Assembly (NCBI GenBank): GCA_024397995.1
Contig: CP073746.1
Span: 1,922,001-1,986,000 of the forward strand
Source: a bacterium SCSIO 12827
Lineage (GTDB): Bacteria; Pseudomonadota; Alphaproteobacteria; Rhodospirillales; Casp-alpha2
Direction of reading: 5' to 3'
DNA: 64,000 nucleotides
The translations under genes and the position numbers were made by a program. Below are positions 1 through 64,000 of this stretch, one piece after another. The notes beneath the pieces were generated by a model, which saw only the letters and a list, made by a program, of their open reading frames with translations, was not told where the DNA came from and searched no databases. Numbering within the stretch: position 1 is the first letter of the stretch; the number at the start of each line of letters is the position of its first letter.

Positions 1-252
1 ATGGTCGAGGGCTTCTATGGCCGTATGACCGCCTACCGCGAGGGTCTGACGGGCGGCGAGGGGGCTCTGGAGGGCGCCCTGCGCCGTAACCTTTACCGCA
101 ACGCCACGCCCCCTGATGCCGCCGTGGTGCGCCTGGCAGGCTACGTACGGGCCCAGACGGCAAGTCTGACGGCCCTAGGGGATGCGGACCTGCTTGCCGG
201 GCGCGTTGCGTTCACGGGCCCTGAATGGGCACCGGAGGGGGACGGGCAATGA
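1..252 (+). CDS. Ubiquinol-cytochrome c chaperone, C-terminal part (partial)
   Basis: The reading frame is open from the first base and ends at a TGA at 250-252, so only the last 83 residues are present and the true start lies outside the window. The residues (ENLYRN-like region, then a helix with AVVRLAGYVRAQ and a closing LLAGRVAF segment) resemble the C-terminal half of the CBP3/ubiquinol-cytochrome c chaperone family, which assists assembly of the cytochrome bc1 complex at the inner membrane. The stop overlaps the ATG of the next gene (ATGA), so the two are translationally coupled. In alphaproteobacteria this chaperone commonly precedes the DUF177 gene found here, which supports the call. 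Family assignment is from memory of the family and gene order. Confidence 0.6.
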   Translation: MVEGFYGRMTAYREGLTGGEGALEGALRRNLYRNATPPDAAVVRLAGYVRAQTASLTALGDADLLAGRVAFTGPEWAPEGDGQ

Positions 253-791
253 CCGCCGGTGTTTTTCCTTTGAGCCAACCGGTTCAGGTGAGCGACCTGC
301 TGCGCGGCGATGTCGTGTCCCTGACCATCGACGCCGACGATGACGAACGCCGGGCATTGGCCGATTTCCTGGACATTCCCGAAGTCAAATCCCTGGTTGC
401 GCGCGTCAAACTGCGGGCCGAGCCGGGGCGCCGGTTCGTCCTGGACGGAACCGTTGTCGCCGACCTGGTGCAGTCCTGCGTGGTCACTCTGGAGCCGGTC
501 GAGACCCGTGTCGAAGGGCCGATTCGCCACGTTTACATCGATACGCCCCCTGAAAATGAAGATGCCGACCTTGACCCCTTCGACGACGATTCTCCCGATC
601 TGATCGAGGGCGGCGTGATTGATGCCGGTGCAGCGGTTTGCGAGTATACGGCCCTGGAAATGGAGCCTTATCCCCGCGCCAAAGACGCGCCGACGGTCGA
701 AAATACGGCCCAGAACGGAGGCGGGGAGGCCGATCCGCCCAAAAACAACCCCTTCGCGGTCCTTGCGAAACTGCGCGATGTTGAAAAATAA
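249..791 (+). CDS. DUF177 (YceD-type) protein
   Basis: A 180-residue protein. I chose the ATG at 249, which overlaps the upstream stop as ATGA, over an in-frame start at 225 that would lie within the previous gene. The central CVVTLEPVETRVEG segment and the acidic stretch after it (ENEDADLDPFDDD) are typical of the DUF177/YceD family. Members are very often encoded directly upstream of rpmF, as here, and are linked to large-subunit rRNA/ribosome metabolism in bacteria and chloroplasts. The exact biochemical role is not clear from the sequence. A GC-rich hairpin with a T-run lies between this gene and rpmF. Confidence 0.85.
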   Translation: MTAGVFPLSQPVQVSDLLRGDVVSLTIDADDDERRALADFLDIPEVKSLVARVKLRAEPGRRFVLDGTVVADLVQSCVVTLEPVETRVEGPIRHVYIDTPPENEDADLDPFDDDSPDLIEGGVIDAGAAVCEYTALEMEPYPRAKDAPTVENTAQNGGGEADPPKNNPFAVLAKLRDVEK

Positions 792-845
792 TGGTGGGTT
801 AGCGCTTGCAGGTAAAAGCGAGATTGTTTAAGTAACCGGCTTTGC

Positions 846-877
846 GCCGCAGGCGGTTCGCCGCCCGGGCGTTTTTT
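846..877 (+). terminator. UUCG hairpin plus T-run upstream of rpmF
   Basis: A five-pair GC stem, GGCGG at 852-856 with CCGCC at 861-865, is closed by a TTCG tetraloop. A short outer pairing GCC/GGC follows, then a run of six T at 872-877. It sits 20 bases before the L32 start codon, so it is either an intrinsic terminator of the DUF177 transcript or an attenuator controlling rpmF. Confidence 0.5.
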
Positions 878-896
878 GAATGAAGGTGTAGTCAAC

Positions 897-1082
897 ATGG
901 CTGTTCCAAAGAAGAAGATCTCGAAGTCGAAAAGGGACATGAGGCGAGCCCATCACCGCTTGTCGCCGTCTTCGTATAACGAATGCCCCAAGTGCGGTGA
1001 ACTGAAGCGCCCCCACCATGTGTGTCAGGCGTGTGGTCATTATGACGACCGCGAAGTGATCGAAGCCGACGACGCCGCGTAG
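897..1082 (+). CDS. rpmF: 50S ribosomal protein L32
   Basis: A 61-residue protein starting [17 protein letters not shown], the characteristic L32 N-terminus. An in-frame upstream start at 876 would add seven residues that the family does not have, so I use the ATG at 897. A CPKC...CQAC pair of Cys-x2-Cys motifs near residues 28-46 should bind zinc. It is a structural protein of the large ribosomal subunit. It lies between DUF177 and plsX, the classic bacterial order rpmF-plsX-fabH, in which L32 expression is coupled to membrane lipid synthesis genes. Confidence 0.97.
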
Positions 1083-1132
1083 CCTGCTTTCCAGGCGCTA
1101 ACACAACGAGGCAGTCGGGAAAGGACATTTCC

Positions 1133-2251
1133 TTGTCGGATAACCTGACGCTCTCCATCGACGCCATGGGCGGGGACAATGCCCCGGACATGGTGGTGGA
1201 AGGCGTGGACACGGCTCTTGAGCGGCTGACGGGTGTCAGTTTTCTCCTGTTCGGTGACGAAGCCCGCCTGAACCCGCTGCTGGACCGGTTTCCCCGGGCC
1301 CGCGCGGCGTGTCAGGTGCGTCATACGGCCGATATCGTGACCAACGACGCCAAGCCGGCCCAGGCACTTCGCCAGGGCCGGAATTCCAGCATGCGCCTGG
1401 CCATCAACGCCGTCGGCGACGGCACGGCCGCGGGTATCGTGTCGGCCGGCAACACCGGTGCGCTCATGGCCATGGCCAAATTCGTGCTCAAGACCTTGCC
1501 GGGCATCGACCGACCCGCCATCGCGACCTATTTCCCGACGCGGCGCGGGGAAAGCGTCATGCTCGACCTGGGCGCCAATGTGGAATGCGATGCCGAGAAC
1601 TTGATCCAGTTCGCGGTGATGGGCGAGGTCTTCGCGCGCAACGTGCTGGGCCTGGAAAAGCCCACCGTCGGCATTCTCAACGTCGGCCAGGAAGACCTGA
1701 AGGGCAACCAGGCGGTCAAACTCGCGTCCAAGGGCTTGATGAATTCCAAGCTTCCGCTGCACTTCCACGGCTTCGTCGAAGGCGACGACATCGGCGCCGG
1801 CACCGTGGACGTGATCGTCACGGACGGGTTCACCGGTAATATCGCGCTCAAGACGGCCGAAGGCACGGCCAAGCTGTTCGGCCAATTCCTGAAGGAAGCC
1901 TTGACCAGCTCCCTACCGGCCAAGCTGGGCGCCATGCTGGCGAAATCGGCGCTCATGACCTTCAAGATGCGGGTCGACCCCCGGCGCTATAACGGGGCCA
2001 TGTTCGTCGGTCTGAACGGAATCTGTGTAAAAAGCCACGGCGGCACCGACGCGGTCGGCTTCGCCAACGCAATCCATGTTGCCTACGAGCTGATTTCCAA
2101 CAATTTCAACGAAAACATCAAGGAGGATTACGAACAATTCCGTGCCTCCTTCGATCCCAGCATCCTGACGGAAACCGACGACGACATTCCCGCCAACGGC
2201 TCGGATGTCCCCGACGGAAACGGCGGGTCCGGAGTGGTGGCCAACGGATGA
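1133..2251 (+). CDS. plsX: Phosphate acyltransferase PlsX
   Basis: A 372-residue protein beginning with a TTG codon at 1133, preceded by an AAGGA ribosome-binding site. The N-terminal [11 protein letters not shown] motif (about residues 8-18) is the family hallmark, and later segments such as SAGNTGALM and [10 protein letters not shown] match PlsX throughout its usual length. The enzyme converts acyl-ACP and phosphate to acyl-phosphate, the donor used by PlsY to start phospholipid synthesis; it is a peripheral membrane protein. A low-complexity tail after about residue 350 (rich in D, G and N) is not needed for the fold. Its stop overlaps the fabH start. Confidence 0.97.
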
Positions 2252-3255
2252 CCATGCCTCGCTCGATCATTCTGGGCTGCGGCTCCTATCTGCCGGAGCG
2301 TGTCGTCACGAACGACGAATTGGCCCAACGCGTCGACACCACCGATGAGTGGATCGTCGAACGCACGGGCATCCGCCAGCGCCACATCGCCGAGGACGGA
2401 CAGTTCACCTCCGACCTCGCTTTCGCTGCTGCGGAACGAGCCATCGACCATGCCGGAATCGCCGTCGACGACATTGATCTGGTGATCCTGGCGACAACGA
2501 CGCCGGACCAGACCTTCCCCTCGACGGCGACAAAAGTGCAGGCACGGCTCGGGATGTCGAACGGCGCCGCCTTCGATATTCAGGCCGTGTGCTCCGGATT
2601 CTTGTACGGAATTTCCACCGCAGACGCCTTCATCCGATCGGGGCAGGCCAAGACCGTGCTGTTGATCGGTGCCGAAACGTTTTCCCGAATTCTCGATTGG
2701 GAAGACCGTTCGACCTGCGTGCTGTTCGGCGATGGGGCAGGGGCCGTTGTCCTGCAGGCATCCGCCAACGGCGCCAGCGCGGACAATGACGGCGCCGGCA
2801 GCGGCCACAACCGGGAACGCGGCATCCTGTCCACGCATCTGCATTCGGACGGCAAGCTCAACGACCTTCTTTATGTCGACGGCGGGCCGTCCTCGACCCA
2901 GACCGTGGGCCATGTCCGCATGGTCGGACGCGAGGTTTTCCGCCATGCAGTGACCAATCTGGCCGCCGTGGTCGACGAAGCGCTGGACGCCAACGGCCTG
3001 GAACGCGACGACATTTCCTGGATCGTCCCGCATCAGGCCAACAAGCGTATTCTCGACTCGACCGCACGCAAACTGGGTGTGTCGCCGGAACGGGTCGTTA
3101 CGACAGTGGACCGGCATGCAAACACCTCGGCCGCGTCCATTCCGCTGGCGTTGGATGCCGCTGTCAAGGACGGCCGGATCAAGCGCGGCGACCTGCTTCT
3201 GCTCGAAGCCATGGGCGGCGGGCTGACTTGGGGCTCCGCCCTCGTACGTTGGTAA
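2248..3255 (+). CDS. fabH: Beta-ketoacyl-ACP synthase III
   Basis: A 335-residue thiolase-fold enzyme. The catalytic triad can be read directly: Cys115 in AVCSGF, His262 in PHQAN and Asn292 in RHANTSAA. It condenses acetyl-CoA with malonyl-ACP to start type II fatty acid synthesis in the cytoplasm. The start ATG overlaps the plsX stop (ATGA), so the two genes are coupled in one operon. The closing [13 protein letters not shown] is a normal FabH C-terminus. Residues 175-190 form a slightly longer glycine/serine loop than in the E. coli protein; nothing suggests loss of function. Confidence 0.97.
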
Positions 3256-3362
3256 TTTCCCGCCTGATTTTAGGTTGTTACACGCAACCCTTTGACGTTG
3301 ACGGCTTTCTCCGGCGAGGATACCCTTTGCCTCGCTCGCGGACCTAAGGGGGACCGAAAATT

Positions 3363-3668
3363 ATGGCTGGTAAAACAATCACCCGCGCACAGCTGGGTGA
3401 GGCGGTGTATCAGGAAGTCGGGCTGTCGCGGAATGAATCCGCGGCCCTCTTGGAGAATGTCCTAGGCTATATGACGGATGCCCTGGCACGTGGCGAAACC
3501 GTGAAGATTTCGTCGTTCGGCAGTTTCTCCGTCCGCCAGAAGGGGCAGCGCATCGGACGCAACCCGAAGACCGGGCAGGAAGTGCCGATCCTTCCCAGGA
3601 AGGTTCTGGTGTTCCGGCCTTCGCAGGTCCTGAAAAGCCGGATCAATCGTTCCATAAGCAACAGCTAG
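3363..3668 (+). CDS. ihfA: Integration host factor subunit alpha
   Basis: A 101-residue HU/IHF-fold DNA-bending protein. Alpha-subunit features are visible: [22 protein letters not shown] at the start, the beta-arm with [12 protein letters not shown] and the [14 protein letters not shown]-terminal part. It would pair with IHF beta, encoded elsewhere, to bend DNA in transcription, replication and recombination. A GGGGGA ribosome-binding site precedes the ATG. It is followed 13 bases later by a MerR gene; plsX-fabH-ihfA-merR is a conserved alphaproteobacterial arrangement. Confidence 0.96.
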
Positions 3669-3681
3669 GCGCGGCGTAGAG

Positions 3682-4080
3682 ATGCCTGCGGATGACGCCA
3701 GGACTGTGAAGAAGTCGGCGGGCGCGTTCCGCACGATCAGCGAAGTCGCCGACGAGCTCGGCCTGCCGCAACACGTGCTGCGGTTCTGGGAAACCAAATC
3801 CCCCCAGATCAAGCCCATGAAGCGCGGTGGTGGCCGGCGTTATTACCGGCCCGAGGACATCGTGCTTCTCGACCGTATCCGGCGCTGGCTATACGAAGAC
3901 GGCTACACCATCAAGGGCGTGCAGAAGCTGTTGAAGGACGGCGTCACCGACGACGGCGGCGAGGGCCAGGACATGCCCGCGGCTCCGGCCCCGAAATCCG
4001 TCCCCGCGGACGACGGACAGGCCGCGCAACTGGCCGCCGTATTGGCCGAATTGAAGGATATCCGGGCCCTTCTCAACTAA
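3682..4080 (+). CDS. MerR-family transcriptional regulator
   Basis: A 132-residue protein with an N-terminal MerR winged helix: [22 protein letters not shown] (about residues 15-36), then a [33 protein letters not shown] helix pair typical of MerR coiled-coil starts. A Pro/Ala/Asp-rich linker and a short C-terminal helix ([16 protein letters not shown]) follow; I see no metal-binding cysteines and no effector domain. It lies 13 bases behind ihfA and is probably co-transcribed. Its target is unknown, and regulators of this type commonly sit between ihfA and the tRNA-Pro gene in related genomes. Confidence 0.9.
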
Positions 4081-4247
4081 GCTCACAGCCCGCTCAGAAA
4101 AATCGTCCGGACCCGGCCAGGGTTGTTGCTCCCACTGGGCGCAGCAAGTATAGTCCGGCCCGCACGTCACCGGGGTTTTGCCCCGATGCACCTGCCGGTG
4201 GCCGCGAGCCCTCCCAAGGCAAATGATCGCGGCGCCAATAATGTAGT

Positions 4248-4324
4248 CGGAGCGTAGCGCAGCCTGGTAGCGCACCACACTGGGGGTGTGGGGGTCGTGG
4301 GTTCGAATCCCGCCGCTCCGACCA
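4248..4324 (+). tRNA. tRNA-Pro (anticodon GGG)
   Basis: The acceptor arms CGGAGCG (4248-4254) and CGCTCCG pair fully. The anticodon stem CCACA/TGTGG encloses the loop CTGGGGG, giving anticodon GGG. The T-arm contains GGTTCGAATCC, and the gene encodes ACCA at its end. It follows the merR gene in the conserved order. Confidence 0.97.
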
Positions 4325-4418
4325 TTTCTCTTTATTCAGATCACGTCTTCCGCCGCGGCTCTCGCAGACCGCGGGCGGGGTTGGGCTGTCTGCATCGCAT
4401 CGGTCCGGGCACAATTCA

Positions 4419-4429
4419 ACCAAATAGGT
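4419..4429 (+). promoter_or_regulatory. 11-bp motif, copy 1 (candidate operator)
   Basis: ACCAAATAGGT, repeated exactly at 4909-4919. This copy lies about 110 bases before the start of the winged-helix-like gene at 4540. A near-symmetric ACC...GGT core suggests a protein-binding site, but binding is inferred only from repetition and position. Confidence 0.35.
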
Positions 4430-4539
4430 CAATTTAGCATTGGTGAATTTTCAACGAATGAGACATATCCTGACGATAATATTTCGCATAGGAAGCATCC
4501 AGGCGATGCCCCATACTGCGGACCAGGAGCGCCCCATCC

Positions 4540-4917
4540 TTGGACAACGCCAATCCGATCAACGGCGATCAGATCAGCTGGATATTCTCGGCTATTGACC
4601 GACGGAAACGGCTGTTTGATGACGGCATCGACGAAGTTGGCTTCGCGAGCCTTGTCGCGATCGCTCATGGACACCTTCGCGGCGCACCGTTCGACATTAC
4701 CTCGCTCTCAAGTTGGTTAAGCATTCCCCGCACCAATTGCCAGCGCCTCGTCGAAAGTTGGGAGGCCGCCGGACTGTGCGAAAGAAGCCGATCGGGCCGT
4801 CGGGCACTTTTGGTACCCACGACGAAATGCTTCGAAAAGCTCGACCTTCTATCGTCCTATATCCGCGCCAATCCCATGCCTGATGGATGTACGGCGGCAG
4901 CCCTATCGACCAAATAG
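4540..4917 (+). CDS. Small winged-helix-like DNA-binding protein
   Basis: A 125-residue protein with a TTG start at 4540. The middle region, FDITSLSSWLSIPRTNCQRLVESWEAAGLCERSR (about residues 50-84), reads as a helix-turn-helix: a sensing helix, a turn, a recognition helix with RTNCQRLV, then a wing leading to a long C-terminal helix. This resembles MarR-like regulators lacking a ligand domain. The gene and its surroundings are more AT-rich than the adjoining chromosome. The same 11-bp motif lies upstream of this gene and at its stop codon, just before the outer-membrane gene, which suggests it controls both. The function and family are not firmly recognised. Confidence 0.6.
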   Translation: MDNANPINGDQISWIFSAIDRRKRLFDDGIDEVGFASLVAIAHGHLRGAPFDITSLSSWLSIPRTNCQRLVESWEAAGLCERSRSGRRALLVPTTKCFEKLDLLSSYIRANPMPDGCTAAALSTK

Positions 4918-4919
4918 GT
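4909..4919 (+). promoter_or_regulatory. 11-bp motif, copy 2 (candidate operator)
   Basis: Second exact copy of ACCAAATAGGT. It includes the TAG stop codon of the winged-helix-like gene and lies 80 bases before the outer-membrane protein start at 4999. Confidence 0.35.
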
Positions 4920-4998
4920 TACTTCAACGTTTTACTATTTTTTGAATTAAGATTAGCAACCTTAAGTAGTTAATCAATTGCTTGAGGGGCATCCCGTA

Positions 4999-5673
4999 AT
5001 GACCAAAACTTATCTCCCTTTGCTCGCTGGTGCCGTTGTTCTTGGCCTAGCAAGTGGACCGGCATATGCCGATAGCTGGTATGTCGCCGGCAACGTCGGC
5101 TTAACATCCCTTTCCGACTCGGCGACGACTGACACCTTCGCGGGCGGCAACGTGTCCACCGACATCGAATATGATTCAGGTATCGGGCTTTCCGGCGCGA
5201 TCGGCCGGTCCTTCGGCGCTTTCCGGGTAGAGGGCGAAGTGTCATACCGGAACAATTCATCGGATCAGGCAACGGACATCACCGGATCGCTGGCTGGTAA
5301 CCTGTTCACCGCCGCCGGCCCGCTTGCGATCGACGCCGACATGTCGTCACTCGGTCTTCTTGCCAACGCTTATTATGATTTCAAGAACGACAGCCAGTGG
5401 ACGCCGTTCTTGATGGGTGGCCTCGGCATCACGCGCCTGAATCTTGATGTCAAAAGTATCGGGGGCGCCTCTGTGAATTATGACGAAACCGATACCGTGG
5501 TGGCCTATCAAGTCGGCATGGGGGTCGGCTATCAAGTGACGCCGGAAACGTCAGTCACTGCATCATATCGATATTTTGCGACCGCCGATGCCTCGTTCAA
5601 CGACAGCGTGGACAAGGTTGATGCGGAATATGGAACCCACAATTTCTGGATCGGTGTCGTTCACCAGTTCTAA
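4999..5673 (+). CDS. Outer-membrane beta-barrel protein (opacity/OmpA-like barrel)
   Basis: A 224-residue protein. I chose the ATG at 4999, preceded by GAGGGG, over a TTG at 4978, because it puts the signal peptide at the very N-terminus: MTKTYLPLLAGAVVLGLASGPAYA, with cleavage before DSWYVAG. The rest alternates hydrophobic and polar residues in the pattern of an eight-stranded barrel, with SWYVAGNVGL at the first strand and YRYFATAD near the last. It ends in Phe (WIGVVHQF), the usual BamA recognition signal. It is a small outer-membrane porin/adhesin-type protein of unknown ligand. A good terminator follows it. Confidence 0.88.
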   Translation: MTKTYLPLLAGAVVLGLASGPAYADSWYVAGNVGLTSLSDSATTDTFAGGNVSTDIEYDSGIGLSGAIGRSFGAFRVEGEVSYRNNSSDQATDITGSLAGNLFTAAGPLAIDADMSSLGLLANAYYDFKNDSQWTPFLMGGLGITRLNLDVKSIGGASVNYDETDTVVAYQVGMGVGYQVTPETSVTASYRYFATADASFNDSVDKVDAEYGTHNFWIGVVHQF

Positions 5674-5703
5674 GGCGTAAAACGCCGTATGGGAGATTTG
5701 AAG

Positions 5704-5739
5704 AGAGCCGTCCCGCCGATCATGGCCGGACGGCTCTTT
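5704..5739 (+). terminator. Intrinsic terminator of the outer-membrane gene
   Basis: Inverted repeat AGAGCCGTCC (5704-5713) with GGACGGCTCT (5728-5737), a ten-pair stem, followed by T residues. It is 30 bases after the stop at 5673. Confidence 0.8.
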
Positions 5740-5770
5740 CCATGTCTACCGATCACTTGCAGGCACAAAG

Positions 5771-5800
5771 AAAAAGGGCCGGAACACGAAGTTCCGGCCC
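5771..5800 (-). terminator. Intrinsic terminator for the minus-strand ferredoxin-like gene
   Basis: A perfect ten-pair stem GGGCCGGAAC/GTTCCGGCCC (5776-5785 and 5791-5800) with a five-base loop. Read on the minus strand it is followed by TTTTT (5771-5775). It therefore ends transcription from the gene at 5921-6286 and meets the plus-strand terminator tail to tail. Confidence 0.85.
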
Positions 5801-5920
5801 GCAGTCTGTGCTCTTGAGGGAAGGGAGGATTCATTACAAATCCATCCAACACCCCGACTATGACAGGCCCGCCATAGCGCGGCTGTGATTGCCATCACAA
5901 CCCTGGGAAAAATTGCCTTA

Positions 5921-6286
5921 TTATGTGCCGGGTGGCGGCAACTCATTGATTTTGTTTGTTTCTTTTTTCAGGTTTAGTTCCAATTCCAGGTCATCCAGGA
6001 ACCCACCGACGTCATTTGGCGCGAGTCCAAGGTGAAACGCGCCGCCGGGGGCTACCCGCACTGTCGGCCCGAAATCGCAGCGCCCCATGCACACCGTCCG
6101 TTCGACCCGAATATCGAGACCACGGGCCCGCACTTCCGCTTCGATGGCTTTGGCCAGATCCTCGCTGTTCCGCGCGGCGCAGGACGCCAGATCAGAGCGC
6201 AGACGGCGATTGATACAGATCATGATGGTCCAGCCGGCGGCGGGCGGCGGTACGGGCGGTGTGAAGGGAAGGTTATCCTGCGGCAT
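5921..6286 (-). CDS. (2Fe-2S) ferredoxin-like domain protein
   Basis: A 121-residue protein when started at the ATG at 6286. A longer frame exists back to a TTG at 6346, but that extension has no ribosome-binding site or family match. The region MICINRR...SCAARNSEDLAKAIEAEVRARGLDIRVERTVCMGRCDFGPTVRVAPGG has four cysteines spaced as in thioredoxin-like [2Fe-2S] ferredoxins (Cys-x(n)-Cys followed by a late Cys-x3-Cys). Such proteins carry electrons or act as small redox domains in the cytoplasm. No neighbouring redox partner is visible, so its pathway is unknown. A strong terminator follows. Confidence 0.8.
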   Translation of the reverse strand: MPQDNLPFTPPVPPPAAGWTIMICINRRLRSDLASCAARNSEDLAKAIEAEVRARGLDIRVERTVCMGRCDFGPTVRVAPGGAFHLGLAPNDVGGFLDDLELELNLKKETNKINELPPPGT

Positions 6287-6580
6287 GACGGGGCGTGACA
6301 AACATGGCATGAGGAGGGGAAATCGGGACTGGCATGGAAAGTGCAATTTGCCTCAGTGGTAACCCGGTGGGCCGGAACTTTTCTCCTCCTCCCCCCAAGC
6401 ACTGGTTCACTGGGTTGCCGACCCTCCAAAAAATCATTGAAAACTCAACGCGTTGGCTGCATTCACCGGTGCAGGGCCAAAACCCGACCGCAGCTGAAAC
6501 GTGCATTGGGAAAAGTTGTTCTTCGCACAACGCGTGGCGTTTTGAGAAACCTTGGCGAAATGCGACGACCACATCATGGT

Positions 6581-6868
6581 TCAGGCGTCATCGCCTGTCA
6601 GCAAGCGCCGGCCCGCATCGGTCAATTTACAGACCTGCCAGTCGGGCTTGAGGGGATTGTTGAACCAAGGTTCGGCCCAGCCGTGTTCGATACAGGCGTT
6701 GACCGTGCGGTCGCTGACTTTCTGGCCGACCTCATCAAACAACGGCAGCTTCCCGCCAGCCTGATTCAAGCCGCGGCGCAGCCATTTGCGCTGCTGCGCC
6801 GTCGGCTGCGGCCCCGCACCAGAATCCTGCCGCCTGCGTTCATTGATCTCTGTCTGGCCTTGCGACAT
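6581..6868 (-). CDS. Conserved small protein, winged-helix-like
   Basis: A 95-residue protein. Two ATG codons lie at 6871 and 6868; an AGGAGG ribosome-binding site ends one base before the first, so the second at 6868 has the more workable spacing. The body reads QRKWLRRGLNQAGGKLPLFDEVGQKVSDRTVNACIEHGWAEPWFNNPLKPDWQVCKLTDAGRRLL. A helix followed by a CIEHGWAEPW strand and LTDAGRRLL helix is reminiscent of winged-helix proteins, where 'LTxxGRxLL' often ends the domain. I do not recognise a specific family and assign no function. The 294 bases between this gene and 6286 show nothing definable. Confidence 0.7.
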   Translation of the reverse strand: MSQGQTEINERRRQDSGAGPQPTAQQRKWLRRGLNQAGGKLPLFDEVGQKVSDRTVNACIEHGWAEPWFNNPLKPDWQVCKLTDAGRRLLTGDDA

Positions 6869-6977
6869 CATGCCTCCTGCTCACCTGCCATCATGTCCCG
6901 TCCTCCGGGCGGCGTCTTTGGTGATGGTAATTGAGTTCCCGAGCCCCGCCAACCGATTAGGGCCGCAGGCACTGAAC

Positions 6978-7295
6978 ATGACCGCGAAATTCATCTACAT
7001 GACCGCCACCGACATGGACGAGGCGCGGCGCATCGCCGAAACCCTGGTCGATGAGCGCCTAATCGCCTGCGCCAACATCCTGGGCGCCATGGAATCGGTC
7101 TATCGCTGGGACGGCAAGGTCACGCGCGGCAGCGAAGTCGCGGTGATCCTGAAGACATGGGGGGACCTGGCCGAAACGGCGATCGCCCGCGCGGCCGAGT
7201 TGCACAGCTACGACTGCCCTTGTCTGGTGGTTCTCGATCTGGCCGGCGGCCATGCGCTGTTTCTGAATTGGATATCGGCGGAAACGGGCGGGTAG
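6978..7295 (+). CDS. cutA: Divalent-cation tolerance protein CutA
   Basis: A 105-residue protein, full length for CutA1. I use the ATG at 6978, since the frame is open further upstream but the family begins near FIYMTATDMDEARRIAETLVDERLIACANI. The ESVYRWDGKV and AAELHSYDCPCLVVL segments are diagnostic. CutA1 forms a ferredoxin-like trimer in the cytoplasm and has been linked to copper tolerance, though its physiological role is disputed. It stands alone between the gene at 6581-6868 (minus) and the minus-strand gene at 7312. Confidence 0.94.
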   Translation: MTAKFIYMTATDMDEARRIAETLVDERLIACANILGAMESVYRWDGKVTRGSEVAVILKTWGDLAETAIARAAELHSYDCPCLVVLDLAGGHALFLNWISAETGG

Positions 7296-7311
7296 GGAAA
7301 CCCTTCGCGGC

Positions 7312-8244
7312 TCAGGATTTGAGAATGCCCGCGCCGATTTTCTCGACAATGGCCTTGGCCGCCTCTTCCGAGGCAATGCCGCCTGCAAAACCAACCTGAA
7401 TGGCCTGAGACAAGGGACGCAGCAGCATGGCGCGGCGCAGGTCGACACTGTCCTCGCCCGTATCCCGCAATTGGCCGGCGACGCCGCTCAGGCTGCTGCA
7501 CAGGCGGGCGACATGTTCGTAGCGCGTGTTCTCAAGCTGATCCTGGGCGCGCATGGCTTCTGCCACCACGCGGGCCAGTGTGTTGCGCAGATCCCGGTCG
7601 AACTCACCCTTTTCCAGGCGCGGTGCGATGCCGTTGATCAGTGATTTGATCTCGTCGCCGATGAACTGCAGACGGCAGCCCTTCACATCCTCTTCGGCGG
7701 CGGCGACATCCATTTCCTTGTCGAGGAAACCGATCTTCTCGCCCTTCAGCTTTCGGCTCAGGTGGTTCGGCGCGTCGATGGCCTTCGCCCCCTCGTCCTG
7801 CACCCGCTTGGGCCCCATGTAGTCCTCGGTCACCACGAAGGGGCGGCGCTTTTCCACCAAACGAGTGATGCGCGACATCAGGCCGACGGCGGAAACGGGT
7901 TTCGACACGACATCGTCGACCCCCATGTCGAGGGCCGCCTTGACCGCCTTGGGGTCCTCGTCCTCGACGACGACCAGAATGATGGGCACGAAGGGGTTGT
8001 GGCCGATTTTTCCCTGACGGATCTTTTGCGTCACGGCGGCGAAATTGCCGTCAGGCAGGCGTAGTTCTCCGATAATCAGGTCGGGATCGTTCTGGCCAAG
8101 GACGGTGACCACTTCCTTGCAGTCGTCACCCAGGCGAATATCCCGGCAGCCTTCGTTGAACAGAATATGGCGGACGCCCTGGCGGGCGCTGGCGTCGCCA
8201 TCGACCAGAAACACGCCGATATTGCCAAAATTCAGTGTCGCCAT
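7312..8244 (-). CDS. Response-regulator-like protein with degenerate receiver
   Basis: A 310-residue protein. Residues 8-125 have the receiver fold: FLVDGDASA at the acidic pocket (Asp15, Asp17), DLIIGELRLPDG at the phosphorylation strand and VVSKP with Lys115. The residue in the phospho-acceptor position is Glu60 instead of Asp, and the usual Thr/Ser position falls within the hydrophobic VVVEDED strand. A linker with FVVTEDYMGPKR follows, then a largely helical C-terminal half (about residues 170-305) without a recognisable output domain. The receiver may be locked or phosphorylation-independent. The gene lies downstream of ispDF on the same strand with a 112-base gap. The C-terminal function is unknown. 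Confidence 0.8.
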   Translation of the reverse strand: MATLNFGNIGVFLVDGDASARQGVRHILFNEGCRDIRLGDDCKEVVTVLGQNDPDLIIGELRLPDGNFAAVTQKIRQGKIGHNPFVPIILVVVEDEDPKAVKAALDMGVDDVVSKPVSAVGLMSRITRLVEKRRPFVVTEDYMGPKRVQDEGAKAIDAPNHLSRKLKGEKIGFLDKEMDVAAAEEDVKGCRLQFIGDEIKSLINGIAPRLEKGEFDRDLRNTLARVVAEAMRAQDQLENTRYEHVARLCSSLSGVAGQLRDTGEDSVDLRRAMLLRPLSQAIQVGFAGGIASEEAAKAIVEKIGAGILKS

Positions 8245-8356
8245 TGTTCAGGCGTTTCCCCGGTCTTTTGATTCATCGCGTCCCCACGCCAACTGGCCGG
8301 AATATAGAACGTACGCCGGGCCTCTGTGAACCGACGTTCACACGAGGGCGTGCAAG

Positions 8357-9529
8357 TCACGCCGGACCCGTGCCGCGGTAACGCACCGCCGCCACGGCCT
8401 GGGCAGCGATCCCTTCACCTCGGCCGGTGAAGCCGAGACGTTCCGTCGTGGTCGCCTTGATATTGACCCGGTCTCCGGCGATGCCGAGGATCTCCGCAAC
8501 CCGCGCGGCCATCGCGGCACGGTGCGGGCCGACCTTGGGCGCTTCGCAGATGATCGTCACATCAACGTTGACGATCATCGCCCCCCGGTCGCGGACCAGG
8601 GCGGCGGCATGCGCCAGGAAAATATCCGATTCCGCCCCCCGCCATTGCGGGTCCGTCGGCGGGAAGTGCTGACCGATGTCGCCTTCGCCGATGGCGCCCA
8701 GAATGGCGTCGGTCAGGGCATGCAGCCCGACATCGGCATCGGAATGACCTTTGAGCTTTTGCTTGTAGGGAACGTCGATGCCGCATAACCGCACGGCGTC
8801 GCCGGCCTCGAACTGATGGACGTCGAAGCCGAATCCGGTTCGCGTTTCACCGCCGTTCATCATCTCTTCGGCGCGCATCAGGTCGCCCTCCGTCGTGATC
8901 TTGAAATTATCCGCATCACCCGCAACCAGGGCGACTGCCAGGCCCGCGGCCTCGGCCACGGCGGCATCGTCGGTCAGGCTTTGCCCCTTGGCAGTGCCGT
9001 GGGCCGCCAGGATATCGGCAAAACGGAACCCCTGGGGCGTCTGCACCCGGTACAGCCCGGTGCGGTCCACGGTCTCCGCAACCCGGTCGTCCGTGCCGCG
9101 TTTCAGGGCATCGGCCACGGCCAGGGCAGGGACCGCGCCGGGCGTGCTCTCCAGCGCGGCGACGACATCTGAAATCACGCGGGCAGATACGAAGGGCCGG
9201 GCCGCATCATGGATCAATACCAGGTCAGGAACCCCACCAGAGGTCAGACCGGCCGCGAATTCCAGGCCATTGCGCACGGAATCCTGCCGCTCGGCGCCGC
9301 CCGCCGTATGACCGGCGATGTCCAGCCCCTGGGCGGCGGCCTCGAACATCTCACGATCATCGGGATGGATGACGCCGATCACCCGGGTCACGGCGGGATG
9401 GGCCGCAAAGGCGCGCAAGGCATGGCGCAGCACAGGCTCCCCGGCAAGGGTTCGGTACTGCTTGGGCAGGGGGCCGCCGAAACGATGGCCGCGCCCCGCG
9501 CCGACGATGATGGCCGTGCAATTCGCCAT
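8357..9529 (-). CDS. ispDF: Bifunctional IspD/IspF isoprenoid enzyme
   Basis: A 390-residue fusion. I chose the ATG at 9529 (MANCTAIIVGAGRG), which has GGAA upstream, over a TTG eight codons earlier. Residues 1 to about 225 are the IspD nucleotidyltransferase (IIVGAGRGHRFGG...PKQY, with HDAARPFV). From about residue 230 the IspF domain starts with GFDVHQF (Asp-x-His zinc ligands) and continues through GHSDADVGLHALTDAILGA and ATTTERLGFTGRGEGIAAQA. The fusion catalyses two non-consecutive steps of the MEP pathway, CDP-ME formation and MEcPP cyclisation. Such IspDF fusions are common in alphaproteobacteria. Confidence 0.96.
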   Translation of the reverse strand: MANCTAIIVGAGRGHRFGGPLPKQYRTLAGEPVLRHALRAFAAHPAVTRVIGVIHPDDREMFEAAAQGLDIAGHTAGGAERQDSVRNGLEFAAGLTSGGVPDLVLIHDAARPFVSARVISDVVAALESTPGAVPALAVADALKRGTDDRVAETVDRTGLYRVQTPQGFRFADILAAHGTAKGQSLTDDAAVAEAAGLAVALVAGDADNFKITTEGDLMRAEEMMNGGETRTGFGFDVHQFEAGDAVRLCGIDVPYKQKLKGHSDADVGLHALTDAILGAIGEGDIGQHFPPTDPQWRGAESDIFLAHAAALVRDRGAMIVNVDVTIICEAPKVGPHRAAMAARVAEILGIAGDRVNIKATTTERLGFTGRGEGIAAQAVAAVRYRGTGPA

Positions 9530-9710
9530 AGGTTCCGGTGTCGCCTTGATCAACGCAGAAAGGGAAGGGATATCAGGCGCGGAACATACTGAACAAACGG
9601 GGATTTTGCCAATAGGCCATGTCGCCCAGAGGTAATGCGCAAGCGCCCCTTGTCAAACCGGGCCTGTAGCGCGATGTTCTAGCCGCCCGTTGTAATGAAA
9701 GACTGAACAA

Positions 9711-10526
9711 ATGGCCGCCGACTCCGTTCTCAACATTGCCGCCCTGGTCGCCCTGCTGCCGGCGCTGCTCGCCGCCTGGAAGGGCGCGGCGGAACAGCCC
9801 CAGGCGCGATTTTGGATGCTGCTTGCCGTGGCCGTGGTCGGGCCCGTGGCTTGGACCGTGGCCGCCGCCTCGGCGGTCGCCGATTGGCGCACGGACCTTT
9901 CATTCTCGCTTTGGGTATCGGTCAGCGCCAGTATGGCCCTGTTCGCCGCCGCGGCCGTGTTCGACCGCGACGTTGCACGCCTGTCGCCCTTATTTCTCGC
10001 GCTGATGACGCTGCTGGCCGTTCTTGCCATGCTCAGCCACGGCACGACCAATGTATCTCCCATGACCATGGCGCCCGGGGACGGCGGTTGGTTGTGGTTC
10101 CATATCGGTGTGTCCATCGCGACCTATGCGCTGCTGACCGTGGCCGCCGCGGCCTCTCTCGCGGCCTTGCTGCAGGAACGCGCCTTGAAGCGCAAGACGC
10201 CCCTGAAACGCCCCCAAGGCCTGCCCTCGGTGCTGGATTGCGAAGGGGTGGTGCTGCGCTTCCTGTGGCTATCGGCGGCGGTCCTCGCACTCGGCATGGC
10301 CACCGGAACGGCCATCAACCTGACTCATGACGTGTCCATTCTGCATCTCGACCACAAGACCGTGTTCGCCCTGGCCGCCTTCGCGGTGATCTGCGCGCTG
10401 CTGTACGCGCATCAGAAAACCGGCGCCCGCGGCCGGCAGGTCGCTCGCCTGGTTTTACTGGCCTACTTGTTCGTGACCCTGGCCTATCCGGGGGTCAAAT
10501 TCGTGACCAGCGTGCTCTTGGCATAA
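9711..10526 (+). CDS. CcsA/YpjD-type inner-membrane protein
   Basis: A 271-residue protein with about eight hydrophobic segments. A WLWFHIGVSIATYALLTVAAAASL segment (about residues 125-148) and a late LHLDHKTVFALAAFAVICALLYAHQ segment carry the conserved histidines expected in the cytochrome c assembly (CcsA/CcmC) superfamily, here of the YpjD subgroup. Members handle haem at the inner membrane, but YpjD proteins lack a proven function. It lies between divergently oriented ispDF and downstream dusB. The 181 bases upstream probably hold both divergent promoters. Confidence 0.82.
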   Translation: MAADSVLNIAALVALLPALLAAWKGAAEQPQARFWMLLAVAVVGPVAWTVAAASAVADWRTDLSFSLWVSVSASMALFAAAAVFDRDVARLSPLFLALMTLLAVLAMLSHGTTNVSPMTMAPGDGGWLWFHIGVSIATYALLTVAAAASLAALLQERALKRKTPLKRPQGLPSVLDCEGVVLRFLWLSAAVLALGMATGTAINLTHDVSILHLDHKTVFALAAFAVICALLYAHQKTGARGRQVARLVLLAYLFVTLAYPGVKFVTSVLLA

Positions 10527-10609
10527 AATTTATGCGGCTTTCCCTCGCATTTAGTTGAATTCTTGCCGTTTCTGCCCAATAAATGGGCACGCAAAATGGG
10601 ATACCCAAC

Positions 10610-11596
10610 ATGTCTATGAAGATTGGTGGGGTCGAGATTTCCGACCCGGTTGTTTTAGCGCCCATGTCCGGCGTCACCGACATGCCGTTCCGCCGCTTGG
10701 TCAAGAGCTGCGGCGTCGGCCTTGTCGTGTCGGAAATGATCGCCAGCCGGGCGATGATCCATGCCGCCAAGAAGACCATGAAGATGGCGACCCATTGCGC
10801 CGAGGAGCACCCCATGTCGGTGCAGTTGGCCGGCTGCGAGCCCGAGGTCGTGGCCGAGGCCGCGCGCCTGAACGAGGCCCGTGGTGCCGCGCTGATCGAC
10901 ATCAACATGGGCTGCCCCGTGAAAAAGGTCGTGAACGGCGATGCCGGCTCCGCCCTGATGCGCGACGTCGAACACGCGACCAAGATCCTCGATGCCGTGG
11001 TCAAGGCCGTCGCCATCCCCGTGACCCTGAAGATGCGCATGGGCTGGGACCACGATAGCCTGAACGCACCGATCCTCGCCCGCGCGGCCCAGGACGTGGG
11101 TATCAAGGCTGTCGCCGTGCACGGCCGCACGCGCTGTCAATTCTACAAAGGCAGCGCCGACTGGAAATTCATTCAAAACGTCAAGGACGCGGTCGATATC
11201 CCTGTTTTTGCAAACGGAGACATCCTGACCCTCGACGACGCCAAGCGCTGCATGGAAGAATCCGGAGCCGATGGCCTGTTGATCGGGCGCGGTACTTATG
11301 GCCGGCCCTGGTTCCCGGCCCAGGTCATTCATTTCCTGAAGACCGGCGAACGGCTGCCCGATCCCACGATCGGCGCTCAATACGAGATGCTGCGCCGGCA
11401 TTACGAGGACATCCTCAGCCACTACGGCGTCCACGCGGGCGTCAAGATCGCGCGCAAGCACATCGGCTGGTATTCCAAGGGCCTGCCCGGATCGGCGGAA
11501 TTTCGCGCCGATATCATGGGCCAGGAAGATCCGGATGTCGTGCGCCACAAGCTGGCCGCGTTCTACGGCCCGCAGATGGAAAGGGCCGCGGCGTGA
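10610..11596 (+). CDS. dusB: tRNA-dihydrouridine synthase DusB
   Basis: A 328-residue flavoenzyme when started at the ATG at 10610 ([24 protein letters not shown]); an in-frame start nine codons earlier adds nothing conserved. The active-site Cys is in [10 protein letters not shown], the FMN-binding parts include [13 protein letters not shown] and IPVFANGDI, and GRGTYGRPW is typical near the end. It reduces uridines in the D-loop of tRNA. In alphaproteobacteria dusB directly precedes ntrBC, as here; its TGA overlaps the ntrB start region, and the pair is probably co-transcribed. Confidence 0.95.
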
Positions 11597-12726
11597 TGGA
11601 AACCACCATCACTCGGGTCCGTGCCGGCGGGCGCGCCCATTCGCCTGCGGATTCCGCGACCATCCTGGACCTTCTACCGGCCCCCGTGGTGACGCTCGAT
11701 GCCGAAGACCGCATCACCATGGTCAATGCGGCGGCGGAGAATTTCTTCAGTGCCAGTGCTTCCCATTTGATCGACCGCCCGCTGTCCAATTTCGTGCCGC
11801 CCGATTCACCCTTACACGGGCTGATCACCCAGGTGCGGCGGGCCAATGCCCAGGTCTCGGAACACGAACTTGCCATCGAAAGCCCGCGCGTCGGTCGCCA
11901 TTTCCTCAGCGTGCAGGCGACGCCGCTGCCGGATTCACCCGGCTTCATCGTGCTGATGATGTTCGACCGTGGCATCACGGAAATGATCGACCGTCAGATG
12001 ACCCACCGGGGGGCGGCGCGCTCCATCACCTCCATGGCCGCCGTGCTGGCCCATGAGGTGCGCAATCCACTGTCCGGCATCCGGGGTGCTGCGCAGCTTC
12101 TCGAACAGAACGCCTCCGACGAGGATCGGCCGCTCGCCGAATTGATCCGCCAGGAAGCCGACCGCATCTCGACCCTGATCGGGCGCATGGAAATCTTCAC
12201 CGATTACGGCCCGTTCGAGCGCAAGCCCGTGAACATCCACAAGGTCCTGGACCGGGTGCAACGCCTGGCGGAAACCGGGTTCGGCGCCAACATCCGGTTT
12301 CGCGCCGATTTCGACCCGTCACTGCCGCCGGTGCCGGGCGACCACGATCAGCTGGTGCAGATTTTCCTCAATCTGGTCAAGAACGCCTGCGACGCCTGTC
12401 CCGAAGTCGGCGGCGAAATCAACCTGCGCACCTCCTATCAGCATGGTGTGCGGTTTGCGCTGTCGGGCCGCAAAGACAAGGTCGCGTTGCCCTTGAAGGT
12501 TTCCATCATCGATAACGGCCCCGGCATTCCCGACGACCTGACGTCCAACCTGTTCGATCCCTTCGTGACGTCGAAACCGAACGGCACCGGCCTGGGGCTC
12601 GCCCTGGTTGCCAAGCTGGTCGGCGATCACGGCGGCGTGGTCGAATGCGAAAGCCGCCCGGGTCGGACCGAATTCCGGGTCATGCTGCCGTTCTACGAAG
12701 ACACTGATCCGGGAGAATTGAAATGA
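11596..12726 (+). CDS. ntrB: Nitrogen-regulation sensor kinase NtrB
   Basis: A 376-residue soluble histidine kinase. A GTG at 11593 and an ATG at 11596 both fit; both overlap the dusB stop. Residues about 20-125 form a PAS domain, and the H-box [21 protein letters not shown] carries the phosphorylated His at about residue 153. The ATPase domain shows NLVKNACDA (N-box), DNGPGIP (G1) and GTGLGLALV (G2). There are no membrane segments, as expected for NtrB, which is controlled by PII proteins in the cytoplasm. It phosphorylates NtrC, whose gene overlaps this one by four bases. Confidence 0.97.
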
Positions 12727-14156
12727 GCGGCCGCACCGTTCTTGTCGCCGACGACGACGCGGCGATCCGCACCGTGGTCGCGCAGGCGCTCGGCCGCGCC
12801 GGACTGGACGTCAAGACGACGGGTCAGGCCTCGACATTGTGGGATTGGGTATCGGCGGGTGAGGGCGATATCGTCATTACCGACGTCATCATGCCTGATG
12901 AAAACGGCCTGGACCTGATCCCCCGCATCAAGGGAATCCGCCCCGAACTGCGCATCGTCGTGATGAGCGCACAGAACACCATCTTGACGGCGGTCAAAGC
13001 CGCCGAAAGCGGGGCCTTCGAATACCTGCCGAAGCCGTTCGACATCAACGAATTGGTCTCCATCGTGCGCCGCGGGCTGGAAGCACCGCCCGAGCAGCCG
13101 GGCCTGAGCCCCGAGCACGCCGGCGTGGAAAAGCTGCCGCTGGTCGGCCGCTCGCCGGCCATGCAGGAAATCTACCGTACCCTGGCGCGCCTGATCTCGA
13201 CCGACCTGACCGTGTTGATCACCGGTGAATCGGGCACCGGTAAGGAACTGGCCGCGCGGGTGCTGCACGATTACGGCAAGCGCAAGCGGGGGCCGTTCGT
13301 TGCCGTAAACATGGCGGCAATTCCGCGCGAATTGATCGAAAGCGAACTGTTCGGCCATGAGAAGGGGGCCTTCACGGGGGCCACCATGCGCTCGTCCGGC
13401 CGCTTCGAGCAGGCCGAGGGCGGCACCCTATTCCTCGACGAAATCGGCGATATGCCGCTGGAGGCACAGACGCGCCTGCTGCGCGTGCTGCAGGAAGGGG
13501 AATACACCTCCGTCGGCGGCCGGGTGACGCGCAAGACCGACGTCCGCATCGTCGCCGCCACTCATCAGGACCTGAACCAACTGACCCGCCAGGGCCGCTT
13601 CCGCGAGGATTTGTTCTACCGCCTCAATGTCGTGCCGCTGCGCCTGCCGCCGCTGCGCGAACGGCTTGAGGACATCCCTGAACTGGTCAAAACCTTCCTT
13701 GCCAAGGCAGCGGGCGAGGGACTGCCATGGAAGATCATCGAGGGCAAAGCCACGGAACGCCTGATGGCCTACAACTGGCCGGGCAACGTGCGCGAACTGG
13801 AAAACCTGATTCATCGCCTGGCCGCCCTCTATTCCGAAGAAACCATTTCCGAGCAGGCAATTTCAGCGGAGCTCGCCGATCGCGGCCGCAGCGGCGACCC
13901 GGGTGCCAACCGGGGCCTGTCACAAGTCGTCGAAGAACGTCTGGAAGCCTATTTCGGCGCCCATGCGGGGGCACTGCCGGCGGCGGGTCTGTACGACCGC
14001 GTGCTGCGTGAAATCGAACGGCCGCTGATCCTGCTGACTCTGCGGGCCACCCGCGGCAATCAGGTCAAGGCGGCCGAGGTTCTGGGTCTCAACCGCAATA
14101 CCCTGCGCAAGAAGATCCGCGATCTCGACATTTCGGTGGTGCGGGGCCAGAAATGA
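12723..14156 (+). CDS. ntrC: Nitrogen-regulation response regulator NtrC
   Basis: A 477-residue sigma-54 activator. The receiver domain has DDD at residues 10-12 and phospho-acceptor Asp54 (VITDVIMP). The AAA+ domain has GESGTGKE at 168-175, an intact GAFTGA loop at 215-220 for contact with sigma-54, and DEIGDMP. A Fis-type helix-turn-helix closes the protein ([21 protein letters not shown]). It activates nitrogen-assimilation genes when NtrB phosphorylates it. It overlaps ntrB and ntrY by four bases on each side, so the region is a tightly coupled operon. Confidence 0.97.
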
Positions 14157-16450
14157 ACCCGCCGGCCACGCCCGGACAAGGCCCCATCGGCAGCCTTTGG
14201 GCGCTGATCGGCCTACGCGGGGCGAGCGCTAAGCGGCTTCTTGCCTACGGGCTTGCGGCGGCGGCGGTCGTGTCCTGCGTGGCCACGGCTTTCATGTTGG
14301 TGTTCCGCCCGGCCCAGACCCAGAACATCGAAACCATCGTCGCCATGATTTATCTGGATGGCGCGATCCTGCTATTGCTCGGCATGGTCGTCGGCCAGCG
14401 TCTGTTCTCGATCTGGCTTGACCGGCGGCGCGGGCAGGCCGGCTCGGGCCTGCATGTGCGCATGGTGACCCTGTTCGCCCTGGTCGCCACGGCACCGGCC
14501 ATTCTGGTCGCCGTGATGTCGGCGACCTTCCTGCATTACGGCGTACAGGCCTGGTTCAACGAACGGGTCTCGACGGCGCTTGAACAGTCCATGGGGGTGG
14601 CCAGCGCCTACCTGAAGGAACACCGGGAAAATTTCGGCACGGACATCCTGGCCGTGGCCAACGACCTGAACATCAATTCCGGCATTCTCACGCGCGAACC
14701 CTGGCGGCTTGAACCGCTCCTGACCTTCCACACACGGTCGCGCGGGTTCACCGAGGCGGTCATGGTCGACGGCACGGGGAAGGTCATCGCGCAATCCGAA
14801 TTTTCCCGTCCGCGTGAGACCGAGCAGCTCACCCCAGAGCTTTTCCAACAAGCGCAGGCCGGCAAGATCACCCTGATCCCGCTCGACGAACAGGACCGCA
14901 TCCGCGCCATCTACAAGCTAAACCGCTTCGTCGACGCCTATCTGGTGCTTGAACGGTTCGTGAACCCGGATGTGCTCAACCATATCGACACCATTCAGAA
15001 CGCGGTGCGTGAATACCAGCGCCTGCAGCGCGAACGGGGCGGCTTGCAGGTCAGCTTCATTCTGATTTTCACCGTGGTTTCCGTGCTGTTGCTGTTGGCT
15101 GCCGTGTGGACCGGCCTGACGGTCGCAACACAATTGGCAGAGCCGGTTTCGAGCCTGATCTATGCCGCCGAACGCATCCGCGACGGTGATCTGACGACGA
15201 CTGTCGATATTCCCGACGCCGACGATGAACTGGCGTCCCTGTCGCGCGCCTTCAACCGCATGACGGCACAGATCCGCGGTCAACAGGAAGGCCTGATTTC
15301 GGCCAACCGGGAATTGGACGAACGGCGCCGATTCACGGAAACGGTGCTGGCCGGTGTGTCGGCGGGCGTGGTCGGCCTGGACAAGGATGGGCGCATCAAT
15401 CTGCCCAACCGGTCGGCCTCAGTCCTCGTCGGTGAAGACTTGATGCGGGCCAAGGGGCGGTTGCTGGTCGATCTGGTGCCGGAATTCTCCCCCCTGTGGT
15501 CAGAAGCCAAGCGCCGGCCCGACCGGCAGCAGCGCTCCGAGGTCAAACTTGCCCGCGATGGTAGCGAACGTACCCTGTTGGTCCGTATCGCCGCCGAACG
15601 CCTGGCTGGCCAGTTGCTGGGCTTCGTCGTCACCTTCGATGATGTGACTGAACTCTTGTCGGCGCAGCGCGCCGCCGCCTGGGCCGACGTGGCGCGACGC
15701 ATCGCCCACGAGATCAAGAACCCGCTGACGCCCATCCAATTGTCTGCCGAACGCTTGAAGCGCAAATACCAGGGCGAAGTCACCTCGGACCCGGAAACCT
15801 TCACCACCTGCACGGATACAATCATCCGGCAGGTCGAGGACATCGGCCGCATGGTCGACGAATTCTCGTCCTTCGCGCGTATGCCGCAACCCTCCATCGG
15901 GCGCGAGAACCTGTCAAACCTGATTCGCGAAGTCGTCATTCTGGAGCGCTCACGCACGGAAGACATCACGCTCGACCTCACCTTGCCGGACGGCGACATG
16001 ATGCTGCGTTGTGATCGGCGCCAGGTGTCGCGCGCCCTCACCAACATCCTGAAGAACGCAGCGGAAAGCGTTGAAAGCCGTATTCTTCAGGACGAGACCG
16101 ATGGTGGCGAGAGCGAACCCGGCCGAATTTCCATCACGGTAACCGACAGCCGCGGCCAAGACGGCGGCGACGAAAGCGTTGCCGTGACCGTTGAGGACAA
16201 CGGCATCGGCCTGCCCGAAGCCGGGCGCGAACGGTTGACCGAACCTTACGTGACGACGCGCAGCAAGGGCACGGGCCTGGGACTGGCCATTGTCCGCAAG
16301 ATCATGGAAGATCATCAAGGTGACCTGCGCCTCGAGGATCGCCCCGGCGGCGGGGCGCGGATCAGTCTGGTGTTTCGGGACTTGGATGAAACCGCCAACG
16401 ACGGCGACAAAGATCCCATGAAGGTCGCGACCGGCCTGGGATTGGGGTAG
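14153..16450 (+). CDS. ntrY: Membrane sensor kinase NtrY
   Basis: A 765-residue protein with several N-terminal membrane segments (around residues 25-50, 62-82 and 98-125), an extracytoplasmic stretch and another segment near 295-325. A HAMP domain ([20 protein letters not shown]), a PAS domain and a kinase core follow, with H-box [24 protein letters not shown] and ATP-binding motifs [16 protein letters not shown] and GTGLGLAIV. NtrY is the sensor partner of NtrX and acts in nitrogen and redox regulation in alphaproteobacteria. The start overlaps the ntrC stop (ATGA), giving the common ntrBC-ntrYX arrangement. Confidence 0.97.
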
Positions 16451-16457
16451 GGCTGTC

Positions 16458-17846
16458 ATGGCACAAGATATTCTTATCGTCGACGACGAAGCCGACATTC
16501 GAACCCTCACGGCGGGGATTCTCGAAGACGAGGGCTACGAAACCCGCGAAGCGGCGGACAGCCAGGGAGCCCTTGAAGCCCTGTCGGCGCGGCAGCCGAG
16601 CCTGGTGCTGCTCGACATTTGGCTTCAGGGCAGTGAACTGGACGGCCTGCAGATTCTCAAGCAGATCAAGCAGAACCACCCGGAAATCCCGGTTTTAATG
16701 ATGAGCGGTCACGGCACCGTGGAAACCGCCGTCACGGCCATCAAGGATGGCGCCTACGACTTCATCGAAAAGCCGTTCAAGGCCGACCGCCTGCTGCTCA
16801 ACGTGCGGCGCGCGGTTGAGGCGGCGCGTCTGCGCTCGGAGAACGAGGAACTGAGACTGCGCGCCGGCTCGTCCCTCGACCTGATCGGCACGTCATCGGC
16901 AATGCGCGAAATCCAGCAGGTCATCGACCGCGCGGCGCCGTCCAACAGCCGAATCCTGATCTTCGGGCCAAGCGGCAGCGGCAAGGAAATCGTGGCGCGC
17001 AACATCCATGCGCGTTCCAACCGTGCCGACGGCCCCTTCGTCATCGTCAACTGCGCCACCATGGCGCCGGACCGGGTTGAAATGGAGCTGTTCGGCACCG
17101 AAGGTGACGGCGGTTCGCGGCGCATCGGCACGTTCGAACGCGCCCACGGCGGCACCCTGGTGCTCGACGAGGTCTCGGACATGCCGCTGGAAACCCAAGG
17201 CAAGATCGTGCGCGTTCTGCAGGAACAGAATTTCGTGCGGGTCGGCGGCTCCACCCGGGTGCAGGTCAACGTGCGCGTGATCTCGTCGACCACCCGCGAT
17301 CTGCAGGCGGAAGTCGCCGCCGGGCGGTTCCGTGAGGATCTGTTTTACCGTCTCAACGTGGTGCCCCTGACGATGCCGGCGCTGGCCAACCGGCGCGAGG
17401 ACATCCGCGACCTGACCGACCATTTCATGCGCCAGGCCGCCGACGCCACCGGTCAGCAGCCCCGCCGCCTGGGCGAGGATGCCTTGGCGGCATTGCAGAG
17501 TTACGCATGGCCGGGTAACGTCCGCGAACTTCGCAACGTGATCGAACGGGTGCTGATCCTGGCCCCCGGCGACAACGACACGGTTCTGGGGGCCAGCATG
17601 CTGCCAACGGAGTTTCTCGACGGAATAAAACGCAGCACCATCGGCAGTGACGAAGGCTATCTGGCCAAGCCGCTGCGCGACGCGCGGGAAGATTTCGAAC
17701 GTGAATACCTGAATGCCCAGATGTCGCGGTTCAACGGCAATATTTCGCGCACCGCACAATTCGTGGGCATGGAGCGCTCGGCCCTGCACCGCAAGCTCAA
17801 ATCCCTCGGCCTGACGGACGAGGACCGCGACCGCGGGTCGTCATGA
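16458..17846 (+). CDS. ntrX: Response regulator NtrX
   Basis: A 462-residue protein. The receiver carries Asp53 in LVLLDIWLQGSELDG, and the AAA+ domain has GPSGSGKEIVARNIH and VLDEVSDMP. The sigma-54-contacting GAFTGA sequence is absent: the corresponding loop reads FGTEGDGGSRRIGTFERA. This loss is usual for alphaproteobacterial NtrX, which is therefore thought to act without the normal sigma-54 contact. A Fis-type HTH (NISRTAQFVGMERSALHRKLKSLGL) ends the protein. It starts seven bases behind ntrY. Confidence 0.95.
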   Translation: MAQDILIVDDEADIRTLTAGILEDEGYETREAADSQGALEALSARQPSLVLLDIWLQGSELDGLQILKQIKQNHPEIPVLMMSGHGTVETAVTAIKDGAYDFIEKPFKADRLLLNVRRAVEAARLRSENEELRLRAGSSLDLIGTSSAMREIQQVIDRAAPSNSRILIFGPSGSGKEIVARNIHARSNRADGPFVIVNCATMAPDRVEMELFGTEGDGGSRRIGTFERAHGGTLVLDEVSDMPLETQGKIVRVLQEQNFVRVGGSTRVQVNVRVISSTTRDLQAEVAAGRFREDLFYRLNVVPLTMPALANRREDIRDLTDHFMRQAADATGQQPRRLGEDALAALQSYAWPGNVRELRNVIERVLILAPGDNDTVLGASMLPTEFLDGIKRSTIGSDEGYLAKPLRDAREDFEREYLNAQMSRFNGNISRTAQFVGMERSALHRKLKSLGLTDEDRDRGSS

Positions 17847-17889
17847 CCACTTCCCACACAACCGCCGCATCCAAAGAAGGGCGCCCGGC

Positions 17890-19266
17890 ATGAAGATCAT
17901 CGTTTGCGGCGCCGGCCAGGTCGGCGTCAACATCGCCCGCCAATTGGCGTTGGAAAACCACGACGTAACCATCGTCGACCAAGCACCGGACCTGGTGCGC
18001 CGGGTATCCGACACCCTGGACGCTCAGGCAGTGGTGGGCCATGCCTCCCATCCGGACGTGTTGGAGCGCGCCGGCATCGCCGACGCCGACATGCTGATCG
18101 CCGTGACGCTGACCGACGAGATCAACATGGTCGCCTGTCAGGTCGCCCATTCCCTGTTCGACGTGCCGACCAAGATCGCCCGCATCCGCCAGAAAAGTTA
18201 TCTCGACCCCATGTGGGCCAACCTGTTCTCGCGCGATAACCTTCCCATTGACGTCATCATTTCGCCGGAGATGGAAGTCGCGCGCGCCGTGGCACGGCGC
18301 CTGCGCATTCCCGGTGCCATGGACATGATTCCCCTGGCCGACGGGGCGGTGACACTGCTCGGCGTGCGCTGCACCGAGGAATGCCCGCTGCTGAACACGC
18401 CGTTGAAACAGCTGACCCAGCTGTTCCCTGACCTTAACATCGTCGTTGTCGGCCTGGTCCGCGACGGCAACGCCATCGTACCCAAGGCCGATGACCAGAT
18501 GGCCCCCGGCGACGAGGTCTATTTCGTGGTCGACACCGCGCAGATCAGCCGTGCCATGACCGCCTTCGGCTATGACGCCGGCGAGGCGCGGCGCCTGCTG
18601 ATCATCGGCGGCGGTAACATCGGTCTGGTCCTGGCGCAGGAGATCGAGCGCGAATATCCCTGGGTCAAAGCCAAGATCATTGAGCACAACAAGGAGCGCG
18701 CCGAATACATTTCCGGCCAGTTGGAAAGCACGGTCGTACTGAACGGCGACGCGCGCGACATCGAAATCCTGGAAGAAGCCAACATCCGCGGCACCGACAC
18801 GGTGGTCGCCGTCACCAACGACGACGAAAGCAATATCCTGGCCTCGCTTCTGGCCAAGAAGTTCGGCTGCGAACGCACGGTGACCCTGGTCAACACCTCG
18901 ATCTACGAGCAGCTGATCGGATCCCTCGGCATCGACGTGGTGGTCAGCCCACGCAACATCACGGTCTCGACCATCCTGCAGCATGTACGGCGCGGGCGCA
19001 TTCACTCGGTCCACGCGGTTCGCGAGGGCCTGGGCGAACTGATCGAGGCCGAGGCTCTGGAAACTTCGGACCTTGCCGGCAAGACGCTGAAGGAAATCCA
19101 ACTACCGACAGGAGTCGTCGTCGGCGCCATCGTGCGTGACGGCAAGATGCTATTCCCGCGCGGCACGACCACGGTCGAGGCCGGCGACCGCGTGATCCTG
19201 TTCTCGGCACCGGAATCCATCCGCAAGGTCGAAAACATGTTCGCCGTGCAACTTGAATATTTCTAA
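17890..19266 (+). CDS. trkA: Trk potassium-uptake regulatory protein TrkA
   Basis: A 458-residue cytoplasmic protein with two tandem RCK units. The first NAD-binding motif is VCGAGQVGVNIARQLA near residue 4, and the second is IIGGGNIGLVLAQEIE near residue 236. Each is followed by a smaller RCK_C subdomain; the second ends with PTGVVVGAIVRDGKMLFPRGTTTVEAGDRVILFS. TrkA gates the TrkH/TrkG potassium channel on the inner membrane. No trkH is in the window. Its place after ntrX is typical of Rhodospirillales and Rhizobiales. Confidence 0.96.
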   Translation: MKIIVCGAGQVGVNIARQLALENHDVTIVDQAPDLVRRVSDTLDAQAVVGHASHPDVLERAGIADADMLIAVTLTDEINMVACQVAHSLFDVPTKIARIRQKSYLDPMWANLFSRDNLPIDVIISPEMEVARAVARRLRIPGAMDMIPLADGAVTLLGVRCTEECPLLNTPLKQLTQLFPDLNIVVVGLVRDGNAIVPKADDQMAPGDEVYFVVDTAQISRAMTAFGYDAGEARRLLIIGGGNIGLVLAQEIEREYPWVKAKIIEHNKERAEYISGQLESTVVLNGDARDIEILEEANIRGTDTVVAVTNDDESNILASLLAKKFGCERTVTLVNTSIYEQLIGSLGIDVVVSPRNITVSTILQHVRRGRIHSVHAVREGLGELIEAEALETSDLAGKTLKEIQLPTGVVVGAIVRDGKMLFPRGTTTVEAGDRVILFSAPESIRKVENMFAVQLEYF

Positions 19267-19269
19267 GCA

Positions 19270-19944
19270 GTGACCGATTCGCATCTTCCGCCGCCGTTGA
19301 CCCTGCCCAGGGCCGTCGTGTTCGACTGGGACAACACCCTTGTCGATACCTGGCCGATCATTCACGACGCATTGAACCATACCTTCCGTGCCTGGGGCCT
19401 GCGTGAATGGACGCTTGAGGAAACCCACGCCAAGGTCCGCAAGTCGCTCCGCGACAGCTTTCCCGGACTGTTCGGCGACGACTGGGAAAAGGCCGGCGAT
19501 GTGTTCTACGCACGCTATGGGGCGATCCACGCAGAAAAGTTGCAGCCGGCGGCGGGGGCGGCGGCACTCCTTCAAGGGCTGACTGATGCCGGTGTGTACC
19601 TTTGCGTGGTGTCCAACAAGAAAGGATCGTTTTTGCGTAAGGAGGCCCAGGCATTGGGCTGGACCGGTCATTTCGGCGCCCTGGTCGGGGCCATGGACGC
19701 ACCGCGCGACAAACCGGCCCGTGACCCCATCGACATGGCGCTGCATCCCGGCGGCATGACGGCCGGGGAGGGCATTTGGTTCGTCGGCGACGCCGATGTC
19801 GACATGGAATGCGCCCATGGAGCGGGCTGTTATCCAGTGCTGATCCGCCCCCAACCGCCCGGACTAGATGAATTTGTCGACTTTCCTCCAGCCCTGCATT
19901 TCAGCGACTGCGATAGTCTTTGCAAGTTCACTCAGACACTGTAA
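19270..19944 (+). CDS. HAD-family hydrolase (phosphoglycolate-phosphatase-like)
   Basis: A 224-residue protein with a GTG start at 19270, three bases behind trkA. The HAD motifs are clear: motif [14 protein letters not shown] (nucleophile Asp), motif [11 protein letters not shown], and motif [19 protein letters not shown]. The helical cap between motifs I and II fits subclass I, like phosphoglycolate phosphatases. The substrate cannot be read from the sequence. It may share the trkA transcript, and hfq begins 140 bases later behind its own probable promoter. Confidence 0.9.
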
Positions 19945-19948
19945 GCTT

Positions 19949-19977
19949 TTGTACAAGGCTGGTTAGCCGTGTAGAAA
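19949..19977 (+). promoter_or_regulatory. Candidate sigma-70 promoter for hfq-hflX
   Basis: TTGTAC (19949-19954), a 17-base spacer and TAGAAA (19972-19977) lie about 108 bases before the hfq start. The spacer holds a small inverted repeat GGCT-ggtt-AGCC. Confidence 0.4.
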
Positions 19978-20084
19978 CAAAAGAGAAAACAACAACAGGG
20001 AGCCCGGAACAAAGTCGGACGCGGCGTTACGGCCAGCGCGCAGGAGCGAGGTGCGGCCGCAAAAAGACTTTGGGGTGGGGAGTG

Positions 20085-20339
20085 ATGTCGTCAGAAAAAT
20101 CACAAAACGTGCAGGACGTTTTTCTTAATCACATCAGGAAGAACAAAACTGCGGTCACGGTGTTTCTGGTCAACGGAGTCAAACTGCAGGGAATCGTCAC
20201 CTGGTTTGACAATTTTTCCGTTCTTCTGCGCCGGGATGGGCATACGCAGTTGGTGTATAAACACGCCATCTCGACGGTCATGCCGTCCGTTCCCGTTCAA
20301 TTGTTCGAACCGGATGCGGCCGAGTCCGCCGAGGGTTGA
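20085..20339 (+). CDS. hfq: RNA chaperone Hfq
   Basis: An 84-residue protein starting [31 protein letters not shown]. The frame is open upstream, but Hfq homology begins at the ATG at 20085, which follows a GGGGTGGGGAG purine tract. Sm1 ([25 protein letters not shown]) and Sm2 ([11 protein letters not shown]) motifs are intact. Hfq forms a hexameric ring that joins small RNAs to mRNAs. The TGA overlaps the TTG start of hflX, the widespread hfq-hflX pairing. Confidence 0.98.
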
Positions 20340-21688
20340 GCGAACAAACGCCAGGTGATGTCACGTCCGCCGCCAAGGCGGCGGGCGCGGGCGCTTGCGC
20401 CGTCATCCATCCGAACATGTCCGCAGCCGGCGGAGCCGACAGCCGCAGTGCACGCGCCAACCTGGACGAGGCCATCGCGCTTGCCGGGGCCATCGACCTG
20501 GACGTCGTCCACGCCGAAACGTTCGAGTTGCCCCGGCCCCGGCCTTCGACCCTTCTGGGCAAGGGCACGGTGGAGCGCATCGGCGAGACCCTGCATGCCC
20601 TGCCGGACTGCGAGTTGGTTGTCGTCAACGCCAACCTGACGCCGGTTCAGCAACGCAATCTGGAAACCGCCTGGGAAGCCAAGGTCATCGACCGTACGGG
20701 TCTGATCCTGGAAATCTTCGGTGCCCGAGCACGGACCAAGGAAGGCCGCCTGCAGGTCGACCTGGCCGCGCTTAGCTATCAATTGGGGCGTCTGGTCCGC
20801 AGTTGGACCCACCTGGAACGCCAACGCGGCGGGGCGGGGTTCATGGGCGGTCCCGGTGAGCGGCAGATCGAACTGGACCGACGCATGATCCGCCAGCGCA
20901 TCGCGCGGCTGAAGCGCGAATTGGCGGAAGTGAAACGCACCCGGTCCCTGCAGCGCCGCGCACGCCAGCGGGTGCCTTATCCGGTGGTCGCCCTCGTGGG
21001 CTATACCAACGCCGGTAAATCGACCCTGTTCAACCGCCTGACCGGGGCCGACGTGGTCGCCCGCGACCAATTGTTCGCGACCCTGGACCCGACCATGCGC
21101 AAACTTGACCTGCCGGAAGGCGGGCCGGTCATCTTGTCCGATACGGTGGGCTTCATTTCCGACCTTCCGCACCAACTGGTCAATGCCTTCCACGCGACCT
21201 TGGAAGAGGTCGTGGAGGCCGACATGGTTCTGCATGTGCGCGACATCGCCGACCCGGACACGGAAATCCAACGCCGCGACGTGCTGGAGGTACTGGGCGG
21301 CCTCGGCCTTGGCGACGACACGGAAACGCCGATCACCGAGGCCTTCAACAAGATCGACCTTCTTGCGCCGGAAGCGCTCGCCGCCCTGGAGGAACGCATC
21401 GCCCGCCAGGACAACAACCCGCCGATCGCCATTTCCGCCGTGACAGGGCAGGGGTTGGATACCCTGATCCAGCGCATCCAGGACGCTCTTGGCGACAAGC
21501 TTGGAGAATTGGAACTGGACCTGGGCTTCGACGAGGGGGCGACCCTGGCCTGGATCTACGAACACGGCGAGGTTCTGGACCGGGCCGACGGTGAAGCCGG
21601 CATCCATCTGCGCGTCCGCATGGACCCGCGCAGCCAATCGCAGCTGCTGACCCGTATCGACAGCGCCCGCCAGAGCCGTCTACACTAG
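20336..21688 (+). CDS. hflX: Ribosome-associated GTPase HflX
   Basis: A 450-residue protein with a TTG start that overlaps the hfq stop. The N-terminal HflX domain (with [14 protein letters not shown] and [25 protein letters not shown]) is followed by the G domain: G1 [13 protein letters not shown]3 [10 protein letters not shown] and G4 NKID. The C-terminal region is shorter. HflX binds the 50S ribosome and rescues or splits stalled ribosomes under stress. The first 30 residues ([22 protein letters not shown]) are low in conservation, so a slightly later start is possible. Confidence 0.96.
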
Positions 21689-21802
21689 CCTGCAAGGGTT
21701 CCAGGGGCGGATTCCCTACACCGGTTGGTAACCATTTCCCATTAAACCGGGGACATCGCATTCCGGCGACAGCAGACATCCGGTACGGACGGAAGGGCAC
21801 CC

Positions 21803-22072
21803 ATGGCGACAAACCGCAGCCAAAATAAATGGCGTTCCAAGAACAAGTTGGTCAAGCGCCAACTGAACGTCATGGCGAAAAGCCATGTGCACGACCATCT
21901 ACAGCGTCTGGCCGACGATTTCCGCCTGCGCGGTAAGGGCGAAGCGGTATCCTTCGCCACCTTCATCACCCGCGCCCTGATGCAGCGTGCCGATTACAGC
22001 GACGATGTCGCGCAAATGCTGGAAGACCTTGCAGAAGCCTTCCACCGCGATCGCGACATTCATTCCAACTGA
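21803..22072 (+). CDS. Small conserved basic protein of unknown function
   Basis: An 89-residue protein with a GGAAGGG ribosome-binding site before the ATG. The N-terminal half is basic (MATNRSQNKWRSKNKLVKRQLNVMAKSHVHDHLQRLADDFRLRGKGEAV) and the C-terminal half forms an acidic helix (YSDDVAQMLEDLAEAFHRDRD). The organisation suggests a small nucleic-acid- or ribosome-associated protein, but I do not recognise the family. It lies between hflX and the inositol-phosphatase-family gene, whose most likely start is 38 bases past this stop. Confidence 0.7.
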   Translation: MATNRSQNKWRSKNKLVKRQLNVMAKSHVHDHLQRLADDFRLRGKGEAVSFATFITRALMQRADYSDDVAQMLEDLAEAFHRDRDIHSN

Positions 22073-22109
22073 TCTGCCCTTACAAGGCAGCGTCCGGATT
22101 ACCAAACCC

Positions 22110-22931
22110 GTGCCCAATGCCTTCGACATCGATCCCGACCGCGTCGCCGCCATTCTGCGCGAAACGGCGGAGACGGAAATTCTGCCGCGCTTCCGCACTC
22201 TGGCAAGCCACGAGATTTCGGAAAAGAACCCGGGCGATCTGGTGACCGTCGCCGACCAGGCCTCGGAAGCCATGCTGACCCGCCGTCTCGCGGATTTGAT
22301 CCCGGGGGCCTTGATCGTCGGCGAGGAAGCCCATGAAGTCAGCCCGGAGGCCCTGGGCGAGATCAATGACGCCCCCTGGGCCTGGATCATCGACCCCCTG
22401 GACGGCACCCATAATTTCGCCCACGGCACGCCGCGCTTCGCGATGATCCTGGCCCTCGCCCGGCGCGGCGAGACCGCCATGGGCTGGATCCTAGACCCCA
22501 TGGACGACCATCTGGCCTTTGCGGAGGCGGGGGCCGGTGCCGCCATCGACGGCACCCCCCTGCGCCTGGGAGATGCCGGCCCGGTCGCCGCCATGACCGG
22601 ATCTCTCGGCAACAAGTTCGCGGACCGTCTGCGTGCCCGCGCCGGAACACCCGGGGCCTCGGCAATCCCCAAGGCGTTTTTGCGCTATCGCTGCGTCGGC
22701 CTGGAATACATGGATCTGGCGCGGGGGAAGCTTGATTTCGCGCGCTATGCCGGAAAACTGATGCCCTGGGACCATGCGGCGGGGGTGCTGCTGCATGGCG
22801 AAGCCGGCGGCAAGGCGGCCATGACCGGCGACGGGCGGTCCTATGCCCCCGGCATGGCGCGGCCCGGCGACGCGTTGCTGCTGGCCCCCGACACGCCGGC
22901 TTGGACAGCGCTCGACCGCCTAATGTCCTAA
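22110..22931 (+). CDS. Inositol monophosphatase family protein
   Basis: About 273 residues if it begins at the GTG at 22110. The frame is open to 21987, but that part overlaps the preceding gene, so the later start is preferred. Metal-binding motifs of the family are present: GEEAHE (motif with Glu), IDPLDGTHNFAHG (Asp-Pro-Leu-Asp-Gly-Thr) and MPWDHAAGVLL near the C-terminus. It should be a Mg-dependent phosphatase acting on inositol phosphate or a similar sugar phosphate such as histidinol phosphate. The real substrate is not evident. Confidence 0.88.
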   Translation: MPNAFDIDPDRVAAILRETAETEILPRFRTLASHEISEKNPGDLVTVADQASEAMLTRRLADLIPGALIVGEEAHEVSPEALGEINDAPWAWIIDPLDGTHNFAHGTPRFAMILALARRGETAMGWILDPMDDHLAFAEAGAGAAIDGTPLRLGDAGPVAAMTGSLGNKFADRLRARAGTPGASAIPKAFLRYRCVGLEYMDLARGKLDFARYAGKLMPWDHAAGVLLHGEAGGKAAMTGDGRSYAPGMARPGDALLLAPDTPAWTALDRLMS

Positions 22932-23016
22932 GACATATCCCGCCTTGCCCCGACGCGTTGGGGGCGCTACCAAACGGGACGGCATTTACATCTGGAACGA
23001 TTTCAAAGGAGGCGGC

Positions 23017-23886
23017 ATGGCACGCTGCGCATTCATCGGCCTGGGCGTCATGGGCTATCCCATGGCCGGGCATCTGGCGAAAAACGGCCATCAGGTCACC
23101 GTCTATAACCGCACCACGGCCAAGGCCGAGAAATGGGCGGCCGACCACGGCGGCGCGTTCGGCAAGACACCCGCGGAAGCCGCCAAAGGGGCGGAATTCG
23201 TGTTTTCCTGCGTCGGCAATGACGACGACCTGCGCGCCGTCACGTTTGGCGACGACGGCATGCTGGCGGGCATGGCGGACGGCACGATTCTGGTCGACCA
23301 CACCACCGCATCGGCTGCCGTGGCCCGCGAGATCGCGGCCAAGGCAGCGGAAATGGGGATCGGCTTCATCGACGGCCCCGTATCCGGCGGCCAGGCGGGG
23401 GCCGAGAACGGCGTGCTGACCGTCATGTGCGGCGGCGAGGACGGGGATTTCGCCCGCGCCGAGCCTGTGATCCAGGCCTATGCCCGCGCGGTCACCCTGC
23501 TGGGGCCCGTGGGCTCGGGCCAGCTCTGCAAAATGGTCAACCAGATCTGCATCGCCGGTCTGCTTCAGGGCTTGTCTGAAGGGCTCGACTTCGGCATGCG
23601 CGCCGGGCTCGACGTCAAGCAGGTGCTCGACGTGATTTCCAAAGGTGCGGCGCAAAGCTGGCAGATGGAAAACCGCGGCAAGACCATGGTCGACGACGAA
23701 TTCGAATTCGGCTTCGCCGTCGACTGGATGCGCAAGGACCTTGGGATTTGCTTCGCCGAGGCAGAGAGCAACGGCGCCGAACTGGCGGTCACCCGCGTCG
23801 TCGACGGCTATTACAAGGACGTCCAGGACATGGGCGGGGCACGCTGGGACACCTCGTCGCTGATCCGCAGGTTGCGCCGCAAATAG
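23017..23886 (+). CDS. 3-hydroxyisobutyrate dehydrogenase-family oxidoreductase
   Basis: A 289-residue protein starting at the ATG at 23017 behind a strong AAAGGAGG ribosome-binding site. The N-terminal Rossmann motif is FIGLGVMGYPMAGHLAKNGHQVTVYNRT. The substrate-binding motif FIDGPVSGGQAGAENGVLTVMCGG and the catalytic Lys in GSGQLCKMVNQ are both visible. The family oxidises or reduces beta-hydroxyacids with NAD(P); 3-hydroxyisobutyrate, tartronate semialdehyde or 6-phosphogluconate-like substrates are all possible. No pathway partner is adjacent. Confidence 0.93.
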   Translation: MARCAFIGLGVMGYPMAGHLAKNGHQVTVYNRTTAKAEKWAADHGGAFGKTPAEAAKGAEFVFSCVGNDDDLRAVTFGDDGMLAGMADGTILVDHTTASAAVAREIAAKAAEMGIGFIDGPVSGGQAGAENGVLTVMCGGEDGDFARAEPVIQAYARAVTLLGPVGSGQLCKMVNQICIAGLLQGLSEGLDFGMRAGLDVKQVLDVISKGAAQSWQMENRGKTMVDDEFEFGFAVDWMRKDLGICFAEAESNGAELAVTRVVDGYYKDVQDMGGARWDTSSLIRRLRRK

Positions 23887-23914
23887 GGCACAGCCTTCGG
23901 GAAAGGGGGCGGCC

Positions 23915-24283
23915 ATGACGTATGACGAGTTCAACGCCTTCTGCAGAACACTGCCGGCCGCGACCCATGTCGTGCAATGGGGCGGATCGGACGTGTGGAA
24001 GGTCGGCGGCAAGGTATTCGCCATCGGCGGTTGGAACGCGGGCGATCTCGCTGGTATCACCTTCAAGGTCTCGGAATTCGCCTATGACGTTCTGCGCGAT
24101 ATGCCGGGCCTTCGCCCGGCCCCGTATCTGGCGTCACGTGGCATGAAATGGATCCAGCATTATGCCGAACCGGGATTGAGTGACGGCGACCTCAAGGACC
24201 ATCTTGCGGAATCGCACCGCCTCGTCTCCTTAGGATTGACCAAGACGCTGCAACGGGACTTGGGGCTGAACCAGGACAGCTGA
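23915..24283 (+). CDS. MmcQ/YjbR family protein
   Basis: A 122-residue protein. The opening MTYDEFNAFCRTLPAATHVVQWGGSDVWKVGGKVFAIGG and the closing SHRLVSLGLTKTLQRDLGL fit the MmcQ/YjbR family (CyaY-like fold), whose members may bind DNA, although no function is established. The gene lies 28 bases after the dehydrogenase on the same strand, and a REP-like double hairpin follows. Confidence 0.87.
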   Translation: MTYDEFNAFCRTLPAATHVVQWGGSDVWKVGGKVFAIGGWNAGDLAGITFKVSEFAYDVLRDMPGLRPAPYLASRGMKWIQHYAEPGLSDGDLKDHLAESHRLVSLGLTKTLQRDLGLNQDS

Positions 24284-24336
24284 GCGTTCGCGCGGGTGTT
24301 GGGCATAAACAGGGTGGCTCCGCCCCCCCAGACGTC

Positions 24337-24404
24337 ACCCCCGGGCTTGACCCGGGGGTCCATTGATCGGGGTAGGCGTGGATGCCCGTGTCGAGCACGG
24401 GCAT
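24337..24404. repeat. Paired REP-like palindromes
   Basis: Two nine-pair stems, each with a five-base loop: ACCCCCGGG/CCCGGGGGT (24337-24345 and 24351-24359, loop CTTGA) and ATGCCCGTG/CACGGGCAT (24382-24390 and 24396-24404, loop TCGAG). They sit between two convergent genes. Similar palindromes in non-coding DNA are common in alphaproteobacteria. They may also stop transcription from both sides. Confidence 0.75.
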
Positions 24405-24422
24405 GACGGCAAATAACACGCC

Positions 24423-25040
24423 CTAACGCAGGCTGATCTGCATCTGCGGCGTGGCGCGGTAGATGTTGGGGATGCGGTAGATATAGACCTTGGTGCGCGG
24501 GCCACGGGCGGGGAAGTCCTTTACCTCGTCGGCGTTATGGCTGATCACCTTGGTATCGGTGATGACACGCAGTTCACCCGACGTATTCAGGCCCGATTGG
24601 ACGATCTGGTCTTTCTGGCTTTTTCCCAAGGACCGGCCCAGCATGTTTACGATGCGGGTTTCCTTGTTGTAGGCGATGCCGAAGATATGCTCGTTTCGGC
24701 GCAGGAAGGTAACCGACTTGGCCTGCAGCAGGTCGCCCTCGCGATGCCAGTGGATCTTGAAATAACCCTGCTTGATGTAGCTGAAATCGGATGCGTCCGG
24801 GTCGCGCTCGATATCCGCCTTCAGCTTCTTGACCTCATCGACTTCCTGCGCCCCCTGGACCTTGCCGTCCTTGAGCGCACCGTATAGCCGCGTATCGACC
24901 ATGTAGCCGGAGAACGTGAGCTTGTAATAGCCGCGCCGATCCAACTCGATCTCGGCGTCGAAGCGCGCCGGCAGATAGCAGCCGGAAAGCGCGACCGCGG
25001 CGACAAGGAGGATCAGCAGGGGACGAAGACAGCGGCGCAT
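24423..25040 (-). CDS. Lipoprotein of unknown function
   Basis: A 205-residue protein with a lipoprotein signal: MRRCLRPLLILLVAAVALSGC, lipobox LSGC with the modified Cys at residue 21. The mature part (ELDRRGYYKLTFSGYMVDTRLYGALKDGK, then a charged KKLKADIERDPDASDFSYIKQGYFKIHWHREGDLLQAKSVTFLRR region) is beta-rich and ends IYRATPQMQISLR. It is probably anchored in the inner leaflet of the outer membrane or in the inner membrane. I do not recognise a named family. It is separated by 77 bases from mazG, which is upstream on the same strand. Confidence 0.8.
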   Translation of the reverse strand: MRRCLRPLLILLVAAVALSGCYLPARFDAEIELDRRGYYKLTFSGYMVDTRLYGALKDGKVQGAQEVDEVKKLKADIERDPDASDFSYIKQGYFKIHWHREGDLLQAKSVTFLRRNEHIFGIAYNKETRIVNMLGRSLGKSQKDQIVQSGLNTSGELRVITDTKVISHNADEVKDFPARGPRTKVYIYRIPNIYRATPQMQISLR

Positions 25041-25117
25041 GCGGAAACTCGGGTTCTCAAGCGGTTTAAGTCCTTCAACCTTCTAGCCTATTGCGGCCGT
25101 CCGGTCAGCGGTTTTGA

Positions 25118-25978
25118 TTATCGGGCGGATGTGTCGTGCGCCTTTTCGGCCTGCCAGGCGGCTTCCATCTCATCAAGGCTGGCATCCGCCGGGTTGCGGC
25201 CGTCGGCGCGCAGGCGCTTTTCCATGCGACGGAAGCGGTCTTCGAACTTGTGATTGCCCTGGCGCAAGGCCGTTTCCGGATCGATCTTCAGATGGCGGGC
25301 CAAATTGGCGACGGCGAACAGCAGGTCGCCCATTTCCTCCTCGACCCGCGCCGGTGAGCCTCCGGCGGCCATCTCGGCCCGCAGTTCGGCCAGTTCTTCC
25401 TCGATCTTGGCGATCACCGGCTCGGCCTCGGGCCAGTCGAAGCCGATGCGGGCTGCGCGTTTCTGAAGCTTTTCCGCCCGGGTGAGAGCGGGAAGGGGGA
25501 TCGCCACGCCGTCCAGCGCACTGGCGTCTTCCGCCGGTGTCTCGCCCTTTTCCGCCCGCTCCCGGGCTTTCAGGTCTTCCCAATGAACGGTCTGAGCCTC
25601 GGCCGAATTGATTTCCGTATCGCCGAACACATGGGGATGGCGGCGGATCATCTTGTCGGCGATGGCGCGGGCCACGTCGTCATAATCGAAATGCCCCGCT
25701 TCCTCGGCCATGCGGGCGTGAAAGAAGACCTGAAGCAGCAGGTCGCCCAGCTCGTCCCGCAATCCCGCCATGTCGCCCCGCTGGATGGCGTCGGCAACCT
25801 CGTAGGCTTCCTCGATGGTATAGGGGGCGATGGTCGCGAAGGTCTGTTCCACGTCCCAGGGGCAGCCGCCGTCGGGATCGCGCAGCTTGGCCATCACGGC
25901 ACGCAGGCGCTCGGTCGGGATTTGAGAAACGTCGTCCTTTGGCAAAGGGGGGGGAACCCTCCGATCCGGGGCGTTCAT
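25118..25978 (-). CDS. mazG: Nucleoside triphosphate pyrophosphohydrolase MazG
   Basis: A 286-residue protein starting at the ATG at 25978 (MNAPDRRVPPPLP). The frame extends a further 46 codons upstream but those overlap the next gene and are not conserved. Two MazG domains are seen: the first with CPWDVEQTFATIAPYTIEEAYEVADAIQ and ELGDLLLQVFFHARMAEE, the second with EEELAELRAEMAAG and EEMGDLLFAVANLARHL. The acidic EExxD pairs bind Mg. It hydrolyses NTPs to NMP and pyrophosphate for nucleotide pool cleaning. Confidence 0.95.
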   Translation of the reverse strand: MNAPDRRVPPPLPKDDVSQIPTERLRAVMAKLRDPDGGCPWDVEQTFATIAPYTIEEAYEVADAIQRGDMAGLRDELGDLLLQVFFHARMAEEAGHFDYDDVARAIADKMIRRHPHVFGDTEINSAEAQTVHWEDLKARERAEKGETPAEDASALDGVAIPLPALTRAEKLQKRAARIGFDWPEAEPVIAKIEEELAELRAEMAAGGSPARVEEEMGDLLFAVANLARHLKIDPETALRQGNHKFEDRFRRMEKRLRADGRNPADASLDEMEAAWQAEKAHDTSAR

Positions 25979-26021
25979 GAACGGCCGAAGGTAGCCGACC
26001 GAGCCACCCGCCGCCAAGAGT

Positions 26022-28187
26022 TCAGGACGCGCCGGCCCCCGTTTCAAGGAACCTTCGGAACACGTTCTCCAGAATCCTCGATAAATTGTTGTCGAAATCA
26101 TTGACCGGCAACGCACCGCAGAAGGTTATCGAGCCCGAGGAAAACACGGCACCGCCGCCGAGAACCTCGAAATACACCATATCGGCCCTGATCAACTCGT
26201 CCGCCGGGGCATGGGCCCAGGTCTTTACATGGGTCAGCCATTCTTCGGGAGGAAGCTGGAAACTGGCCGGGTGGTCTTCGGATGTCGCCAAGACATGCAC
26301 GTTCGGCGGGGTCCCGAGCCGGCTGTCGACGCGGTCCAGCTCATAGCCCGCAGCCCCGCCGCCGCAAAGCCCGAAGTCGCCGATCACCTGATCCTCGACG
26401 CCATCAAAGATCCAGGCCACGTCCGGGTGATCGGCACCTTCTTGCCGACGGTAATGGGTACCCTCGAAATCCCCCTGCGTGGTATAGCCGACACCGACCA
26501 GTTGCTGCGGCGGTCGGGCATTGCGCCGCCAGGTACCGCCGTATTCACGGTTGAAGGCGTGGTAATACTCACCCGGCTCGGACGCCCAGGCGCGCAACCC
26601 GCCTTCGGCCCGGCGAACTTCGATCAATCCGTCCATTTCCGGATGCAGGGCGACCCGCCAGTAAAACCCGTTGCCGCCCAGATACGCCAGCTTTCCCCCG
26701 CGATCGCGGTAGTCCCTGAACGCATTCAAGGTCTGGGTCGTGTGGTATTCGGGGTGGCTACAAGTCGATACGGCCGGATAACCGGCGACCAACTCAACCC
26801 CTTCGTGATGCAGTTCCCAATCGGTCACGATATCGAACGGGATATCCTTGGCATCCAGCCAAGCGAAAAGGTGCGTGTCGGCCGGAAAGTGCCGCAGACC
26901 CGAGCCCGAGGCCTTGTTGCCGAACGCGTGATAGCCCGGCCGAAGGTTGAAGATTGGTCGATGCCAGGTGGTATGGCCAATCCCGGAACCGTCGGTATGG
27001 TCGTTGTAGGTCGACAGCCCGAATTGCGGATGTTCCGCCGCGTTATAGGGATAGGATCCCCATTCCGCCGCCCGTGCCTTCCATTCCGGCCCGAATTCAG
27101 CCCGCGCCTGGTTGGCGTAAATGACATAGGTAAATGTCGGGACGACGACGCATAGATCGGCGGTCCGTGTCCCTTTCGCCGGGCATACGAACAGCGGGAT
27201 CATGTCCCAATGAGCGCCCTGGGTCAGCTTTACCGCATAGACGCCGCTGCGCAGGTCTGTCGGGATCTTGAATTCGAAATCGGTCTGCCATCCCGCGTCG
27301 GCGATATCGTCGTCGTGAAAATGAATGGCGCCGTACTGATCCGGCGCATGATGCCAGCACATCTGCGAGGCATCCCAATTTGACCCGGTCATCGCCCGCA
27401 CCGGCGCGCCGACCAAAGCGCCGTCGCCGGCCAGGGGGCCGACGCCGGAGACGGTCAAGGACGCCATATCGCGGCTGAAATCCCAGGCAGCCAATGGGGT
27501 CTCGGCGCCGTCCGACAGGATTGCCGGGGCTTCGATCTTGCCGTTGAAATGCGACGCGCTGTCCGTTCCCGTCACCGCCGCAATGATCACCGAGCGCGCG
27601 TGCGCTACTGCGGCAGCGGCTGCCGCATCGGCGGGAAGGGTGGTTTCCGCGTCCCCCGTATCATCGACGACGCCCGCTCCGTGAACCGGCGCCTGCGTGA
27701 CGCGCAACGCCCCCGCGTCCAGATTGATGACCGCCTGCACCTGATACCACGTGCGGGGAAGAAGCGCCTTGCCGACCGCGACGTCAACCCCGCCCACCGT
27801 CAGCACCGCGCCGTCCGGCCCGATGGACAGCCCCGCCATGACGTTGCCGCTGCCATCAATGAGGGACATGACCCCTTGTCGGCCCTTGTCCGGCGTGGTC
27901 GGCCAGATCGTCGCTCTTAGGATGAACCGCGAGGGAAGGGGGCCGCGCAACGCGGCAGTCATGTGCGATCCCAGGTGGGCGCGCTGCGGACGCGCCGGAT
28001 ACTCGCCTTCGAAGGCGGCCTCGACGGGCACCGTGCGAACCCCCGGCCCGGCCGGGTTGGGGTCGCCGGAAATCACCCGGACCAGTTCCGCGCGATAGCT
28101 TCCCCCCAATTCCGAGGAAACCTTGATCGCCACTTTTTCGCCGGGCCGGCCGGACAGTTTGTCCGCATAGCCAATCAATGGAATCAT
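26022..28187 (-). CDS. N,N-dimethylformamidase large-subunit-like protein
   Basis: A 721-residue protein. An N-terminal beta-sandwich of LamG/concanavalin type spans about residues 70-250, and the catalytic-like region begins near residue 285. Tyrosines in TFTYVIYANQA and STYNDHTDGSG and the acidic DWELHHEG correspond in order to the two-Tyr, one-carboxylate mononuclear iron site described for Paracoccus dimethylformamidase; this mapping is my inference. The family hydrolyses formamides or related C-N bonds. The small subunit found next to dimethylformamidase large subunits is not present here. The start lies eight bases past the stop of the aminotransferase, so both are likely in one operon. 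Confidence 0.82.
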   Translation of the reverse strand: MIPLIGYADKLSGRPGEKVAIKVSSELGGSYRAELVRVISGDPNPAGPGVRTVPVEAAFEGEYPARPQRAHLGSHMTAALRGPLPSRFILRATIWPTTPDKGRQGVMSLIDGSGNVMAGLSIGPDGAVLTVGGVDVAVGKALLPRTWYQVQAVINLDAGALRVTQAPVHGAGVVDDTGDAETTLPADAAAAAAVAHARSVIIAAVTGTDSASHFNGKIEAPAILSDGAETPLAAWDFSRDMASLTVSGVGPLAGDGALVGAPVRAMTGSNWDASQMCWHHAPDQYGAIHFHDDDIADAGWQTDFEFKIPTDLRSGVYAVKLTQGAHWDMIPLFVCPAKGTRTADLCVVVPTFTYVIYANQARAEFGPEWKARAAEWGSYPYNAAEHPQFGLSTYNDHTDGSGIGHTTWHRPIFNLRPGYHAFGNKASGSGLRHFPADTHLFAWLDAKDIPFDIVTDWELHHEGVELVAGYPAVSTCSHPEYHTTQTLNAFRDYRDRGGKLAYLGGNGFYWRVALHPEMDGLIEVRRAEGGLRAWASEPGEYYHAFNREYGGTWRRNARPPQQLVGVGYTTQGDFEGTHYRRQEGADHPDVAWIFDGVEDQVIGDFGLCGGGAAGYELDRVDSRLGTPPNVHVLATSEDHPASFQLPPEEWLTHVKTWAHAPADELIRADMVYFEVLGGGAVFSSGSITFCGALPVNDFDNNLSRILENVFRRFLETGAGAS

Positions 28188-28195
28188 GGCAGTGC

Positions 28196-29455
28196 TTACA
28201 GCTTTTTGGCCGCAAACGCGATGGCCTCAACGGTCTTGGCAATATCCTCGTCCGTCAACGCAAGGGACGGGTAGAACTTACTCGGGGATTTGAAGATTCC
28301 TTGTTCGCGCAGCAATGCGTTGAAGCGCGCAAGCTTGCCCGCATCGCCTTTCATCACATCGCGGTAATTTCTCACCGGGCCGTCGGCGAACACGATATCG
28401 AACAACACCGGCACACCCGCCACGTGATGGGCATGGCCCGCCCGCCCGAGGTGTTCGTTAATGGCGTCGATAATGGTCTGGCCAGCCTGGCGCAGCCGTT
28501 CATACTGCCCCGGTCGGCGCAGGATTTCCATGGTCTTTAGACCGGCGACGGAGGCCACTGGATTGCCGCTCAACGTACCGATCTGCATGAGGGACTTATC
28601 TTTGCCGACCTTGGCCGCGTCGAAATGGGCCATGATGTCGGCCTTTCCCGCGATGACGGACAATGGAAAGCCGCCACCGATGATCTTGCCCAGCGTGCAG
28701 ACATCGGGTGTTACGCCATAAACCTCCTGCGCGCCGCCATAGGCGAACCGAAAGCCGGTAACGACTTCGTCGAAGATCAGGACCGCGCCATGCTTCGTGC
28801 ATTCCTCGCGCAACACTTCCAGGAAACCGGGAACGGGCGGGATGATCCGCTGCATGGGCTCGACAATGACTGCGGCGATCTCATCGCCGCGCTCCGCCAT
28901 CAGGGAGCGGAAGAACGCGATGTCGTTGTAGGGGGCGATCAGCATCTCGTCGCGCACGGAATCCGGAATGCCGGCGGAGTCGGGAACGGCAATCGGGAAA
29001 TTCATCATCTTGATCGGCGACAGGCTCATCTGACCTTCCGACGACATGCCGTGATAGCCGCCTTCGAACTTGAGGATCTTGTCCCGGCCCGTATAAGCAC
29101 GCGCCAACCGCATGGCGTACATATCGGCCTCGGTGCCCGTGCTGGCGAACCGGACTTGGTCGGCACAGGCCACCGCCTTGCTGATCTCTTCCGCCAGTTC
29201 GATGCCGCGGGCGTTATTGGTGAAGAACGTGAAGCCCTTGGCCACCTGTTCCTGAACCGCCTCCAAGACCTCCGGATGGCAATGACCCAAGATCATGGGG
29301 CCGGATCCGATGAGATAATCGACATATTCGGTGCCGTCCTCGTCCCAAATGCGCGATCCTTTGCCCTCGCGAATGATCACATTGGCGTCGAAGTTGCCGA
29401 AGGAAGCCGCGGGTAGAACGCTGCTTGCCCGAGATACGATTTCTTGCTGGGACAT
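28196..29455 (-). CDS. Class III aminotransferase (glutamate-1-semialdehyde-aminomutase-like)
   Basis: A 419-residue PLP enzyme starting at the ATG at 29455 (MSQQEIVSRASSV); the open frame upstream belongs to the intergenic and divergent region. The PLP-binding features are readable: GTEADMYAMRLARAYTGRDKILKFEGGYHG, FDEVVTGFR (Asp contacting the cofactor), and TLGKIIGGGFPLSVIAGK carrying the Schiff-base Lys. It looks more like a catabolic omega-type transaminase than the haem enzyme, since it lies with a formamidase-like gene and is divergent from an RpiR regulator. The substrate is unknown. Confidence 0.9.
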   Translation of the reverse strand: MSQQEIVSRASSVLPAASFGNFDANVIIREGKGSRIWDEDGTEYVDYLIGSGPMILGHCHPEVLEAVQEQVAKGFTFFTNNARGIELAEEISKAVACADQVRFASTGTEADMYAMRLARAYTGRDKILKFEGGYHGMSSEGQMSLSPIKMMNFPIAVPDSAGIPDSVRDEMLIAPYNDIAFFRSLMAERGDEIAAVIVEPMQRIIPPVPGFLEVLREECTKHGAVLIFDEVVTGFRFAYGGAQEVYGVTPDVCTLGKIIGGGFPLSVIAGKADIMAHFDAAKVGKDKSLMQIGTLSGNPVASVAGLKTMEILRRPGQYERLRQAGQTIIDAINEHLGRAGHAHHVAGVPVLFDIVFADGPVRNYRDVMKGDAGKLARFNALLREQGIFKSPSKFYPSLALTDEDIAKTVEAIAFAAKKL

Positions 29456-29492
29456 GATGATGTTTCCTGGGTGGGGTGGTGGATGCTTTGGC

Positions 29493-29526
29493 TTGACAGC
29501 TAATGGTACAACTGTATCAATGTCAA
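29493..29526. promoter_or_regulatory. Divergent promoter/operator region with TTGACA...TGTCAA
   Basis: TTGACA (29493-29498) is followed after 16 bases by TATCAA (29515-29520). The same TTGACA also forms an inverted repeat with TGTCAA at 29521-29526. This lies between the aminotransferase and the RpiR gene and is a plausible site of autoregulation. Confidence 0.4.
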
Positions 29527-30434
29527 CAATGAATAAAACGAATGTACAATATCTGGATACGTCCTCGCCGCGCGCAGTCCTCGATGCCGTCGCCGACATC
29601 CTGCCGACCCTGCCGGGCGAAGTCCGCAAGGCCGCTGCCTATGTGTTGGAAAACCCCAACGAGATCGGAATTTGTTCAATCCGCGAAATGGCGGTGGCCG
29701 CGGGGGTAAAACCAAACACCTTCGTCCGTATGGCCCGGTCCGCCGGGTTCGGTGGGTATGACGACTTTCGCACGGTTTTTCGCGAGGAACTGCGCCACCG
29801 ACAGGCCGACTTTCCCGACCGGGCGCGCTGGCTGCAATCCTTGCCGCAAAAGGGAGAGCTCTCAGGCCTTTACGCGGACATGGCCGCCAGTTCCCTGGCC
29901 AATATCGAGCAGATGTTTTCTTCCTGCGATGCGGCGAACATGCAATCGGCGGCGCAGGACATCGTGCAGGCCCGAATGACCTATGTTCTGGGTGTGGGAG
30001 TGGGCAGCGCGCTGGCGCGAAATTTCGCCTACCTCGCCAGCATGGCGCTGGACACGGTCCGGGCAATTCCCAGTGACGCCGCCTTGCCGGTCGACGGCCT
30101 GGTTCAGGCGGAGGAGGGCGATCTTCTGATCGCCATGACCATCAAACCATTCCGCCGCGAAGTGATCGAAGCCGTCGACCTCGCCGACCGGATGGGCATG
30201 ACAGTCATGGCGATCTCCGACACGCCCGCGGCTCCCATATTCCAGACTGCCAAACACCGTTTCGTGCTGCCGACGGAAACCCCGCAGTTCTTTTCCTCGA
30301 CCCTGGCCATCCACGCATTTTTTGAGACTCTGATGGCCTTCGTCATCGCGCAGGCGCCGGCGTCCGCGGTCGAGAGCATCGAACGCTTCCATGAACGGCG
30401 GCAGAGCCTCGGCATCTATGTTGATGGCGGGTAG
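29520..30434 (+). CDS. RpiR/MurR-family transcriptional regulator
   Basis: About 304 residues if started at the ATG at 29520; a second ATG at 29529 fits better if the TTGACA/TATCAA promoter is used, because transcription would begin near 29527. The N-terminal RpiR helix-turn-helix (CSIREMAVAAGVKPNTFVRMARSAGFGGYDDFR) is followed by an SIS sugar-binding domain (TYVLGVGVGSALARNFAYLAS; LLIAMTIKPFRREVIEAVDLADRMGMTVMAISD). RpiR regulators usually sense sugar phosphates. It is transcribed away from the aminotransferase operon and probably controls it. Confidence 0.9.
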   Translation: MSTMNKTNVQYLDTSSPRAVLDAVADILPTLPGEVRKAAAYVLENPNEIGICSIREMAVAAGVKPNTFVRMARSAGFGGYDDFRTVFREELRHRQADFPDRARWLQSLPQKGELSGLYADMAASSLANIEQMFSSCDAANMQSAAQDIVQARMTYVLGVGVGSALARNFAYLASMALDTVRAIPSDAALPVDGLVQAEEGDLLIAMTIKPFRREVIEAVDLADRMGMTVMAISDTPAAPIFQTAKHRFVLPTETPQFFSSTLAIHAFFETLMAFVIAQAPASAVESIERFHERRQSLGIYVDGG

Positions 30435-30448
30435 GAGAGGGGCTTGCC

Positions 30449-30835
30449 GTGATCGACCATATCTCCATCGCCGTCTCGGACCTGGCCCGCAGCGCCGCTT
30501 TCTACGAAGCCGTGCTCGAACCGCTCGGCCTGACGCGACTGGTCGACCGACCGCATACGGTCGGTTTCGGCAAGCGCTATCCGGAATTCTGGCTCAATGC
30601 GCGGCCGGGTTTGGTGGCGGCGGGCGCTGACACGGGCATGCACGTGTGCTTGCGCGCACGGACCACGGCGGCGGTCGCGGCGTTCCACGCGGCGGCCCTG
30701 GCGGGCGGCGGCGCGGATGCTGGCGCGCCTGGTATGCGCGACGCCTCCATGGGGTCGTACTTCGCGGCCTTCATCCACGATCTCGACGGCAACAAGATCG
30801 AGGCGGCAAGCTTCCTTCCGGCCGAGACCACGTAA
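30449..30835 (+). CDS. VOC-family (glyoxalase/dioxygenase fold) protein
   Basis: A 128-residue protein with a GTG start, 15 bases behind the RpiR gene. The opening MIDHISIAVSDLARSAAFYEAVLEPLGL and the closing MGSYFAAFIHDLDGNKIEA are the two halves of the VOC metal-binding fold. His4 and a late Glu could supply metal ligands. The reaction cannot be named. A decayed relative lies at 33047-33206, downstream in the same cluster. Confidence 0.9.
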   Translation: MIDHISIAVSDLARSAAFYEAVLEPLGLTRLVDRPHTVGFGKRYPEFWLNARPGLVAAGADTGMHVCLRARTTAAVAAFHAAALAGGGADAGAPGMRDASMGSYFAAFIHDLDGNKIEAASFLPAETT

Positions 30836-30840
30836 GGCCG

Positions 30841-31806
30841 CTATCCCGCGGAAAACCCTCGGGCGGCCAATTGCGCTTCGGTCACCGGGATTTCGATTCC
30901 GTCACTTTGAACGTCTCTAAGTTGTGTTAACGCCGCCGACACCAGCGTACCGGCGGCAGGCGTGGGCGACCGCCCGGCACGGGTGATCAAGGACACCGTG
31001 CGGTGGATGGGCGGTGCCAAACGGATCGCCGGAATGCCTTCCGACGCCATGGCCTGGGCCACCAGCCCCGGCACCGCGGCAATCCCCAGCCCGTCGCGCA
31101 CCATGCGGATCAGCCCCCAAACGGACGACACCTCGTAGGCCAGCCCGCTAACGGCAAGCTGGCCCGCCGCGTGTTCCTTGAGAATACCCCGGATGCCGCT
31201 TTCACCGGACATGCCCACGGCCGGATGGTCGTTGAACACGTCCCAGGTGAGGGGGCCTTTCTCCGCCGCCAACGGATGCGCCGGCGGACAAACAAGGTGG
31301 AAGGCATCGCGCATCACCGGCGTGGCGTCGAAATCGGCATCGGGGAGGGCGATGGTCGTGAAGGCCATGTCCATGTCGCCGGCACGGACGCGCTCGATCG
31401 CCTCCGCCGTCAGGATCTCGATGATCCGCACGCGGATTCCCGGGTATCGATCGGCCATTTCCTTGATCGCCGGGACCAGGACCGAGGTGATCATCGTCGC
31501 CGTCGCACCAACGACGACCAGACCCTGTTGACGGTCCACATGGGCCCGAAGGTCCTCCATGCCGCGCTCCAGGTCCTCGGTGAAGCGGCGGGCGACAATG
31601 GCGAACTGCCGACCGTGGGCCGTCGGTTCGACATGCCGGGTCGTGCGATCGAACAGCCGCAGCCCCAGTTCCAGTTCCAGGTTCTTTACGGAATTGGTCA
31701 GCGCCGATTGCGTCATGTTGAGGACGGCCGCCGCCTTTGTGAAGCTGGCCTGTTCCATGACGGCGAGGAAGGCGCGCAGTTGGCGGAGGGTGATGTTGCT
31801 ATTCAT
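30841..31806 (-). CDS. LysR-family transcriptional regulator
   Basis: A 321-residue protein with the classic N-terminal LysR helix-turn-helix (LRQLRAFLAVMEQASFTKAAAVLNMTQSALTNSVKNLELELGLRLFDR) and a substrate-binding domain of two Rossmann-like lobes (VVVGATATMITSVLVPAIKEM; GDMDMAFTTIALPD). It is convergent with the VOC gene and divergent from the TauD-type dioxygenase, which is its probable target. An inverted repeat lies right before its start codon. Confidence 0.93.
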   Translation of the reverse strand: MNSNITLRQLRAFLAVMEQASFTKAAAVLNMTQSALTNSVKNLELELGLRLFDRTTRHVEPTAHGRQFAIVARRFTEDLERGMEDLRAHVDRQQGLVVVGATATMITSVLVPAIKEMADRYPGIRVRIIEILTAEAIERVRAGDMDMAFTTIALPDADFDATPVMRDAFHLVCPPAHPLAAEKGPLTWDVFNDHPAVGMSGESGIRGILKEHAAGQLAVSGLAYEVSSVWGLIRMVRDGLGIAAVPGLVAQAMASEGIPAIRLAPPIHRTVSLITRAGRSPTPAAGTLVSAALTQLRDVQSDGIEIPVTEAQLAARGFSAG

Positions 31807-31807
31807 A

Positions 31808-31821
31808 TGATAAATATATCA
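31808..31821. promoter_or_regulatory. Inverted repeat upstream of the LysR gene (candidate operator)
   Basis: TGATA-aata-TATCA, immediately upstream of the LysR start in the divergent LysR/dioxygenase intergenic region. Length and AT-rich centre fit a T-N11-A type LysR box. Confidence 0.4.
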
Positions 31822-31899
31822 ATCAATTAAAAAAACAAAATAGACAAATAACTGATCAAACCCGATGGTGTTTCCGCCAACAACTTGCGGGAGTGGACC

Positions 31900-33006
31900 A
31901 TGACGAACCTAGCCCTCAAAGACACCGTCGACACGGCGCCTGACATGACATCGCCTGATCTGACTCCCGGGCCGGTCGGCGGCCCCGGCGCCTGGCGGGG
32001 TCCGGACATGGCGGCATCCGGCGTCTGGATCGAACATCTGACCGAGGGCGAGATCGCCGAAATCGACGCAGCCATTCGCGCCCATCAGGCCAACGACCTC
32101 AGCATGGCGGATATCGGGCCCGAGACCTTCCATCTTCCGACCCTGGGTCCGCGCCTGAAGAAACTGCGCGACGAGGTCGTCAACGGACGCGGTTTCGTGC
32201 TGCTTCGCGGGTTTCCGGTTGATCGTTACAGCGTCACGGAATCGGCCGTCGGCTACCTGGGGCTGGGCTCCTACATCGGCGGCTTCCGGCCCAGCAACGC
32301 CAAGGGGCATCTGCTGGGCCATGTGCGCGACATCGGACGGAACATCAAAGACCCGACCACGCGGTATTACCAGACCAACCGCGGCCTCGAATTCCATACG
32401 GACAGCGTCGATATCGTCGGGTTGCTCTGCCTGAAAACGGCGAAATCCGGCGGCGCCAGCCGTATCGTCAGCTCCGTGACCCTGCACGATGTGATCCGCG
32501 AACGGCGGCCCGACCTGTGGCGGGCCCTGTTCAATGCCTTTCCCACCGACCGCCGCGGGGAAATCCCGCCGGGGATGAAGCCCTGGTTCGACGTGCCCGT
32601 GTTCAACTGGCACGCGGGCCATCTGACGACGATGTACGTGGGGCAGTACATCCGCTCGGCCCAGGAGCTGTTTCCGGAGGCGCGCCGCCTGACGGACCTT
32701 GAGGTCGAGGCCATGGACTACCTGGATACGCTCTGTAACGACCCGGAATTCTATCTGTCCATGGATTTCCTGCCGGGCGACATCCAGCTGCTGCACAATC
32801 ATCAGATCCTGCATTCACGCACGGATTACGAAGATTGGCCCGAACTTGAGAAACGGCGGCACCTGCTGCGCCTCTGGCTGGCGCCCGACATCGGCCGACC
32901 GTTGCCCCCGGTGTTCGAGCCGCGCTACGGCGACCTGACTCCAGGCGACCGGGGAGGGATTTTCACCGAAAGCACCAAGCTGACGTTTTCGCTGTCTCCC
33001 ACATAA
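31900..33006 (+). CDS. TauD/TfdA-family Fe(II)/2-oxoglutarate dioxygenase
   Basis: A 368-residue protein starting at the ATG at 31900 behind GCGGGAG. The iron-binding facial triad is visible as FHTDSVD (His-x-Asp) and the distal His in HNHQILHSR. The 2-oxoglutarate-binding Arg is probably in RRHLLRLWLAP. GRGFVLLRGFPVDRYS is typical of the family start. Such enzymes hydroxylate small acids such as taurine, gamma-butyrobetaine or aryloxyacetates. It is divergent from LysR and close to the aminotransferase operon, suggesting catabolism of a nitrogen- or sulfur-containing compound. Confidence 0.92.
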   Translation: MTNLALKDTVDTAPDMTSPDLTPGPVGGPGAWRGPDMAASGVWIEHLTEGEIAEIDAAIRAHQANDLSMADIGPETFHLPTLGPRLKKLRDEVVNGRGFVLLRGFPVDRYSVTESAVGYLGLGSYIGGFRPSNAKGHLLGHVRDIGRNIKDPTTRYYQTNRGLEFHTDSVDIVGLLCLKTAKSGGASRIVSSVTLHDVIRERRPDLWRALFNAFPTDRRGEIPPGMKPWFDVPVFNWHAGHLTTMYVGQYIRSAQELFPEARRLTDLEVEAMDYLDTLCNDPEFYLSMDFLPGDIQLLHNHQILHSRTDYEDWPELEKRRHLLRLWLAPDIGRPLPPVFEPRYGDLTPGDRGGIFTESTKLTFSLSPT

Positions 33007-33046
33007 CGCGGGGCGCCGCGACCAATTCGGCACGACAGTCCCACTA

Positions 33047-33206
33047 GCAGCGTTCCACGCAGCGGAAATTGAAATCGCAGCGCTGTGACGGCTGCGCGTC
33101 CGGCATCGCGAGCGATGCATTGATGGGGCTGCACTTCGTCGTCCTCATCGGTTATCGCGATGCCAACAAGATCGAGACGACGGCGTTGTTCGAAAGAACG
33201 AGGGAT
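33047..33206 (+). pseudogene. Remnant of a VOC-family gene (C-terminal part)
   Basis: Two pieces in different frames align with the intact VOC protein at 30449. The frame starting at 33047 gives AAFHAA, matching AAFHAA there. A shifted frame then gives GIASDALMGLHFVVLIGYRDANKIETTALFE, matching GMRDASMGSYFAAFIHDLDGNKIEAASFL. There is at least one frameshift, and no start or N-terminal half. The rest of the 324-base gap (33007-33330) shows no gene; its last part is AT-rich. Confidence 0.55.
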
Positions 33207-33330
33207 AACGGGGCACGGTGGCGGGCCAAGCGTCCCCCTTCGCCTATCATCATTTATCGTATAATGTATATTATGGATAATATTGGATATATGTTTTTAT
33301 CCAGATACTTAGATTCACAATTGAAACCGA

Positions 33331-34113
33331 TCATACGTCCGGCACGTCCAATTCCATGCCGTCATAGGCCACCTCCACCCCGTCCGGTACGTAGGCCGTG
33401 AGCGCGTCGTAGTCGATGCGCGGGCTCATATGGGTGATGACCATGCGCTGGGGCTGGATGCGCTCCCGGAGTTCGAGCGCGGCGTCGACATGGAGATGCG
33501 TCGGATGCGGATGCCAGGCAAACACGCCGACGATCCAGGTATGCACCCCCTGTACCGCTGCCACGCCTTGGTCGGTCATGCGCACGAGGTCAGTGGTATA
33601 GGCCAGCGGCCCGAAGCGCAGCCCATGGGTGGTCGAAAAGCCGTGATCCTGTTCGAACGCCAGGCCGTCGATGCCGCCGGCGGTGAACGGCGTGCCGGCT
33701 TCATAGACGTTAGCCGTCAGTGTCGGCTTGTAATAATGCTCCGTACCGGCATGCAGCGGCGCCAGGACATAGGCGAAGCGTTCCTGTACCGACGCCAAGG
33801 TTTCCGCGTCGGTCCATAGCGGAATGGCGGCCCCCATGGCACGGTTGATGCTGCGGATATCGTCAATGCCGTGCAGATGGTCCGCATGACCATGGGTCAG
33901 CACCAGACCATCCAGATGCCGCACACCCGCGCGCAACATCTGTTCCCGGAAATCAGGTGCCGTGTCGATCAACAGCCGTTTACCGGCTTTTTCGATCAGG
34001 ATCGACGGTCGTGTGCGGCGGTTCTTGGGGTTTTTCGGATCGCAATCGCCCCATCCGGCCTCGATCGAGGGAACCCCGCTGGAAGCACCCGAGCCCAGGA
34101 TCGTGACCTTCAT
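33331..34113 (-). CDS. Metallo-beta-lactamase-fold hydrolase (PhnP-like)
   Basis: A 260-residue protein. The family motif LVLTHGHADHLHGIDDIR (His-x-His-x-Asp-His) binds two metals, and YTTDLVRM and VITHMSP provide the later ligands. The first residues MKVTILGSGASSGVPSIEAGWGDCDPKNPKNRR resemble PhnP-type phosphodiesterases. It is encoded nine bases behind tatD, in the tmk-holB-metG-tatD cluster conserved in alphaproteobacteria. The physiological substrate is not known. Confidence 0.92.
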   Translation of the reverse strand: MKVTILGSGASSGVPSIEAGWGDCDPKNPKNRRTRPSILIEKAGKRLLIDTAPDFREQMLRAGVRHLDGLVLTHGHADHLHGIDDIRSINRAMGAAIPLWTDAETLASVQERFAYVLAPLHAGTEHYYKPTLTANVYEAGTPFTAGGIDGLAFEQDHGFSTTHGLRFGPLAYTTDLVRMTDQGVAAVQGVHTWIVGVFAWHPHPTHLHVDAALELRERIQPQRMVITHMSPRIDYDALTAYVPDGVEVAYDGMELDVPDV

Positions 34114-34122
34114 TTCCGGTCC

Positions 34123-34941
34123 CTACCCCTCGCCCCGCACCGCGGCGGCGGCCTTTGTAAACAGGGTGAAGAAGTTGTCGGTCGTGCGCAGGGCAAGATC
34201 CTCCGGGGAAACCCCCTTGAGTTCCGCCACCTTGGCGGCGGTCAGGGCGGTGAACGCCGGCTCGTTGCGCTTGCCGCGCTGGGGCACCGGGGCCAGGAAG
34301 GGTGAGTCCGTTTCAACCAAGAGCCGGTCGAGCGGCACGTCCTTCACCGTGTCGCGCAAAGCATCGGCGGTCTTGAAGGTGACGATCCCGGAAATGGAGA
34401 TGTAGAGCCCCATCTCAACGGCCTTTTCCGCCACTTCGGGCCCCGCCGAAAAGCAGTGGATCAGGCCGGGAAACGGCCCGCCGTCGCGGTATTCCTCGTC
34501 CATCACACGCAGGGTGTCGTCGTCGGCATCGCGGGTATGAACGATCAGCGGCAGGCCAGTCATGCGCGCGGCCCGGATATGGGCGCGGAATTGGGTTTCC
34601 TGGATGTCCCGGGGGCTGCGTTCGTAATAGAAATCCAGGCCCGTCTCGCCGATCCCGACGACCTTGGGATGGGCCGCCAGTTCCGTCAGCTCCTCGGCGC
34701 TGGTCACTTTCTCGGTCGCCGCCTGATGCGGGTGGATGCCGACGGTGCAGAAGATGTTGGGAAACCGTTCGGCCACGGCCTTGACCTGGCCGAACTTGGA
34801 CAAATGGGTCGAGATCGTCACCATATAGGCGACCCCGGCTTCCCCTGCCCGCGCCACCACGGCGTCCAGTTCGTCGCCGAAATCCGGAAAATCCAGATGG
34901 CAGTGGCTGTCGACCAGATAGGGTTGCCGGGCGCCGTCCAT
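34123..34941 (-). CDS. TatD-family metal-dependent hydrolase
   Basis: A 272-residue TIM-barrel protein. The opening YLVDSHCHLDFPDF gives the first metal His-x-His, and GIGETGLDFYYE, PLIVHTRDADDD and LLVETDSPFLAP supply the remaining ligands. TatD proteins are nucleases/deoxyribonucleases with DNA-repair roles. The ATG at 34941 lies two bases after the end of metG, so they are translationally linked. The first 11 residues include a natural start MDGARQP. Confidence 0.93.
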   Translation of the reverse strand: MDGARQPYLVDSHCHLDFPDFGDELDAVVARAGEAGVAYMVTISTHLSKFGQVKAVAERFPNIFCTVGIHPHQAATEKVTSAEELTELAAHPKVVGIGETGLDFYYERSPRDIQETQFRAHIRAARMTGLPLIVHTRDADDDTLRVMDEEYRDGGPFPGLIHCFSAGPEVAEKAVEMGLYISISGIVTFKTADALRDTVKDVPLDRLLVETDSPFLAPVPQRGKRNEPAFTALTAAKVAELKGVSPEDLALRTTDNFFTLFTKAAAAVRGEG

Positions 34942-34943
34942 GA

Positions 34944-36500
34944 TTACGCCGCCCCCTGGGTCTCGTCGTCCTGAAAACGGGGAAACACCCCTTCCGGCTT
35001 GGGCAGGGCCGCGCCGGGCGCGAGCGCCACGCCGGGCGCCAGTTGGTCCAGCGTGCGGGCGTCCGCCGCCACGGCAAGCTGATCCAGCAGCTTGGCCGAG
35101 GTATCAGGCATGAACGGCTGGGTCAGAATCGCCAAACGGCGGATGGTTTCGGCCAGCACGTAGAGCACCGTCGCCATGCGCGCCGGGTCTTCCTTGCGCA
35201 GCTTCCAGGGGGCCTGATGATCGACATAGGCGTTGGCGGCCCGGATCACGGTCCAAATGGCCTCCAGCGCCTCGTGGAACGCCTGTCGGTCCAAGGCCCC
35301 CCGCACCACGTCCAGCAGCGCCGCCGCGGGATCGAGCAAGGCCTTGTCCTCGTCGGTAAAGTCACCCGGCGTCGGCACCGTGCCGCCGCAATTCTTGGTA
35401 ACCATGGACAACACGCGCTGCGCCAGATTGCCGTAATCGTTGGCCAACTCGCCGTTCATGCGGTTGACCATGGCGGAATGGGAAAAATCGCCGTCGTTGC
35501 CGAACGGAACCTCACGCAGCAGGAAATAGCGCACCTGGTCGAGGCCGTATTTTTCAACCAGATCAACGGGATCAATGACGTTTCCGACGGATTTTGAAAT
35601 CTTCTGACCTTCGTTGGTCCACCAGCCGTGGGCGAACACGCGCTTCGGCGGCTCCAGCCCCGCCGCCATCAGGAAGGCCGGCCAGTAAACCGCGTGAAAG
35701 CGCAGGATATCCTTGCCGACCATGTGCAGGTCACAGGGCCAATAGGTGGCGAATTCCCCCTTCTCGTCCGGGAATCCCAGGGCCGAGATGTAGTTGGTCA
35801 GGGCATCGAGCCAGACATAGAAGATATGCTGATCGTCACCCGGCACCGGCACCCCCCAGTTGAAGGTGGTGCGCGACACGGACAGGTCCTGCAGGCCGCC
35901 CTTGACGAAGCTGGTGACCTCGTTGCGCCGGCTCGGCGGGGCGATGAAGTCCGGATTGGCGTCATAGAACGCCAGCAGGCGGTCACCCCAGGCGGACAGG
36001 CGGAAGAAATAACTTGGCTCCTCCACCCATTCGACTTCGGCGCCCGAAGGGGCGACGCGCGTGCCGTCGGGCCGCTTGGTCAGTTCGCCTTCACCGTAGA
36101 ACGCCTCGTCGCGAACGGCGTACCAGCCGGAATAGCTGCCCAGGTAGATTTCCCCGGCGTCGATCATGCGCTGCCAGATCGCTTGGCAGGCCTTGATGTG
36201 GCGGGGTTCCGTCGTGCGGATGAAGTCGTCGTGGCTGAAATTCATGAAATCGGCCAGAGTGCGGAAGTTCTGCGACACCTGATCGGCGAAGGTCTGCGGG
36301 TCGATGCCCTTGGCCTGGGCCGATTTTTCCACCTTCTGGCCGTGTTCGTCCGTACCCGTCAGGAACTTCACATCATAACCGTCCAGGCGCTTGAACCGCG
36401 CCAGCACGTCACAGGCCAGCGTGGTGTACGCATGGCCGATGTGCGGCGCGTCGTTCACGTAATAGATCGGCGTGGTCAGGTAGTAGGGCGTGGCCGGCAT
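34944..36500 (-). CDS. metG: Methionine--tRNA ligase
   Basis: A 518-residue protein starting at the ATG at 36500 (MPATPYYLTTPIYYVNDAPHIGHAYTTL); a GTG six codons earlier is possible, but GGAA precedes this ATG. The class I signature HIGH is in APHIGHAY, and the second signature reads GQKISKSVGNVI (KMSKS variant). There is no C-terminal dimerisation domain, as expected for the short type. It charges tRNA-Met with methionine in the cytoplasm. It is downstream of holB on the same strand. Confidence 0.97.
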   Translation of the reverse strand: MPATPYYLTTPIYYVNDAPHIGHAYTTLACDVLARFKRLDGYDVKFLTGTDEHGQKVEKSAQAKGIDPQTFADQVSQNFRTLADFMNFSHDDFIRTTEPRHIKACQAIWQRMIDAGEIYLGSYSGWYAVRDEAFYGEGELTKRPDGTRVAPSGAEVEWVEEPSYFFRLSAWGDRLLAFYDANPDFIAPPSRRNEVTSFVKGGLQDLSVSRTTFNWGVPVPGDDQHIFYVWLDALTNYISALGFPDEKGEFATYWPCDLHMVGKDILRFHAVYWPAFLMAAGLEPPKRVFAHGWWTNEGQKISKSVGNVIDPVDLVEKYGLDQVRYFLLREVPFGNDGDFSHSAMVNRMNGELANDYGNLAQRVLSMVTKNCGGTVPTPGDFTDEDKALLDPAAALLDVVRGALDRQAFHEALEAIWTVIRAANAYVDHQAPWKLRKEDPARMATVLYVLAETIRRLAILTQPFMPDTSAKLLDQLAVAADARTLDQLAPGVALAPGAALPKPEGVFPRFQDDETQGAA

Positions 36501-36548
36501 TTCGGGTTCCAATGGCACTGGGTCAAATTATGGTGTGTCGCGTCCGCG

Positions 36549-37700
36549 TTATCGCCGGACCGCCGCTTCGGCCGTGATGAACGCATTGAGAACCACCTGC
36601 TTGCGGTCCAGGTTGGCGGCGGTCGTCGCGGCAAGCAGGCGCGACACCTTTTCCCATACCTCCAGCCAGCGATCAAGGCTGGCCATGGCATTGAGTCTGG
36701 CCACGGCCTGGGCGTCGATGATGCTCGGCAACGGCCCGCCGCCGGCGGCGATGATCAGGCGTTCCAACCACCAACGCAGCGTCTTGGCGAAAGCCGCGAA
36801 TTCGGCTTCCTTCCCGGCACCACCCAGACGCCCTGCGAAATCATGTAAATCCTTGGCCGGAATGCCATCCGGCAAGCGCGCGAGCAGGCCCGAGACCTCA
36901 TCCAGCATGGCCAATCCCCCCTGCTCCGCCAGATCGAGGGCATAACCGATGCTGCCTTCGGCGACTTCGGCCAGACGTGCCGCCTCGGCCGCCCCCAGAT
37001 CGGGACAGCGCTGAGCGATCAGGGCCGCCACGGCATCCGCCGGCGGCGGCCGCAGGGTCAGGCGCCGGCAGCGCGAACGGATGGTCGGCAGCAAACTGCC
37101 GGGGTTATGCGACACCAGGATAACCAAGGCCTGGGGCGGTGGTTCTTCAAGTACTTTCAGAAGCGCATTGGCGGCGTTGCGATTCATGTCGTCGGCGCTA
37201 TCGATGACGACCACGCGCCACGCCCCCTCGCCCGCCGTCAGGCTAAGGAAGGTCTTGACCGCACGGATGGCGTCGACCGGGATCTGGCCCTTGCGGCGAC
37301 CGGTTTTCTCGTCGACGGCACATTCGACCACCATCAAGTCGGCGTGGCTTCCGGCCAATGTGCGATGGAACACGGGATGGGTTGGGTCCAGGTAAAGCCC
37401 CTGCCCGTCTCCCCCGGCCCCGGCGGGCGCAAGGGCCGATTCCGGCGGCGCGTCGCCGAACAGACCCGGGCCATCCTTCGTGGGCGCCGCCTTGGCCAGG
37501 ACCGCACCGTGGCTCAGGACATAACGGGCGAAACGGTGCGCCAGGGTCGCCTTGCCGATGCCCTTGGGCCCGGTGATCAGCCAGGCATGGGCCAGGCGGC
37601 CGGCCTCAAGCGCCGTGCGCAGGCTCTCCTCGGCCTCCAAATGCCCAATCAGGTCCGGATTGGCGCGCGGGTCCAGGTCCGGGGCATCGTCGGCACTCAT
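36549..37700 (-). CDS. holB: DNA polymerase III subunit delta prime
   Basis: A 383-residue AAA+ clamp-loader subunit. HAWLITGPKGIGKATLAHRFARYV holds the Walker A-like P-loop, and ANALLKVLEEPPPQALVILVSHNPGSLLPTIRSRCRRL is the conserved SRC motif region. Part of the clamp loader, it helps place the beta clamp on DNA. Its start overlaps the tmk stop by four bases. The Ala/Gly/Pro-rich insertion around residues 75-100 is not conserved. Confidence 0.95.
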   Translation of the reverse strand: MSADDAPDLDPRANPDLIGHLEAEESLRTALEAGRLAHAWLITGPKGIGKATLAHRFARYVLSHGAVLAKAAPTKDGPGLFGDAPPESALAPAGAGGDGQGLYLDPTHPVFHRTLAGSHADLMVVECAVDEKTGRRKGQIPVDAIRAVKTFLSLTAGEGAWRVVVIDSADDMNRNAANALLKVLEEPPPQALVILVSHNPGSLLPTIRSRCRRLTLRPPPADAVAALIAQRCPDLGAAEAARLAEVAEGSIGYALDLAEQGGLAMLDEVSGLLARLPDGIPAKDLHDFAGRLGGAGKEAEFAAFAKTLRWWLERLIIAAGGGPLPSIIDAQAVARLNAMASLDRWLEVWEKVSRLLAATTAANLDRKQVVLNAFITAEAAVRR

Positions 37701-38347
37701 CGGCTCGCGGCTTTCAGGTCAGCGCCCAGGCGATGCGACACGGCGGCGCAAATTTCCCGCTGCACATCGTCGACGGTGCCGGTGGCATCGACCACGGCGC
37801 AGCGTCCAGGTTCCGCCTCGGCGATGGCCAGGAAGGTATCGCGGATGCGGGTGTGGAAGCCCAGGTCCATGCGCTCGTATCGGTCCTCGGCCCCGGCACG
37901 ACCGAAGGCGCGGGCCAGGCCTTCCTCCACCGGTATATCCAGGATCAGGGTCAAATCCGGCTGAAAGTCGCCCAGGATGTCTTCCTTGAGGGCCTGAATG
38001 CGTTGTAGCCCCAGGCCGTGCCCGCCGCCCTGATAGGCCAGCGTGGAATCGGTGAAGCGATCGCATAGCACCCAGGCGCCGCTTTCCAGCGCCGGCAGGA
38101 TCGATTTCTCGACATGGTCAACCCGGGCCGCAAAATGCAGCAGCACCTCAGCCACGGGCGGCCAGCGATCAATCGTGCCACGAACCAGCAGATTACGGAT
38201 ATTCTCCGCGCCCGGCGTGCCGCCGGGCTCCCGCGTGGTCAGGACTTCGATACCTGCGTCCTCCAAGACCTTGGCCAACAGGCCAAGTTGGGTCGACTTG
38301 CCGCCGCCCTCGCCGCCTTCGAATGTAATGAACTTGCCCGTCGTCAC
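37697..38347 (-). CDS. tmk: Thymidylate kinase
   Basis: A 216-residue P-loop kinase. FEGGEGGGKSTQLGLL is the P-loop, VLTTREPGGTPGAENIRNLL the DR/EPGG motif, and DRFTDSTLAYQGGG the conserved substrate-binding stretch, followed by a lid region (GRAGAEDRYERMD). It phosphorylates dTMP to dTDP for DNA synthesis. It is the first gene of the tmk-holB-metG-tatD-MBL run here, with the D-alanyl-D-alanine carboxypeptidase gene 81 bases upstream. Confidence 0.96.
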   Translation of the reverse strand: MTTGKFITFEGGEGGGKSTQLGLLAKVLEDAGIEVLTTREPGGTPGAENIRNLLVRGTIDRWPPVAEVLLHFAARVDHVEKSILPALESGAWVLCDRFTDSTLAYQGGGHGLGLQRIQALKEDILGDFQPDLTLILDIPVEEGLARAFGRAGAEDRYERMDLGFHTRIRDTFLAIAEAEPGRCAVVDATGTVDDVQREICAAVSHRLGADLKAASR

Positions 38348-38428
38348 CGGCCGGCACCCCGACTATCCTGGTTATCGCGCATTCCGTGCATGTTTGCGGT
38401 CAGTTGCCGCATCCCTGGCCGGGCGGCG

Positions 38429-39619
38429 CTAACCGGAAACACCCAAGATGATAGACCGGAGAGCGCTCATCACCCTACCGAAAAGGCCCAGGCGTTCGGC
38501 GCCGTCACCGGCCAGAAGCGGGACTTTGATCGCTTCGCGCTCGGGGAAGGTCAGGGTCAGCGTGCCAGGCTTGTCACCCGCCTTTACCGGGGCCGGCACG
38601 GGCGTTTGGTATTCGACGGTCACCTTCATGCCCGCGCGTTCCTTGCGCGGCAAGGTCAGCAGCATTTCGTCGGTGACGATCAGCGGCACCTGCGCCTTGT
38701 TGCCGAGCCAGATATCGACCTTGGCGACTTCCTCGCCGGCCTTGAACAGGGCGTAATTCTTGAACTCGCGGAAGCCCCATTCGAGAAGCCGTTGCGGCTC
38801 CTCGCGCCGGGCGCGCTTGTTGGGCAGGCCGTTGACGACCAGGATCAGCCGCCGGCCGAGGCGTTCCGCCGAGGCGGTCAGCCCGTATCCGGCGTTTTCC
38901 GTATGCCCCGTCTTCAGGCCATCGACACCGATCCCCTTGCCCAGCAATTCGTTGCGATTGTGCTGAGTGTGGTTGTTGTAGGCAAATTTGCGTTCCGAGT
39001 AATAGTGGTAGAACTCGGGGAAATCCTTGATCGTCCGCATGGCCAAGGTCGCCAGATCGCGCGCCGTCATGCGGTGTTCCGGGTGGGGCCAGCCCGACGC
39101 GTTGCGAAAGGTGCTGTTCGTGAGCCCGATTTCGCGGGCCTTTTCGGTCATCATCTCGGCAAAGGCATCCTCGCTGCCGGCCAAGGCCTCGGCGACGACG
39201 ACACAGGCATCGTTACCCGACTGAACGATAATGCCCTGTAGCAGGTCTTCGACACGGACCCGCTGACGCGGTTCCAGGAACATGGTCGATCCACCCGAGG
39301 CCCAATTGCCCTTGCGCCAAGCGTTCTCACTGACCACGAACTCCTCGTCGAGGGATAGGCTGCCCTCCTTCAGGCGTTCGAACACCATATAGACCGTCAT
39401 CAGCTTGCTCATGGACGCCGGCGGCATCAGGGCGTCCGCGTCCTTTTCGAACAGCACGGCGCCGGTCTGATTATCGATCAGGATGGCCTCGCGGGCGACG
39501 GTGTCCATGGCCGCAGCCAACGGCGCGCCAAACATCATGGTGGCGATCATCACGGCACCCGCTGCGAGACGGCGCAGATGCGGAACGGAATGGGATACGA
39601 AATTCAATGTCGTCATCAT
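38429..39619 (-). CDS. D-alanyl-D-alanine carboxypeptidase (PBP5/6-like)
   Basis: A 396-residue protein starting at the ATG at 39619; a longer frame runs back to 39712, but the signal peptide begins here (VPHLRRLAAGAVMIATMMFGAPLAAA). The PBP motifs are complete: SxxK in PPASMSKLMT, SxN in SGNDAC and KTG in LKTGHTENAGYGL. The C-terminal beta domain is PBP5-type. It removes the terminal D-Ala from peptidoglycan stem peptides in the periplasm. It lies between rlpA and tmk, like dacF in other alphaproteobacteria. Confidence 0.94.
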   Translation of the reverse strand: MMTTLNFVSHSVPHLRRLAAGAVMIATMMFGAPLAAAMDTVAREAILIDNQTGAVLFEKDADALMPPASMSKLMTVYMVFERLKEGSLSLDEEFVVSENAWRKGNWASGGSTMFLEPRQRVRVEDLLQGIIVQSGNDACVVVAEALAGSEDAFAEMMTEKAREIGLTNSTFRNASGWPHPEHRMTARDLATLAMRTIKDFPEFYHYYSERKFAYNNHTQHNRNELLGKGIGVDGLKTGHTENAGYGLTASAERLGRRLILVVNGLPNKRARREEPQRLLEWGFREFKNYALFKAGEEVAKVDIWLGNKAQVPLIVTDEMLLTLPRKERAGMKVTVEYQTPVPAPVKAGDKPGTLTLTFPEREAIKVPLLAGDGAERLGLFGRVMSALRSIILGVSG

Positions 39620-39733
39620 ACTTCGCGCCCGCTGCTTAAAGGCGCGTCCTTCTGGTTCCTTGTAACGCCCGGGACCGGGCGTCTGGGACAATCTTAGGAC
39701 CGACCACGCCATGGAAATGGGGCGGAAATGGGG

Positions 39734-40720
39734 TCAGGACCCCGCCCCCTTGCCGTCGACGATGATCCGTGCCCCTGGATAACCGATGGCCTGGAGTTGC
39801 TCAAGGGCGCGGTCGGCATCCTCGACCGTGGCCAGAGGACCGACCCGGACACGATAGAAATCCTTGTTGTCGATCAGGACATGGGAAATCGTCGCCGGCG
39901 ACACCCGGTTGACCATGATCTGGGTCCGCATGGCGTTCTGGTAATTGGTGAAGGCCCCAGCCTGAACAAAGATGTTGGTCGGCCCGACGGCGACGGTGGT
40001 GACTTCCGGTTCCACCGGCGGGGCGGGTTGCACTTCGTCAGCGGCGGCGGCTTGGCTGCTCGACGCCGATACGGGAGGCTGGCTGGACGGCTGGGGGGCG
40101 GCCTGAGCACCCGGCGGCGGCGGCAGGGATTCGGCACTGACCGAGGCTTTCGGCATCTTGTCCACCTGTATGGGACTACCGTGTTCAGCAATTGAGTCTT
40201 GGCCGAGAATCTGCGCCTTCAGGGCCTGCGAGCGTTCGGCCAGAATCTGCACCCGGACCCGCGCCGTGCCCTGATCCTTGAACCCCAGCAATTGCGCGCC
40301 GCGGCGAGAGACATCAATAATGCGCCCCTTGGCAAAGGGCCCCCGGTCGTTGACCCGCAATACGATGGAGCGCCCGTTTTCCAGGTTGATGACCCGCACG
40401 AAGGACGGCAGCGGCAGCGTGCGGTGCGCCGCCGTCAAGTCATTCATGTCGTAGGTCTCGCCGTTGGCCGTGTCCTTTCCGTGGAAATCACTGCCGTACC
40501 AGGAGGCAATCCCGGTCTCGTCGTAGTCCCATTCCTCGGCCGGATAATACCAGGTGCCGGAAATCTGATAGGGGGTGCCGATCTTGTAATGGCCCGTGGT
40601 TCCCGCTGCCCCCTGAAGGCGCTTGGTGCCGGAAATCAGGAACTGGGTTTCGGCGCAACCGCTGACCAGTATGGCCAATCCCAACAAGATCAGCCAGTTA
40701 ACCTTAATACGCCCAGCCAT
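39734..40720 (-). CDS. rlpA: RlpA-family septal ring lytic transglycosylase, SPOR domain
   Basis: A 328-residue lipoprotein. The signal MAGRIKVNWLILLGLAILVSGC gives a lipobox VSGC with Cys22. The double-psi beta-barrel RlpA domain follows, with IASWYGSDFHGKDTANGETYDMNDLTAAHRTLPLPSFVRVINLENGRSIVLRVNDRGPF; the catalytic Asp is in RVNDRGPF. A Pro/Ala/Gln linker leads to a C-terminal SPOR domain (about residues 250-325; YFVQAGAF-like FVQAGAFTNYQNAM), which binds denuded septal glycan. It works at cell division with amidases. Confidence 0.94.
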   Translation of the reverse strand: MAGRIKVNWLILLGLAILVSGCAETQFLISGTKRLQGAAGTTGHYKIGTPYQISGTWYYPAEEWDYDETGIASWYGSDFHGKDTANGETYDMNDLTAAHRTLPLPSFVRVINLENGRSIVLRVNDRGPFAKGRIIDVSRRGAQLLGFKDQGTARVRVQILAERSQALKAQILGQDSIAEHGSPIQVDKMPKASVSAESLPPPPGAQAAPQPSSQPPVSASSSQAAAADEVQPAPPVEPEVTTVAVGPTNIFVQAGAFTNYQNAMRTQIMVNRVSPATISHVLIDNKDFYRVRVGPLATVEDADRALEQLQAIGYPGARIIVDGKGAGS

Positions 40721-40817
40721 GGCGCCGCCCCCTGAATACGAAAATGTAGTAGAAAAATTACGGAAACCAGCCTTTATTTAGTGTAGTCGAGTCCGGCCCA
40801 CCCGGCAACCACGGGCG

Positions 40818-42056
40818 TTACCCGCCATTGCCGCGCAGATGATCAAGCAGTCGGGAATCCGGATAGCCGTCCGGCGCCAGACCTTCCCGCACCTGATACC
40901 CCTTGATGGCACGCCGTGTCATGGCGCCGGCAATGCCGTCCTGCCCCCCGGCGTCGAACCCCTTTCCCGTCAAAAGGCGTTGAATTTCACGCATGTCGGA
41001 CCTTGACAAGGCCTTGTCATTGCTTGGTTTTTTGGCAACGAGAGGCCCCTTTCCGACCAGCCGGTCGGCGAGATGCCCGACCGCCAGCGCATAGAGGATC
41101 GAACGGTTCCAGACGAGAATGGTTTTATAATTGCCATAGACCAGAAAGGCTGGGCCGTCCGCCCCCGCGGGCAACACCAGGGCCGCGTCAATGTCCACCG
41201 CCGGCAGATCGCGGCCATCGGCGCGACGCACCCCCTTCGCCTGCCATTCCTTTAATTTCAAATTCTTATCAAGACCGCTTAAAGCAAAATCGAAATCTTT
41301 TGGCAGGCGCACTTCGCGCCCCCAGGTCTCGTCCTTGCGCCAACCGGACTTGGACAGGAAATGCGCCGACGAGGCGAACACGTCCGGCAGGGAGCGCCAC
41401 AAATCGCGGCGCCCGTCGCCATCGAAGTCGACCGCATAGGCACGGTAGGTCGAAGGAATGAACTGTGTGTTGCCCATGGCCCCGGCCCAGGATGCCTTCA
41501 CATCCGCCGGGATGTCGCCGCGGTCGATGATCTCCAGCGCCGCCATAAGCTGCTCTGAAAAGAACTTGGAACGCCGAGGGTCGAACGCCAGGGTCGCCAG
41601 GGACCCGATCAGCGGAAAGGTGCCCGTGTAGTCGCCGAAGTTGCTTTCCAAGCCCCAGAAAGCGACCAGAAAGCGGGGCGGAACGCCGTATAGCGACTCG
41701 ACTTTGTTCAGGAGCGCGGCATGAGTCTTCAGCAGCTCACGGCCTCGGGCGATCCGCTTGTCGGAAATCGTCTTTTCGTAATACTGCCAGAAGGTCATGG
41801 TGAATTCGGGCTGGCGGCGATCCAGCTCGATGACCCGGGTGATGTAAGTCGCACCCGCCAGAGCCCGGTCCAGGGTCGCGGCGGAAATCCCCCGCGCGGC
41901 GGCCGTTGTTTTGAAGGAATCGAGCCAAGCCTGGAATTCGGCGGCGCTCGGCGGGGTTACCGGTTCAACAGAAGCAGAAGCCGGCCGAATGCCAAGGCTT
42001 CCAAGCCAAAGAGCGCACAACACCAACGCCGCGAGCCATATTGAACGTCTCTGCAT
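40818..42056 (-). CDS. MltB-type lytic murein transglycosylase with peptidoglycan-binding domain
   Basis: A 412-residue protein starting at the ATG at 42056, where a signal peptide begins (MQRRSIWLAALVLCALWLGSLGIRPASA); the longer frame to 42281 overlaps ydcF. The catalytic Glu is in VAFWGLESNFGDYTG, and GAMGNTQFIPSTYRAYAVDFDGDGRRDLW is the MltB core. A C-terminal peptidoglycan-binding domain follows (SDMREIQRLLTGKGFDAGGQDGIAGAMTRRAIKGYQ). It cleaves glycan strands with formation of 1,6-anhydro ends in the periplasm. Confidence 0.94.
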   Translation of the reverse strand: MQRRSIWLAALVLCALWLGSLGIRPASASVEPVTPPSAAEFQAWLDSFKTTAAARGISAATLDRALAGATYITRVIELDRRQPEFTMTFWQYYEKTISDKRIARGRELLKTHAALLNKVESLYGVPPRFLVAFWGLESNFGDYTGTFPLIGSLATLAFDPRRSKFFSEQLMAALEIIDRGDIPADVKASWAGAMGNTQFIPSTYRAYAVDFDGDGRRDLWRSLPDVFASSAHFLSKSGWRKDETWGREVRLPKDFDFALSGLDKNLKLKEWQAKGVRRADGRDLPAVDIDAALVLPAGADGPAFLVYGNYKTILVWNRSILYALAVGHLADRLVGKGPLVAKKPSNDKALSRSDMREIQRLLTGKGFDAGGQDGIAGAMTRRAIKGYQVREGLAPDGYPDSRLLDHLRGNGG

Positions 42057-42183
42057 GATCCTCAACACCCTGCCCGACCGATGGCGGTTGCCTCGCCTGG
42101 GCCATGAAGGCCTTGTGCCATAGGGATTTGACCGCCGCAAGGCCCGGCGCGCGGCCGGCTCCGACCCGGGAGGCGGTTTCCGC

Positions 42184-42975
42184 TCAGGGAGCCGGGTACA
42201 GGCTGTCGCTGCGCCCCAGAACATAGGCCACGGCCATGCCCAGGAATTCATGCACGGCGGCATCCAGCATGGATTGCCCACCCAGGTTTTCCAGGCTCAG
42301 CGTCCAGCCCCTTGTGGGCAACGTAATGTAATCGACGGGATAGGGAATAACCGGCCAGCCTTGCTTGCGGAACAGGCCGACGGCGCGCGGCATATGGCGG
42401 GCGGAGGTAATCATCACCCAGGGACGATCCGCTTCGACCGTCACCAGTTTCCTGCTGAACACCACGTTTTCCATGGTGTTGCGCGATTCCGCTTCGACAA
42501 TCACCCGCGACATATCAAGGTTCAGCAAATCGGCCAGGTCCTTGAAATAGTGCCCTTCCTTGGCATCCTGGGCGAACAGGCTGCCCGCCCCACCCGTGAA
42601 TACCAACGGCACGCCCGGCCGGGTGTCGCCCAACATGGCGAAGAACAACAGCCGTTCCATGCTGCTGTCGACGGCGATCTGGCCCCGCTCGCGAGAGATC
42701 ACGGGATTGATGGAGCCCCCAAGCACGATGATTCCGCCGATCTTTTCCGGCAATTCCGTCTGCTTTGGAAAGCGCTCCTCCAGATCCCGGATCATCATCT
42801 CTCCGATTGGGATCACGGTGACGGCCCAAAGAGTCAGGATGCTCACCCCGAACAGCATCAGGCCGGCGCGGCGGAACCGGGTCAGAACGAGAATAAAGCC
42901 GACCGTCATGCCGAGAAACATGACCATCGACGGCTTCAACAGAAACCACATGACTTTGGACAGGATGAAATACAT
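42184..42975 (-). CDS. YdcF/DUF218-family membrane protein
   Basis: A 263-residue protein with two hydrophobic N-terminal segments (residues 8-30 and 36-55). The DUF218 domain begins at IGGIIVLGGSINP; conserved GHYFKDLADLL, EAESRNTMENVVFSRKL and VMITSARHMPRAVGLFRKQGW follow. The family includes ElyC and SanA, inner-membrane proteins linked to envelope integrity and peptidoglycan precursor pools. Its placement beside the lytic transglycosylase and RlpA genes suits an envelope role. Confidence 0.9.
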   Translation of the reverse strand: MYFILSKVMWFLLKPSMVMFLGMTVGFILVLTRFRRAGLMLFGVSILTLWAVTVIPIGEMMIRDLEERFPKQTELPEKIGGIIVLGGSINPVISRERGQIAVDSSMERLLFFAMLGDTRPGVPLVFTGGAGSLFAQDAKEGHYFKDLADLLNLDMSRVIVEAESRNTMENVVFSRKLVTVEADRPWVMITSARHMPRAVGLFRKQGWPVIPYPVDYITLPTRGWTLSLENLGGQSMLDAAVHEFLGMAVAYVLGRSDSLYPAP

Positions 42976-43080
42976 GGCCGGGCTTGTACCTCAAGGCCGG
43001 GCCAAGCGCACGAAAATCCGCGCAACACGGTTGATGCCGCGTCATCATCTTCGGACGCCCTTCGCGAGGGCCGGGCATTA

Positions 43081-43098
43081 AAAAAAGCCCCAAAGGGC
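43081..43098 (-). terminator. Weak terminator after the small acidic-protein gene
   Basis: On the minus strand GCCC-tttg-GGGC is followed by a run of T (43081-43086). The stem has only four pairs, so the call is modest; it lies 35 bases past the stop of the gene at 43133. Confidence 0.4.
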
Positions 43099-43132
43099 CA
43101 ATCAACATTACGACGCGAAAGGCGCTCGATTC

Positions 43133-43447
43133 TTAGACCTGAATATCGACCGTCTTGCCGTTATTCGCGGAGAAATCGGGAGATTTGAATTCGCTGTCGG
43201 CACCACCGCCGGACGGACGGTCATCTTCGGCGGAATGGTGGGAATTCTTATTTTCGAGGACGGCATCAACGGCAGCGTTGCGGTTGCGGTTTTCCTCAGC
43301 CGTCTGAACGACGGCCTCGGTCGCATCCTCGCGCCGATCGGAAATCTGTTCTGCTGCGCGCTCAAAAACAACCTGCCGCACCACCGCCAAATTAAGGGCG
43401 GTGAGGGCTGCACTTGCTCCCGGCGCTTTCTGTGCCGAACCGATCAT
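43133..43447 (-). CDS. Small protein of unknown function
   Basis: A 104-residue protein. The N-terminal half (SAALTALNLAVVRQVVFERAAEQISDRREDATEAVVQTAEENRN) should form one long amphipathic helix, and the C-terminal half is hydrophilic and probably disordered (DDRPSGGGADSEFKSPDFSANNGKTVDIQV). I see no signal peptide or motif. A good promoter lies on the same strand 67 bases upstream and a weak terminator downstream, so it is probably expressed alone. The function is unknown. Confidence 0.65.
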   Translation of the reverse strand: MIGSAQKAPGASAALTALNLAVVRQVVFERAAEQISDRREDATEAVVQTAEENRNRNAAVDAVLENKNSHHSAEDDRPSGGGADSEFKSPDFSANNGKTVDIQV

Positions 43448-43513
43448 TGTCAGGCGGTCCCTTCTGAACCTACACGTCGCGTGATCAAATCATCTCACAC
43501 GGATTACATTCGT

Positions 43514-43542
43514 ATATTACCAAGACCGGGCAGGTATCACAA
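43514..43542 (-). promoter_or_regulatory. Sigma-70-type promoter for the gene at 43133-43447
   Basis: On the minus strand TTGTGA (43542-43537), a 17-base spacer and TAATAT (43519-43514). This is an almost consensus arrangement, 67 bases before the start codon. Confidence 0.6.
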
Positions 43543-43681
43543 CCCTCTATTGACAATTTTTTCATTTTATGGATCGGGGCTGATTTCCGCCATTTTTGCC
43601 CACCAAAACGCGAAAAAATCACCGCTAAATCGATTTCTGACAATAACCTGACAGATGTTTTTGGTCTTTTTTTTGGGGGTT

Positions 43682-43697
43682 TGTGACTCTGGTCACT
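43682..43697 (+). promoter_or_regulatory. CRP/FNR-type box
   Basis: TGTGA-ctctgg-TCACT, a symmetrical CRP/FNR-superfamily site with a six-base centre, 80 bases before the small membrane protein ORF at 43777. The rest of the 43448-43776 gap is AT-rich promoter DNA for the divergent genes, with no further ORF I can support. Confidence 0.5.
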
Positions 43698-43776
43698 GCC
43701 CTACCGATATGCATTAGCAAGAATGCATGCAGCAGAACGTCAAACAGACGGACATGCCGGGACAGGAGGCTTCACA

Positions 43777-43893
43777 ATGTCGAACCGCTCCACCAGACTC
43801 ATCGGCAGCACGCTGGGCGTGGTAACCGGGGGCACACTCGCCGCCATTGGCGTCATCCACATCATTCAGTTAAGTCTTCTTCGACTTTTCTAG
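43777..43893 (+). CDS. 38-residue membrane peptide
   Basis: A short reading frame of 38 residues with an excellent AGGAGG ribosome-binding site (43764-43769) seven bases before the ATG. The peptide begins MSNRSTRLIGSTL and continues through GVVTGGTLAAIGVIHIIQL, a single predicted transmembrane helix with a GxxxG-like small-residue face, and ends in LSLLRLF. It is preceded by a CRP/FNR-type box and followed by the tRNA-Ser gene. Small single-helix membrane peptides often bind larger membrane proteins. No homology is claimed; translation is supported only by the ribosome-binding site and composition. Confidence 0.5.
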   Translation: MSNRSTRLIGSTLGVVTGGTLAAIGVIHIIQLSLLRLF

Positions 43894-43983
43894 GCGGGCA
43901 CGACCGACCTTCGCTTAGGCTTGACAGGCGCCCACGAACACGAGAGACATCCTCCCTCCACTCGGGCTTAATAAGTCCGGACA

Positions 43984-44073
43984 GGATGGGTGGCCGAGCG
44001 GTTGAAGGCACTGGTCTTGAAAACCAGCAAGGGTTAACGCCCTTCGTGGGTTCGAATCCCACCCCATCCGCCA
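43984..44073 (+). tRNA. tRNA-Ser (anticodon TGA), integration site
   Basis: The acceptor arms GGATGGG (43984-43990) and CCCATCC (44063-44069) pair fully. The anticodon stem CTGGT/ACCAG encloses CTTGAAA, giving anticodon TGA. A long variable arm (AAGGGTTAACGCCCTT) is typical of tRNA-Ser, and the gene encodes its CCA. A tyrosine integrase follows 117 bases later, so the 3' end of this tRNA is the probable attachment site (attL) of the mobile element to its right. Confidence 0.96.
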
Positions 44074-44123
44074 TTATTTCAATAACTTAGATAGGAACCG
44101 CCCTGGTATATTTATTCTCTCTA

Positions 44124-44177
44124 TTGCTGTTCAGGGACAAATTTGGGACAATCCATTTCATACATTGACGATGTATG
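44124..44177 (+). promoter_or_regulatory. Integrase promoter with repeats
   Basis: TTGCTG (44124-44129), 17 bases, then GACAAT form a plausible promoter. Two direct repeats GGGACAA at 44134-44140 and 44145-44151 are 11 bases apart, one helical turn. A seven-pair inverted repeat CATACAT-n5-ATGTATG (44159-44177) ends 13 bases before the integrase ATG. They may be arm-type or excisionase/autoregulation sites. Confidence 0.45.
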
Positions 44178-44190
44178 GCGAGATTGAAAC

Positions 44191-45216
44191 ATGGCGACAT
44201 TCGAAAAAAGAGGCCCGGGCCTTTGGCGAGCGCGAGTACGCCGGCGAGGATTCCCAACCGCTAGCAAAAATTTTAAGTCAAAAGCCGAAGCACAGGCCTG
44301 GGCCCGGGACGTTGAAGGAGAGATTGACCGCGGTTCTTATCAAGGGAAGGCAGAGGCTGATCGGACAACTCTGCTAGAAGCTCTTGACCGGTACGAGAAT
44401 GAGGTGACACCTCAGAAAAAAGGCAGTCGTGTCGAAAAATACCGATTGGCACTCTGGCGTCGAGATCCCCTTGCCTCCCGGTCCCTGGGCTCTTTGCGTA
44501 GCGCGGACTTCGCCAAGTGGCGAGATTCCATGGTCGCTGATGGTTTCTCAGCCAGTAAAATCAGAAATGACCTCAACCTTATCTCGCATTTATTCAATAT
44601 CGCCCGCGTTGAGTGGGGATTTGAAGGCCTATCGAATCCGATAACACGGATTAGAAAGCCAAAGATGCCCGAAGGACGTGACCGAAGGCTCACGACGGAA
44701 GAAGAAATTGCTCTTTTAGCTGCTTGCAAGAACTCAAGGTCACACTGGCTGCTGGCCGTCGTCCAAGTGGCCATCGAGACAGGTATGCGCCTCGGTGAAA
44801 TTCTGTCACTCCGTCATTCAAACATTGATGTTTGGGAAGAAGGAGGGGTTTACCGTGGCGTCGCGCGGCTTGACGACACCAAAAACGGCACCAGACGCGA
44901 TGTTCCCCTTTCTCCTGCAGCAGTCCAAGCCCTTAAAGGGGTGCCGATCGATATCAACGGTAAGGTTTTTCCTATTTCACCGGAATCGATCAAAAAATCG
45001 TTCGGCCGAGCTGTAAAAGTAGCAAAATTGGCCGATTTGCGATTTCACGACCTCCGGCACGAGGCCACTAGTCGGTTTTTTGAGCAAGGCCTCGACATCA
45101 TGAGTGTCGCGGCGATAACCGGGCATAAGACTTTGGCCATGTTACAGCGATATACGCATCTCAGAGCCAGAGATATCGCAGCGAAACTCGCCACAAACAG
45201 CACTGCAAGCACATAA
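44191..45216 (+). CDS. Tyrosine recombinase (integrase of the island)
   Basis: A 341-residue phage-type integrase. An N-terminal arm-binding-like part (FEKRGPGLWRARVRRRGFPTASKNF) and a core-binding helical domain (about residues 58-155) precede the catalytic domain. All catalytic residues can be read: Arg200 (ETGMRLGEIL), Lys231, His286/Arg289 (HDLRHE), His312 (GHKTL) and Tyr321 (QRYTHL). It would integrate and excise the element at the adjacent tRNA-Ser gene. The frame is intact. The 434 bases after it (45217-45650) contain no gene I can support. Confidence 0.95.
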   Translation: MATFEKRGPGLWRARVRRRGFPTASKNFKSKAEAQAWARDVEGEIDRGSYQGKAEADRTTLLEALDRYENEVTPQKKGSRVEKYRLALWRRDPLASRSLGSLRSADFAKWRDSMVADGFSASKIRNDLNLISHLFNIARVEWGFEGLSNPITRIRKPKMPEGRDRRLTTEEEIALLAACKNSRSHWLLAVVQVAIETGMRLGEILSLRHSNIDVWEEGGVYRGVARLDDTKNGTRRDVPLSPAAVQALKGVPIDINGKVFPISPESIKKSFGRAVKVAKLADLRFHDLRHEATSRFFEQGLDIMSVAAITGHKTLAMLQRYTHLRARDIAAKLATNSTAST

Positions 45217-45650
45217 CCGCGCTTTCGTATGGCCCCTCACCCTCATGAGTCGTGGCAGCGCAGCCGCAACCAAAAGCCTGCTGGTTTTCATTTTTTCCAC
45301 CGATACCATCTGCTCTATTTTGTCTCGTTCCTCAAACAAATCCATGTTTGCGGGCATCAATCGGCCGGTCTTGCTTGCCGGGGGTGGAGGGAGTATGCAG
45401 CGTTTATTGAAGCTGATCCTTCCATGAGCAGAGAAAAAACCAGCTCAGCACCTACGTATCTGCCTTCACCCCATACTCGGCGACCAGACGCCGGCACAGC
45501 ATCTACAATGTGACCTCGGCCTTATCGGTCTGGGCCGTCTACAGAAAGGCGCGATGCGGCCGCCGTCCCAACAAGTCGGTGACCGACCGTGGCTTAAACC
45601 GGGGCCTCGCCAGAGGGCCCCCTATTTACCGGCAATCGCAGAGAGCACCT
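45217..45650. other. Gap between integrase and relaxase, no gene seen
   Basis: Several short open frames exist on both strands, none with a ribosome-binding site, recognisable domain or coding-like composition. It is probably non-coding or degraded island DNA. Confidence 0.5.
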
Positions 45651-48017
45651 CTATCGAGAGCGATCCGGCTTCCTGGGTTTCCAGGGCCGCCGTTTTCGCC
45701 CCCGCTCCTCCTCAGCCATCGATGGATCACTTTGGTCAAGGGAAGGGCTTGTATCTGAACTTGTTGATGAAGATTCATCCTTCGCTGTGTGCATAGCGTT
45801 TTGGGCGTTTCGAGCGGACTGGTGATTCTCCCCACCAATGAAATCGGGGGAGTGAATTTGGTGTTTACGGATACCGTCACTGGTATCAGCCGCCCTCAAC
45901 ATATTTTTAATCGCTTGAGACTCCCGACCGATTCGATCAGCCATGCCCTCGGCCCCCGCCATGGCGAGCGCGGCTGGGTCAGAAATAATTCGCCGATCGA
46001 TATCGGATAATTCCCGACGCAAAACGCGCAGCGTCGCCCTCAGTTCCCGATCCTCAGCATCACTGCGGATCCGACGCCGCCGAAGTTCCTCATCCGCCTC
46101 GACTCGGCGGCGCCGGCGTTCCTCGCCCTCAACCGCGGCAAGCTCCGCCGCCGATCGCTCAAGGTCTACCGCCGCCGTCTCGGCGCGCCGGACCTGATCG
46201 ACACTCAACCCCTCGTCACCGCGCAACCGCTTTACAGCATCCGCACGTCGCAGACCGTGCTCCATATCGCACAGGCGGGACGCAGCTACCTTCGCACCTA
46301 ATGGCTCCAAGGCCGAAAGAATGTCGATCCGTGCGTCCTCTCGAAGGCGCTCCGCTGTGTCCCGGCGAACTATGTATTCGGCACCCTGTCGGCGCCACTC
46401 CCGCTCACTCAGGCGTCCGTCAGTCAATTTGCGCAACGTCACGTCAAGGCCCGTCAACACGCGTCCGCGCTCCGCGAGCAGCAGTTCGCCTCTGAGTTTC
46501 TGTTCCGCCAGTATTACTGCTTTTTCCGATTTCGCACGCCGCCGCTTTGCCTCGCGGAACTCCCGAGACGCCCGCGTCCGTTCGCTCTGGCCCCAGGCCC
46601 TGAGGTCGGCTGCGATCGCCTTAGCCTCGGCCCGCAGGCCGTCATCATCGTTATACTCGGCTGTGCTCTCGGGACGTCGCAAAACGTCGTTCGCGCGATG
46701 AGACGTGATCACCGCATTCGCCTCACATCGGCGATGTTCAATTGCCGCATCCACATATTGTTCGGCGGCCCTCGCCATCTCACGGGCCGCCTGCCCAACC
46801 CGAGGCGACAACGAGGCCGAGGCGCGCGCGGCAAGCTCGACTGGACCGACCAGGCGTCGCAGGTCCTCAGCGATGCCGTCGCGGGCCGCAACAACCTCGC
46901 CGGCAAGACGGAACATCATCTCCGCCGTCACGTTGCGCCGCCCCTTAACTGTCACCACGCCCTTGCGTTCCAGAGCCGCCGCCGAGACACCGAGATGCAC
47001 ACCGGGTTGCTTATCGATGCCCATCTTCTCGTAGGACCTGGGATCGTAGCGTCGGCGCATGCCCGCCGCCTCCAATTCGGCGTTCACTGCGTCGGCGAAG
47101 CGCTGACGCAACATGGGCAGGAACCCCATTTTCCTGGTCTCCGGCGCCTTGCGGTCGGCAAACCGCCAACCAAATACCGTCGGCTCGGCCGGGCGCTCGC
47201 AGTAGACCAGATGCATGTGAAAGTTCCGTGGGTCCGAATGGTCATCCGGACGGTGGACCGTCCCATGCCAGCGGAGCCCGAGATCAGCGAGAACGCCGCC
47301 GAAAGCCTCGACGATACGCCGGCGGCCATCAGCGCCGATTTCAGGCTCATAGGGCAGTTCGGCGATGATCACGCCCTGGACACGGCCGTCAGCGCGCTCC
47401 CGGCGCTCGACCATATCCCAGAACACCTCACGCTCATCAAAGATCTTCGCGATGTTACCGACCGACGAGCGCGTTCCATCATGCTCCGCAATCTCCACGG
47501 CCTCGTCACGCTCGATATACTTCTGACGCCGAGCCGCCGTCCCTGGCCGCTCTCCGCTGGCCTCAGTGACAAGGTGCGACACCCGCGCAAAGGTCGTATC
47601 GCGCGGCGCCGGGGTACCGACCGGAACCCACCAGGCACCGCGGTGCCCGGCGACGGAAACTCTCTTGTCGTACTTGGCGCCGGCGGCCCGCAACTCAGGC
47701 CCCCGTCCCTTTTCGTCGACGCGCAGATACAGGCGCTCGCCAAGGCGCAGGTCAGGGCGATAGCGCTTCGAGACCGTCTTGTGTGAAAAAATGAAGGTAT
47801 GCCCGCCCTCAGCCGTCCGGGGGCGGCTCGAAAACAGACCGGGCCGGCGCATATCCGCATAGTGCCGACCGCGCCCAAATACCCTCCAAAGCTTGGCGCC
47901 GCGACCTCGGATAATCTGCTCCATCATGTGTTCTTCGGCCTCGTTGAAGCGTCCCATCTTGATACGCTCAAGATCGTCCTCAAATACAGCGTCGAACAGG
48001 AACGGATTGCGGGCCAT
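45651..48017 (-). CDS. MobA/MobL-type relaxase (MOBQ)
   Basis: A 788-residue protein starting at the ATG at 48017 (MARNPFLFDAVFEDDLERIKMG); an open frame to 48101 adds an unconserved stretch. A conserved relaxase His motif is visible at about residues 260-269: HSDPRNFHMHLVY, of the form HxDxxNxHxH, preceded by a tyrosine-containing RQKYIERDE segment. It ends in a long charged coiled-coil region (residues 400-720, rich in Arg/Glu) and a basic Ser-rich tail. MOBQ relaxases nick plasmid oriT and lead mobilisation. A candidate oriT lies 236 bases upstream. There is no type IV secretion system in view, so transfer would need a helper. Confidence 0.82.
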   Translation of the reverse strand: MARNPFLFDAVFEDDLERIKMGRFNEAEEHMMEQIIRGRGAKLWRVFGRGRHYADMRRPGLFSSRPRTAEGGHTFIFSHKTVSKRYRPDLRLGERLYLRVDEKGRGPELRAAGAKYDKRVSVAGHRGAWWVPVGTPAPRDTTFARVSHLVTEASGERPGTAARRQKYIERDEAVEIAEHDGTRSSVGNIAKIFDEREVFWDMVERRERADGRVQGVIIAELPYEPEIGADGRRRIVEAFGGVLADLGLRWHGTVHRPDDHSDPRNFHMHLVYCERPAEPTVFGWRFADRKAPETRKMGFLPMLRQRFADAVNAELEAAGMRRRYDPRSYEKMGIDKQPGVHLGVSAAALERKGVVTVKGRRNVTAEMMFRLAGEVVAARDGIAEDLRRLVGPVELAARASASLSPRVGQAAREMARAAEQYVDAAIEHRRCEANAVITSHRANDVLRRPESTAEYNDDDGLRAEAKAIAADLRAWGQSERTRASREFREAKRRRAKSEKAVILAEQKLRGELLLAERGRVLTGLDVTLRKLTDGRLSEREWRRQGAEYIVRRDTAERLREDARIDILSALEPLGAKVAASRLCDMEHGLRRADAVKRLRGDEGLSVDQVRRAETAAVDLERSAAELAAVEGEERRRRRVEADEELRRRRIRSDAEDRELRATLRVLRRELSDIDRRIISDPAALAMAGAEGMADRIGRESQAIKNMLRAADTSDGIRKHQIHSPDFIGGENHQSARNAQNAMHTAKDESSSTSSDTSPSLDQSDPSMAEEERGRKRRPWKPRKPDRSR

Positions 48018-48181
48018 ACGGTACCTTTTTGGACGAATTGCGATACGAGCACGGCACTGTTCTGTTTGCCGACACGTGCGACTCAGCAGCGCAGTTCTCA
48101 TCCACCTAAATAAATAATTCCCTGATGTTCACCCACTTGTCCACGGCGAATTTTCCGCGATTAGGCTGGGTGTTACTGATC

Positions 48182-48384
48182 AATTGTGCAGCGCAAAATA
48201 ACCGGGCGCGCCGACCTGATCGGCCAGGAAAACGTGCAAGATTTTTTAAAAGGTAGAGCATTTGTGCTACGAATGCGGTAATGCGCCGTTTTAGGGGCTG
48301 AAAAAACTAGAGTGCCCGCAAAAGTTCCGCCAAATTTCACGGGTGTCCAAGTTACGGCTAATCGATTCAAGAAAATTGTGCAGC
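48182..48384. repeat. Direct repeat AATTGTGCAGC
   Basis: The same 11 bases occur at 48182-48192 and 48374-48384, either side of the candidate nic region, within a 444-base gene-free stretch (48018-48461). Between them are AT-rich DNA and the proposed oriT. Confidence 0.35.
48253..48290 (+). other. Candidate oriT with R1162-like nic region
   Basis: A short hairpin (GTAG-a-GCA at 48253-48260, TGCTAC at 48265-48270) is followed seven bases later by CGGTAATGCGCC (48276-48287). The R1162/RSF1010 oriT has an inverted repeat followed by CGGTAAATGCGCCCT at its nick region, so this differs by a missing A and a few bases. It lies in the relaxase's upstream region. The resemblance is from memory; nicking is not shown. 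Confidence 0.45.
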
Positions 48385-48461
48385 ACAGCAAGTTCCGTTG
48401 AACTTAACCCTGGTGACGCACGATCATAGGTTTTGATTACGCATTATAGGCCCTAGGGCCG

Positions 48462-49178
48462 TCAGGACATCGCCCGTTCCAGGCGAAGTTTCCGCTTTTG
48501 CCAGTCAGGCATGACGCGTTCCAAGAGATCGAAGAATGCAGCCCCGTGGTGCGGCTCCTGGATGTGGCAAAGTTCATGGGTGAGGACATAATCAATTGCA
48601 TCGACCGGCGCTTGGACCAGACGCCGGTTCACCATCAGCCGGGATGCCGGAGACATGGATGCCCACCGACTACGTAGATCCCTGATGACCAATCCCCCGG
48701 GTCGGTAAGCATCCGGATTGGGGAACCTTTGGAGGCACACCTCAATACGCTCTCCGAACTTCGCCTGAGCTCGATTGTGGTACCAGGCCGTAACCAGGTC
48801 GCGGGTGAGATCCGAGTCCTTTGGGCGTGCACTGAACACCTCAATGAACCCACGTTTTATCTTCACGCTATGCTCGCTCCCGGCACGAACTCTCAGGCGA
48901 TACTGCCGGCCGAGGTAGAGATGCGTCTCGCCAGAGACGAACCGCCTTTCGGGCGTCCGCGGCATGAATTGAGAGAAGTATCGGCGCTGTTTCAGTATCC
49001 AACCCGCGCGCTTTCGAACCTTCTCGCAAATGGCGTCCGAAGTTGCATCTACCGACGCTGTCACGACGACTTTCATGTCAGGCTCAACAGCAATCTCCAG
49101 GGTCTTGCGGTCCCGTCGTCGAATGATGAAATCAATGCGCTGATCGCCGAAGAGAATATGGCTGGAGAATCCGCTCAT
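48462..49178 (-). CDS. SprT/YgjP-like metallopeptidase (M48-type)
   Basis: A 238-residue protein. The zinc motif VLTHELCHIQEPHHGAAFF (HExxH at residues 201-205) and the Trp-Lys-rich LERVMPDWQKRKLRLERAMS C-terminus fit the YgjP/DUF45 family of SprT-like metallopeptidases, often found next to type I restriction genes. It is the last gene of the restriction operon; its ATG overlaps the hsdR stop by four bases. What it cleaves is unknown; a role in handling restriction complexes on DNA is possible. Confidence 0.85.
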   Translation of the reverse strand: MSGFSSHILFGDQRIDFIIRRRDRKTLEIAVEPDMKVVVTASVDATSDAICEKVRKRAGWILKQRRYFSQFMPRTPERRFVSGETHLYLGRQYRLRVRAGSEHSVKIKRGFIEVFSARPKDSDLTRDLVTAWYHNRAQAKFGERIEVCLQRFPNPDAYRPGGLVIRDLRSRWASMSPASRLMVNRRLVQAPVDAIDYVLTHELCHIQEPHHGAAFFDLLERVMPDWQKRKLRLERAMS

Positions 49179-52100
49179 CCGGGGAATCTCGCCCGCGCCA
49201 GGCCCATGATTTTCTGCTCCAGGTCGTCCATCGTCTCAACCGAAATATCGAGCCCCTTCGCGTCCCGGAGTTCATCGAAGAAATAGTCATCGATCGCGTT
49301 CTTCATCTTGTTCTGGATCACCTCGTTGGACCAGACGTCGACGATATGATGCTCGATGATGATGCGGATAATGACCAAGGCGATTTCCGCCAAATCATCG
49401 GGTGGCACACTCTGCCCGCCACTTCCGTTAAGGCTGGATTGAAGAACGCCAAAAAACGCTTCCGCGTGGTCGTTGCCACGGATGGAAACAGGGATGTCCT
49501 GTCCCCGCTCCTTGCGCGCGACACTGCCGGCCAGATCGACCACTTTGGACAGGTATTCTTTTTCGGAAATCCGCTTCAAGCGATATTCCCGAATGGTCGC
49601 TTCCAGCATCTCGGAGAATTCTTGATAGAAGACAGGGTCCGCTTCCATGCGCTCCGTGATGGCTCGTTTCGTGGCGCTGGCAATTCGGTCCGCCTTCGAG
49701 CTTTCCGATAACCCTTTGGCCTCGACAACGGCCTCAAGGGCCTGCGTGTCGTTGATGTTGACCAGATCGATGATCGTCTCTGCCGGCATCGCGATGACAT
49801 GGTCATCGAGAAGCTTCTGGATCTTGGGTTCAAACTCCTTGATGTCGACGACCTCCTGATAGCGGACCTGGACGGACCGCCGCAGTTCCGAGAGCTGCTT
49901 CCAGTCCTGCTTGAACCCCGCCACTTCCTTGTCGCTGTGCACGTCGAACAGCTTGTCTGACGACAGGGCGATGTGCAGGCAGCGGCTGAATGCACGAAGG
50001 CGGTCATAAAATTCCCGGCGCTTGGCTTCGTCGCCGAGGAATTGCTCGAAGGCTTCCATATCCTTCTTGTTGGCCACCTGTTTGAACAGGTCCCACAACT
50101 GGTCGTGCAGCTGCGGCAGCTTACGTATTTCTTCGCGGATGTCATGGACCGTGCCCACCAGATCGGCGGCATCAAAACTTTCGAAAGCGCTATAGGTCGT
50201 GAGCGCCCGATCCAGTTCCCCAAGCAACCCCTCGTAGTCGAGGATAAAACCGAACTGTTTCTCCTTGTTCCCGTCCTCGAACAGGCGGTTCACGCGGGCG
50301 ATGGCCTGAAGCAGGGTGTGCTCCTTCAGCTGCTTGCAGACGTACAGCACTGTGTTGCGCGGCGCATCGAACCCGGTCAGCAACTTGGAAACGACAATCA
50401 GGATTTCCGGATCGCCCGATCCCTTGAAGGAATCGACAATCTGTCGGTTGTATTCCTCTTCCGACGCGAACCGCTTCATCATCCCGTCCCAGAATTTACG
50501 GACGACGTCCTTTGACTCCTTATCCACTTCCTCGTTGCCTTCATGGTCGTCGGGCGCCGAAATGACGATCTCGCTGGTCACGTGGCCGATCTCGTCCAAA
50601 ACCTCCTTGAAACGGATCGCCGCGGCCTTGGACGGCGCCACGAGCTGCGCCTTGAAGCCCGTGCCCTGCCAGTGCTGGCGAAAATGTTCGGAGATGTCGA
50701 AGGCCTTGGCGCGGATCGCTTGCTGCGTCTTGGCGAGCGCATCCATACGGGAGAACTTGCGCTTCAGGTCCGCCTTCTGCTCGTCCGTCAATCCCGCGCT
50801 GATTTTCTCGAACCACTTGTCGATCACGTCGCCGGTGATCTGCTGTTCGACCAGACGTCCTTCGTAAAGCAACGGCACAACCGCCTCATCGGCAACAGCG
50901 TCGTCGATGGTATAGGTGTCGATCAGCTTGCCGAAGGTGGAAAGCGTGTTGCGCTCTTTCTTCAGCAATGGCGTGCCCGTAAAGCCCAGGTAACAGGCGC
51001 GGGGCAACAAACGGCGCATCTTGTTGTGGAAGGTTCCGTATCCGCCGTAACGGCCTGTCTGGCTGCGATGGCTTTCATCGATCAGGACAAAAAGGTTCGG
51101 GTCTTCGTCAGAGAATTTGCCGGCCCGCAAGGCCGTGTCGAATTTATTGATGATGGTCGTCACCAGGGGCGTCTTGTCACGGATCAGGTCCAAAAGATTG
51201 CTGCCGCTTGTCGCGCGCACCGGCTCCATCTCGCAGGCCTTGAAGGTTCCCTTGATCTGTCTGTCCAGGTCGTCACGGTCGGTGACGATGATGATGCGTG
51301 GATTTTTGATGTCCCGGTCCATGGCGAGTGCGCGGCCGAGCATGACCATCGTCAGGGACTTGCCGGAGCCCTGCGTATGCCAGATCACGCCCCCCTGCCG
51401 GACACCACCGGCGCCGAGTTGCTTCACCCGCTCGATGGCCTTGCGGACGCCTAAATACTGCTGATGGCGGGCGATTTTGCGCTCACCACCATCAAACACC
51501 GTGAAACGACGTACCAGATCCAACAGCCGTTCCGGCCGGCAAAGCGCATAAATGGTGCGATCCTGATCGGTGATGGCGCGGTCGCCTTCTGCCGTCAGAG
51601 CATCGAAATAAGCCTTGGCGCTGGCAAACTCCCCATCGAACACGGCCTGTTCCTCCGCCAACCCCATGGGCTGGTTGACCAGGCCCGACAACGGGACGTC
51701 CGCGGCGTCATGCGCCATGTCCTCAAGGGCATCGGCAAACGTGTCCCGCTCATTCTCCGTCAAGCCTCGCGCCGTCAGCGGCGTCAGCTGGGCATCGCTG
51801 CCCCCCTCCTCCCGCCAGACCTGCCAGAACTTCGCCGGCGTGCCGACGGTGGCGTAACGCGCCGCCTTCCGATTCATGGTCATCAAAAGCTGCGCGTAAT
51901 GGAACAGATGCGGGATGTTGTCTTCGCCCTGATACTGGATCAGCTGGCTCTGCGCCTTTTTCAGGCCCACCGTCGGCCGTTTGTTCTCAATGACGACGAA
52001 AGGAATACCGTTGACGAAACAGACGATGTCAAGCCGCCGGGTCTGCGTGCTGGCCGTGCGTTCGACCACCATCTCCGCCGTCACGTGATAAACGTTGTTC

Positions 52101-52495
52101 TCCGGGTTCTCCCAATCCACATAGCGGAATGAATAGCTCTTGCTGTCGCCATCAATGCTCTTGGTGATGGTCGTGCCCAGGACCAGAAGGTCGTAAATGT
52201 CCTGGTTGGTGCCGCGCAGGCCTTTCAGCTTGTCCGGCGTGGGCTTCAGGCGGCGGACTGCCTCGTGCGCGTCTTCCAGATCGAATGGATACGCGCGGCC
52301 CCGGTGATGGAAACGGTTTAGGTTGAGCACCTGATCGATGAGAACATCATCCAGCACCACATTGCGCAACCGCCCGCCCCGCAGCTTTTCCGCCTGTGCC
52401 TGCGACAGCGGCTGATAGCCGAGCGCCACCAGGAGCTGGATGGCCGGGATCTGAGACTGATGCTTCTCTGCTGGGTCAAAGCCTTGAGAACTCAT
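49175..52495 (-). CDS. hsdR: Type I restriction enzyme R subunit
   Basis: A 1106-residue motor-nuclease. The PD-(D/E)xK nuclease site reads LDIVCFVNGIPFVVIENK (Asp156, Glu170, Lys172). The helicase part has Walker A HTQGSGKSLT (374-380), the DEAD-type box LIDESHR, and later superfamily 2 motifs (VVSKLLTGFDAPRNT, QAIARVNRLF). It translocates DNA and cuts when the site is unmethylated. Its ATG overlaps the kinase stop by four bases and its own stop overlaps the peptidase start, so the nuclease is translated within the chain that includes the kinase. No damage is visible. Confidence 0.96.
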   Translation of the reverse strand: MSSQGFDPAEKHQSQIPAIQLLVALGYQPLSQAQAEKLRGGRLRNVVLDDVLIDQVLNLNRFHHRGRAYPFDLEDAHEAVRRLKPTPDKLKGLRGTNQDIYDLLVLGTTITKSIDGDSKSYSFRYVDWENPENNVYHVTAEMVVERTASTQTRRLDIVCFVNGIPFVVIENKRPTVGLKKAQSQLIQYQGEDNIPHLFHYAQLLMTMNRKAARYATVGTPAKFWQVWREEGGSDAQLTPLTARGLTENERDTFADALEDMAHDAADVPLSGLVNQPMGLAEEQAVFDGEFASAKAYFDALTAEGDRAITDQDRTIYALCRPERLLDLVRRFTVFDGGERKIARHQQYLGVRKAIERVKQLGAGGVRQGGVIWHTQGSGKSLTMVMLGRALAMDRDIKNPRIIIVTDRDDLDRQIKGTFKACEMEPVRATSGSNLLDLIRDKTPLVTTIINKFDTALRAGKFSDEDPNLFVLIDESHRSQTGRYGGYGTFHNKMRRLLPRACYLGFTGTPLLKKERNTLSTFGKLIDTYTIDDAVADEAVVPLLYEGRLVEQQITGDVIDKWFEKISAGLTDEQKADLKRKFSRMDALAKTQQAIRAKAFDISEHFRQHWQGTGFKAQLVAPSKAAAIRFKEVLDEIGHVTSEIVISAPDDHEGNEEVDKESKDVVRKFWDGMMKRFASEEEYNRQIVDSFKGSGDPEILIVVSKLLTGFDAPRNTVLYVCKQLKEHTLLQAIARVNRLFEDGNKEKQFGFILDYEGLLGELDRALTTYSAFESFDAADLVGTVHDIREEIRKLPQLHDQLWDLFKQVANKKDMEAFEQFLGDEAKRREFYDRLRAFSRCLHIALSSDKLFDVHSDKEVAGFKQDWKQLSELRRSVQVRYQEVVDIKEFEPKIQKLLDDHVIAMPAETIIDLVNINDTQALEAVVEAKGLSESSKADRIASATKRAITERMEADPVFYQEFSEMLEATIREYRLKRISEKEYLSKVVDLAGSVARKERGQDIPVSIRGNDHAEAFFGVLQSSLNGSGGQSVPPDDLAEIALVIIRIIIEHHIVDVWSNEVIQNKMKNAIDDYFFDELRDAKGLDISVETMDDLEQKIMGLARARFPG

Positions 52496-53571
52496 ATGCC
52501 TTCCACAACAGCTTTGACGAACTTGGCAATTTCCCTTTTGGCTATTCCGTTCGTCACATTTGCATGACAGTACTTTGCACAGCGTGTTTCGCGTCCGGTT
52601 TTTTGGCTCCGCTTGAATGCGTGGACGTCGTATCGATTGCCTGCCTTCTTCGATTGTTCGAAGCGATAACTGTATGCTCCATTGCGGCCAACAAAATCAC
52701 CGTTAGCCTCGACAGTCCAATATCCAGGATAATTTAGCTTCTCCAGCTCACGGCGCATTTCAAGAGCCGACTGATACCTCTCCCTATGATCGGGATGCGT
52801 TGCTTTATGGATGATTCTCCTCAGCCGCGAAGGGACGTATGCTGGGAAGTCGGTCGTTGAAATCAGGTTGGCTTGCGCTACTGCGTTGTAATACGCCTGC
52901 TCTCCAAGCGCGTTAAACTTCTGCCTAAGGGTATCAAGCCCCACAGCCATACGAAAAAGCGTAAGCCCCGTCTGAAAAACATCCGTCTGCGCTGTAATTG
53001 CGTTCGCGTTAAGCACCTCGGGAGCAGCATGAATTTTATAAAAATTCGGGGGGGGGACCGGCGCTCCGCCTTGTGTAACACCGACAATTCCGTAGTCGGT
53101 GAGCATACCCTGTCCTTGCGGACCTAAGAGCACATTTTCTGGCTTCACATCATTATGAATGAAGTCATGTCCATGAAGATATTCGAGGCCACGCAGGATA
53201 TCCTGGCCAACCCTGATGATCTCAGGAAGGGGAAGATAGAGTGATGGATTGGCAAGCTTTATGACCGGGCCATTGGGCATATAGTCCATTGCGATGATGA
53301 CATAGTCATGCTGGCCGAGGCGGGTAATGTCGGCTTGGTGCACACGGACGACGTTGTTATGGTTGAGGCCGTGCCCAATTTGCGCCTCACGGAGCCGATG
53401 GTGAACGGGTATGCCTGGTTTCAGTATCTTTATTGCGTATTCATGGCCGACGGCTTGATCATCGGCGAGCCAGACCTCGCCAAAGCTGCCACTGCCAATG
53501 CGATGACGAAGGCGGTATTTGTAAAGCTGGTTGCCTGGTAATAGCTGCGCTATGGGAGACGGATGTGGCAT
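52492..53571 (-). CDS. Ser/Thr protein kinase inside the restriction operon
   Basis: A 359-residue protein starting at the ATG at 53571, whose TAATG overlap with the previous stop decides the start (an upstream frame runs to 53667). The kinase domain has P-loop GSGSFGEV (26-33), Lys48 (AIKILK), Glu62, catalytic loop HNDVKPENVLL (Asp141, Lys143, Asn146), DYG in place of DFG (Asp159) and APE. HND replaces HRD, making it a non-RD kinase, so it may not need activation-loop phosphorylation. The C-terminal 70 residues (YWTVEANGDFVGRNGAYSYRFEQSKKAGNRYDVHAFKRS) are basic and may bind nucleic acid. No membrane segment exists. It is translationally coupled to hsdR and the RNase H-like gene. Confidence 0.92.
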   Translation of the reverse strand: MPHPSPIAQLLPGNQLYKYRLRHRIGSGSFGEVWLADDQAVGHEYAIKILKPGIPVHHRLREAQIGHGLNHNNVVRVHQADITRLGQHDYVIIAMDYMPNGPVIKLANPSLYLPLPEIIRVGQDILRGLEYLHGHDFIHNDVKPENVLLGPQGQGMLTDYGIVGVTQGGAPVPPPNFYKIHAAPEVLNANAITAQTDVFQTGLTLFRMAVGLDTLRQKFNALGEQAYYNAVAQANLISTTDFPAYVPSRLRRIIHKATHPDHRERYQSALEMRRELEKLNYPGYWTVEANGDFVGRNGAYSYRFEQSKKAGNRYDVHAFKRSQKTGRETRCAKYCHANVTNGIAKREIAKFVKAVVEGI

Positions 53572-54029
53572 TAAGTGCGCGCTCCGTTCCATGCCGCGAT
53601 CACGGCATCGGCCATCTTGGTATCCCAGTATTTCACCGTCCGGCCCACACGCTGCTCCGCATGGCATTTCACGTCTGCGCTTCGTGTTGCGAGCGATGCA
53701 TAGATTTTGACTGTGACCGGTAGAGTTTTCTGTCGACAGAACAGCAATACGGCACCTTCGAGATAAGCGGACTCCCGCTTGGCTTTGCTATCGCTCTGTG
53801 TGTACTCATTTGTCTTTATGCAAACCTTCGAGATGTCCTGATTTTCATGCAGAACTCGCTCCAACTCTCTATAGAGCCAGTCAACCTTTTCATCCGGCTC
53901 CGTCACATTGGCGGGGTAGGACAAGCGTGACTCAGCATCGGCATTGAGCAGCGTGAAGTCTGTACCGTCGTAGTCGATCAGTGCATATCGGGTTTTCTTC
54001 GGATCAACCCGAATTCCCAGGACTTTCAT
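53571..54029 (-). CDS. Small RNase H/RuvC-fold-like protein
   Basis: A 152-residue protein. The opening MKVLGIRVDPKKTRYALIDYDG, a middle VCIKTNEYTQSDSKAKRESAYLEGAVLLFC and the ending KYWDTKMADAVIAAWNG follow the order of RNase H-fold (RuvC/YqgF-like and DUF3010-like) proteins: a first strand with Asp, a strand followed by an acidic residue, and a last helix with Asp-xxx-Ala. The normal first GIDxG motif is changed to GIRVDP, so catalysis is uncertain. ATG overlaps the hsdS stop; its TAA overlaps the kinase ATG. The family and role in restriction are not established; this is my inference. Confidence 0.6.
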   Translation of the reverse strand: MKVLGIRVDPKKTRYALIDYDGTDFTLLNADAESRLSYPANVTEPDEKVDWLYRELERVLHENQDISKVCIKTNEYTQSDSKAKRESAYLEGAVLLFCRQKTLPVTVKIYASLATRSADVKCHAEQRVGRTVKYWDTKMADAVIAAWNGART

Positions 54030-55249
54030 CCGACTGCCTCCTTCTGGGCCTCACTCGTTACACGCCATTCTCCGGTCAGGAGCTTCTGCATCAGGCCACG
54101 CTTTTGGCGTGTGAGGGTTTCGATCTGTTTATCGAGAAGATTCAGCTCATCCTTCATCGCTGTAAGCGCCCGACCGATTTGCCGCTGCTCATTGAGCGGC
54201 GGCACGGGAACTCGGCAGCCAAAGAAATCTTCTGCGTTCAAATTCAAAAGCCCATCGTTGCGGACGCCTGAATTAATTAGACGTGAAAGCTGGTGGTTGA
54301 GCGCCCCTGCCGCGAGGAGATGTTCATAGAACCCGTGGTCGAGTTCCGGCTTCAGCGCAAAGCAGAAATAGACAAACGGCACGAGTGCGCTTGGACGATC
54401 GAGTTTGAAGATACAGCCGTAGGGAGCTGTAAGAGAGTTGCCCTTGTTGTAGGCGAACTCACCCTGATGCAGCACGATGTAACGATCTACGCTGCGGCCC
54501 GCCATATCGCGACTGAACTTGTCCGACTGCATAAGAAATCCGGACTTCGCCGAGATAGTCATGACAGGGTGGTCATCACCCCCATTCTGGCGGCGGATGC
54601 GAGTAGATATTGAGGAAAGTGGCCGCATCTCCCAGCGCTCCAGAAAAACTCCGCCGCGCCCCATCAACTGTTGCGTATAGCCAGCTAACTGCCGTTCCTT
54701 CGCCGCCCGCAGCGCTTCCAGCTTTTCGATGGCCTCGTCCCATGTGCGGAGGATTTCCGCGATCTTGCATTGTTCTGGAAGTGGTGGGAGAGAAAAACAG
54801 AACTGAGACAGCGTATTCTGGCTGAGGTTGTTGATGCTCGAGCCTCCGCCCATCTTATGAAGATGCTCTTTGAACAACGGCGACCGGACCAGCTTCGACG
54901 CAAAGCTGTGGTCGATTTCGTCTGACTTGACGCGCCCCCTGATCGTAAACCCCGAAAACGAAATCGGCTCGGCTATCCCGCTGATCAATACGCAGCGACC
55001 GATCAGGGCCTTATTGCCGTTGGAGCGTACGAAAAGCAGGTCATCGTTTTCGAGAAGGTCATCAGGGTTGACCTTCCCATTGAGTGTGATTGATTGGGTC
55101 TCGGAGAAATCGTTGAGCACTTCTTTGTCTTTGAAATCGCCGACTCCAATGACCTTAACCTGTTCACCCTGCGATGCCTGTGTGAAGTTCATCCCATTTC
55201 GAAACTCTAGAAGGTCAGCAAGGGATTTGCGTTTCCATCCCTCAAGCAT
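54026..55249 (-). CDS. hsdS: Type I restriction specificity subunit, two-TRD
   Basis: A 407-residue protein starting at the ATG at 55249 (MLEGWKRKSLADLLEFRNGMNF); the open frame to 55396 lies inside the rhuM gene. It has two target-recognition domains: residues 10-165 and 215-375. Each ends in a conserved coiled-coil helix (PLPEQCKIAEILRTWDEAIEKLEALRAAKERQLAGYTQQLM; PPLNEQRQIGRALTAMKDELNLLDKQIETLTRQKRGLMQKLL). It defines the bipartite DNA site for the HsdMS and HsdRMS complexes. It overlaps rhuM by eight bases and the RNase H-like gene by four. Confidence 0.93.
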   Translation of the reverse strand: MLEGWKRKSLADLLEFRNGMNFTQASQGEQVKVIGVGDFKDKEVLNDFSETQSITLNGKVNPDDLLENDDLLFVRSNGNKALIGRCVLISGIAEPISFSGFTIRGRVKSDEIDHSFASKLVRSPLFKEHLHKMGGGSSINNLSQNTLSQFCFSLPPLPEQCKIAEILRTWDEAIEKLEALRAAKERQLAGYTQQLMGRGGVFLERWEMRPLSSISTRIRRQNGGDDHPVMTISAKSGFLMQSDKFSRDMAGRSVDRYIVLHQGEFAYNKGNSLTAPYGCIFKLDRPSALVPFVYFCFALKPELDHGFYEHLLAAGALNHQLSRLINSGVRNDGLLNLNAEDFFGCRVPVPPLNEQRQIGRALTAMKDELNLLDKQIETLTRQKRGLMQKLLTGEWRVTSEAQKEAVG

Positions 55250-56267
55250 CGCCGCCCCCCTTTTTCCGATCTTTTGACGTTTCGGCGATGCGTTCCAGTT
55301 CCTCGATATCGTCGGCTTGCTCGGCGGCGATCCGCTCCGCCTCCTTCCGCTTGGCGTCGAATTCCGCATAACGCTGATGCGCAATCCGTCCGGCATCCGC
55401 AGCCGATATGCTGCCGGCGTTGCGCAATAGCGGCAGGTCGTTCGATTGCAGGAAGGTGTCGAGGACGCCCTCCCATTCGCTCAGCTTCATCGTCTCGCGG
55501 CGCCGGGCGCGGAGCTCCGCTGTATCGAGGAACATCGTGACAATGAGGTTGAGGTCCTTGATCTCGGCTTCGCCGAGATAGTTCTTGGCCGTGGAAACGT
55601 CACCCTTGCGGACCCGGGCGCCTTTCCATGTGGTCAGCCCCATATTGGGCTCGTTCGAGTTCGCGCGTGTTGCAATAAGCTCCGCTGCCGTGTGGCTGGT
55701 GATCGCGTGGAGCATCTTGTTCTGAATTTTTGCGTAGAACTCGGTCGCCACGCGGGACTTGGGGTCATAGTCCTCGCTCAACGCCAGAAGGTCGCGGACC
55801 TTCTGGTAGAAGCGCGCTTCCGATGCCCGGATGTCCCGGATGCGCTCAAGAAGCTCGTCGAAATAGTCCCAGGCCGGGTCCTTGAGGCGCTCGTCGTTCA
55901 TAACGAAGCCCTTGACCAGATACTCCTTCAGGGCCGTCGTCGCCCAACGGCGGAACTGCGTGCCGCGCGGCGAGCGCACGCGATAGCCCACCGCCAGAAT
56001 GACATCGAGATTATAATGCTTCAGGTTCCGCTTGACTTGGCGTGCGCCTTCCATGCGAACTTGTAAGAGATTGTTACAAGTTGCCGCCTCGGACAGCTCA
56101 TCCTCATCGTATATCGTGCGGACAAGCTGGGTGATGGCCTGCGGTGTGGTCTGGAACAGGTCCGCCATCTGGGCTTGCGTCAGCCAGACCGTGCCGTCGA
56201 CCGCCCGGAGCTCGATCCTCGCCGCCCCGTCCTCGGTGGTATAGAGGATCAGCTCGCCTTCAGACAT
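55242..56267 (-). CDS. RhuM-family protein
   Basis: About 341 residues, starting at the ATG at 56267; a GTG two codons before is better spaced from the AAGGAG ribosome-binding site, so either may be used. The RhuM core is clear: VWLTQAQMADLFQTTPQAITQLVRTIYDEDEL at the N-terminus, NLDVILAVGYRVRSPRGTQFRRWATTALKEYLVKGF, and MLHAITSHTAAELIATRANSNEPNMGLTTWKG. RhuM proteins are frequent passengers in type I restriction operons but their role is unknown. It overlaps hsdM by eight bases and hsdS by eight. Confidence 0.92.
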   Translation of the reverse strand: MSEGELILYTTEDGAARIELRAVDGTVWLTQAQMADLFQTTPQAITQLVRTIYDEDELSEAATCNNLLQVRMEGARQVKRNLKHYNLDVILAVGYRVRSPRGTQFRRWATTALKEYLVKGFVMNDERLKDPAWDYFDELLERIRDIRASEARFYQKVRDLLALSEDYDPKSRVATEFYAKIQNKMLHAITSHTAAELIATRANSNEPNMGLTTWKGARVRKGDVSTAKNYLGEAEIKDLNLIVTMFLDTAELRARRRETMKLSEWEGVLDTFLQSNDLPLLRNAGSISAADAGRIAHQRYAEFDAKRKEAERIAAEQADDIEELERIAETSKDRKKGGGDA

Positions 56268-57777
56268 CGACACCTAGCTCCTTCAGGTAGCCCTCCATCT
56301 TCGCCCGCACGTCAGCGAGTTCCTGTTCCAGGCCGTCGATTTCCTTCTGCACGGCGGCGATGTCGATTTCCTCCTCCGGCTCGAAGGTGTCGACATAACG
56401 GGGAATGTTCAGGTTGAAGCCGTTCTCAGCGATTTCTTCCGGCGTTGCTTGGTGGGAATACTTGTCGATCACCGCGCGGGTTCGGTGGGTTTCCACCACC
56501 TTGTCCGTATGGGCGTCGTCCATCACGTTCTGGGTCTTACCGGGCGTGAATTCCTTGCTGGCGTCGATGAACAGAACGTCCTTGCGGTCTTCGTTGGCGC
56601 CGCCCTGTTCGCGCGAACGGTCGAAGACCAGGATGGCGACGGGAATGCCCGTCGTGGTGAACAGATTAGCCGGTAGACCGATGACGGCATCGAGCAGATT
56701 TTCCTCGATCAGCGCCTGACGGATTTTGCCCTCCGCCCCGCCCCGGAACAGCACACCATGGGGCACGATGACGGCGACGCGGCCGCTCTGGCGCTTGGCG
56801 ATTTCGATCATATGGGTGATGAAGGCGTAGTCGCCCTTGGACTTGGGCGGGACGCCGCGCCAGAACCGCTCATACTGGTCATCAGCCGCGTTTTCCGCCC
56901 CCCATTTATCAAGGGAGAACGGCGGGTTGGCGACGACCACGTCGAACTTCATCAAATGATCGCCCTCGATCAGGGTCGGATTGTTCAGCGTGTCGCACCA
57001 TTCGATGCGTGCTGCATCCTTGGAATGGAGAAACATATTCATGCGGGCGAGCGCCCAGGTGGCACCGTTCACTTCCTGGCCATAGAGGGCATAGTTGTCG
57101 GAGCCCACTTCCTCCGCCGCGCGAATCAAGAGCGAGCCCGATCCGCAGGCCGGATCGCAGATGGTGTTCCCCGGTTGCGGATTGGCAAGCCGGGCCAGCA
57201 GGCGCGAAACGGGGGCCGGCGTATAGAACTCACCGGCCTTTTTGCCGGCGTCGGAGGCGAAGCGGGAGATCAGGTAGATATAGCATTCGCCGATGATGTC
57301 TTCCGTCACCCGCGACGGGCGCAGGTCCAGGGCCGGCTTGGCGAAGTCCTCCAACATGTTCTTGAGCCGGCGGTTGCGGTCCTTGGCGCGGCCCAGATTG
57401 GCTTCGGAATTGAAATCGATGTTGCGGAATACGCCTTCCAATTTGGTGCGGTTGGTGTCTTCTATCTTTTCCAAGGCGATGTTGATGAGCTCGCCGATAT
57501 TGGCTTCGGTGCTCTGTTCATAAAGGTCATAGAAGCTCGCCCCCTCGGGCAGGACGAAGCGCTCGCGCTCCAGCCGCCGGCGGATGCGGGCATCGTCCTC
57601 GGCAAACTGCTTGCGGTACTTTTCCAGGTGGTCGTTCCAGAGATCGGAGATATATTTCAGGAACAGCATCACCAGGATGTAGTCCTTGTACTGTGCCGGA
57701 TCGACGGCCCCGCGGAACGTGTCGCAAGCGGCCCAAGCGGCCTGATTGACCTGGTTTTGCGTGATCTGATCGGTCAT
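56260..57777 (-). CDS. hsdM: Type I DNA methyltransferase M subunit
   Basis: A 505-residue N6-adenine methyltransferase. An N-terminal HsdM_N helical domain is followed by the SAM motif DPACGSG (208-214) and the catalytic NPPF (284-287). The C-terminal segment after about residue 455 is a coiled coil (EEEIDIAAVQKEIDGLEQELADVRAKMEGYLKELG). It methylates adenine at sites chosen by the S subunit and protects the host. Its ATG overlaps the stop of the upstream half-S gene by four bases. Confidence 0.97.
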   Translation of the reverse strand: MTDQITQNQVNQAAWAACDTFRGAVDPAQYKDYILVMLFLKYISDLWNDHLEKYRKQFAEDDARIRRRLERERFVLPEGASFYDLYEQSTEANIGELINIALEKIEDTNRTKLEGVFRNIDFNSEANLGRAKDRNRRLKNMLEDFAKPALDLRPSRVTEDIIGECYIYLISRFASDAGKKAGEFYTPAPVSRLLARLANPQPGNTICDPACGSGSLLIRAAEEVGSDNYALYGQEVNGATWALARMNMFLHSKDAARIEWCDTLNNPTLIEGDHLMKFDVVVANPPFSLDKWGAENAADDQYERFWRGVPPKSKGDYAFITHMIEIAKRQSGRVAVIVPHGVLFRGGAEGKIRQALIEENLLDAVIGLPANLFTTTGIPVAILVFDRSREQGGANEDRKDVLFIDASKEFTPGKTQNVMDDAHTDKVVETHRTRAVIDKYSHQATPEEIAENGFNLNIPRYVDTFEPEEEIDIAAVQKEIDGLEQELADVRAKMEGYLKELGVDV

Positions 57778-58376
57778 CTCGGGTTTGTTCCTTTTTCCCC
57801 CGCGCTCGCGTTCCGCGCGCAGTCTAGCAAAATTTTTCGCATCATCAGACGCCGGGTTTCAACCAACCGCTCCGACAGCGCCCTCTCTTGTTCAGCAAGT
57901 GCGTCGATGGCAACGACGGCTTGCTGGGTCTTCAGGTCCGGGACATCGATTTCAAGGGCTCCCAGGCTGGATTTCGGCACCATGCGAAGGCTTGTGCCTT
58001 GAGCGTCTTGCTCAAAATGGCGCTGTGCAGGGGCTTGGTTGATCGCCCAGGCAAGATACTGAGGCAGGATGACATTCCGGTGCGGACGCAGGATCATCAG
58101 GGGCGACAACGCCACGGCCGGTTCCGCGAACCGGCGGTCCAACGCCGTTGCCGTGGTTCGCTCGCCCCGAGACCGGAACAGGACATCACCTTCCCGAACC
58201 ATGTATCGGCCCGAAATTTCACCCAGGGAATAGCGCCCGAGATCTCGGGCGCTGATCTCTCCGTCAGATGCGATATCGCGTAGCCTGATACCCCGCAGGC
58301 CGCCGGAAGGCGCAAAATCGAGCGCACCGCGATGGGTGTAGCCAAGCTGGATTTCCGTGATGCCATCAAGGCGCAT
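57774..58376 (-). CDS. Single-TRD, S-subunit-like protein
   Basis: About 200 residues. I favour the ATG at 58376 (MRLDGITEIQLGY), with AGAG upstream, though an ATG at 58394 is also in frame. One target-recognition domain is present (IRLRDIASDGEISARDLGRY...YMVREGDVLFRSRG...LAWAINQAPAQRHFEQDAQGTSLRMVPKSSLGALEIDVPDL), followed by a coiled-coil helix (QQAVVAIDALAEQERALSERLVETRRLMMRKILL). That is half of a normal HsdS. Two copies could form a dimer that recognises a symmetrical site, or it may exchange with the full-length HsdS. It is the first gene in the operon. Confidence 0.8.
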   Translation of the reverse strand: MRLDGITEIQLGYTHRGALDFAPSGGLRGIRLRDIASDGEISARDLGRYSLGEISGRYMVREGDVLFRSRGERTTATALDRRFAEPAVALSPLMILRPHRNVILPQYLAWAINQAPAQRHFEQDAQGTSLRMVPKSSLGALEIDVPDLKTQQAVVAIDALAEQERALSERLVETRRLMMRKILLDCARNASAGEKGTNPR

Positions 58377-58385
58377 TATATTTCT

Positions 58386-58403
58386 CTGTAGCATGCTCTA
58401 CTG
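58386..58403. promoter_or_regulatory. Inverted repeat operator, copy 1
   Basis: CTGTAG-catgct-CTACTG. It matches copy 2 at 58444 in 11 of 12 arm bases. It lies at the start of the restriction operon, over the 58394 ATG and directly downstream of a TTGCAT-n17-TATCGT promoter on the minus strand, where bound protein would block transcription. Confidence 0.55.
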
Positions 58404-58407
58404 CACG

Positions 58408-58430
58408 ATAATCTCTTGAGCGCCGTCATG
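58408..58430 (-). promoter_or_regulatory. Candidate promoter of the restriction operon
   Basis: On the minus strand TTGCAT, a 17-base spacer and TATCGT lie just before operator copy 1, reading into the half-S gene. The hexamer match is moderate and the exact edges may shift by a few bases. Confidence 0.4.
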
Positions 58431-58443
58431 CAATAAATTATTT

Positions 58444-58467
58444 CAGTAGACACGCCTACTGTATAAT
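58444..58467 (+). promoter_or_regulatory. Inverted repeat operator, copy 2, adjoining TATAAT
   Basis: CAGTAG-acacgc-CTACTG (58444-58461), a perfect six-base-arm inverted repeat, directly followed by TATAAT (58462-58467), the consensus -10 for the plus-strand gene starting at 58480. The site would cover the promoter spacer. Confidence 0.6.
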
Positions 58468-58479
58468 TGGAGCAGCCCA

Positions 58480-59229
58480 ATGTCGGAATTCGCTGCCCTC
58501 GTCGCCAGAATTACTCGTGAAATCAACTCCACCAGAAGGGCGATGCCACCAACCCTCGCGGTACAGCCCGCCCTCCCCGACCGTCCGATCCGAGCGACAG
58601 AGCTAATTACCCACAACGGCTGGAAATACCGGGCGCTGATACCAGGCGTTATTCACGCCTGGCCAGATGACCGGGATTTTTACGAAGGTGTCCTGGCCCT
58701 CTGGCATGCCGTCCTCGCCGCACCGGCTAGGCGTTTGGTGGACGCCTTCCGCACAGGCCTCGGCCCCATCCTAACTGGCGCTATCGTCGTCACTGGTCGC
58801 TCCGTGAGTTTAGACAAGCCCCTGACGGTTATGGCCGATGCCATCACGAACTATTTCGATTTCGATGAACCGGAAATTCTGGGCCAGTTCTGCCCGGTGC
58901 TTAGCCTTTCCGCCACCACACCGGTCGAGAGCTTCCTCAAAGAGGTGATGCGCTGCTACCGCTATAATGGGCAGCTATCGGAAGAAGAATACCAACTTGC
59001 CGAAACGGAGATGTATTCCGACGCGGAGCCGAGATCCGCAGAATTCCCTCCCGGACGCCTCGACAATATCGGAGAGGTCATTACAAGGCCGGGCGGCGCG
59101 GACAAAAAAGCCTTTAGGATCTGGATTGCTGCCGGCGAGATCCTGGCTGAGGATCATCCTCGGTTCAAGGTTGAGCCACGGATGATCGAACCCGCCACCC
59201 GCTGGCCGGAATCCCTGAAAGCGACCTGA
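58480..59229 (+). CDS. Protein of unknown function, divergent from the restriction operon
   Basis: A 249-residue protein with GGAG before the ATG. I do not recognise the family. Features: no signal peptide or membrane segment; a hydrophobic middle (DFYEGVLALWHAVLAAPARRLVDAFRTGLGPILTGAIVV), then an acidic part (ITNYFDFDEPEILGQFCPVL) and FLKEVMRCYRYNGQLSEEEYQLAETEMYS. The last third is polar (EVITRPGGADKKAFRIWIAAGEILAEDHPRFKVEP). It starts within 12 bases of TATAAT, so its transcript is almost leaderless. The shared operator type links it to the restriction operon; a regulator or accessory protein is possible but not shown. Confidence 0.6.
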   Translation: MSEFAALVARITREINSTRRAMPPTLAVQPALPDRPIRATELITHNGWKYRALIPGVIHAWPDDRDFYEGVLALWHAVLAAPARRLVDAFRTGLGPILTGAIVVTGRSVSLDKPLTVMADAITNYFDFDEPEILGQFCPVLSLSATTPVESFLKEVMRCYRYNGQLSEEEYQLAETEMYSDAEPRSAEFPPGRLDNIGEVITRPGGADKKAFRIWIAAGEILAEDHPRFKVEPRMIEPATRWPESLKAT

Positions 59230-59248
59230 CCAAGCCCGCAGTGCGGCG

Positions 59249-59476
59249 TTAACTGAAAGTGCTTTTCTTGGATGAGCCGCCCCGTCGCTTGACCCTTGGT
59301 TTGAGGTCGACGAATTGGGAGGCAAAGTAGGCCTCGACATCAGCTCTCATGTAGACTGAGTTTTTGCCGATCAGCATGTAACGTGGCCCCTCCCCGCGCG
59401 ACGCAAGGTAGGCCAGGGTGTTGTAAGAGATCGGGTACTGCGCCGCGACCTCTTTACGGGTTAGATAATCAGGCAT
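59249..59476 (-). CDS. AlpA-like/MerR-type helix-turn-helix DNA-binding protein
   Basis: A 75-residue protein starting at the ATG at 59476 (MPDYLTRKEVAAQYPISYNTLAYLASRGEGPRYMLIGKNSVYMRADVEAYFASQF); the 13-codon extension to 59515 is less likely. This is the classic small winged-helix pattern of excisionase/AlpA proteins: LTRKEVAAQYPISYNTLAYLA helix-turn-helix, then wing GPRYMLIGKNSVYMRADVEAYF. Such proteins direct excision or switch on island integrases. It is convergent with the gene at 58480 and divergent from the gene at 59611. Confidence 0.85.
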   Translation of the reverse strand: MPDYLTRKEVAAQYPISYNTLAYLASRGEGPRYMLIGKNSVYMRADVEAYFASQFVDLKPRVKRRGGSSKKSTFS

Positions 59477-59553
59477 GACAACGGACTGTCGGCTTAATTG
59501 CAGCACCGCCTTCATTCATCCGATTGGAATTCATTTGAACCCAAAACCCACCA

Positions 59554-59582
59554 TTGATTCTAATATCAAACTATCCTATAAG
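59554..59582 (+). promoter_or_regulatory. Promoter with overlapping inverted repeat
   Basis: TTGATT (59554-59559), a 17-base spacer and TATAAG (59577-59582) precede the ATG at 59611. A seven-base inverted repeat, CTAATAT (59560-59566) with ATATTAG (59587-59593), flanks the -10 element and could be an operator. Confidence 0.5.
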
Positions 59583-59610
59583 GTCAATATTAGCAATGAT
59601 AACTGGATAA

Positions 59611-60312
59611 ATGATGTCCACTGCCACCGTTCAGCTTCAAAATGGGAAGCGGCTCTCCTTGCGGGGCCTAAGAGGCGCTTGCAGGCTTTTTGCCGGAGTC
59701 AAAGCGGTCGCTGGTCAGTGCGAAGTGCACTATTCGGCATTGGGTAAATGGCTCAAGGGAGAGCCGGCGCTTGCGCAGGCAAAAGCCGACGCTGTGCTAA
59801 ACGCCTTGCGCCTGCCAAATGGAGAACCAGTTTCTAACGAAGTTATCGTTTGGTCCTTCAAAGTCTATTGGGATGACATCCAGGGTGCGATGAAGCTGTA
59901 TTTTCCCGATGGGGCCGAAGTGGTGCGGACGCCCTGGTCAAGGCCAGGACTGAACAATGCCTCGAAATTCCTTCGATACCTCAACAGCGGTTTAGAAGAC
60001 CCGCCGGAGCTGTTTCTGATTAGCGACGGTCGAACCCGTGCCGTCTTTCGGCAGGCACCAGGATTTTTGGTTTATGAAGACCAACTGGGTGACGGGTTCC
60101 GAATGCGTGGCAGATCGACCAAAGACTGCCAGTTCCGAGTAGGCCCACGCAAGGACGCCTGGTTTACCGGAACAATTACCCCGCAAATGTTCGACGAAGC
60201 TTTTGCAAGTCGGTTTATTGGTTGGGACGAAGTAGCCAGAACCGCAGAGGACAATGGCATTGACTCGAATGCCGTGTACGAATGGCTGCAGTCAAAAAAG
60301 CACCAAACTTAA
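59611..60312 (+). CDS. HTH-containing protein of unknown function
   Basis: A 233-residue protein (a second ATG follows at 59614). Residues about 22-70 (ACRLFAGVKAVAGQCEVHYSALGKWLKGEPALAQAKADAVLNALRLP) look like a helix-turn-helix of XRE type, with the recognition helix VHYSALGKWLKG. The remaining 160 residues (VYWDDIQGAMKLYFPDGAEVV...FLRYLNSGLEDPPELFLISDG) form a mixed domain I cannot identify. The good promoter and flanking inverted repeat suggest it is autoregulated. It is likely a regulator of the element. Confidence 0.65.
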   Translation: MMSTATVQLQNGKRLSLRGLRGACRLFAGVKAVAGQCEVHYSALGKWLKGEPALAQAKADAVLNALRLPNGEPVSNEVIVWSFKVYWDDIQGAMKLYFPDGAEVVRTPWSRPGLNNASKFLRYLNSGLEDPPELFLISDGRTRAVFRQAPGFLVYEDQLGDGFRMRGRSTKDCQFRVGPRKDAWFTGTITPQMFDEAFASRFIGWDEVARTAEDNGIDSNAVYEWLQSKKHQT

Positions 60313-60547
60313 ACTAAAGCCAGTTAGCTGAAATAGGTCATTTTCAATGGATATATTCTCAGGGAAAAGGGCAGTTGTTCGACAAAAACTGCTTCCTCGC
60401 CATCCGTCTATTCCCCTGTTCCTGAACCCTGGCCGACAGATTTCCCAACTACCTGTGTGGCCCCTGTTAAAGGGACAAGATCAGGTCTTTCGCGCACCGT
60501 CAATCAGCCGACGACGCTCGTCTTCGGTGATAAAATGGCGTCATACC

Positions 60548-60745
60548 TTAGGCTGAAGCGCTTGCCTTCCGGGCTCGTCTCAACCCCACAAAACGGCGCG
60601 TCTTCGTAGCTGCACGCCTGAGAAATTCGATCTCGGAAGCTGTCAGCATCCGGGACCCGGGCAAGGTAGCTACTTTCGGGTCCGGCAAGCTCGCCGAAGC
60701 CATGACCGAATTGGCCTTACCACCAGTTTTCGAGGCTGTCGCCAT
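60548..60745 (-). CDS. Possible small protein
   Basis: A 65-residue frame with an AGAGAG purine tract before the ATG. The second half (MLTASEIEFLRRAATKTRRFVGLRRARKASASA) is a basic helix similar in style to small plasmid/ICE-encoded proteins that begin with 'LTASEI'. No domain is recognised. A large hairpin lies just upstream on this strand. It could equally be a chance frame. Confidence 0.35.
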   Translation of the reverse strand: MATASKTGGKANSVMASASLPDPKVATLPGSRMLTASEIEFLRRAATKTRRFVGLRRARKASASA

Positions 60746-61273
60746 GCTTCTCTCTCAAGCCGACGGTTGTATCGAGCAGGGTGCGAGCATAGTCCCGCCC
60801 CTGGACGAGGTCAACGCGGTGACAGCCGGCCCCGGAGGCCATCTTGCCAGGCCCTGCTGCCAAGGCTTACGCTACGCTCCAGCCTGAACAGCAGGGCGTA
60901 AACCCGCGCCGAACTCTCTCGTAGGCGTTGGACCACTTAGCGGGGGTAAGTCAGGGCAGCCCGCCTAAGACTCAAAGAAAAATGTCTTTATTTGGCTGTG
61001 TGACGTGGTTAAAGGCGAACGCTCCTGACCGCATAGATAGACCGACCCGCAAAGGCGGCATGCCCGTCTGGGCCAGTGAGCATCTGCACCTGCTGATTTC
61101 TGTGCTGACTACCTTCACGCCAGCTGCTTGTTCCTTCGGATGGCGCGTTCCATTTGACCTGAGCCCCATTTTCTCCTCCAAAAATGTGTAGAGTCCATCA
61201 ACCTTGAGAGGAGATGGACATGAAGGCATGCCAATGGTGGATATGGCAGCAACTGAGATCATAAATAAAATTA
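60746..61273. other. Gene-poor stretch near the right side of the island
   Basis: No gene I can support. Overlapping short frames occur on both strands around 60928-61262 but none has a domain or a convincing start. It contains the hairpin at 60851-60897. Confidence 0.5.
60851..60897. repeat. 47-base bipartite hairpin
   Basis: Outer stem GCCCTGCTG (60851-60859) with CAGCAGGGC (60889-60897), nine pairs; inner stem AGGCT (60863-60867) with AGCCT (60881-60885), five pairs; 13-base loop with TACGC repeated. It may be a second oriT-like, replication or recombination structure, or a processed RNA hairpin. Confidence 0.55.
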
Positions 61274-62971
61274 TTACTCAGATAAATTATCGGGAATTTT
61301 TATTACTATTTCACACCCGCCATTTTTCCCATCTCTAACAAAAATACTCCCCTCGTGATTTTGTATGATTTTATAACAAATCGCCATTCCCAGCCCTGTT
61401 CCCGCCCCCACCGGTTTGGTCGTAAAAAATGGCTCAAAGATCCTGTCCCTGATTTCCTCGGGAATACCCGGACCAGTGTCACTAACGGTAATCTCAAATT
61501 GGCCCTTAACGCGGCGTGTCGAGACCTTGATTTCCCCTTCCCCTTCAATCGCATCAATCGCGTTTGCCAATACGTTCATGACGACCTGATTCAGCGTCCC
61601 TGGATAGCACGACAAGACATTATCCTTGGCATAATCCGTCGTGATATTGATTCTGTCCTTACATCGATGTCGGATTAAATAAATTGTCGACTCAATGTTT
61701 TCCTTCATATCAACCGTTTTGAATTCACCCTCATCTAATCGAGAAAATGTTCTTAGCTTTATAACGATGTCATGCACCCTCTCAAGGCCACCATGGATTT
61801 CGGTCAAGCGAAGAAGCGCCTTATCCCACTTCTTTCGCCCGTCATCGCTCATGGCGGGTTCCACCTCGGGCATAATCTTCCTGAGCCGGTCCTCCACCGT
61901 TTTTGCGTGGTTCATCACGAAGGATAAGGGGTTATTGATTTCATGCGCGATCCCCGCAACCAACTCACCAAGAGACGCCATTTTTGCGGTCTGAACGAGT
62001 TGCCCTTGCGTCTCTTTGAGCTCACGATTGGTCGCTTCCAACGCTTTATTCGCCAGTTCGAGATGCTCTGCAAGTTCCGCTTTTTCCTGGGCAGCTTCGC
62101 GGGCCGCGCGTTCGCGCAGTATCTCTAATTCCTTATTCCGGAATTCCGTCATGATGCGTTCATGCTCATCCTGCAGGAATTTTCGCCGGAGAAGGGCTCG
62201 TATTCTTGCCTTGATGATGTTGACATCATTTGCTTTGCTAACGAAATCATCCGCCCCTGCCTCCAGGGCACGCATCATTTCATCGTTAGAGTCCTGACCC
62301 GTCACCATCAAAAGAGGGAAAGACAGCCCCGCATTTTGACGGAATCCATCAAGTCTTTTGCATAATTCAATCCCGTCGATTCCCGGCATGACCAGATCGA
62401 CGATGATGCAATCAAAGAATTCCTTGTTAACTTCGGAAATGGCGTCTTCACCAGACAAGGCGGTTGCAACGCTATAACCCTCTTGTTCTAACGCATCCTG
62501 AAGGAATGCCAGGTAAGTCCGGCTATCATCGACCAGCAATATACGCGCCTTCCGGAACCGCTCGCCTGTGCGCCATCCCTGCGCCGTCCATTTTCCACGG
62601 TTGCGCAACAACGCGTGAATACGGGCCAGCATCGCATCCGCATCCATCGATTTCGAAATGTGATCATCGGCCCCGCTTTCCAGCCCCTGGAGTTCGATTT
62701 CACCTTTCGTATCTTCGGTCATCATCAACAAAGGGGTGGATTCAGTCCCAGGATTCATACGGATATGGCGACAAAATTCATCGCCCTCCATTCCCGGCAA
62801 ATGATAATCCACCATGATCAAGTCGGGCTGATACGAGGCGAGGCGATCAAGTCCATTTTCGGCGCTCGCCTCACGTTCGACGGAAAACCCCTCCTGTTCC
62901 AGGATTGCCGTAACACGCAGGGCTTGCGTATCCGAGTCCTCGATAAGAAGGATATTGTGTGTTTTATCCAT
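61274..62971 (-). CDS. Hybrid sensor kinase: two receivers, coiled coil and kinase core
   Basis: A 565-residue protein starting at the ATG at 62971; the TAATG overlap with the cheB stop sets this start. Two N-terminal receivers are seen ([10 protein letters not shown]...[16 protein letters not shown], and [10 protein letters not shown]...[16 protein letters not shown]), a coiled coil from about residue 265 to 340, and a HisKA/HATPase core (H-box [54 protein letters not shown]). Cytoplasmic, with no sensor domain. It probably signals together with CheB and a chemotaxis-like array. Codon use is more AT-rich than the core chromosome. Confidence 0.93.
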
Positions 62972-64000
62972 TATCGGATCATCCCCATCGTCGCGGTCAG
63001 TTCTTTTAACCGCGGTCCAATTTTTGGCAGTGGCAGTTGCTCGCAAACTGCACCTAAACTGGCGGCCACTTTAGGCATGCCGTAAACCACGGCCGTCGAT
63101 TCATGCTCTGCGATCGTGAAGCCTCCAGCGTGTCGGATCGCGGCCAACCCTTCGGCCCCATCGTCTCCCATGCCAGTCAAAAGAACCCCAATGCCATTGC
63201 GCCCATGCGACGCCGCCATCGACTTTAAGAGAACGGTCCCTGCGGGCCTTTGACCTGATACCGGGGGCATTTGGTTCACCTTGGCTCTTAATCCATTGAT
63301 CTCGAGATGATGATCCGCGGCAGCTAGATAAATCACACCTGGTGAAAGGGGTTCGCTGTCACTTACAACGCGGGCTTCAAACCCTGTCGTAGCGGATAGC
63401 CACGATGAAAAGCCTCCTAAAAAGCTTGCTGTTATGTGCTGCACCATCGCGATCGGCAAAGGGAAACTGGGCGTAAGGTGTTTCAGTATTTCAACAAGCG
63501 CATTAGGCCCCCCGGTTGACGCGACAAGCCCTAAAACTCGGTACCCCCCCTGGCCAGACAAATGCCGCGTTTGCGGAGGCCGGATAGGCGCAGACGCCGA
63601 ACGTGAAATGATGGGTGAGCGTTGGCGTACCAGCTTTACATCGCTCATTAAAATGAGACTGCGGCACATGCGTTCCGCGATTTTGTCGTAATCCTTATTC
63701 GTAACGCCAACCGGTTTTTCCACCACGGCAAGCGCGCCCGCACGTAACGCGTTCATGGAAATTCCAAGATCCTCATCTTCTACATTGGCGGAGACGACGA
63801 CAATCGGCGTTGGGTGACGCCTCATTATTGTCCGCGTCAGCTCGAAACCGTTCATACCCGGAAGTCGAATATCCACTGAGATCACGTCCGGCTTAACGGA
63901 GGCTATATCGCTCAGGGCCTCTTCACCCGTGCGATATAAACCGACCAATTCCAGCCGAGGATCGCTCCGAATGATGTGTTCAAGAAGAACTTGAACCACC
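62971..64000 (-). CDS. cheB: Chemotaxis methylesterase CheB (N-terminus cut by window edge)
   Basis: At least 342 residues; the frame is open to the window edge and lacks the first receiver residues (the usual 'vlivDDS' is missing), so the start lies beyond base 64000. The receiver carries Asp in VISVDIRLPGMNGFEL. The C-terminal methylesterase has the Ser of GLVASTGGPNAL, His of MVQHI and Asp of TGMGDDGAEGL. It removes methyl groups from chemoreceptors or carries out related demethylation in a signalling cluster. It overlaps the hybrid kinase start (TAATG), so the two are one operon. Confidence 0.93.
   Translation of the reverse strand, partial: VVQVLLEHIIRSDPRLELVGLYRTGEEALSDIASVKPDVISVDIRLPGMNGFELTRTIMRRHPTPIVVVSANVEDEDLGISMNALRAGALAVVEKPVGVTNKDYDKIAERMCRSLILMSDVKLVRQRSPIISRSASAPIRPPQTRHLSGQGGYRVLGLVASTGGPNALVEILKHLTPSFPLPIAMVQHITASFLGGFSSWLSATTGFEARVVSDSEPLSPGVIYLAAADHHLEINGLRAKVNQMPPVSGQRPAGTVLLKSMAASHGRNGIGVLLTGMGDDGAEGLAAIRHAGGFTIAEHESTAVVYGMPKVAASLGAVCEQLPLPKIGPRLKELTATMGMIR

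Follow-up and report, generated by a model that had tools for sequence, protein, structure and literature searches.

Excerpts of two reports describe the 933W kinase Stk as excluding phage HK97 and attribute to it an infection-triggered phosphorylation and abortive infection (PMC3681748, PMC6356687). Another gene that aborts infection, PrrC, is encoded within an hsd locus and becomes active upon the inhibition of EcoPrrI, as stated in an excerpt of the corresponding report (PMC12707154). In Escherichia coli E2348/69, the DarTG2 system is located between hsdS and hsdR in the RptR island, according to the available part of its description (PMC12255303). Here, we analysed a bacterial DNA stretch of 64,000 nucleotides (the window), in which a small gene (X) and a kinase gene (K) lie between hsdS and hsdR of a type I restriction operon. 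Based on comparisons of related sequences, the X-K pair is probably a self-contained, mobile, two-gene Stk-like anti-phage (abortive-infection) module that travels in a mobile type I restriction operon, where it occupies the hsdS-hsdR slot as cargo.

Organisation of the operon

An earlier note on this DNA described eight consecutive genes on one strand with an overlap at every boundary, which the coordinates confirmed. The minus strand carries, in order, the genes for a half-size specificity protein (half-S), HsdM, RhuM, HsdS, X, K, HsdR and a YgjP-like metallopeptidase; the kinase and the gene called RNase H-like in that note do lie between hsdS and hsdR. ATGA overlaps were found at the half-S/HsdM, HsdS/X, K/HsdR and HsdR/metallopeptidase junctions, TAATG at the X/K junction and an 8-base overlap at each of the HsdM/RhuM and RhuM/HsdS junctions. 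The start sites of HsdS (55249) and the kinase (53571) are trimmed relative to the longest ORFs, and the likely ATG start of RhuM is at 56267, which gives 55242-56267. The features of the region are as follows:

43984-44073, tRNA-Ser (ARAGORN)
44191-45216, plus strand, tyrosine integrase adjoining tRNA-Ser (Pfam Phage_integrase, 3.4e-27)
45651-48101, minus strand, MobA/MobL-type relaxase, which points to a mobilisable island (Pfam MobA_MobL, 1.3e-14)
48462-49178, minus strand, YgjP-like zinc metallopeptidase, the final gene of the hsd backbone (Pfam YgjP-like, 1.1e-49)
49175-52495, minus strand, HsdR, 1106 aa (TIGR00348, 457.6 bits against a cut-off of 284.55; Pfam HSDR_N and SWI2_SNF2)
52492-53571, minus strand, K, eukaryotic-type Ser/Thr (or Tyr) protein kinase, 359 aa (Pfam Pkinase, 1.8e-36)
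53571-54029, minus strand, X, kinase partner, predicted pseudo-RuvC, 152 aa (predicted model, Foldseek, profile alignment)
54026-55249, minus strand, HsdS with two target-recognition domains, 407 aa (Pfam Methylase_S in two stretches, 6e-17; PADLOC Specificity_I, 1.6e-98)
55242-56273 (longest ORF), minus strand, RhuM family protein, PDC-S05 (Pfam Virulence_RhuM, 1.3e-108; PADLOC PDC-S05)
56260-57777, minus strand, HsdM, 505 aa (Pfam N6_Mtase, 4.8e-99, and HsdM_N, 5.7e-30; TIGR00497 above its cut-off)
57774-58394, minus strand, half-S with one target-recognition domain, 206 aa, gene 1 of the operon (PADLOC Specificity_I, E 1.4e-19)

HsdM, a two-domain HsdS and an HsdR with nuclease and motor domains, i.e., the components of a type I restriction-modification system, were all matched by family models. 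The identity of HsdM was 83-87% among 12 aligned type-A rows. Half-S precedes HsdM in most of the related operons, with or without X-K, and can be regarded as a part of the hsd backbone. At the other end, the YgjP-like gene comes after HsdR in the related operons whose 3' end is in view; the peptidase had been named SprT-like, a family that it matched only at E 0.032, and YgjP-like is the better name. The RhuM protein, in whose position the relatives have a DUF4357 protein (PDC-S14) or nothing, is the occupant of a second cargo slot, between HsdM and HsdS. The integrase and tRNA-Ser are the probable edge of the island.

Protein X and kinase K

The designation of X as RNase H-like was correct in kind, since X has a predicted RuvC fold, but it finds no counterpart among the Pfam, NCBIfam, PADLOC and PHROG models, none of which matched the window X. 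The structural model (pLDDT 91.7) matched RuvC in Foldseek (E 5.1e-10, TM 0.81), and the X profile aligned with the RuvC profile over residues 1-98 with a probability of 85.7% (E 5.5e-6; at most 1.8% in 40 shuffles). The aligned X profiles comprised 24 close and 10 divergent rows, some of them near-copies. We take the four catalytic acids of E. coli RuvC to be Asp7, Glu66, Asp138 and Asp141. In the profile alignment, Arg7 and Lys72 of the window X are aligned with Asp7 and Glu66; across the 34 X proteins, position 7 is Arg in 33 and Asn in one, and position 72 is Lys or Arg in every one. Positions 138 and 141, which were matched to RuvC by eye and not by profile, are Lys in 23 and Asp in all of the 24 close X proteins, respectively. 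By the profile alignment and these by-eye positions, X does not have the four catalytic acids of a RuvC resolvase, and its nuclease chemistry has probably been lost because basic residues replace two of them. The pocket residues are near-invariant.

K consists of a kinase domain followed by roughly 75 residues that form a C-terminal domain. K48, E62, D141, K143, N146 and D159 were kept in all 32 aligned kinases, and the predicted catalytic residues are intact. The match of K to PHROG 2361, 'serine-threonine kinase' (E 2.2e-47, 163 bits), covers residues 12-280, i.e., only the kinase domain, and is not specific because an unrelated viral kinase (L044) also matched this family (E 2.2e-40, 139.9 bits). 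Generic kinases in plasmids score about 100 bits against K, while phi24B Stk scored 113 bits (28% identity over 257 residues) and the unrelated viral kinase 59 bits. The C-terminal tails of K and the Stk type, taken alone, matched weakly (E 0.018, probability 2.5%; at most 1.0% in 30 shuffles), and the best PADLOC match of K was MAD6 with 144 bits. Because the kinase match is not enough to group K with Stk, the link to Stk rests chiefly on X and the gene order.

Relation to the phage stk locus

The comparison was made with the phi24B record, in which the similarity to 933W is noted. In phi24B, an unannotated RuvC-like ORF of 153 aa overlaps the start of stk and is remotely homologous to X (profile alignment probability 95.7%, E 9.6e-9; at most 0.9% in 40 column shuffles). 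When the window-type X was aligned with six Stk-type X alone, the probability was 45-59% (at most 4.6% in 30 shuffles). The family of the phi24B ORF, phrog_3875, matched the second X of the window's own genome (1.5e-7) as well as the X proteins of G619 (9.6e-46) and SPbetaL7 (3.6e-22), while the window X and that of G317 had no PHROG match. A RuvC-like gene of about 150 aa that is directly upstream of the kinase and overlaps its start is present in the window and its relatives; its use as the defining mark of a Stk-type module is our own proposal and not a published rule. The conserved partner was left unannotated beside stk in the phi24B record, and studies of Stk by itself may have overlooked one half of the system.

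Distribution of X-K and the hsdS-hsdR slot

The order hsdS-X-K-hsdR was found in 18 of the examined loci (the window, L003-L009, L011, L012, L014-L017, L020, L021, L024 and L025), which represent two divergent hsd backbones and belong mostly to Alphaproteobacteria, along with two Acidobacteriota MAGs. The link between the pair and hsd is not accidental because X-K recurs in the same position of related hsd operons, and it withstands the refuting condition of the earlier note, namely the absence of both genes from all other copies of the operon. Among 25 close X-bearing loci, a sample that was drawn with X itself, the pair was inside hsd in 18, and a working link between X-K and hsd is therefore possible. 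In six other loci, the fetched flanks of X-K contain no hsd genes: L010, L013, L019 and the phage contigs L022, L023 and L026, in which the pair adjoins phage genes, including a terminase in all three. A second, divergent pair, whose fetched flanks likewise lack hsd genes, is present in the window's own genome (G000, 2384.7-2386.2 kb), and further pairs were found in G317 (L119) and G619 (L137). An intact K directly follows X in 32 of the 35 X-bearing loci opened; of the other three, L007 has a K with a broken frame, L018 a broken X and no visible K, and L133 a K in three pieces followed by an IS.

Both genes are under purifying selection, with dN/dS of 0.013-0.084 for X and 0.045-0.082 for K. 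The ratio was defined for eight of the nine pairs, the phage-only pairs included. Over 16 hsd loci, the distances of X correlated with those of K at r 0.954 and with those of HsdM at 0.709. X and K have recombined apart at least once, since the X of L021 is nearly identical to that of L016 and the K is strongly different (dS 3.0). In the K tree, the lone copies and the hsdB copies group closely; the tree is compatible with an hsd association that may be ancestral, with later loss from the phage copies and the lone copies.

In related hsd operons, whose HsdR proteins are mostly 72-74% identical, the hsdS-hsdR interval holds Kiwa, Shedu, PDC-M04, DUF4917, DUF3800 or nothing. An HsdM-seeded scan of viral contigs yielded 35 loci, 16 of which had the complete interval; it contained DUF3800 (6), nothing (3), X-K (2), PDC-M04AB (2), DUF4917 alone (2) or Shedu plus PDC-M04AB (1), i.e., X-K was missing from 14 of the 16 operons. 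These contents indicate that the interval is an exchangeable cargo slot. Kiwa was the occupant in L046 and Shedu in L096. In L046, KwaB of Kiwa likewise overlaps the hsdR ORF by 4 bases, and gene overlap in itself is therefore no evidence of a common mechanism. Since known defence systems such as Kiwa and Shedu are swapped there with unknown ones, the contents of the slot are a directed route to new systems.

Proposed function and alternatives

As a Stk-like module, X-K would act in steps. X would most likely bind a nucleic acid or protein that is made during infection and would hold or release K; released K would phosphorylate host proteins, and the cell would be stopped before phage maturation, an abortive outcome that is suggested by the published statements on 933W Stk. 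This retains the suggestion of the earlier note that both genes may be infection sensors, and X, which looks like a nuclease fold turned binding module, is a concrete candidate for the infection trigger of the kinase. Restriction would act as the first line of defence, backed by X-K as the second, and both would share transcription and travel together, without necessarily sharing a mechanism. More tentatively, Stk-type kinases could be a broad immune family with a charge-inverted pseudo-RuvC as the constant partner, in which a resolvase fold with Arg and Lys in place of the metal-binding acids detects branched or recombining phage DNA, or a phage recombination protein, and gates a suicide kinase. 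If so, the pair embedded in hsd would combine, in one mobile locus, sequence-specific restriction with a second layer of junction-sensing suicide.

A guardian role like that of PrrC, in which the intact Hsd complex keeps X-K inactive and a phage antirestriction protein that disables restriction fires it, has a precedent in PrrC itself and would suit both the constant position of X-K on two divergent backbones and the notion that slot occupants generally could be guards. We consider it rather unlikely, however, as the purifying selection extends to X-K without hsd in the fetched flanks, and no hsd-specific adaptation is visible in the K tree. It is also improbable that the pair is a toxin-antitoxin system, with a toxic K and X as its antitoxin, that was selected for retention of mobile elements and not for phage defence. 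The small first gene that overlaps or touches the kinase start is antitoxin-like, and X-K does occur on plasmids, prophages and islands, but a RuvC fold with a near-invariant pocket is unlike a small disposable antitoxin, and an excerpt of PMC3681748 presents 933W Stk as a phage-exclusion gene; the two readings can overlap.

The earlier note had proposed a kinase-regulated restriction, in which K phosphorylates HsdR or HsdS, X assists and infection switches restriction. This is no longer the best reading because X-K occurs without hsd in the fetched flanks, hsd operons without X-K are common and the pair alternates in the slot with known self-contained systems. The position of X-K is conserved in 18 loci and K is tightly coupled translationally to hsdR, but Kiwa in the slot is equally coupled, the pair stands alone in phage contigs and X follows K more closely than HsdM, all of which make such regulation quite doubtful. 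Finally, that X is an active RuvC-like nuclease with K as its regulator is very improbable, since the fold, the acidic residue 141 and Glu75 (each in 33/34 X) and the name 'RuvC-like Holliday junction resolvase' that RefSeq and PHROG give to the partner of Stk are countered by the first two catalytic-acid positions that are acidic in 0/34.

Comparison with known systems

Membership in BREX or Pgl was rejected, as K scored 42.6 bits against PglW (cut-off 990). The operon resembles MADS in having a kinase (MAD6) adjoining type I-like M and S, but differs in the presence of HsdR and in an X without an NCBIfam match; K scored 118.9 bits against the NCBIfam MAD6 model (cut-off 460), and no other MAD gene was above its cut-off. 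Kiwa and Shedu share the slot with X-K, although their proteins are unrelated to it. PrrC, too, lies inside an hsd locus and is an infection-aborting gene, as proposed for X-K, but the excerpt of PMC12707154 describes an anticodon nuclease triggered by inhibition of the Hsd enzyme, whereas X-K contains a kinase. DarTG2 of E. coli E2348/69 is, like the putative X-K module, a two-gene defence unit in the hsdS-hsdR slot with a metallopeptidase gene downstream; as far as the available part of PMC12255303 goes, it is another kind of cargo (toxin-antitoxin), and its operon begins with the regulator RptR and not with a half-S. The phi24B stk locus adjoins cI in a prophage, whereas X-K lies in a restriction operon, its ORF belongs to a PHROG family that the window X does not match, and its kinase has the motifs HFD/DFG where K has HND/DYG. 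Nevertheless, both loci share the gene order, the gene lengths, the overlapping starts and a eukaryotic-type kinase, and in both the RuvC-like partner begins with LGxR and has a basic residue ending the fourth strand.

Operon and its setting

The eight-gene operon described in the earlier note was confirmed: half-S, HsdM, RhuM, HsdS, X, K, HsdR and a YgjP-like peptidase follow one another on the minus strand and, given an HsdS start at 55249 and a kinase start at 53571, every junction is overlapping (ATGA, TAATG or eight bases). Its setting looks like a mobile island, with a tyrosine integrase after a tRNA-Ser gene and a MobA/MobL relaxase after the operon. The tRNA-Ser end had no further copy within the window at up to 3 mismatches, and a search for island-flanking direct repeats gave eight short imperfect pairs and no convincing one.

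Features of the operon and its surroundings
43984-44073, tRNA-Ser
52492-53571, minus strand, K, Ser/Thr kinase of 359 aa
53571-54029, minus strand, X, putative pseudo-RuvC protein of 152 aa
55242-56273, minus strand, RhuM (PDC-S05) between hsdM and hsdS
57774-58394, minus strand, half-S, one-domain
58480-59229, plus strand, gene upstream of the operon, no Pfam match at E up to 10
59611-60312, plus strand, second gene upstream of the operon, insignificant Pfam matches only

In most related operons, whatever their cargo, HsdM is preceded by a half-S; this one-domain protein, which may give a second specificity or serve in regulation, is present in addition to the complete HsdS with both domains further down the operon. 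The hsdM-hsdS interval is a second cargo slot (55242-56273 in the window, 6909-7859 in the related locus L003), which holds RhuM, a DUF4357 protein (PDC-S14) or nothing; since RhuM is missing or swapped for this GIY-YIG-annotated protein (Pfam DUF4357), it is a separate, variable insert.

Recurrence of X-K in hsd operons

A tblastn search with X matched three plasmid records, two of which were near-copies; in pMpar-1 of Methylocystis parvus and pHR1a of Novosphingobium resinovorum, X-K lies between hsdS and hsdR and half-S is the first gene. With three X proteins as queries, about 85,000 species genomes yielded 17 loci, and a scan of viral contigs added two with X-K in an hsd operon. The only locus returned by a first viral scan with a single X, L002, matched at 61% over 18 residues; K and hsd genes were looked for there and none found. 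With the window included, X-K is found within an hsd operon in 18 loci on two divergent backbones: type A, with 13 loci (identity to the window 82-87% for HsdM and 69-74% for HsdR), and type B, with 5 (about 62% and 41-44%, respectively). Because of this recurrence, a local accident confined to one genome, one of the two conditions under which the earlier note would have given up the link, is rejected. Some copies are damaged or partial: K is frame-broken in L007, HsdM is visible only as a 260-aa part in L014 and a broken X lies behind the hsdS end in L018. The X profile matched 1/385 genomes of the class and the X protein 1/100 relatives, in both cases the own genome; the module is rare and mobile.

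The hsdS-hsdR interval

Independently of X, viral contigs were scanned with the type-A HsdM, which gave 35 loci, the whole hsdS-hsdR interval being visible in 16. Identity of HsdR to that of the window was 69% in L099, 50% in L103 and 72-74% in the other 14, among them L080, where it reads as two pieces (72 and 66%). Among genomes of the class, HsdR was found at E 1e-100 in 11/385 and HsdM in 10/289; the hsd-bearing genomes G149, G160, G161, G316, G400 and G458 were left out of the relatives opened.

Content of the hsdS-hsdR slot
Type-A-seeded viral loci, DUF3800 single protein: 6/16
Type-A-seeded viral loci, empty: 3/16
Type-A-seeded viral loci, X-K: 2/16 (contigs of L024 and L025)
Type-A-seeded viral loci, PDC-M04A+B: 2/16
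Type-A-seeded viral loci, DUF4917 alone: 2/16
Type-A-seeded viral loci, Shedu + PDC-M04A+B: 1/16
Class genome, L046: KwaA+KwaB = Kiwa (E 1.3e-78 and 6.2e-120)
Class genome, L045: DUF3800
More distant backbone, L048: PDC-M04A+B
L047: PDC-M04A ahead of HsdR, contig end, hsdS out of view
More distant relatives, L114 and L115: uncharacterised ORF
L116: HsdR out of view

A scan with the type-B HsdM found seven relatives at 50-57%; HsdR was visible in six, of which five were cargo-free and one had two uncharacterised ORFs. As the occupants vary or are absent across related operons, the hsdS-hsdR interval is an exchangeable cargo slot.

Several occupants deserve mention in their own right. DUF3800 is the commonest one in the sample (L084, L086, L087, L101, L102 and L105, besides L045), and the six DUF3800 proteins compared with PADLOC gave no match or a marginal one. 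The two ORFs in the type-B-like operon (L126:13057-15488) encode 583 and 226 aa. The DUF4917 protein (PDC-S21) directly follows K in some loci and is the sole slot occupant in others (L009:10532-11614, L011:10532-11614, L010:10529-11611, L085, L100). It lies between K and HsdR in two type-B operons, where it is 86-87% identical to that of L010, and its SIR2_2 match is below cut-off only.

X-K pairs without hsd genes

Six further X-K loci have no hsd gene in the flanks fetched (up to 9 kb a side; less than 1 kb upstream in L013 and L023). DUF4917 directly follows the pair in L010, a DUF4917 remnant does so in L019, and a resolvase adjoins it in L013. The other three, L022, L023 and L026, sit amid phage genes, with a terminase large subunit in each (phrog_9, E 1.5e-77 or better), a portal in L026 and a primase in L022. 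Also next to the lone pair of L013 (2638-5379) are a minus-strand gene for a HATPase protein, whose C-terminus is weakly Shedu-like, and a gene that is peptidase-like; together they are perhaps another defence unit.

The own genome carries a second, divergent pair (G000:C1:2384700-2386210; L136:4706-6205, minus strand) of 151 and 345 aa, which was found twice independently, by the kinase search at 2384.8 kb and by the Stk-X profile at 2385.9 kb. No hsd gene was found within the 11 kb opened around it, and its neighbours, judged by eye, are metabolic or regulatory. A pair annotated only as hypothetical proteins is present in the SPbeta-like Bacillus phage SPbetaL7 (L130:2486-4038), so Gram-positive hosts are within the range of the module. 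The chief rival explanation, in which X-K is a PrrC-like guardian of restriction, agrees with the position of the pair inside the operon and is made less likely by these lone copies.

Kinase K and its relation to Stk

All tested catalytic residues are present in 32/32 aligned kinases, the alignments having been made without the broken K of L007 and X of L018, and the structure alignments without L003 and L004. At E 1e-60, the K profile matched 2/372 genomes of the class, namely the own genome and G317, whose kinase as query led to Stk of phage phi24B as well as to plasmid-borne kinases of Providencia and Klebsiella. The match of K to phrog_2361, the family of phi24B Stk (E 2.2e-47), was rejected as proof of kinship because an unrelated viral kinase also matches it (E 2.2e-40). 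Compared directly, K and phi24B Stk are 28% identical over 257 residues (113 bits), against 59 bits for the unrelated viral kinase and about 100 bits for generic plasmid kinases. When profiles of K and of the Stk relatives were aligned, E was 2.7e-59 over residues 15-350, a signal that includes what all kinases share. Among the 50 matches listed in the fold search of K were kinases of every kind, and none identified its C-terminal domain. The X-stk DNA of phi24B matched 223/5,426 E. coli genomes, 221 of them over at least 80% of its length.

Partner protein X

The kinase is immediately preceded by an ORF of about 150-170 aa, which overlaps or nearly touches its start, in the genomes G317 and G619, the second pair of the own genome, Providencia, Klebsiella variicola, an E. 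coli plasmid, Mesorhizobium, SPbetaL7 and phi24B. It is unannotated in the phi24B record; in sister phages, the same protein is named 'RuvC-like Holliday junction resolvase' in RefSeq and PHROG (phrog_3875). This family was matched by the own second X and by those of G619 and SPbetaL7, and not by X of G317 or of the window. Membership of X in a Pfam, NCBIfam, PADLOC or PHROG family was rejected, as the window X matched none, and so was its assignment to MADS, BREX or Pgl, where scores stayed below the cut-offs. A sequence relative in the PDB was likewise rejected, the only match being a repeat-driven one to a designed repeat protein.

Close (24) and divergent (10, some near-copies) X profiles matched at 95.7% (E 9.6e-9), 40 column shuffles giving at most 0.9%; with only six Stk-type rows the value was 45-59%, and 30 shuffles gave at most 4.6%. 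The model of X (pLDDT 91.7) matched RuvC structures at E 5.1e-10 and TM 0.81. The X-RuvC profile comparison gave 4% at first, with 14/20 RuvC loci in and six lost to a motif filter, then 33% and 86% upon adding divergent X members. The alignment, which covers about two thirds of X, places Arg7 opposite the catalytic Asp7 of RuvC and Lys72 opposite its catalytic Glu. Position 7 is Arg in 33/34 sequences and Asn in 1/34, position 72 is Lys or Arg in 34/34, position 75 is Glu in 33/34 and position 141 is Asp or Glu in 33/34. With basic residues at these two catalytic positions, X resembles a RuvC fold whose pocket charge is inverted, and the model and alignment suggest that it is probably a binder and not a nuclease.

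Evolution of the pair

Between the distances of X and those of K, r is 0.955 for 23 loci and 0.954 for the 16 hsd loci that have HsdM; in the latter, X and K correlate with HsdM at 0.709 and 0.697, respectively. Shared ancestry inflates all of these values. Both genes are under purifying selection, dN/dS being 0.013-0.084 for X and 0.045-0.082 for K in 8/9 pairs, phage pairs included; the comparison of the window with L005 is saturated, and several pairs have a dS above 1. In the K tree, type B shares a single clade with the phage copies and the lone copies, type A falls into two clades and the Stk relatives lie outside. L016 and L021 have nearly identical X (dN 0.014) and very different K (dS 3.0), which points to recombination between the two genes and counts against a strict partnership.

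Interpretation and comparison with known systems

We consider it fairly likely that the pair embedded in this type I restriction operon is an Stk-like kinase module whose partner protein is a pseudo-RuvC. Beyond the anatomy, homology and selection observed, we infer a possible mode of action: most likely, X would sense a product of infection and gate K, which, once active, may phosphorylate host proteins and abort the infection, while the hsd operon would supply the pair with shared expression and mobility. According to two published reports, Stk of phage 933W is activated by HK97 infection and excludes HK97 (PMC3681748, PMC6356687).

Among published papers, to which the search was confined, none was found that describes X-K in hsd operons, X with Stk or the charge inversion of the partner; the preprint of Payne et al. 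on embedding (doi 10.1101/2024.01.29.577857, cited in PMC12988326) may contain the pair. The embedding of cargo in hsd operons is already known, and two reports provide published precedents for it: in E. coli, DarTG2 occupies the same place between hsdS and hsdR (PMC12255303), and PrrC lies inside an hsd locus (PMC12707154).
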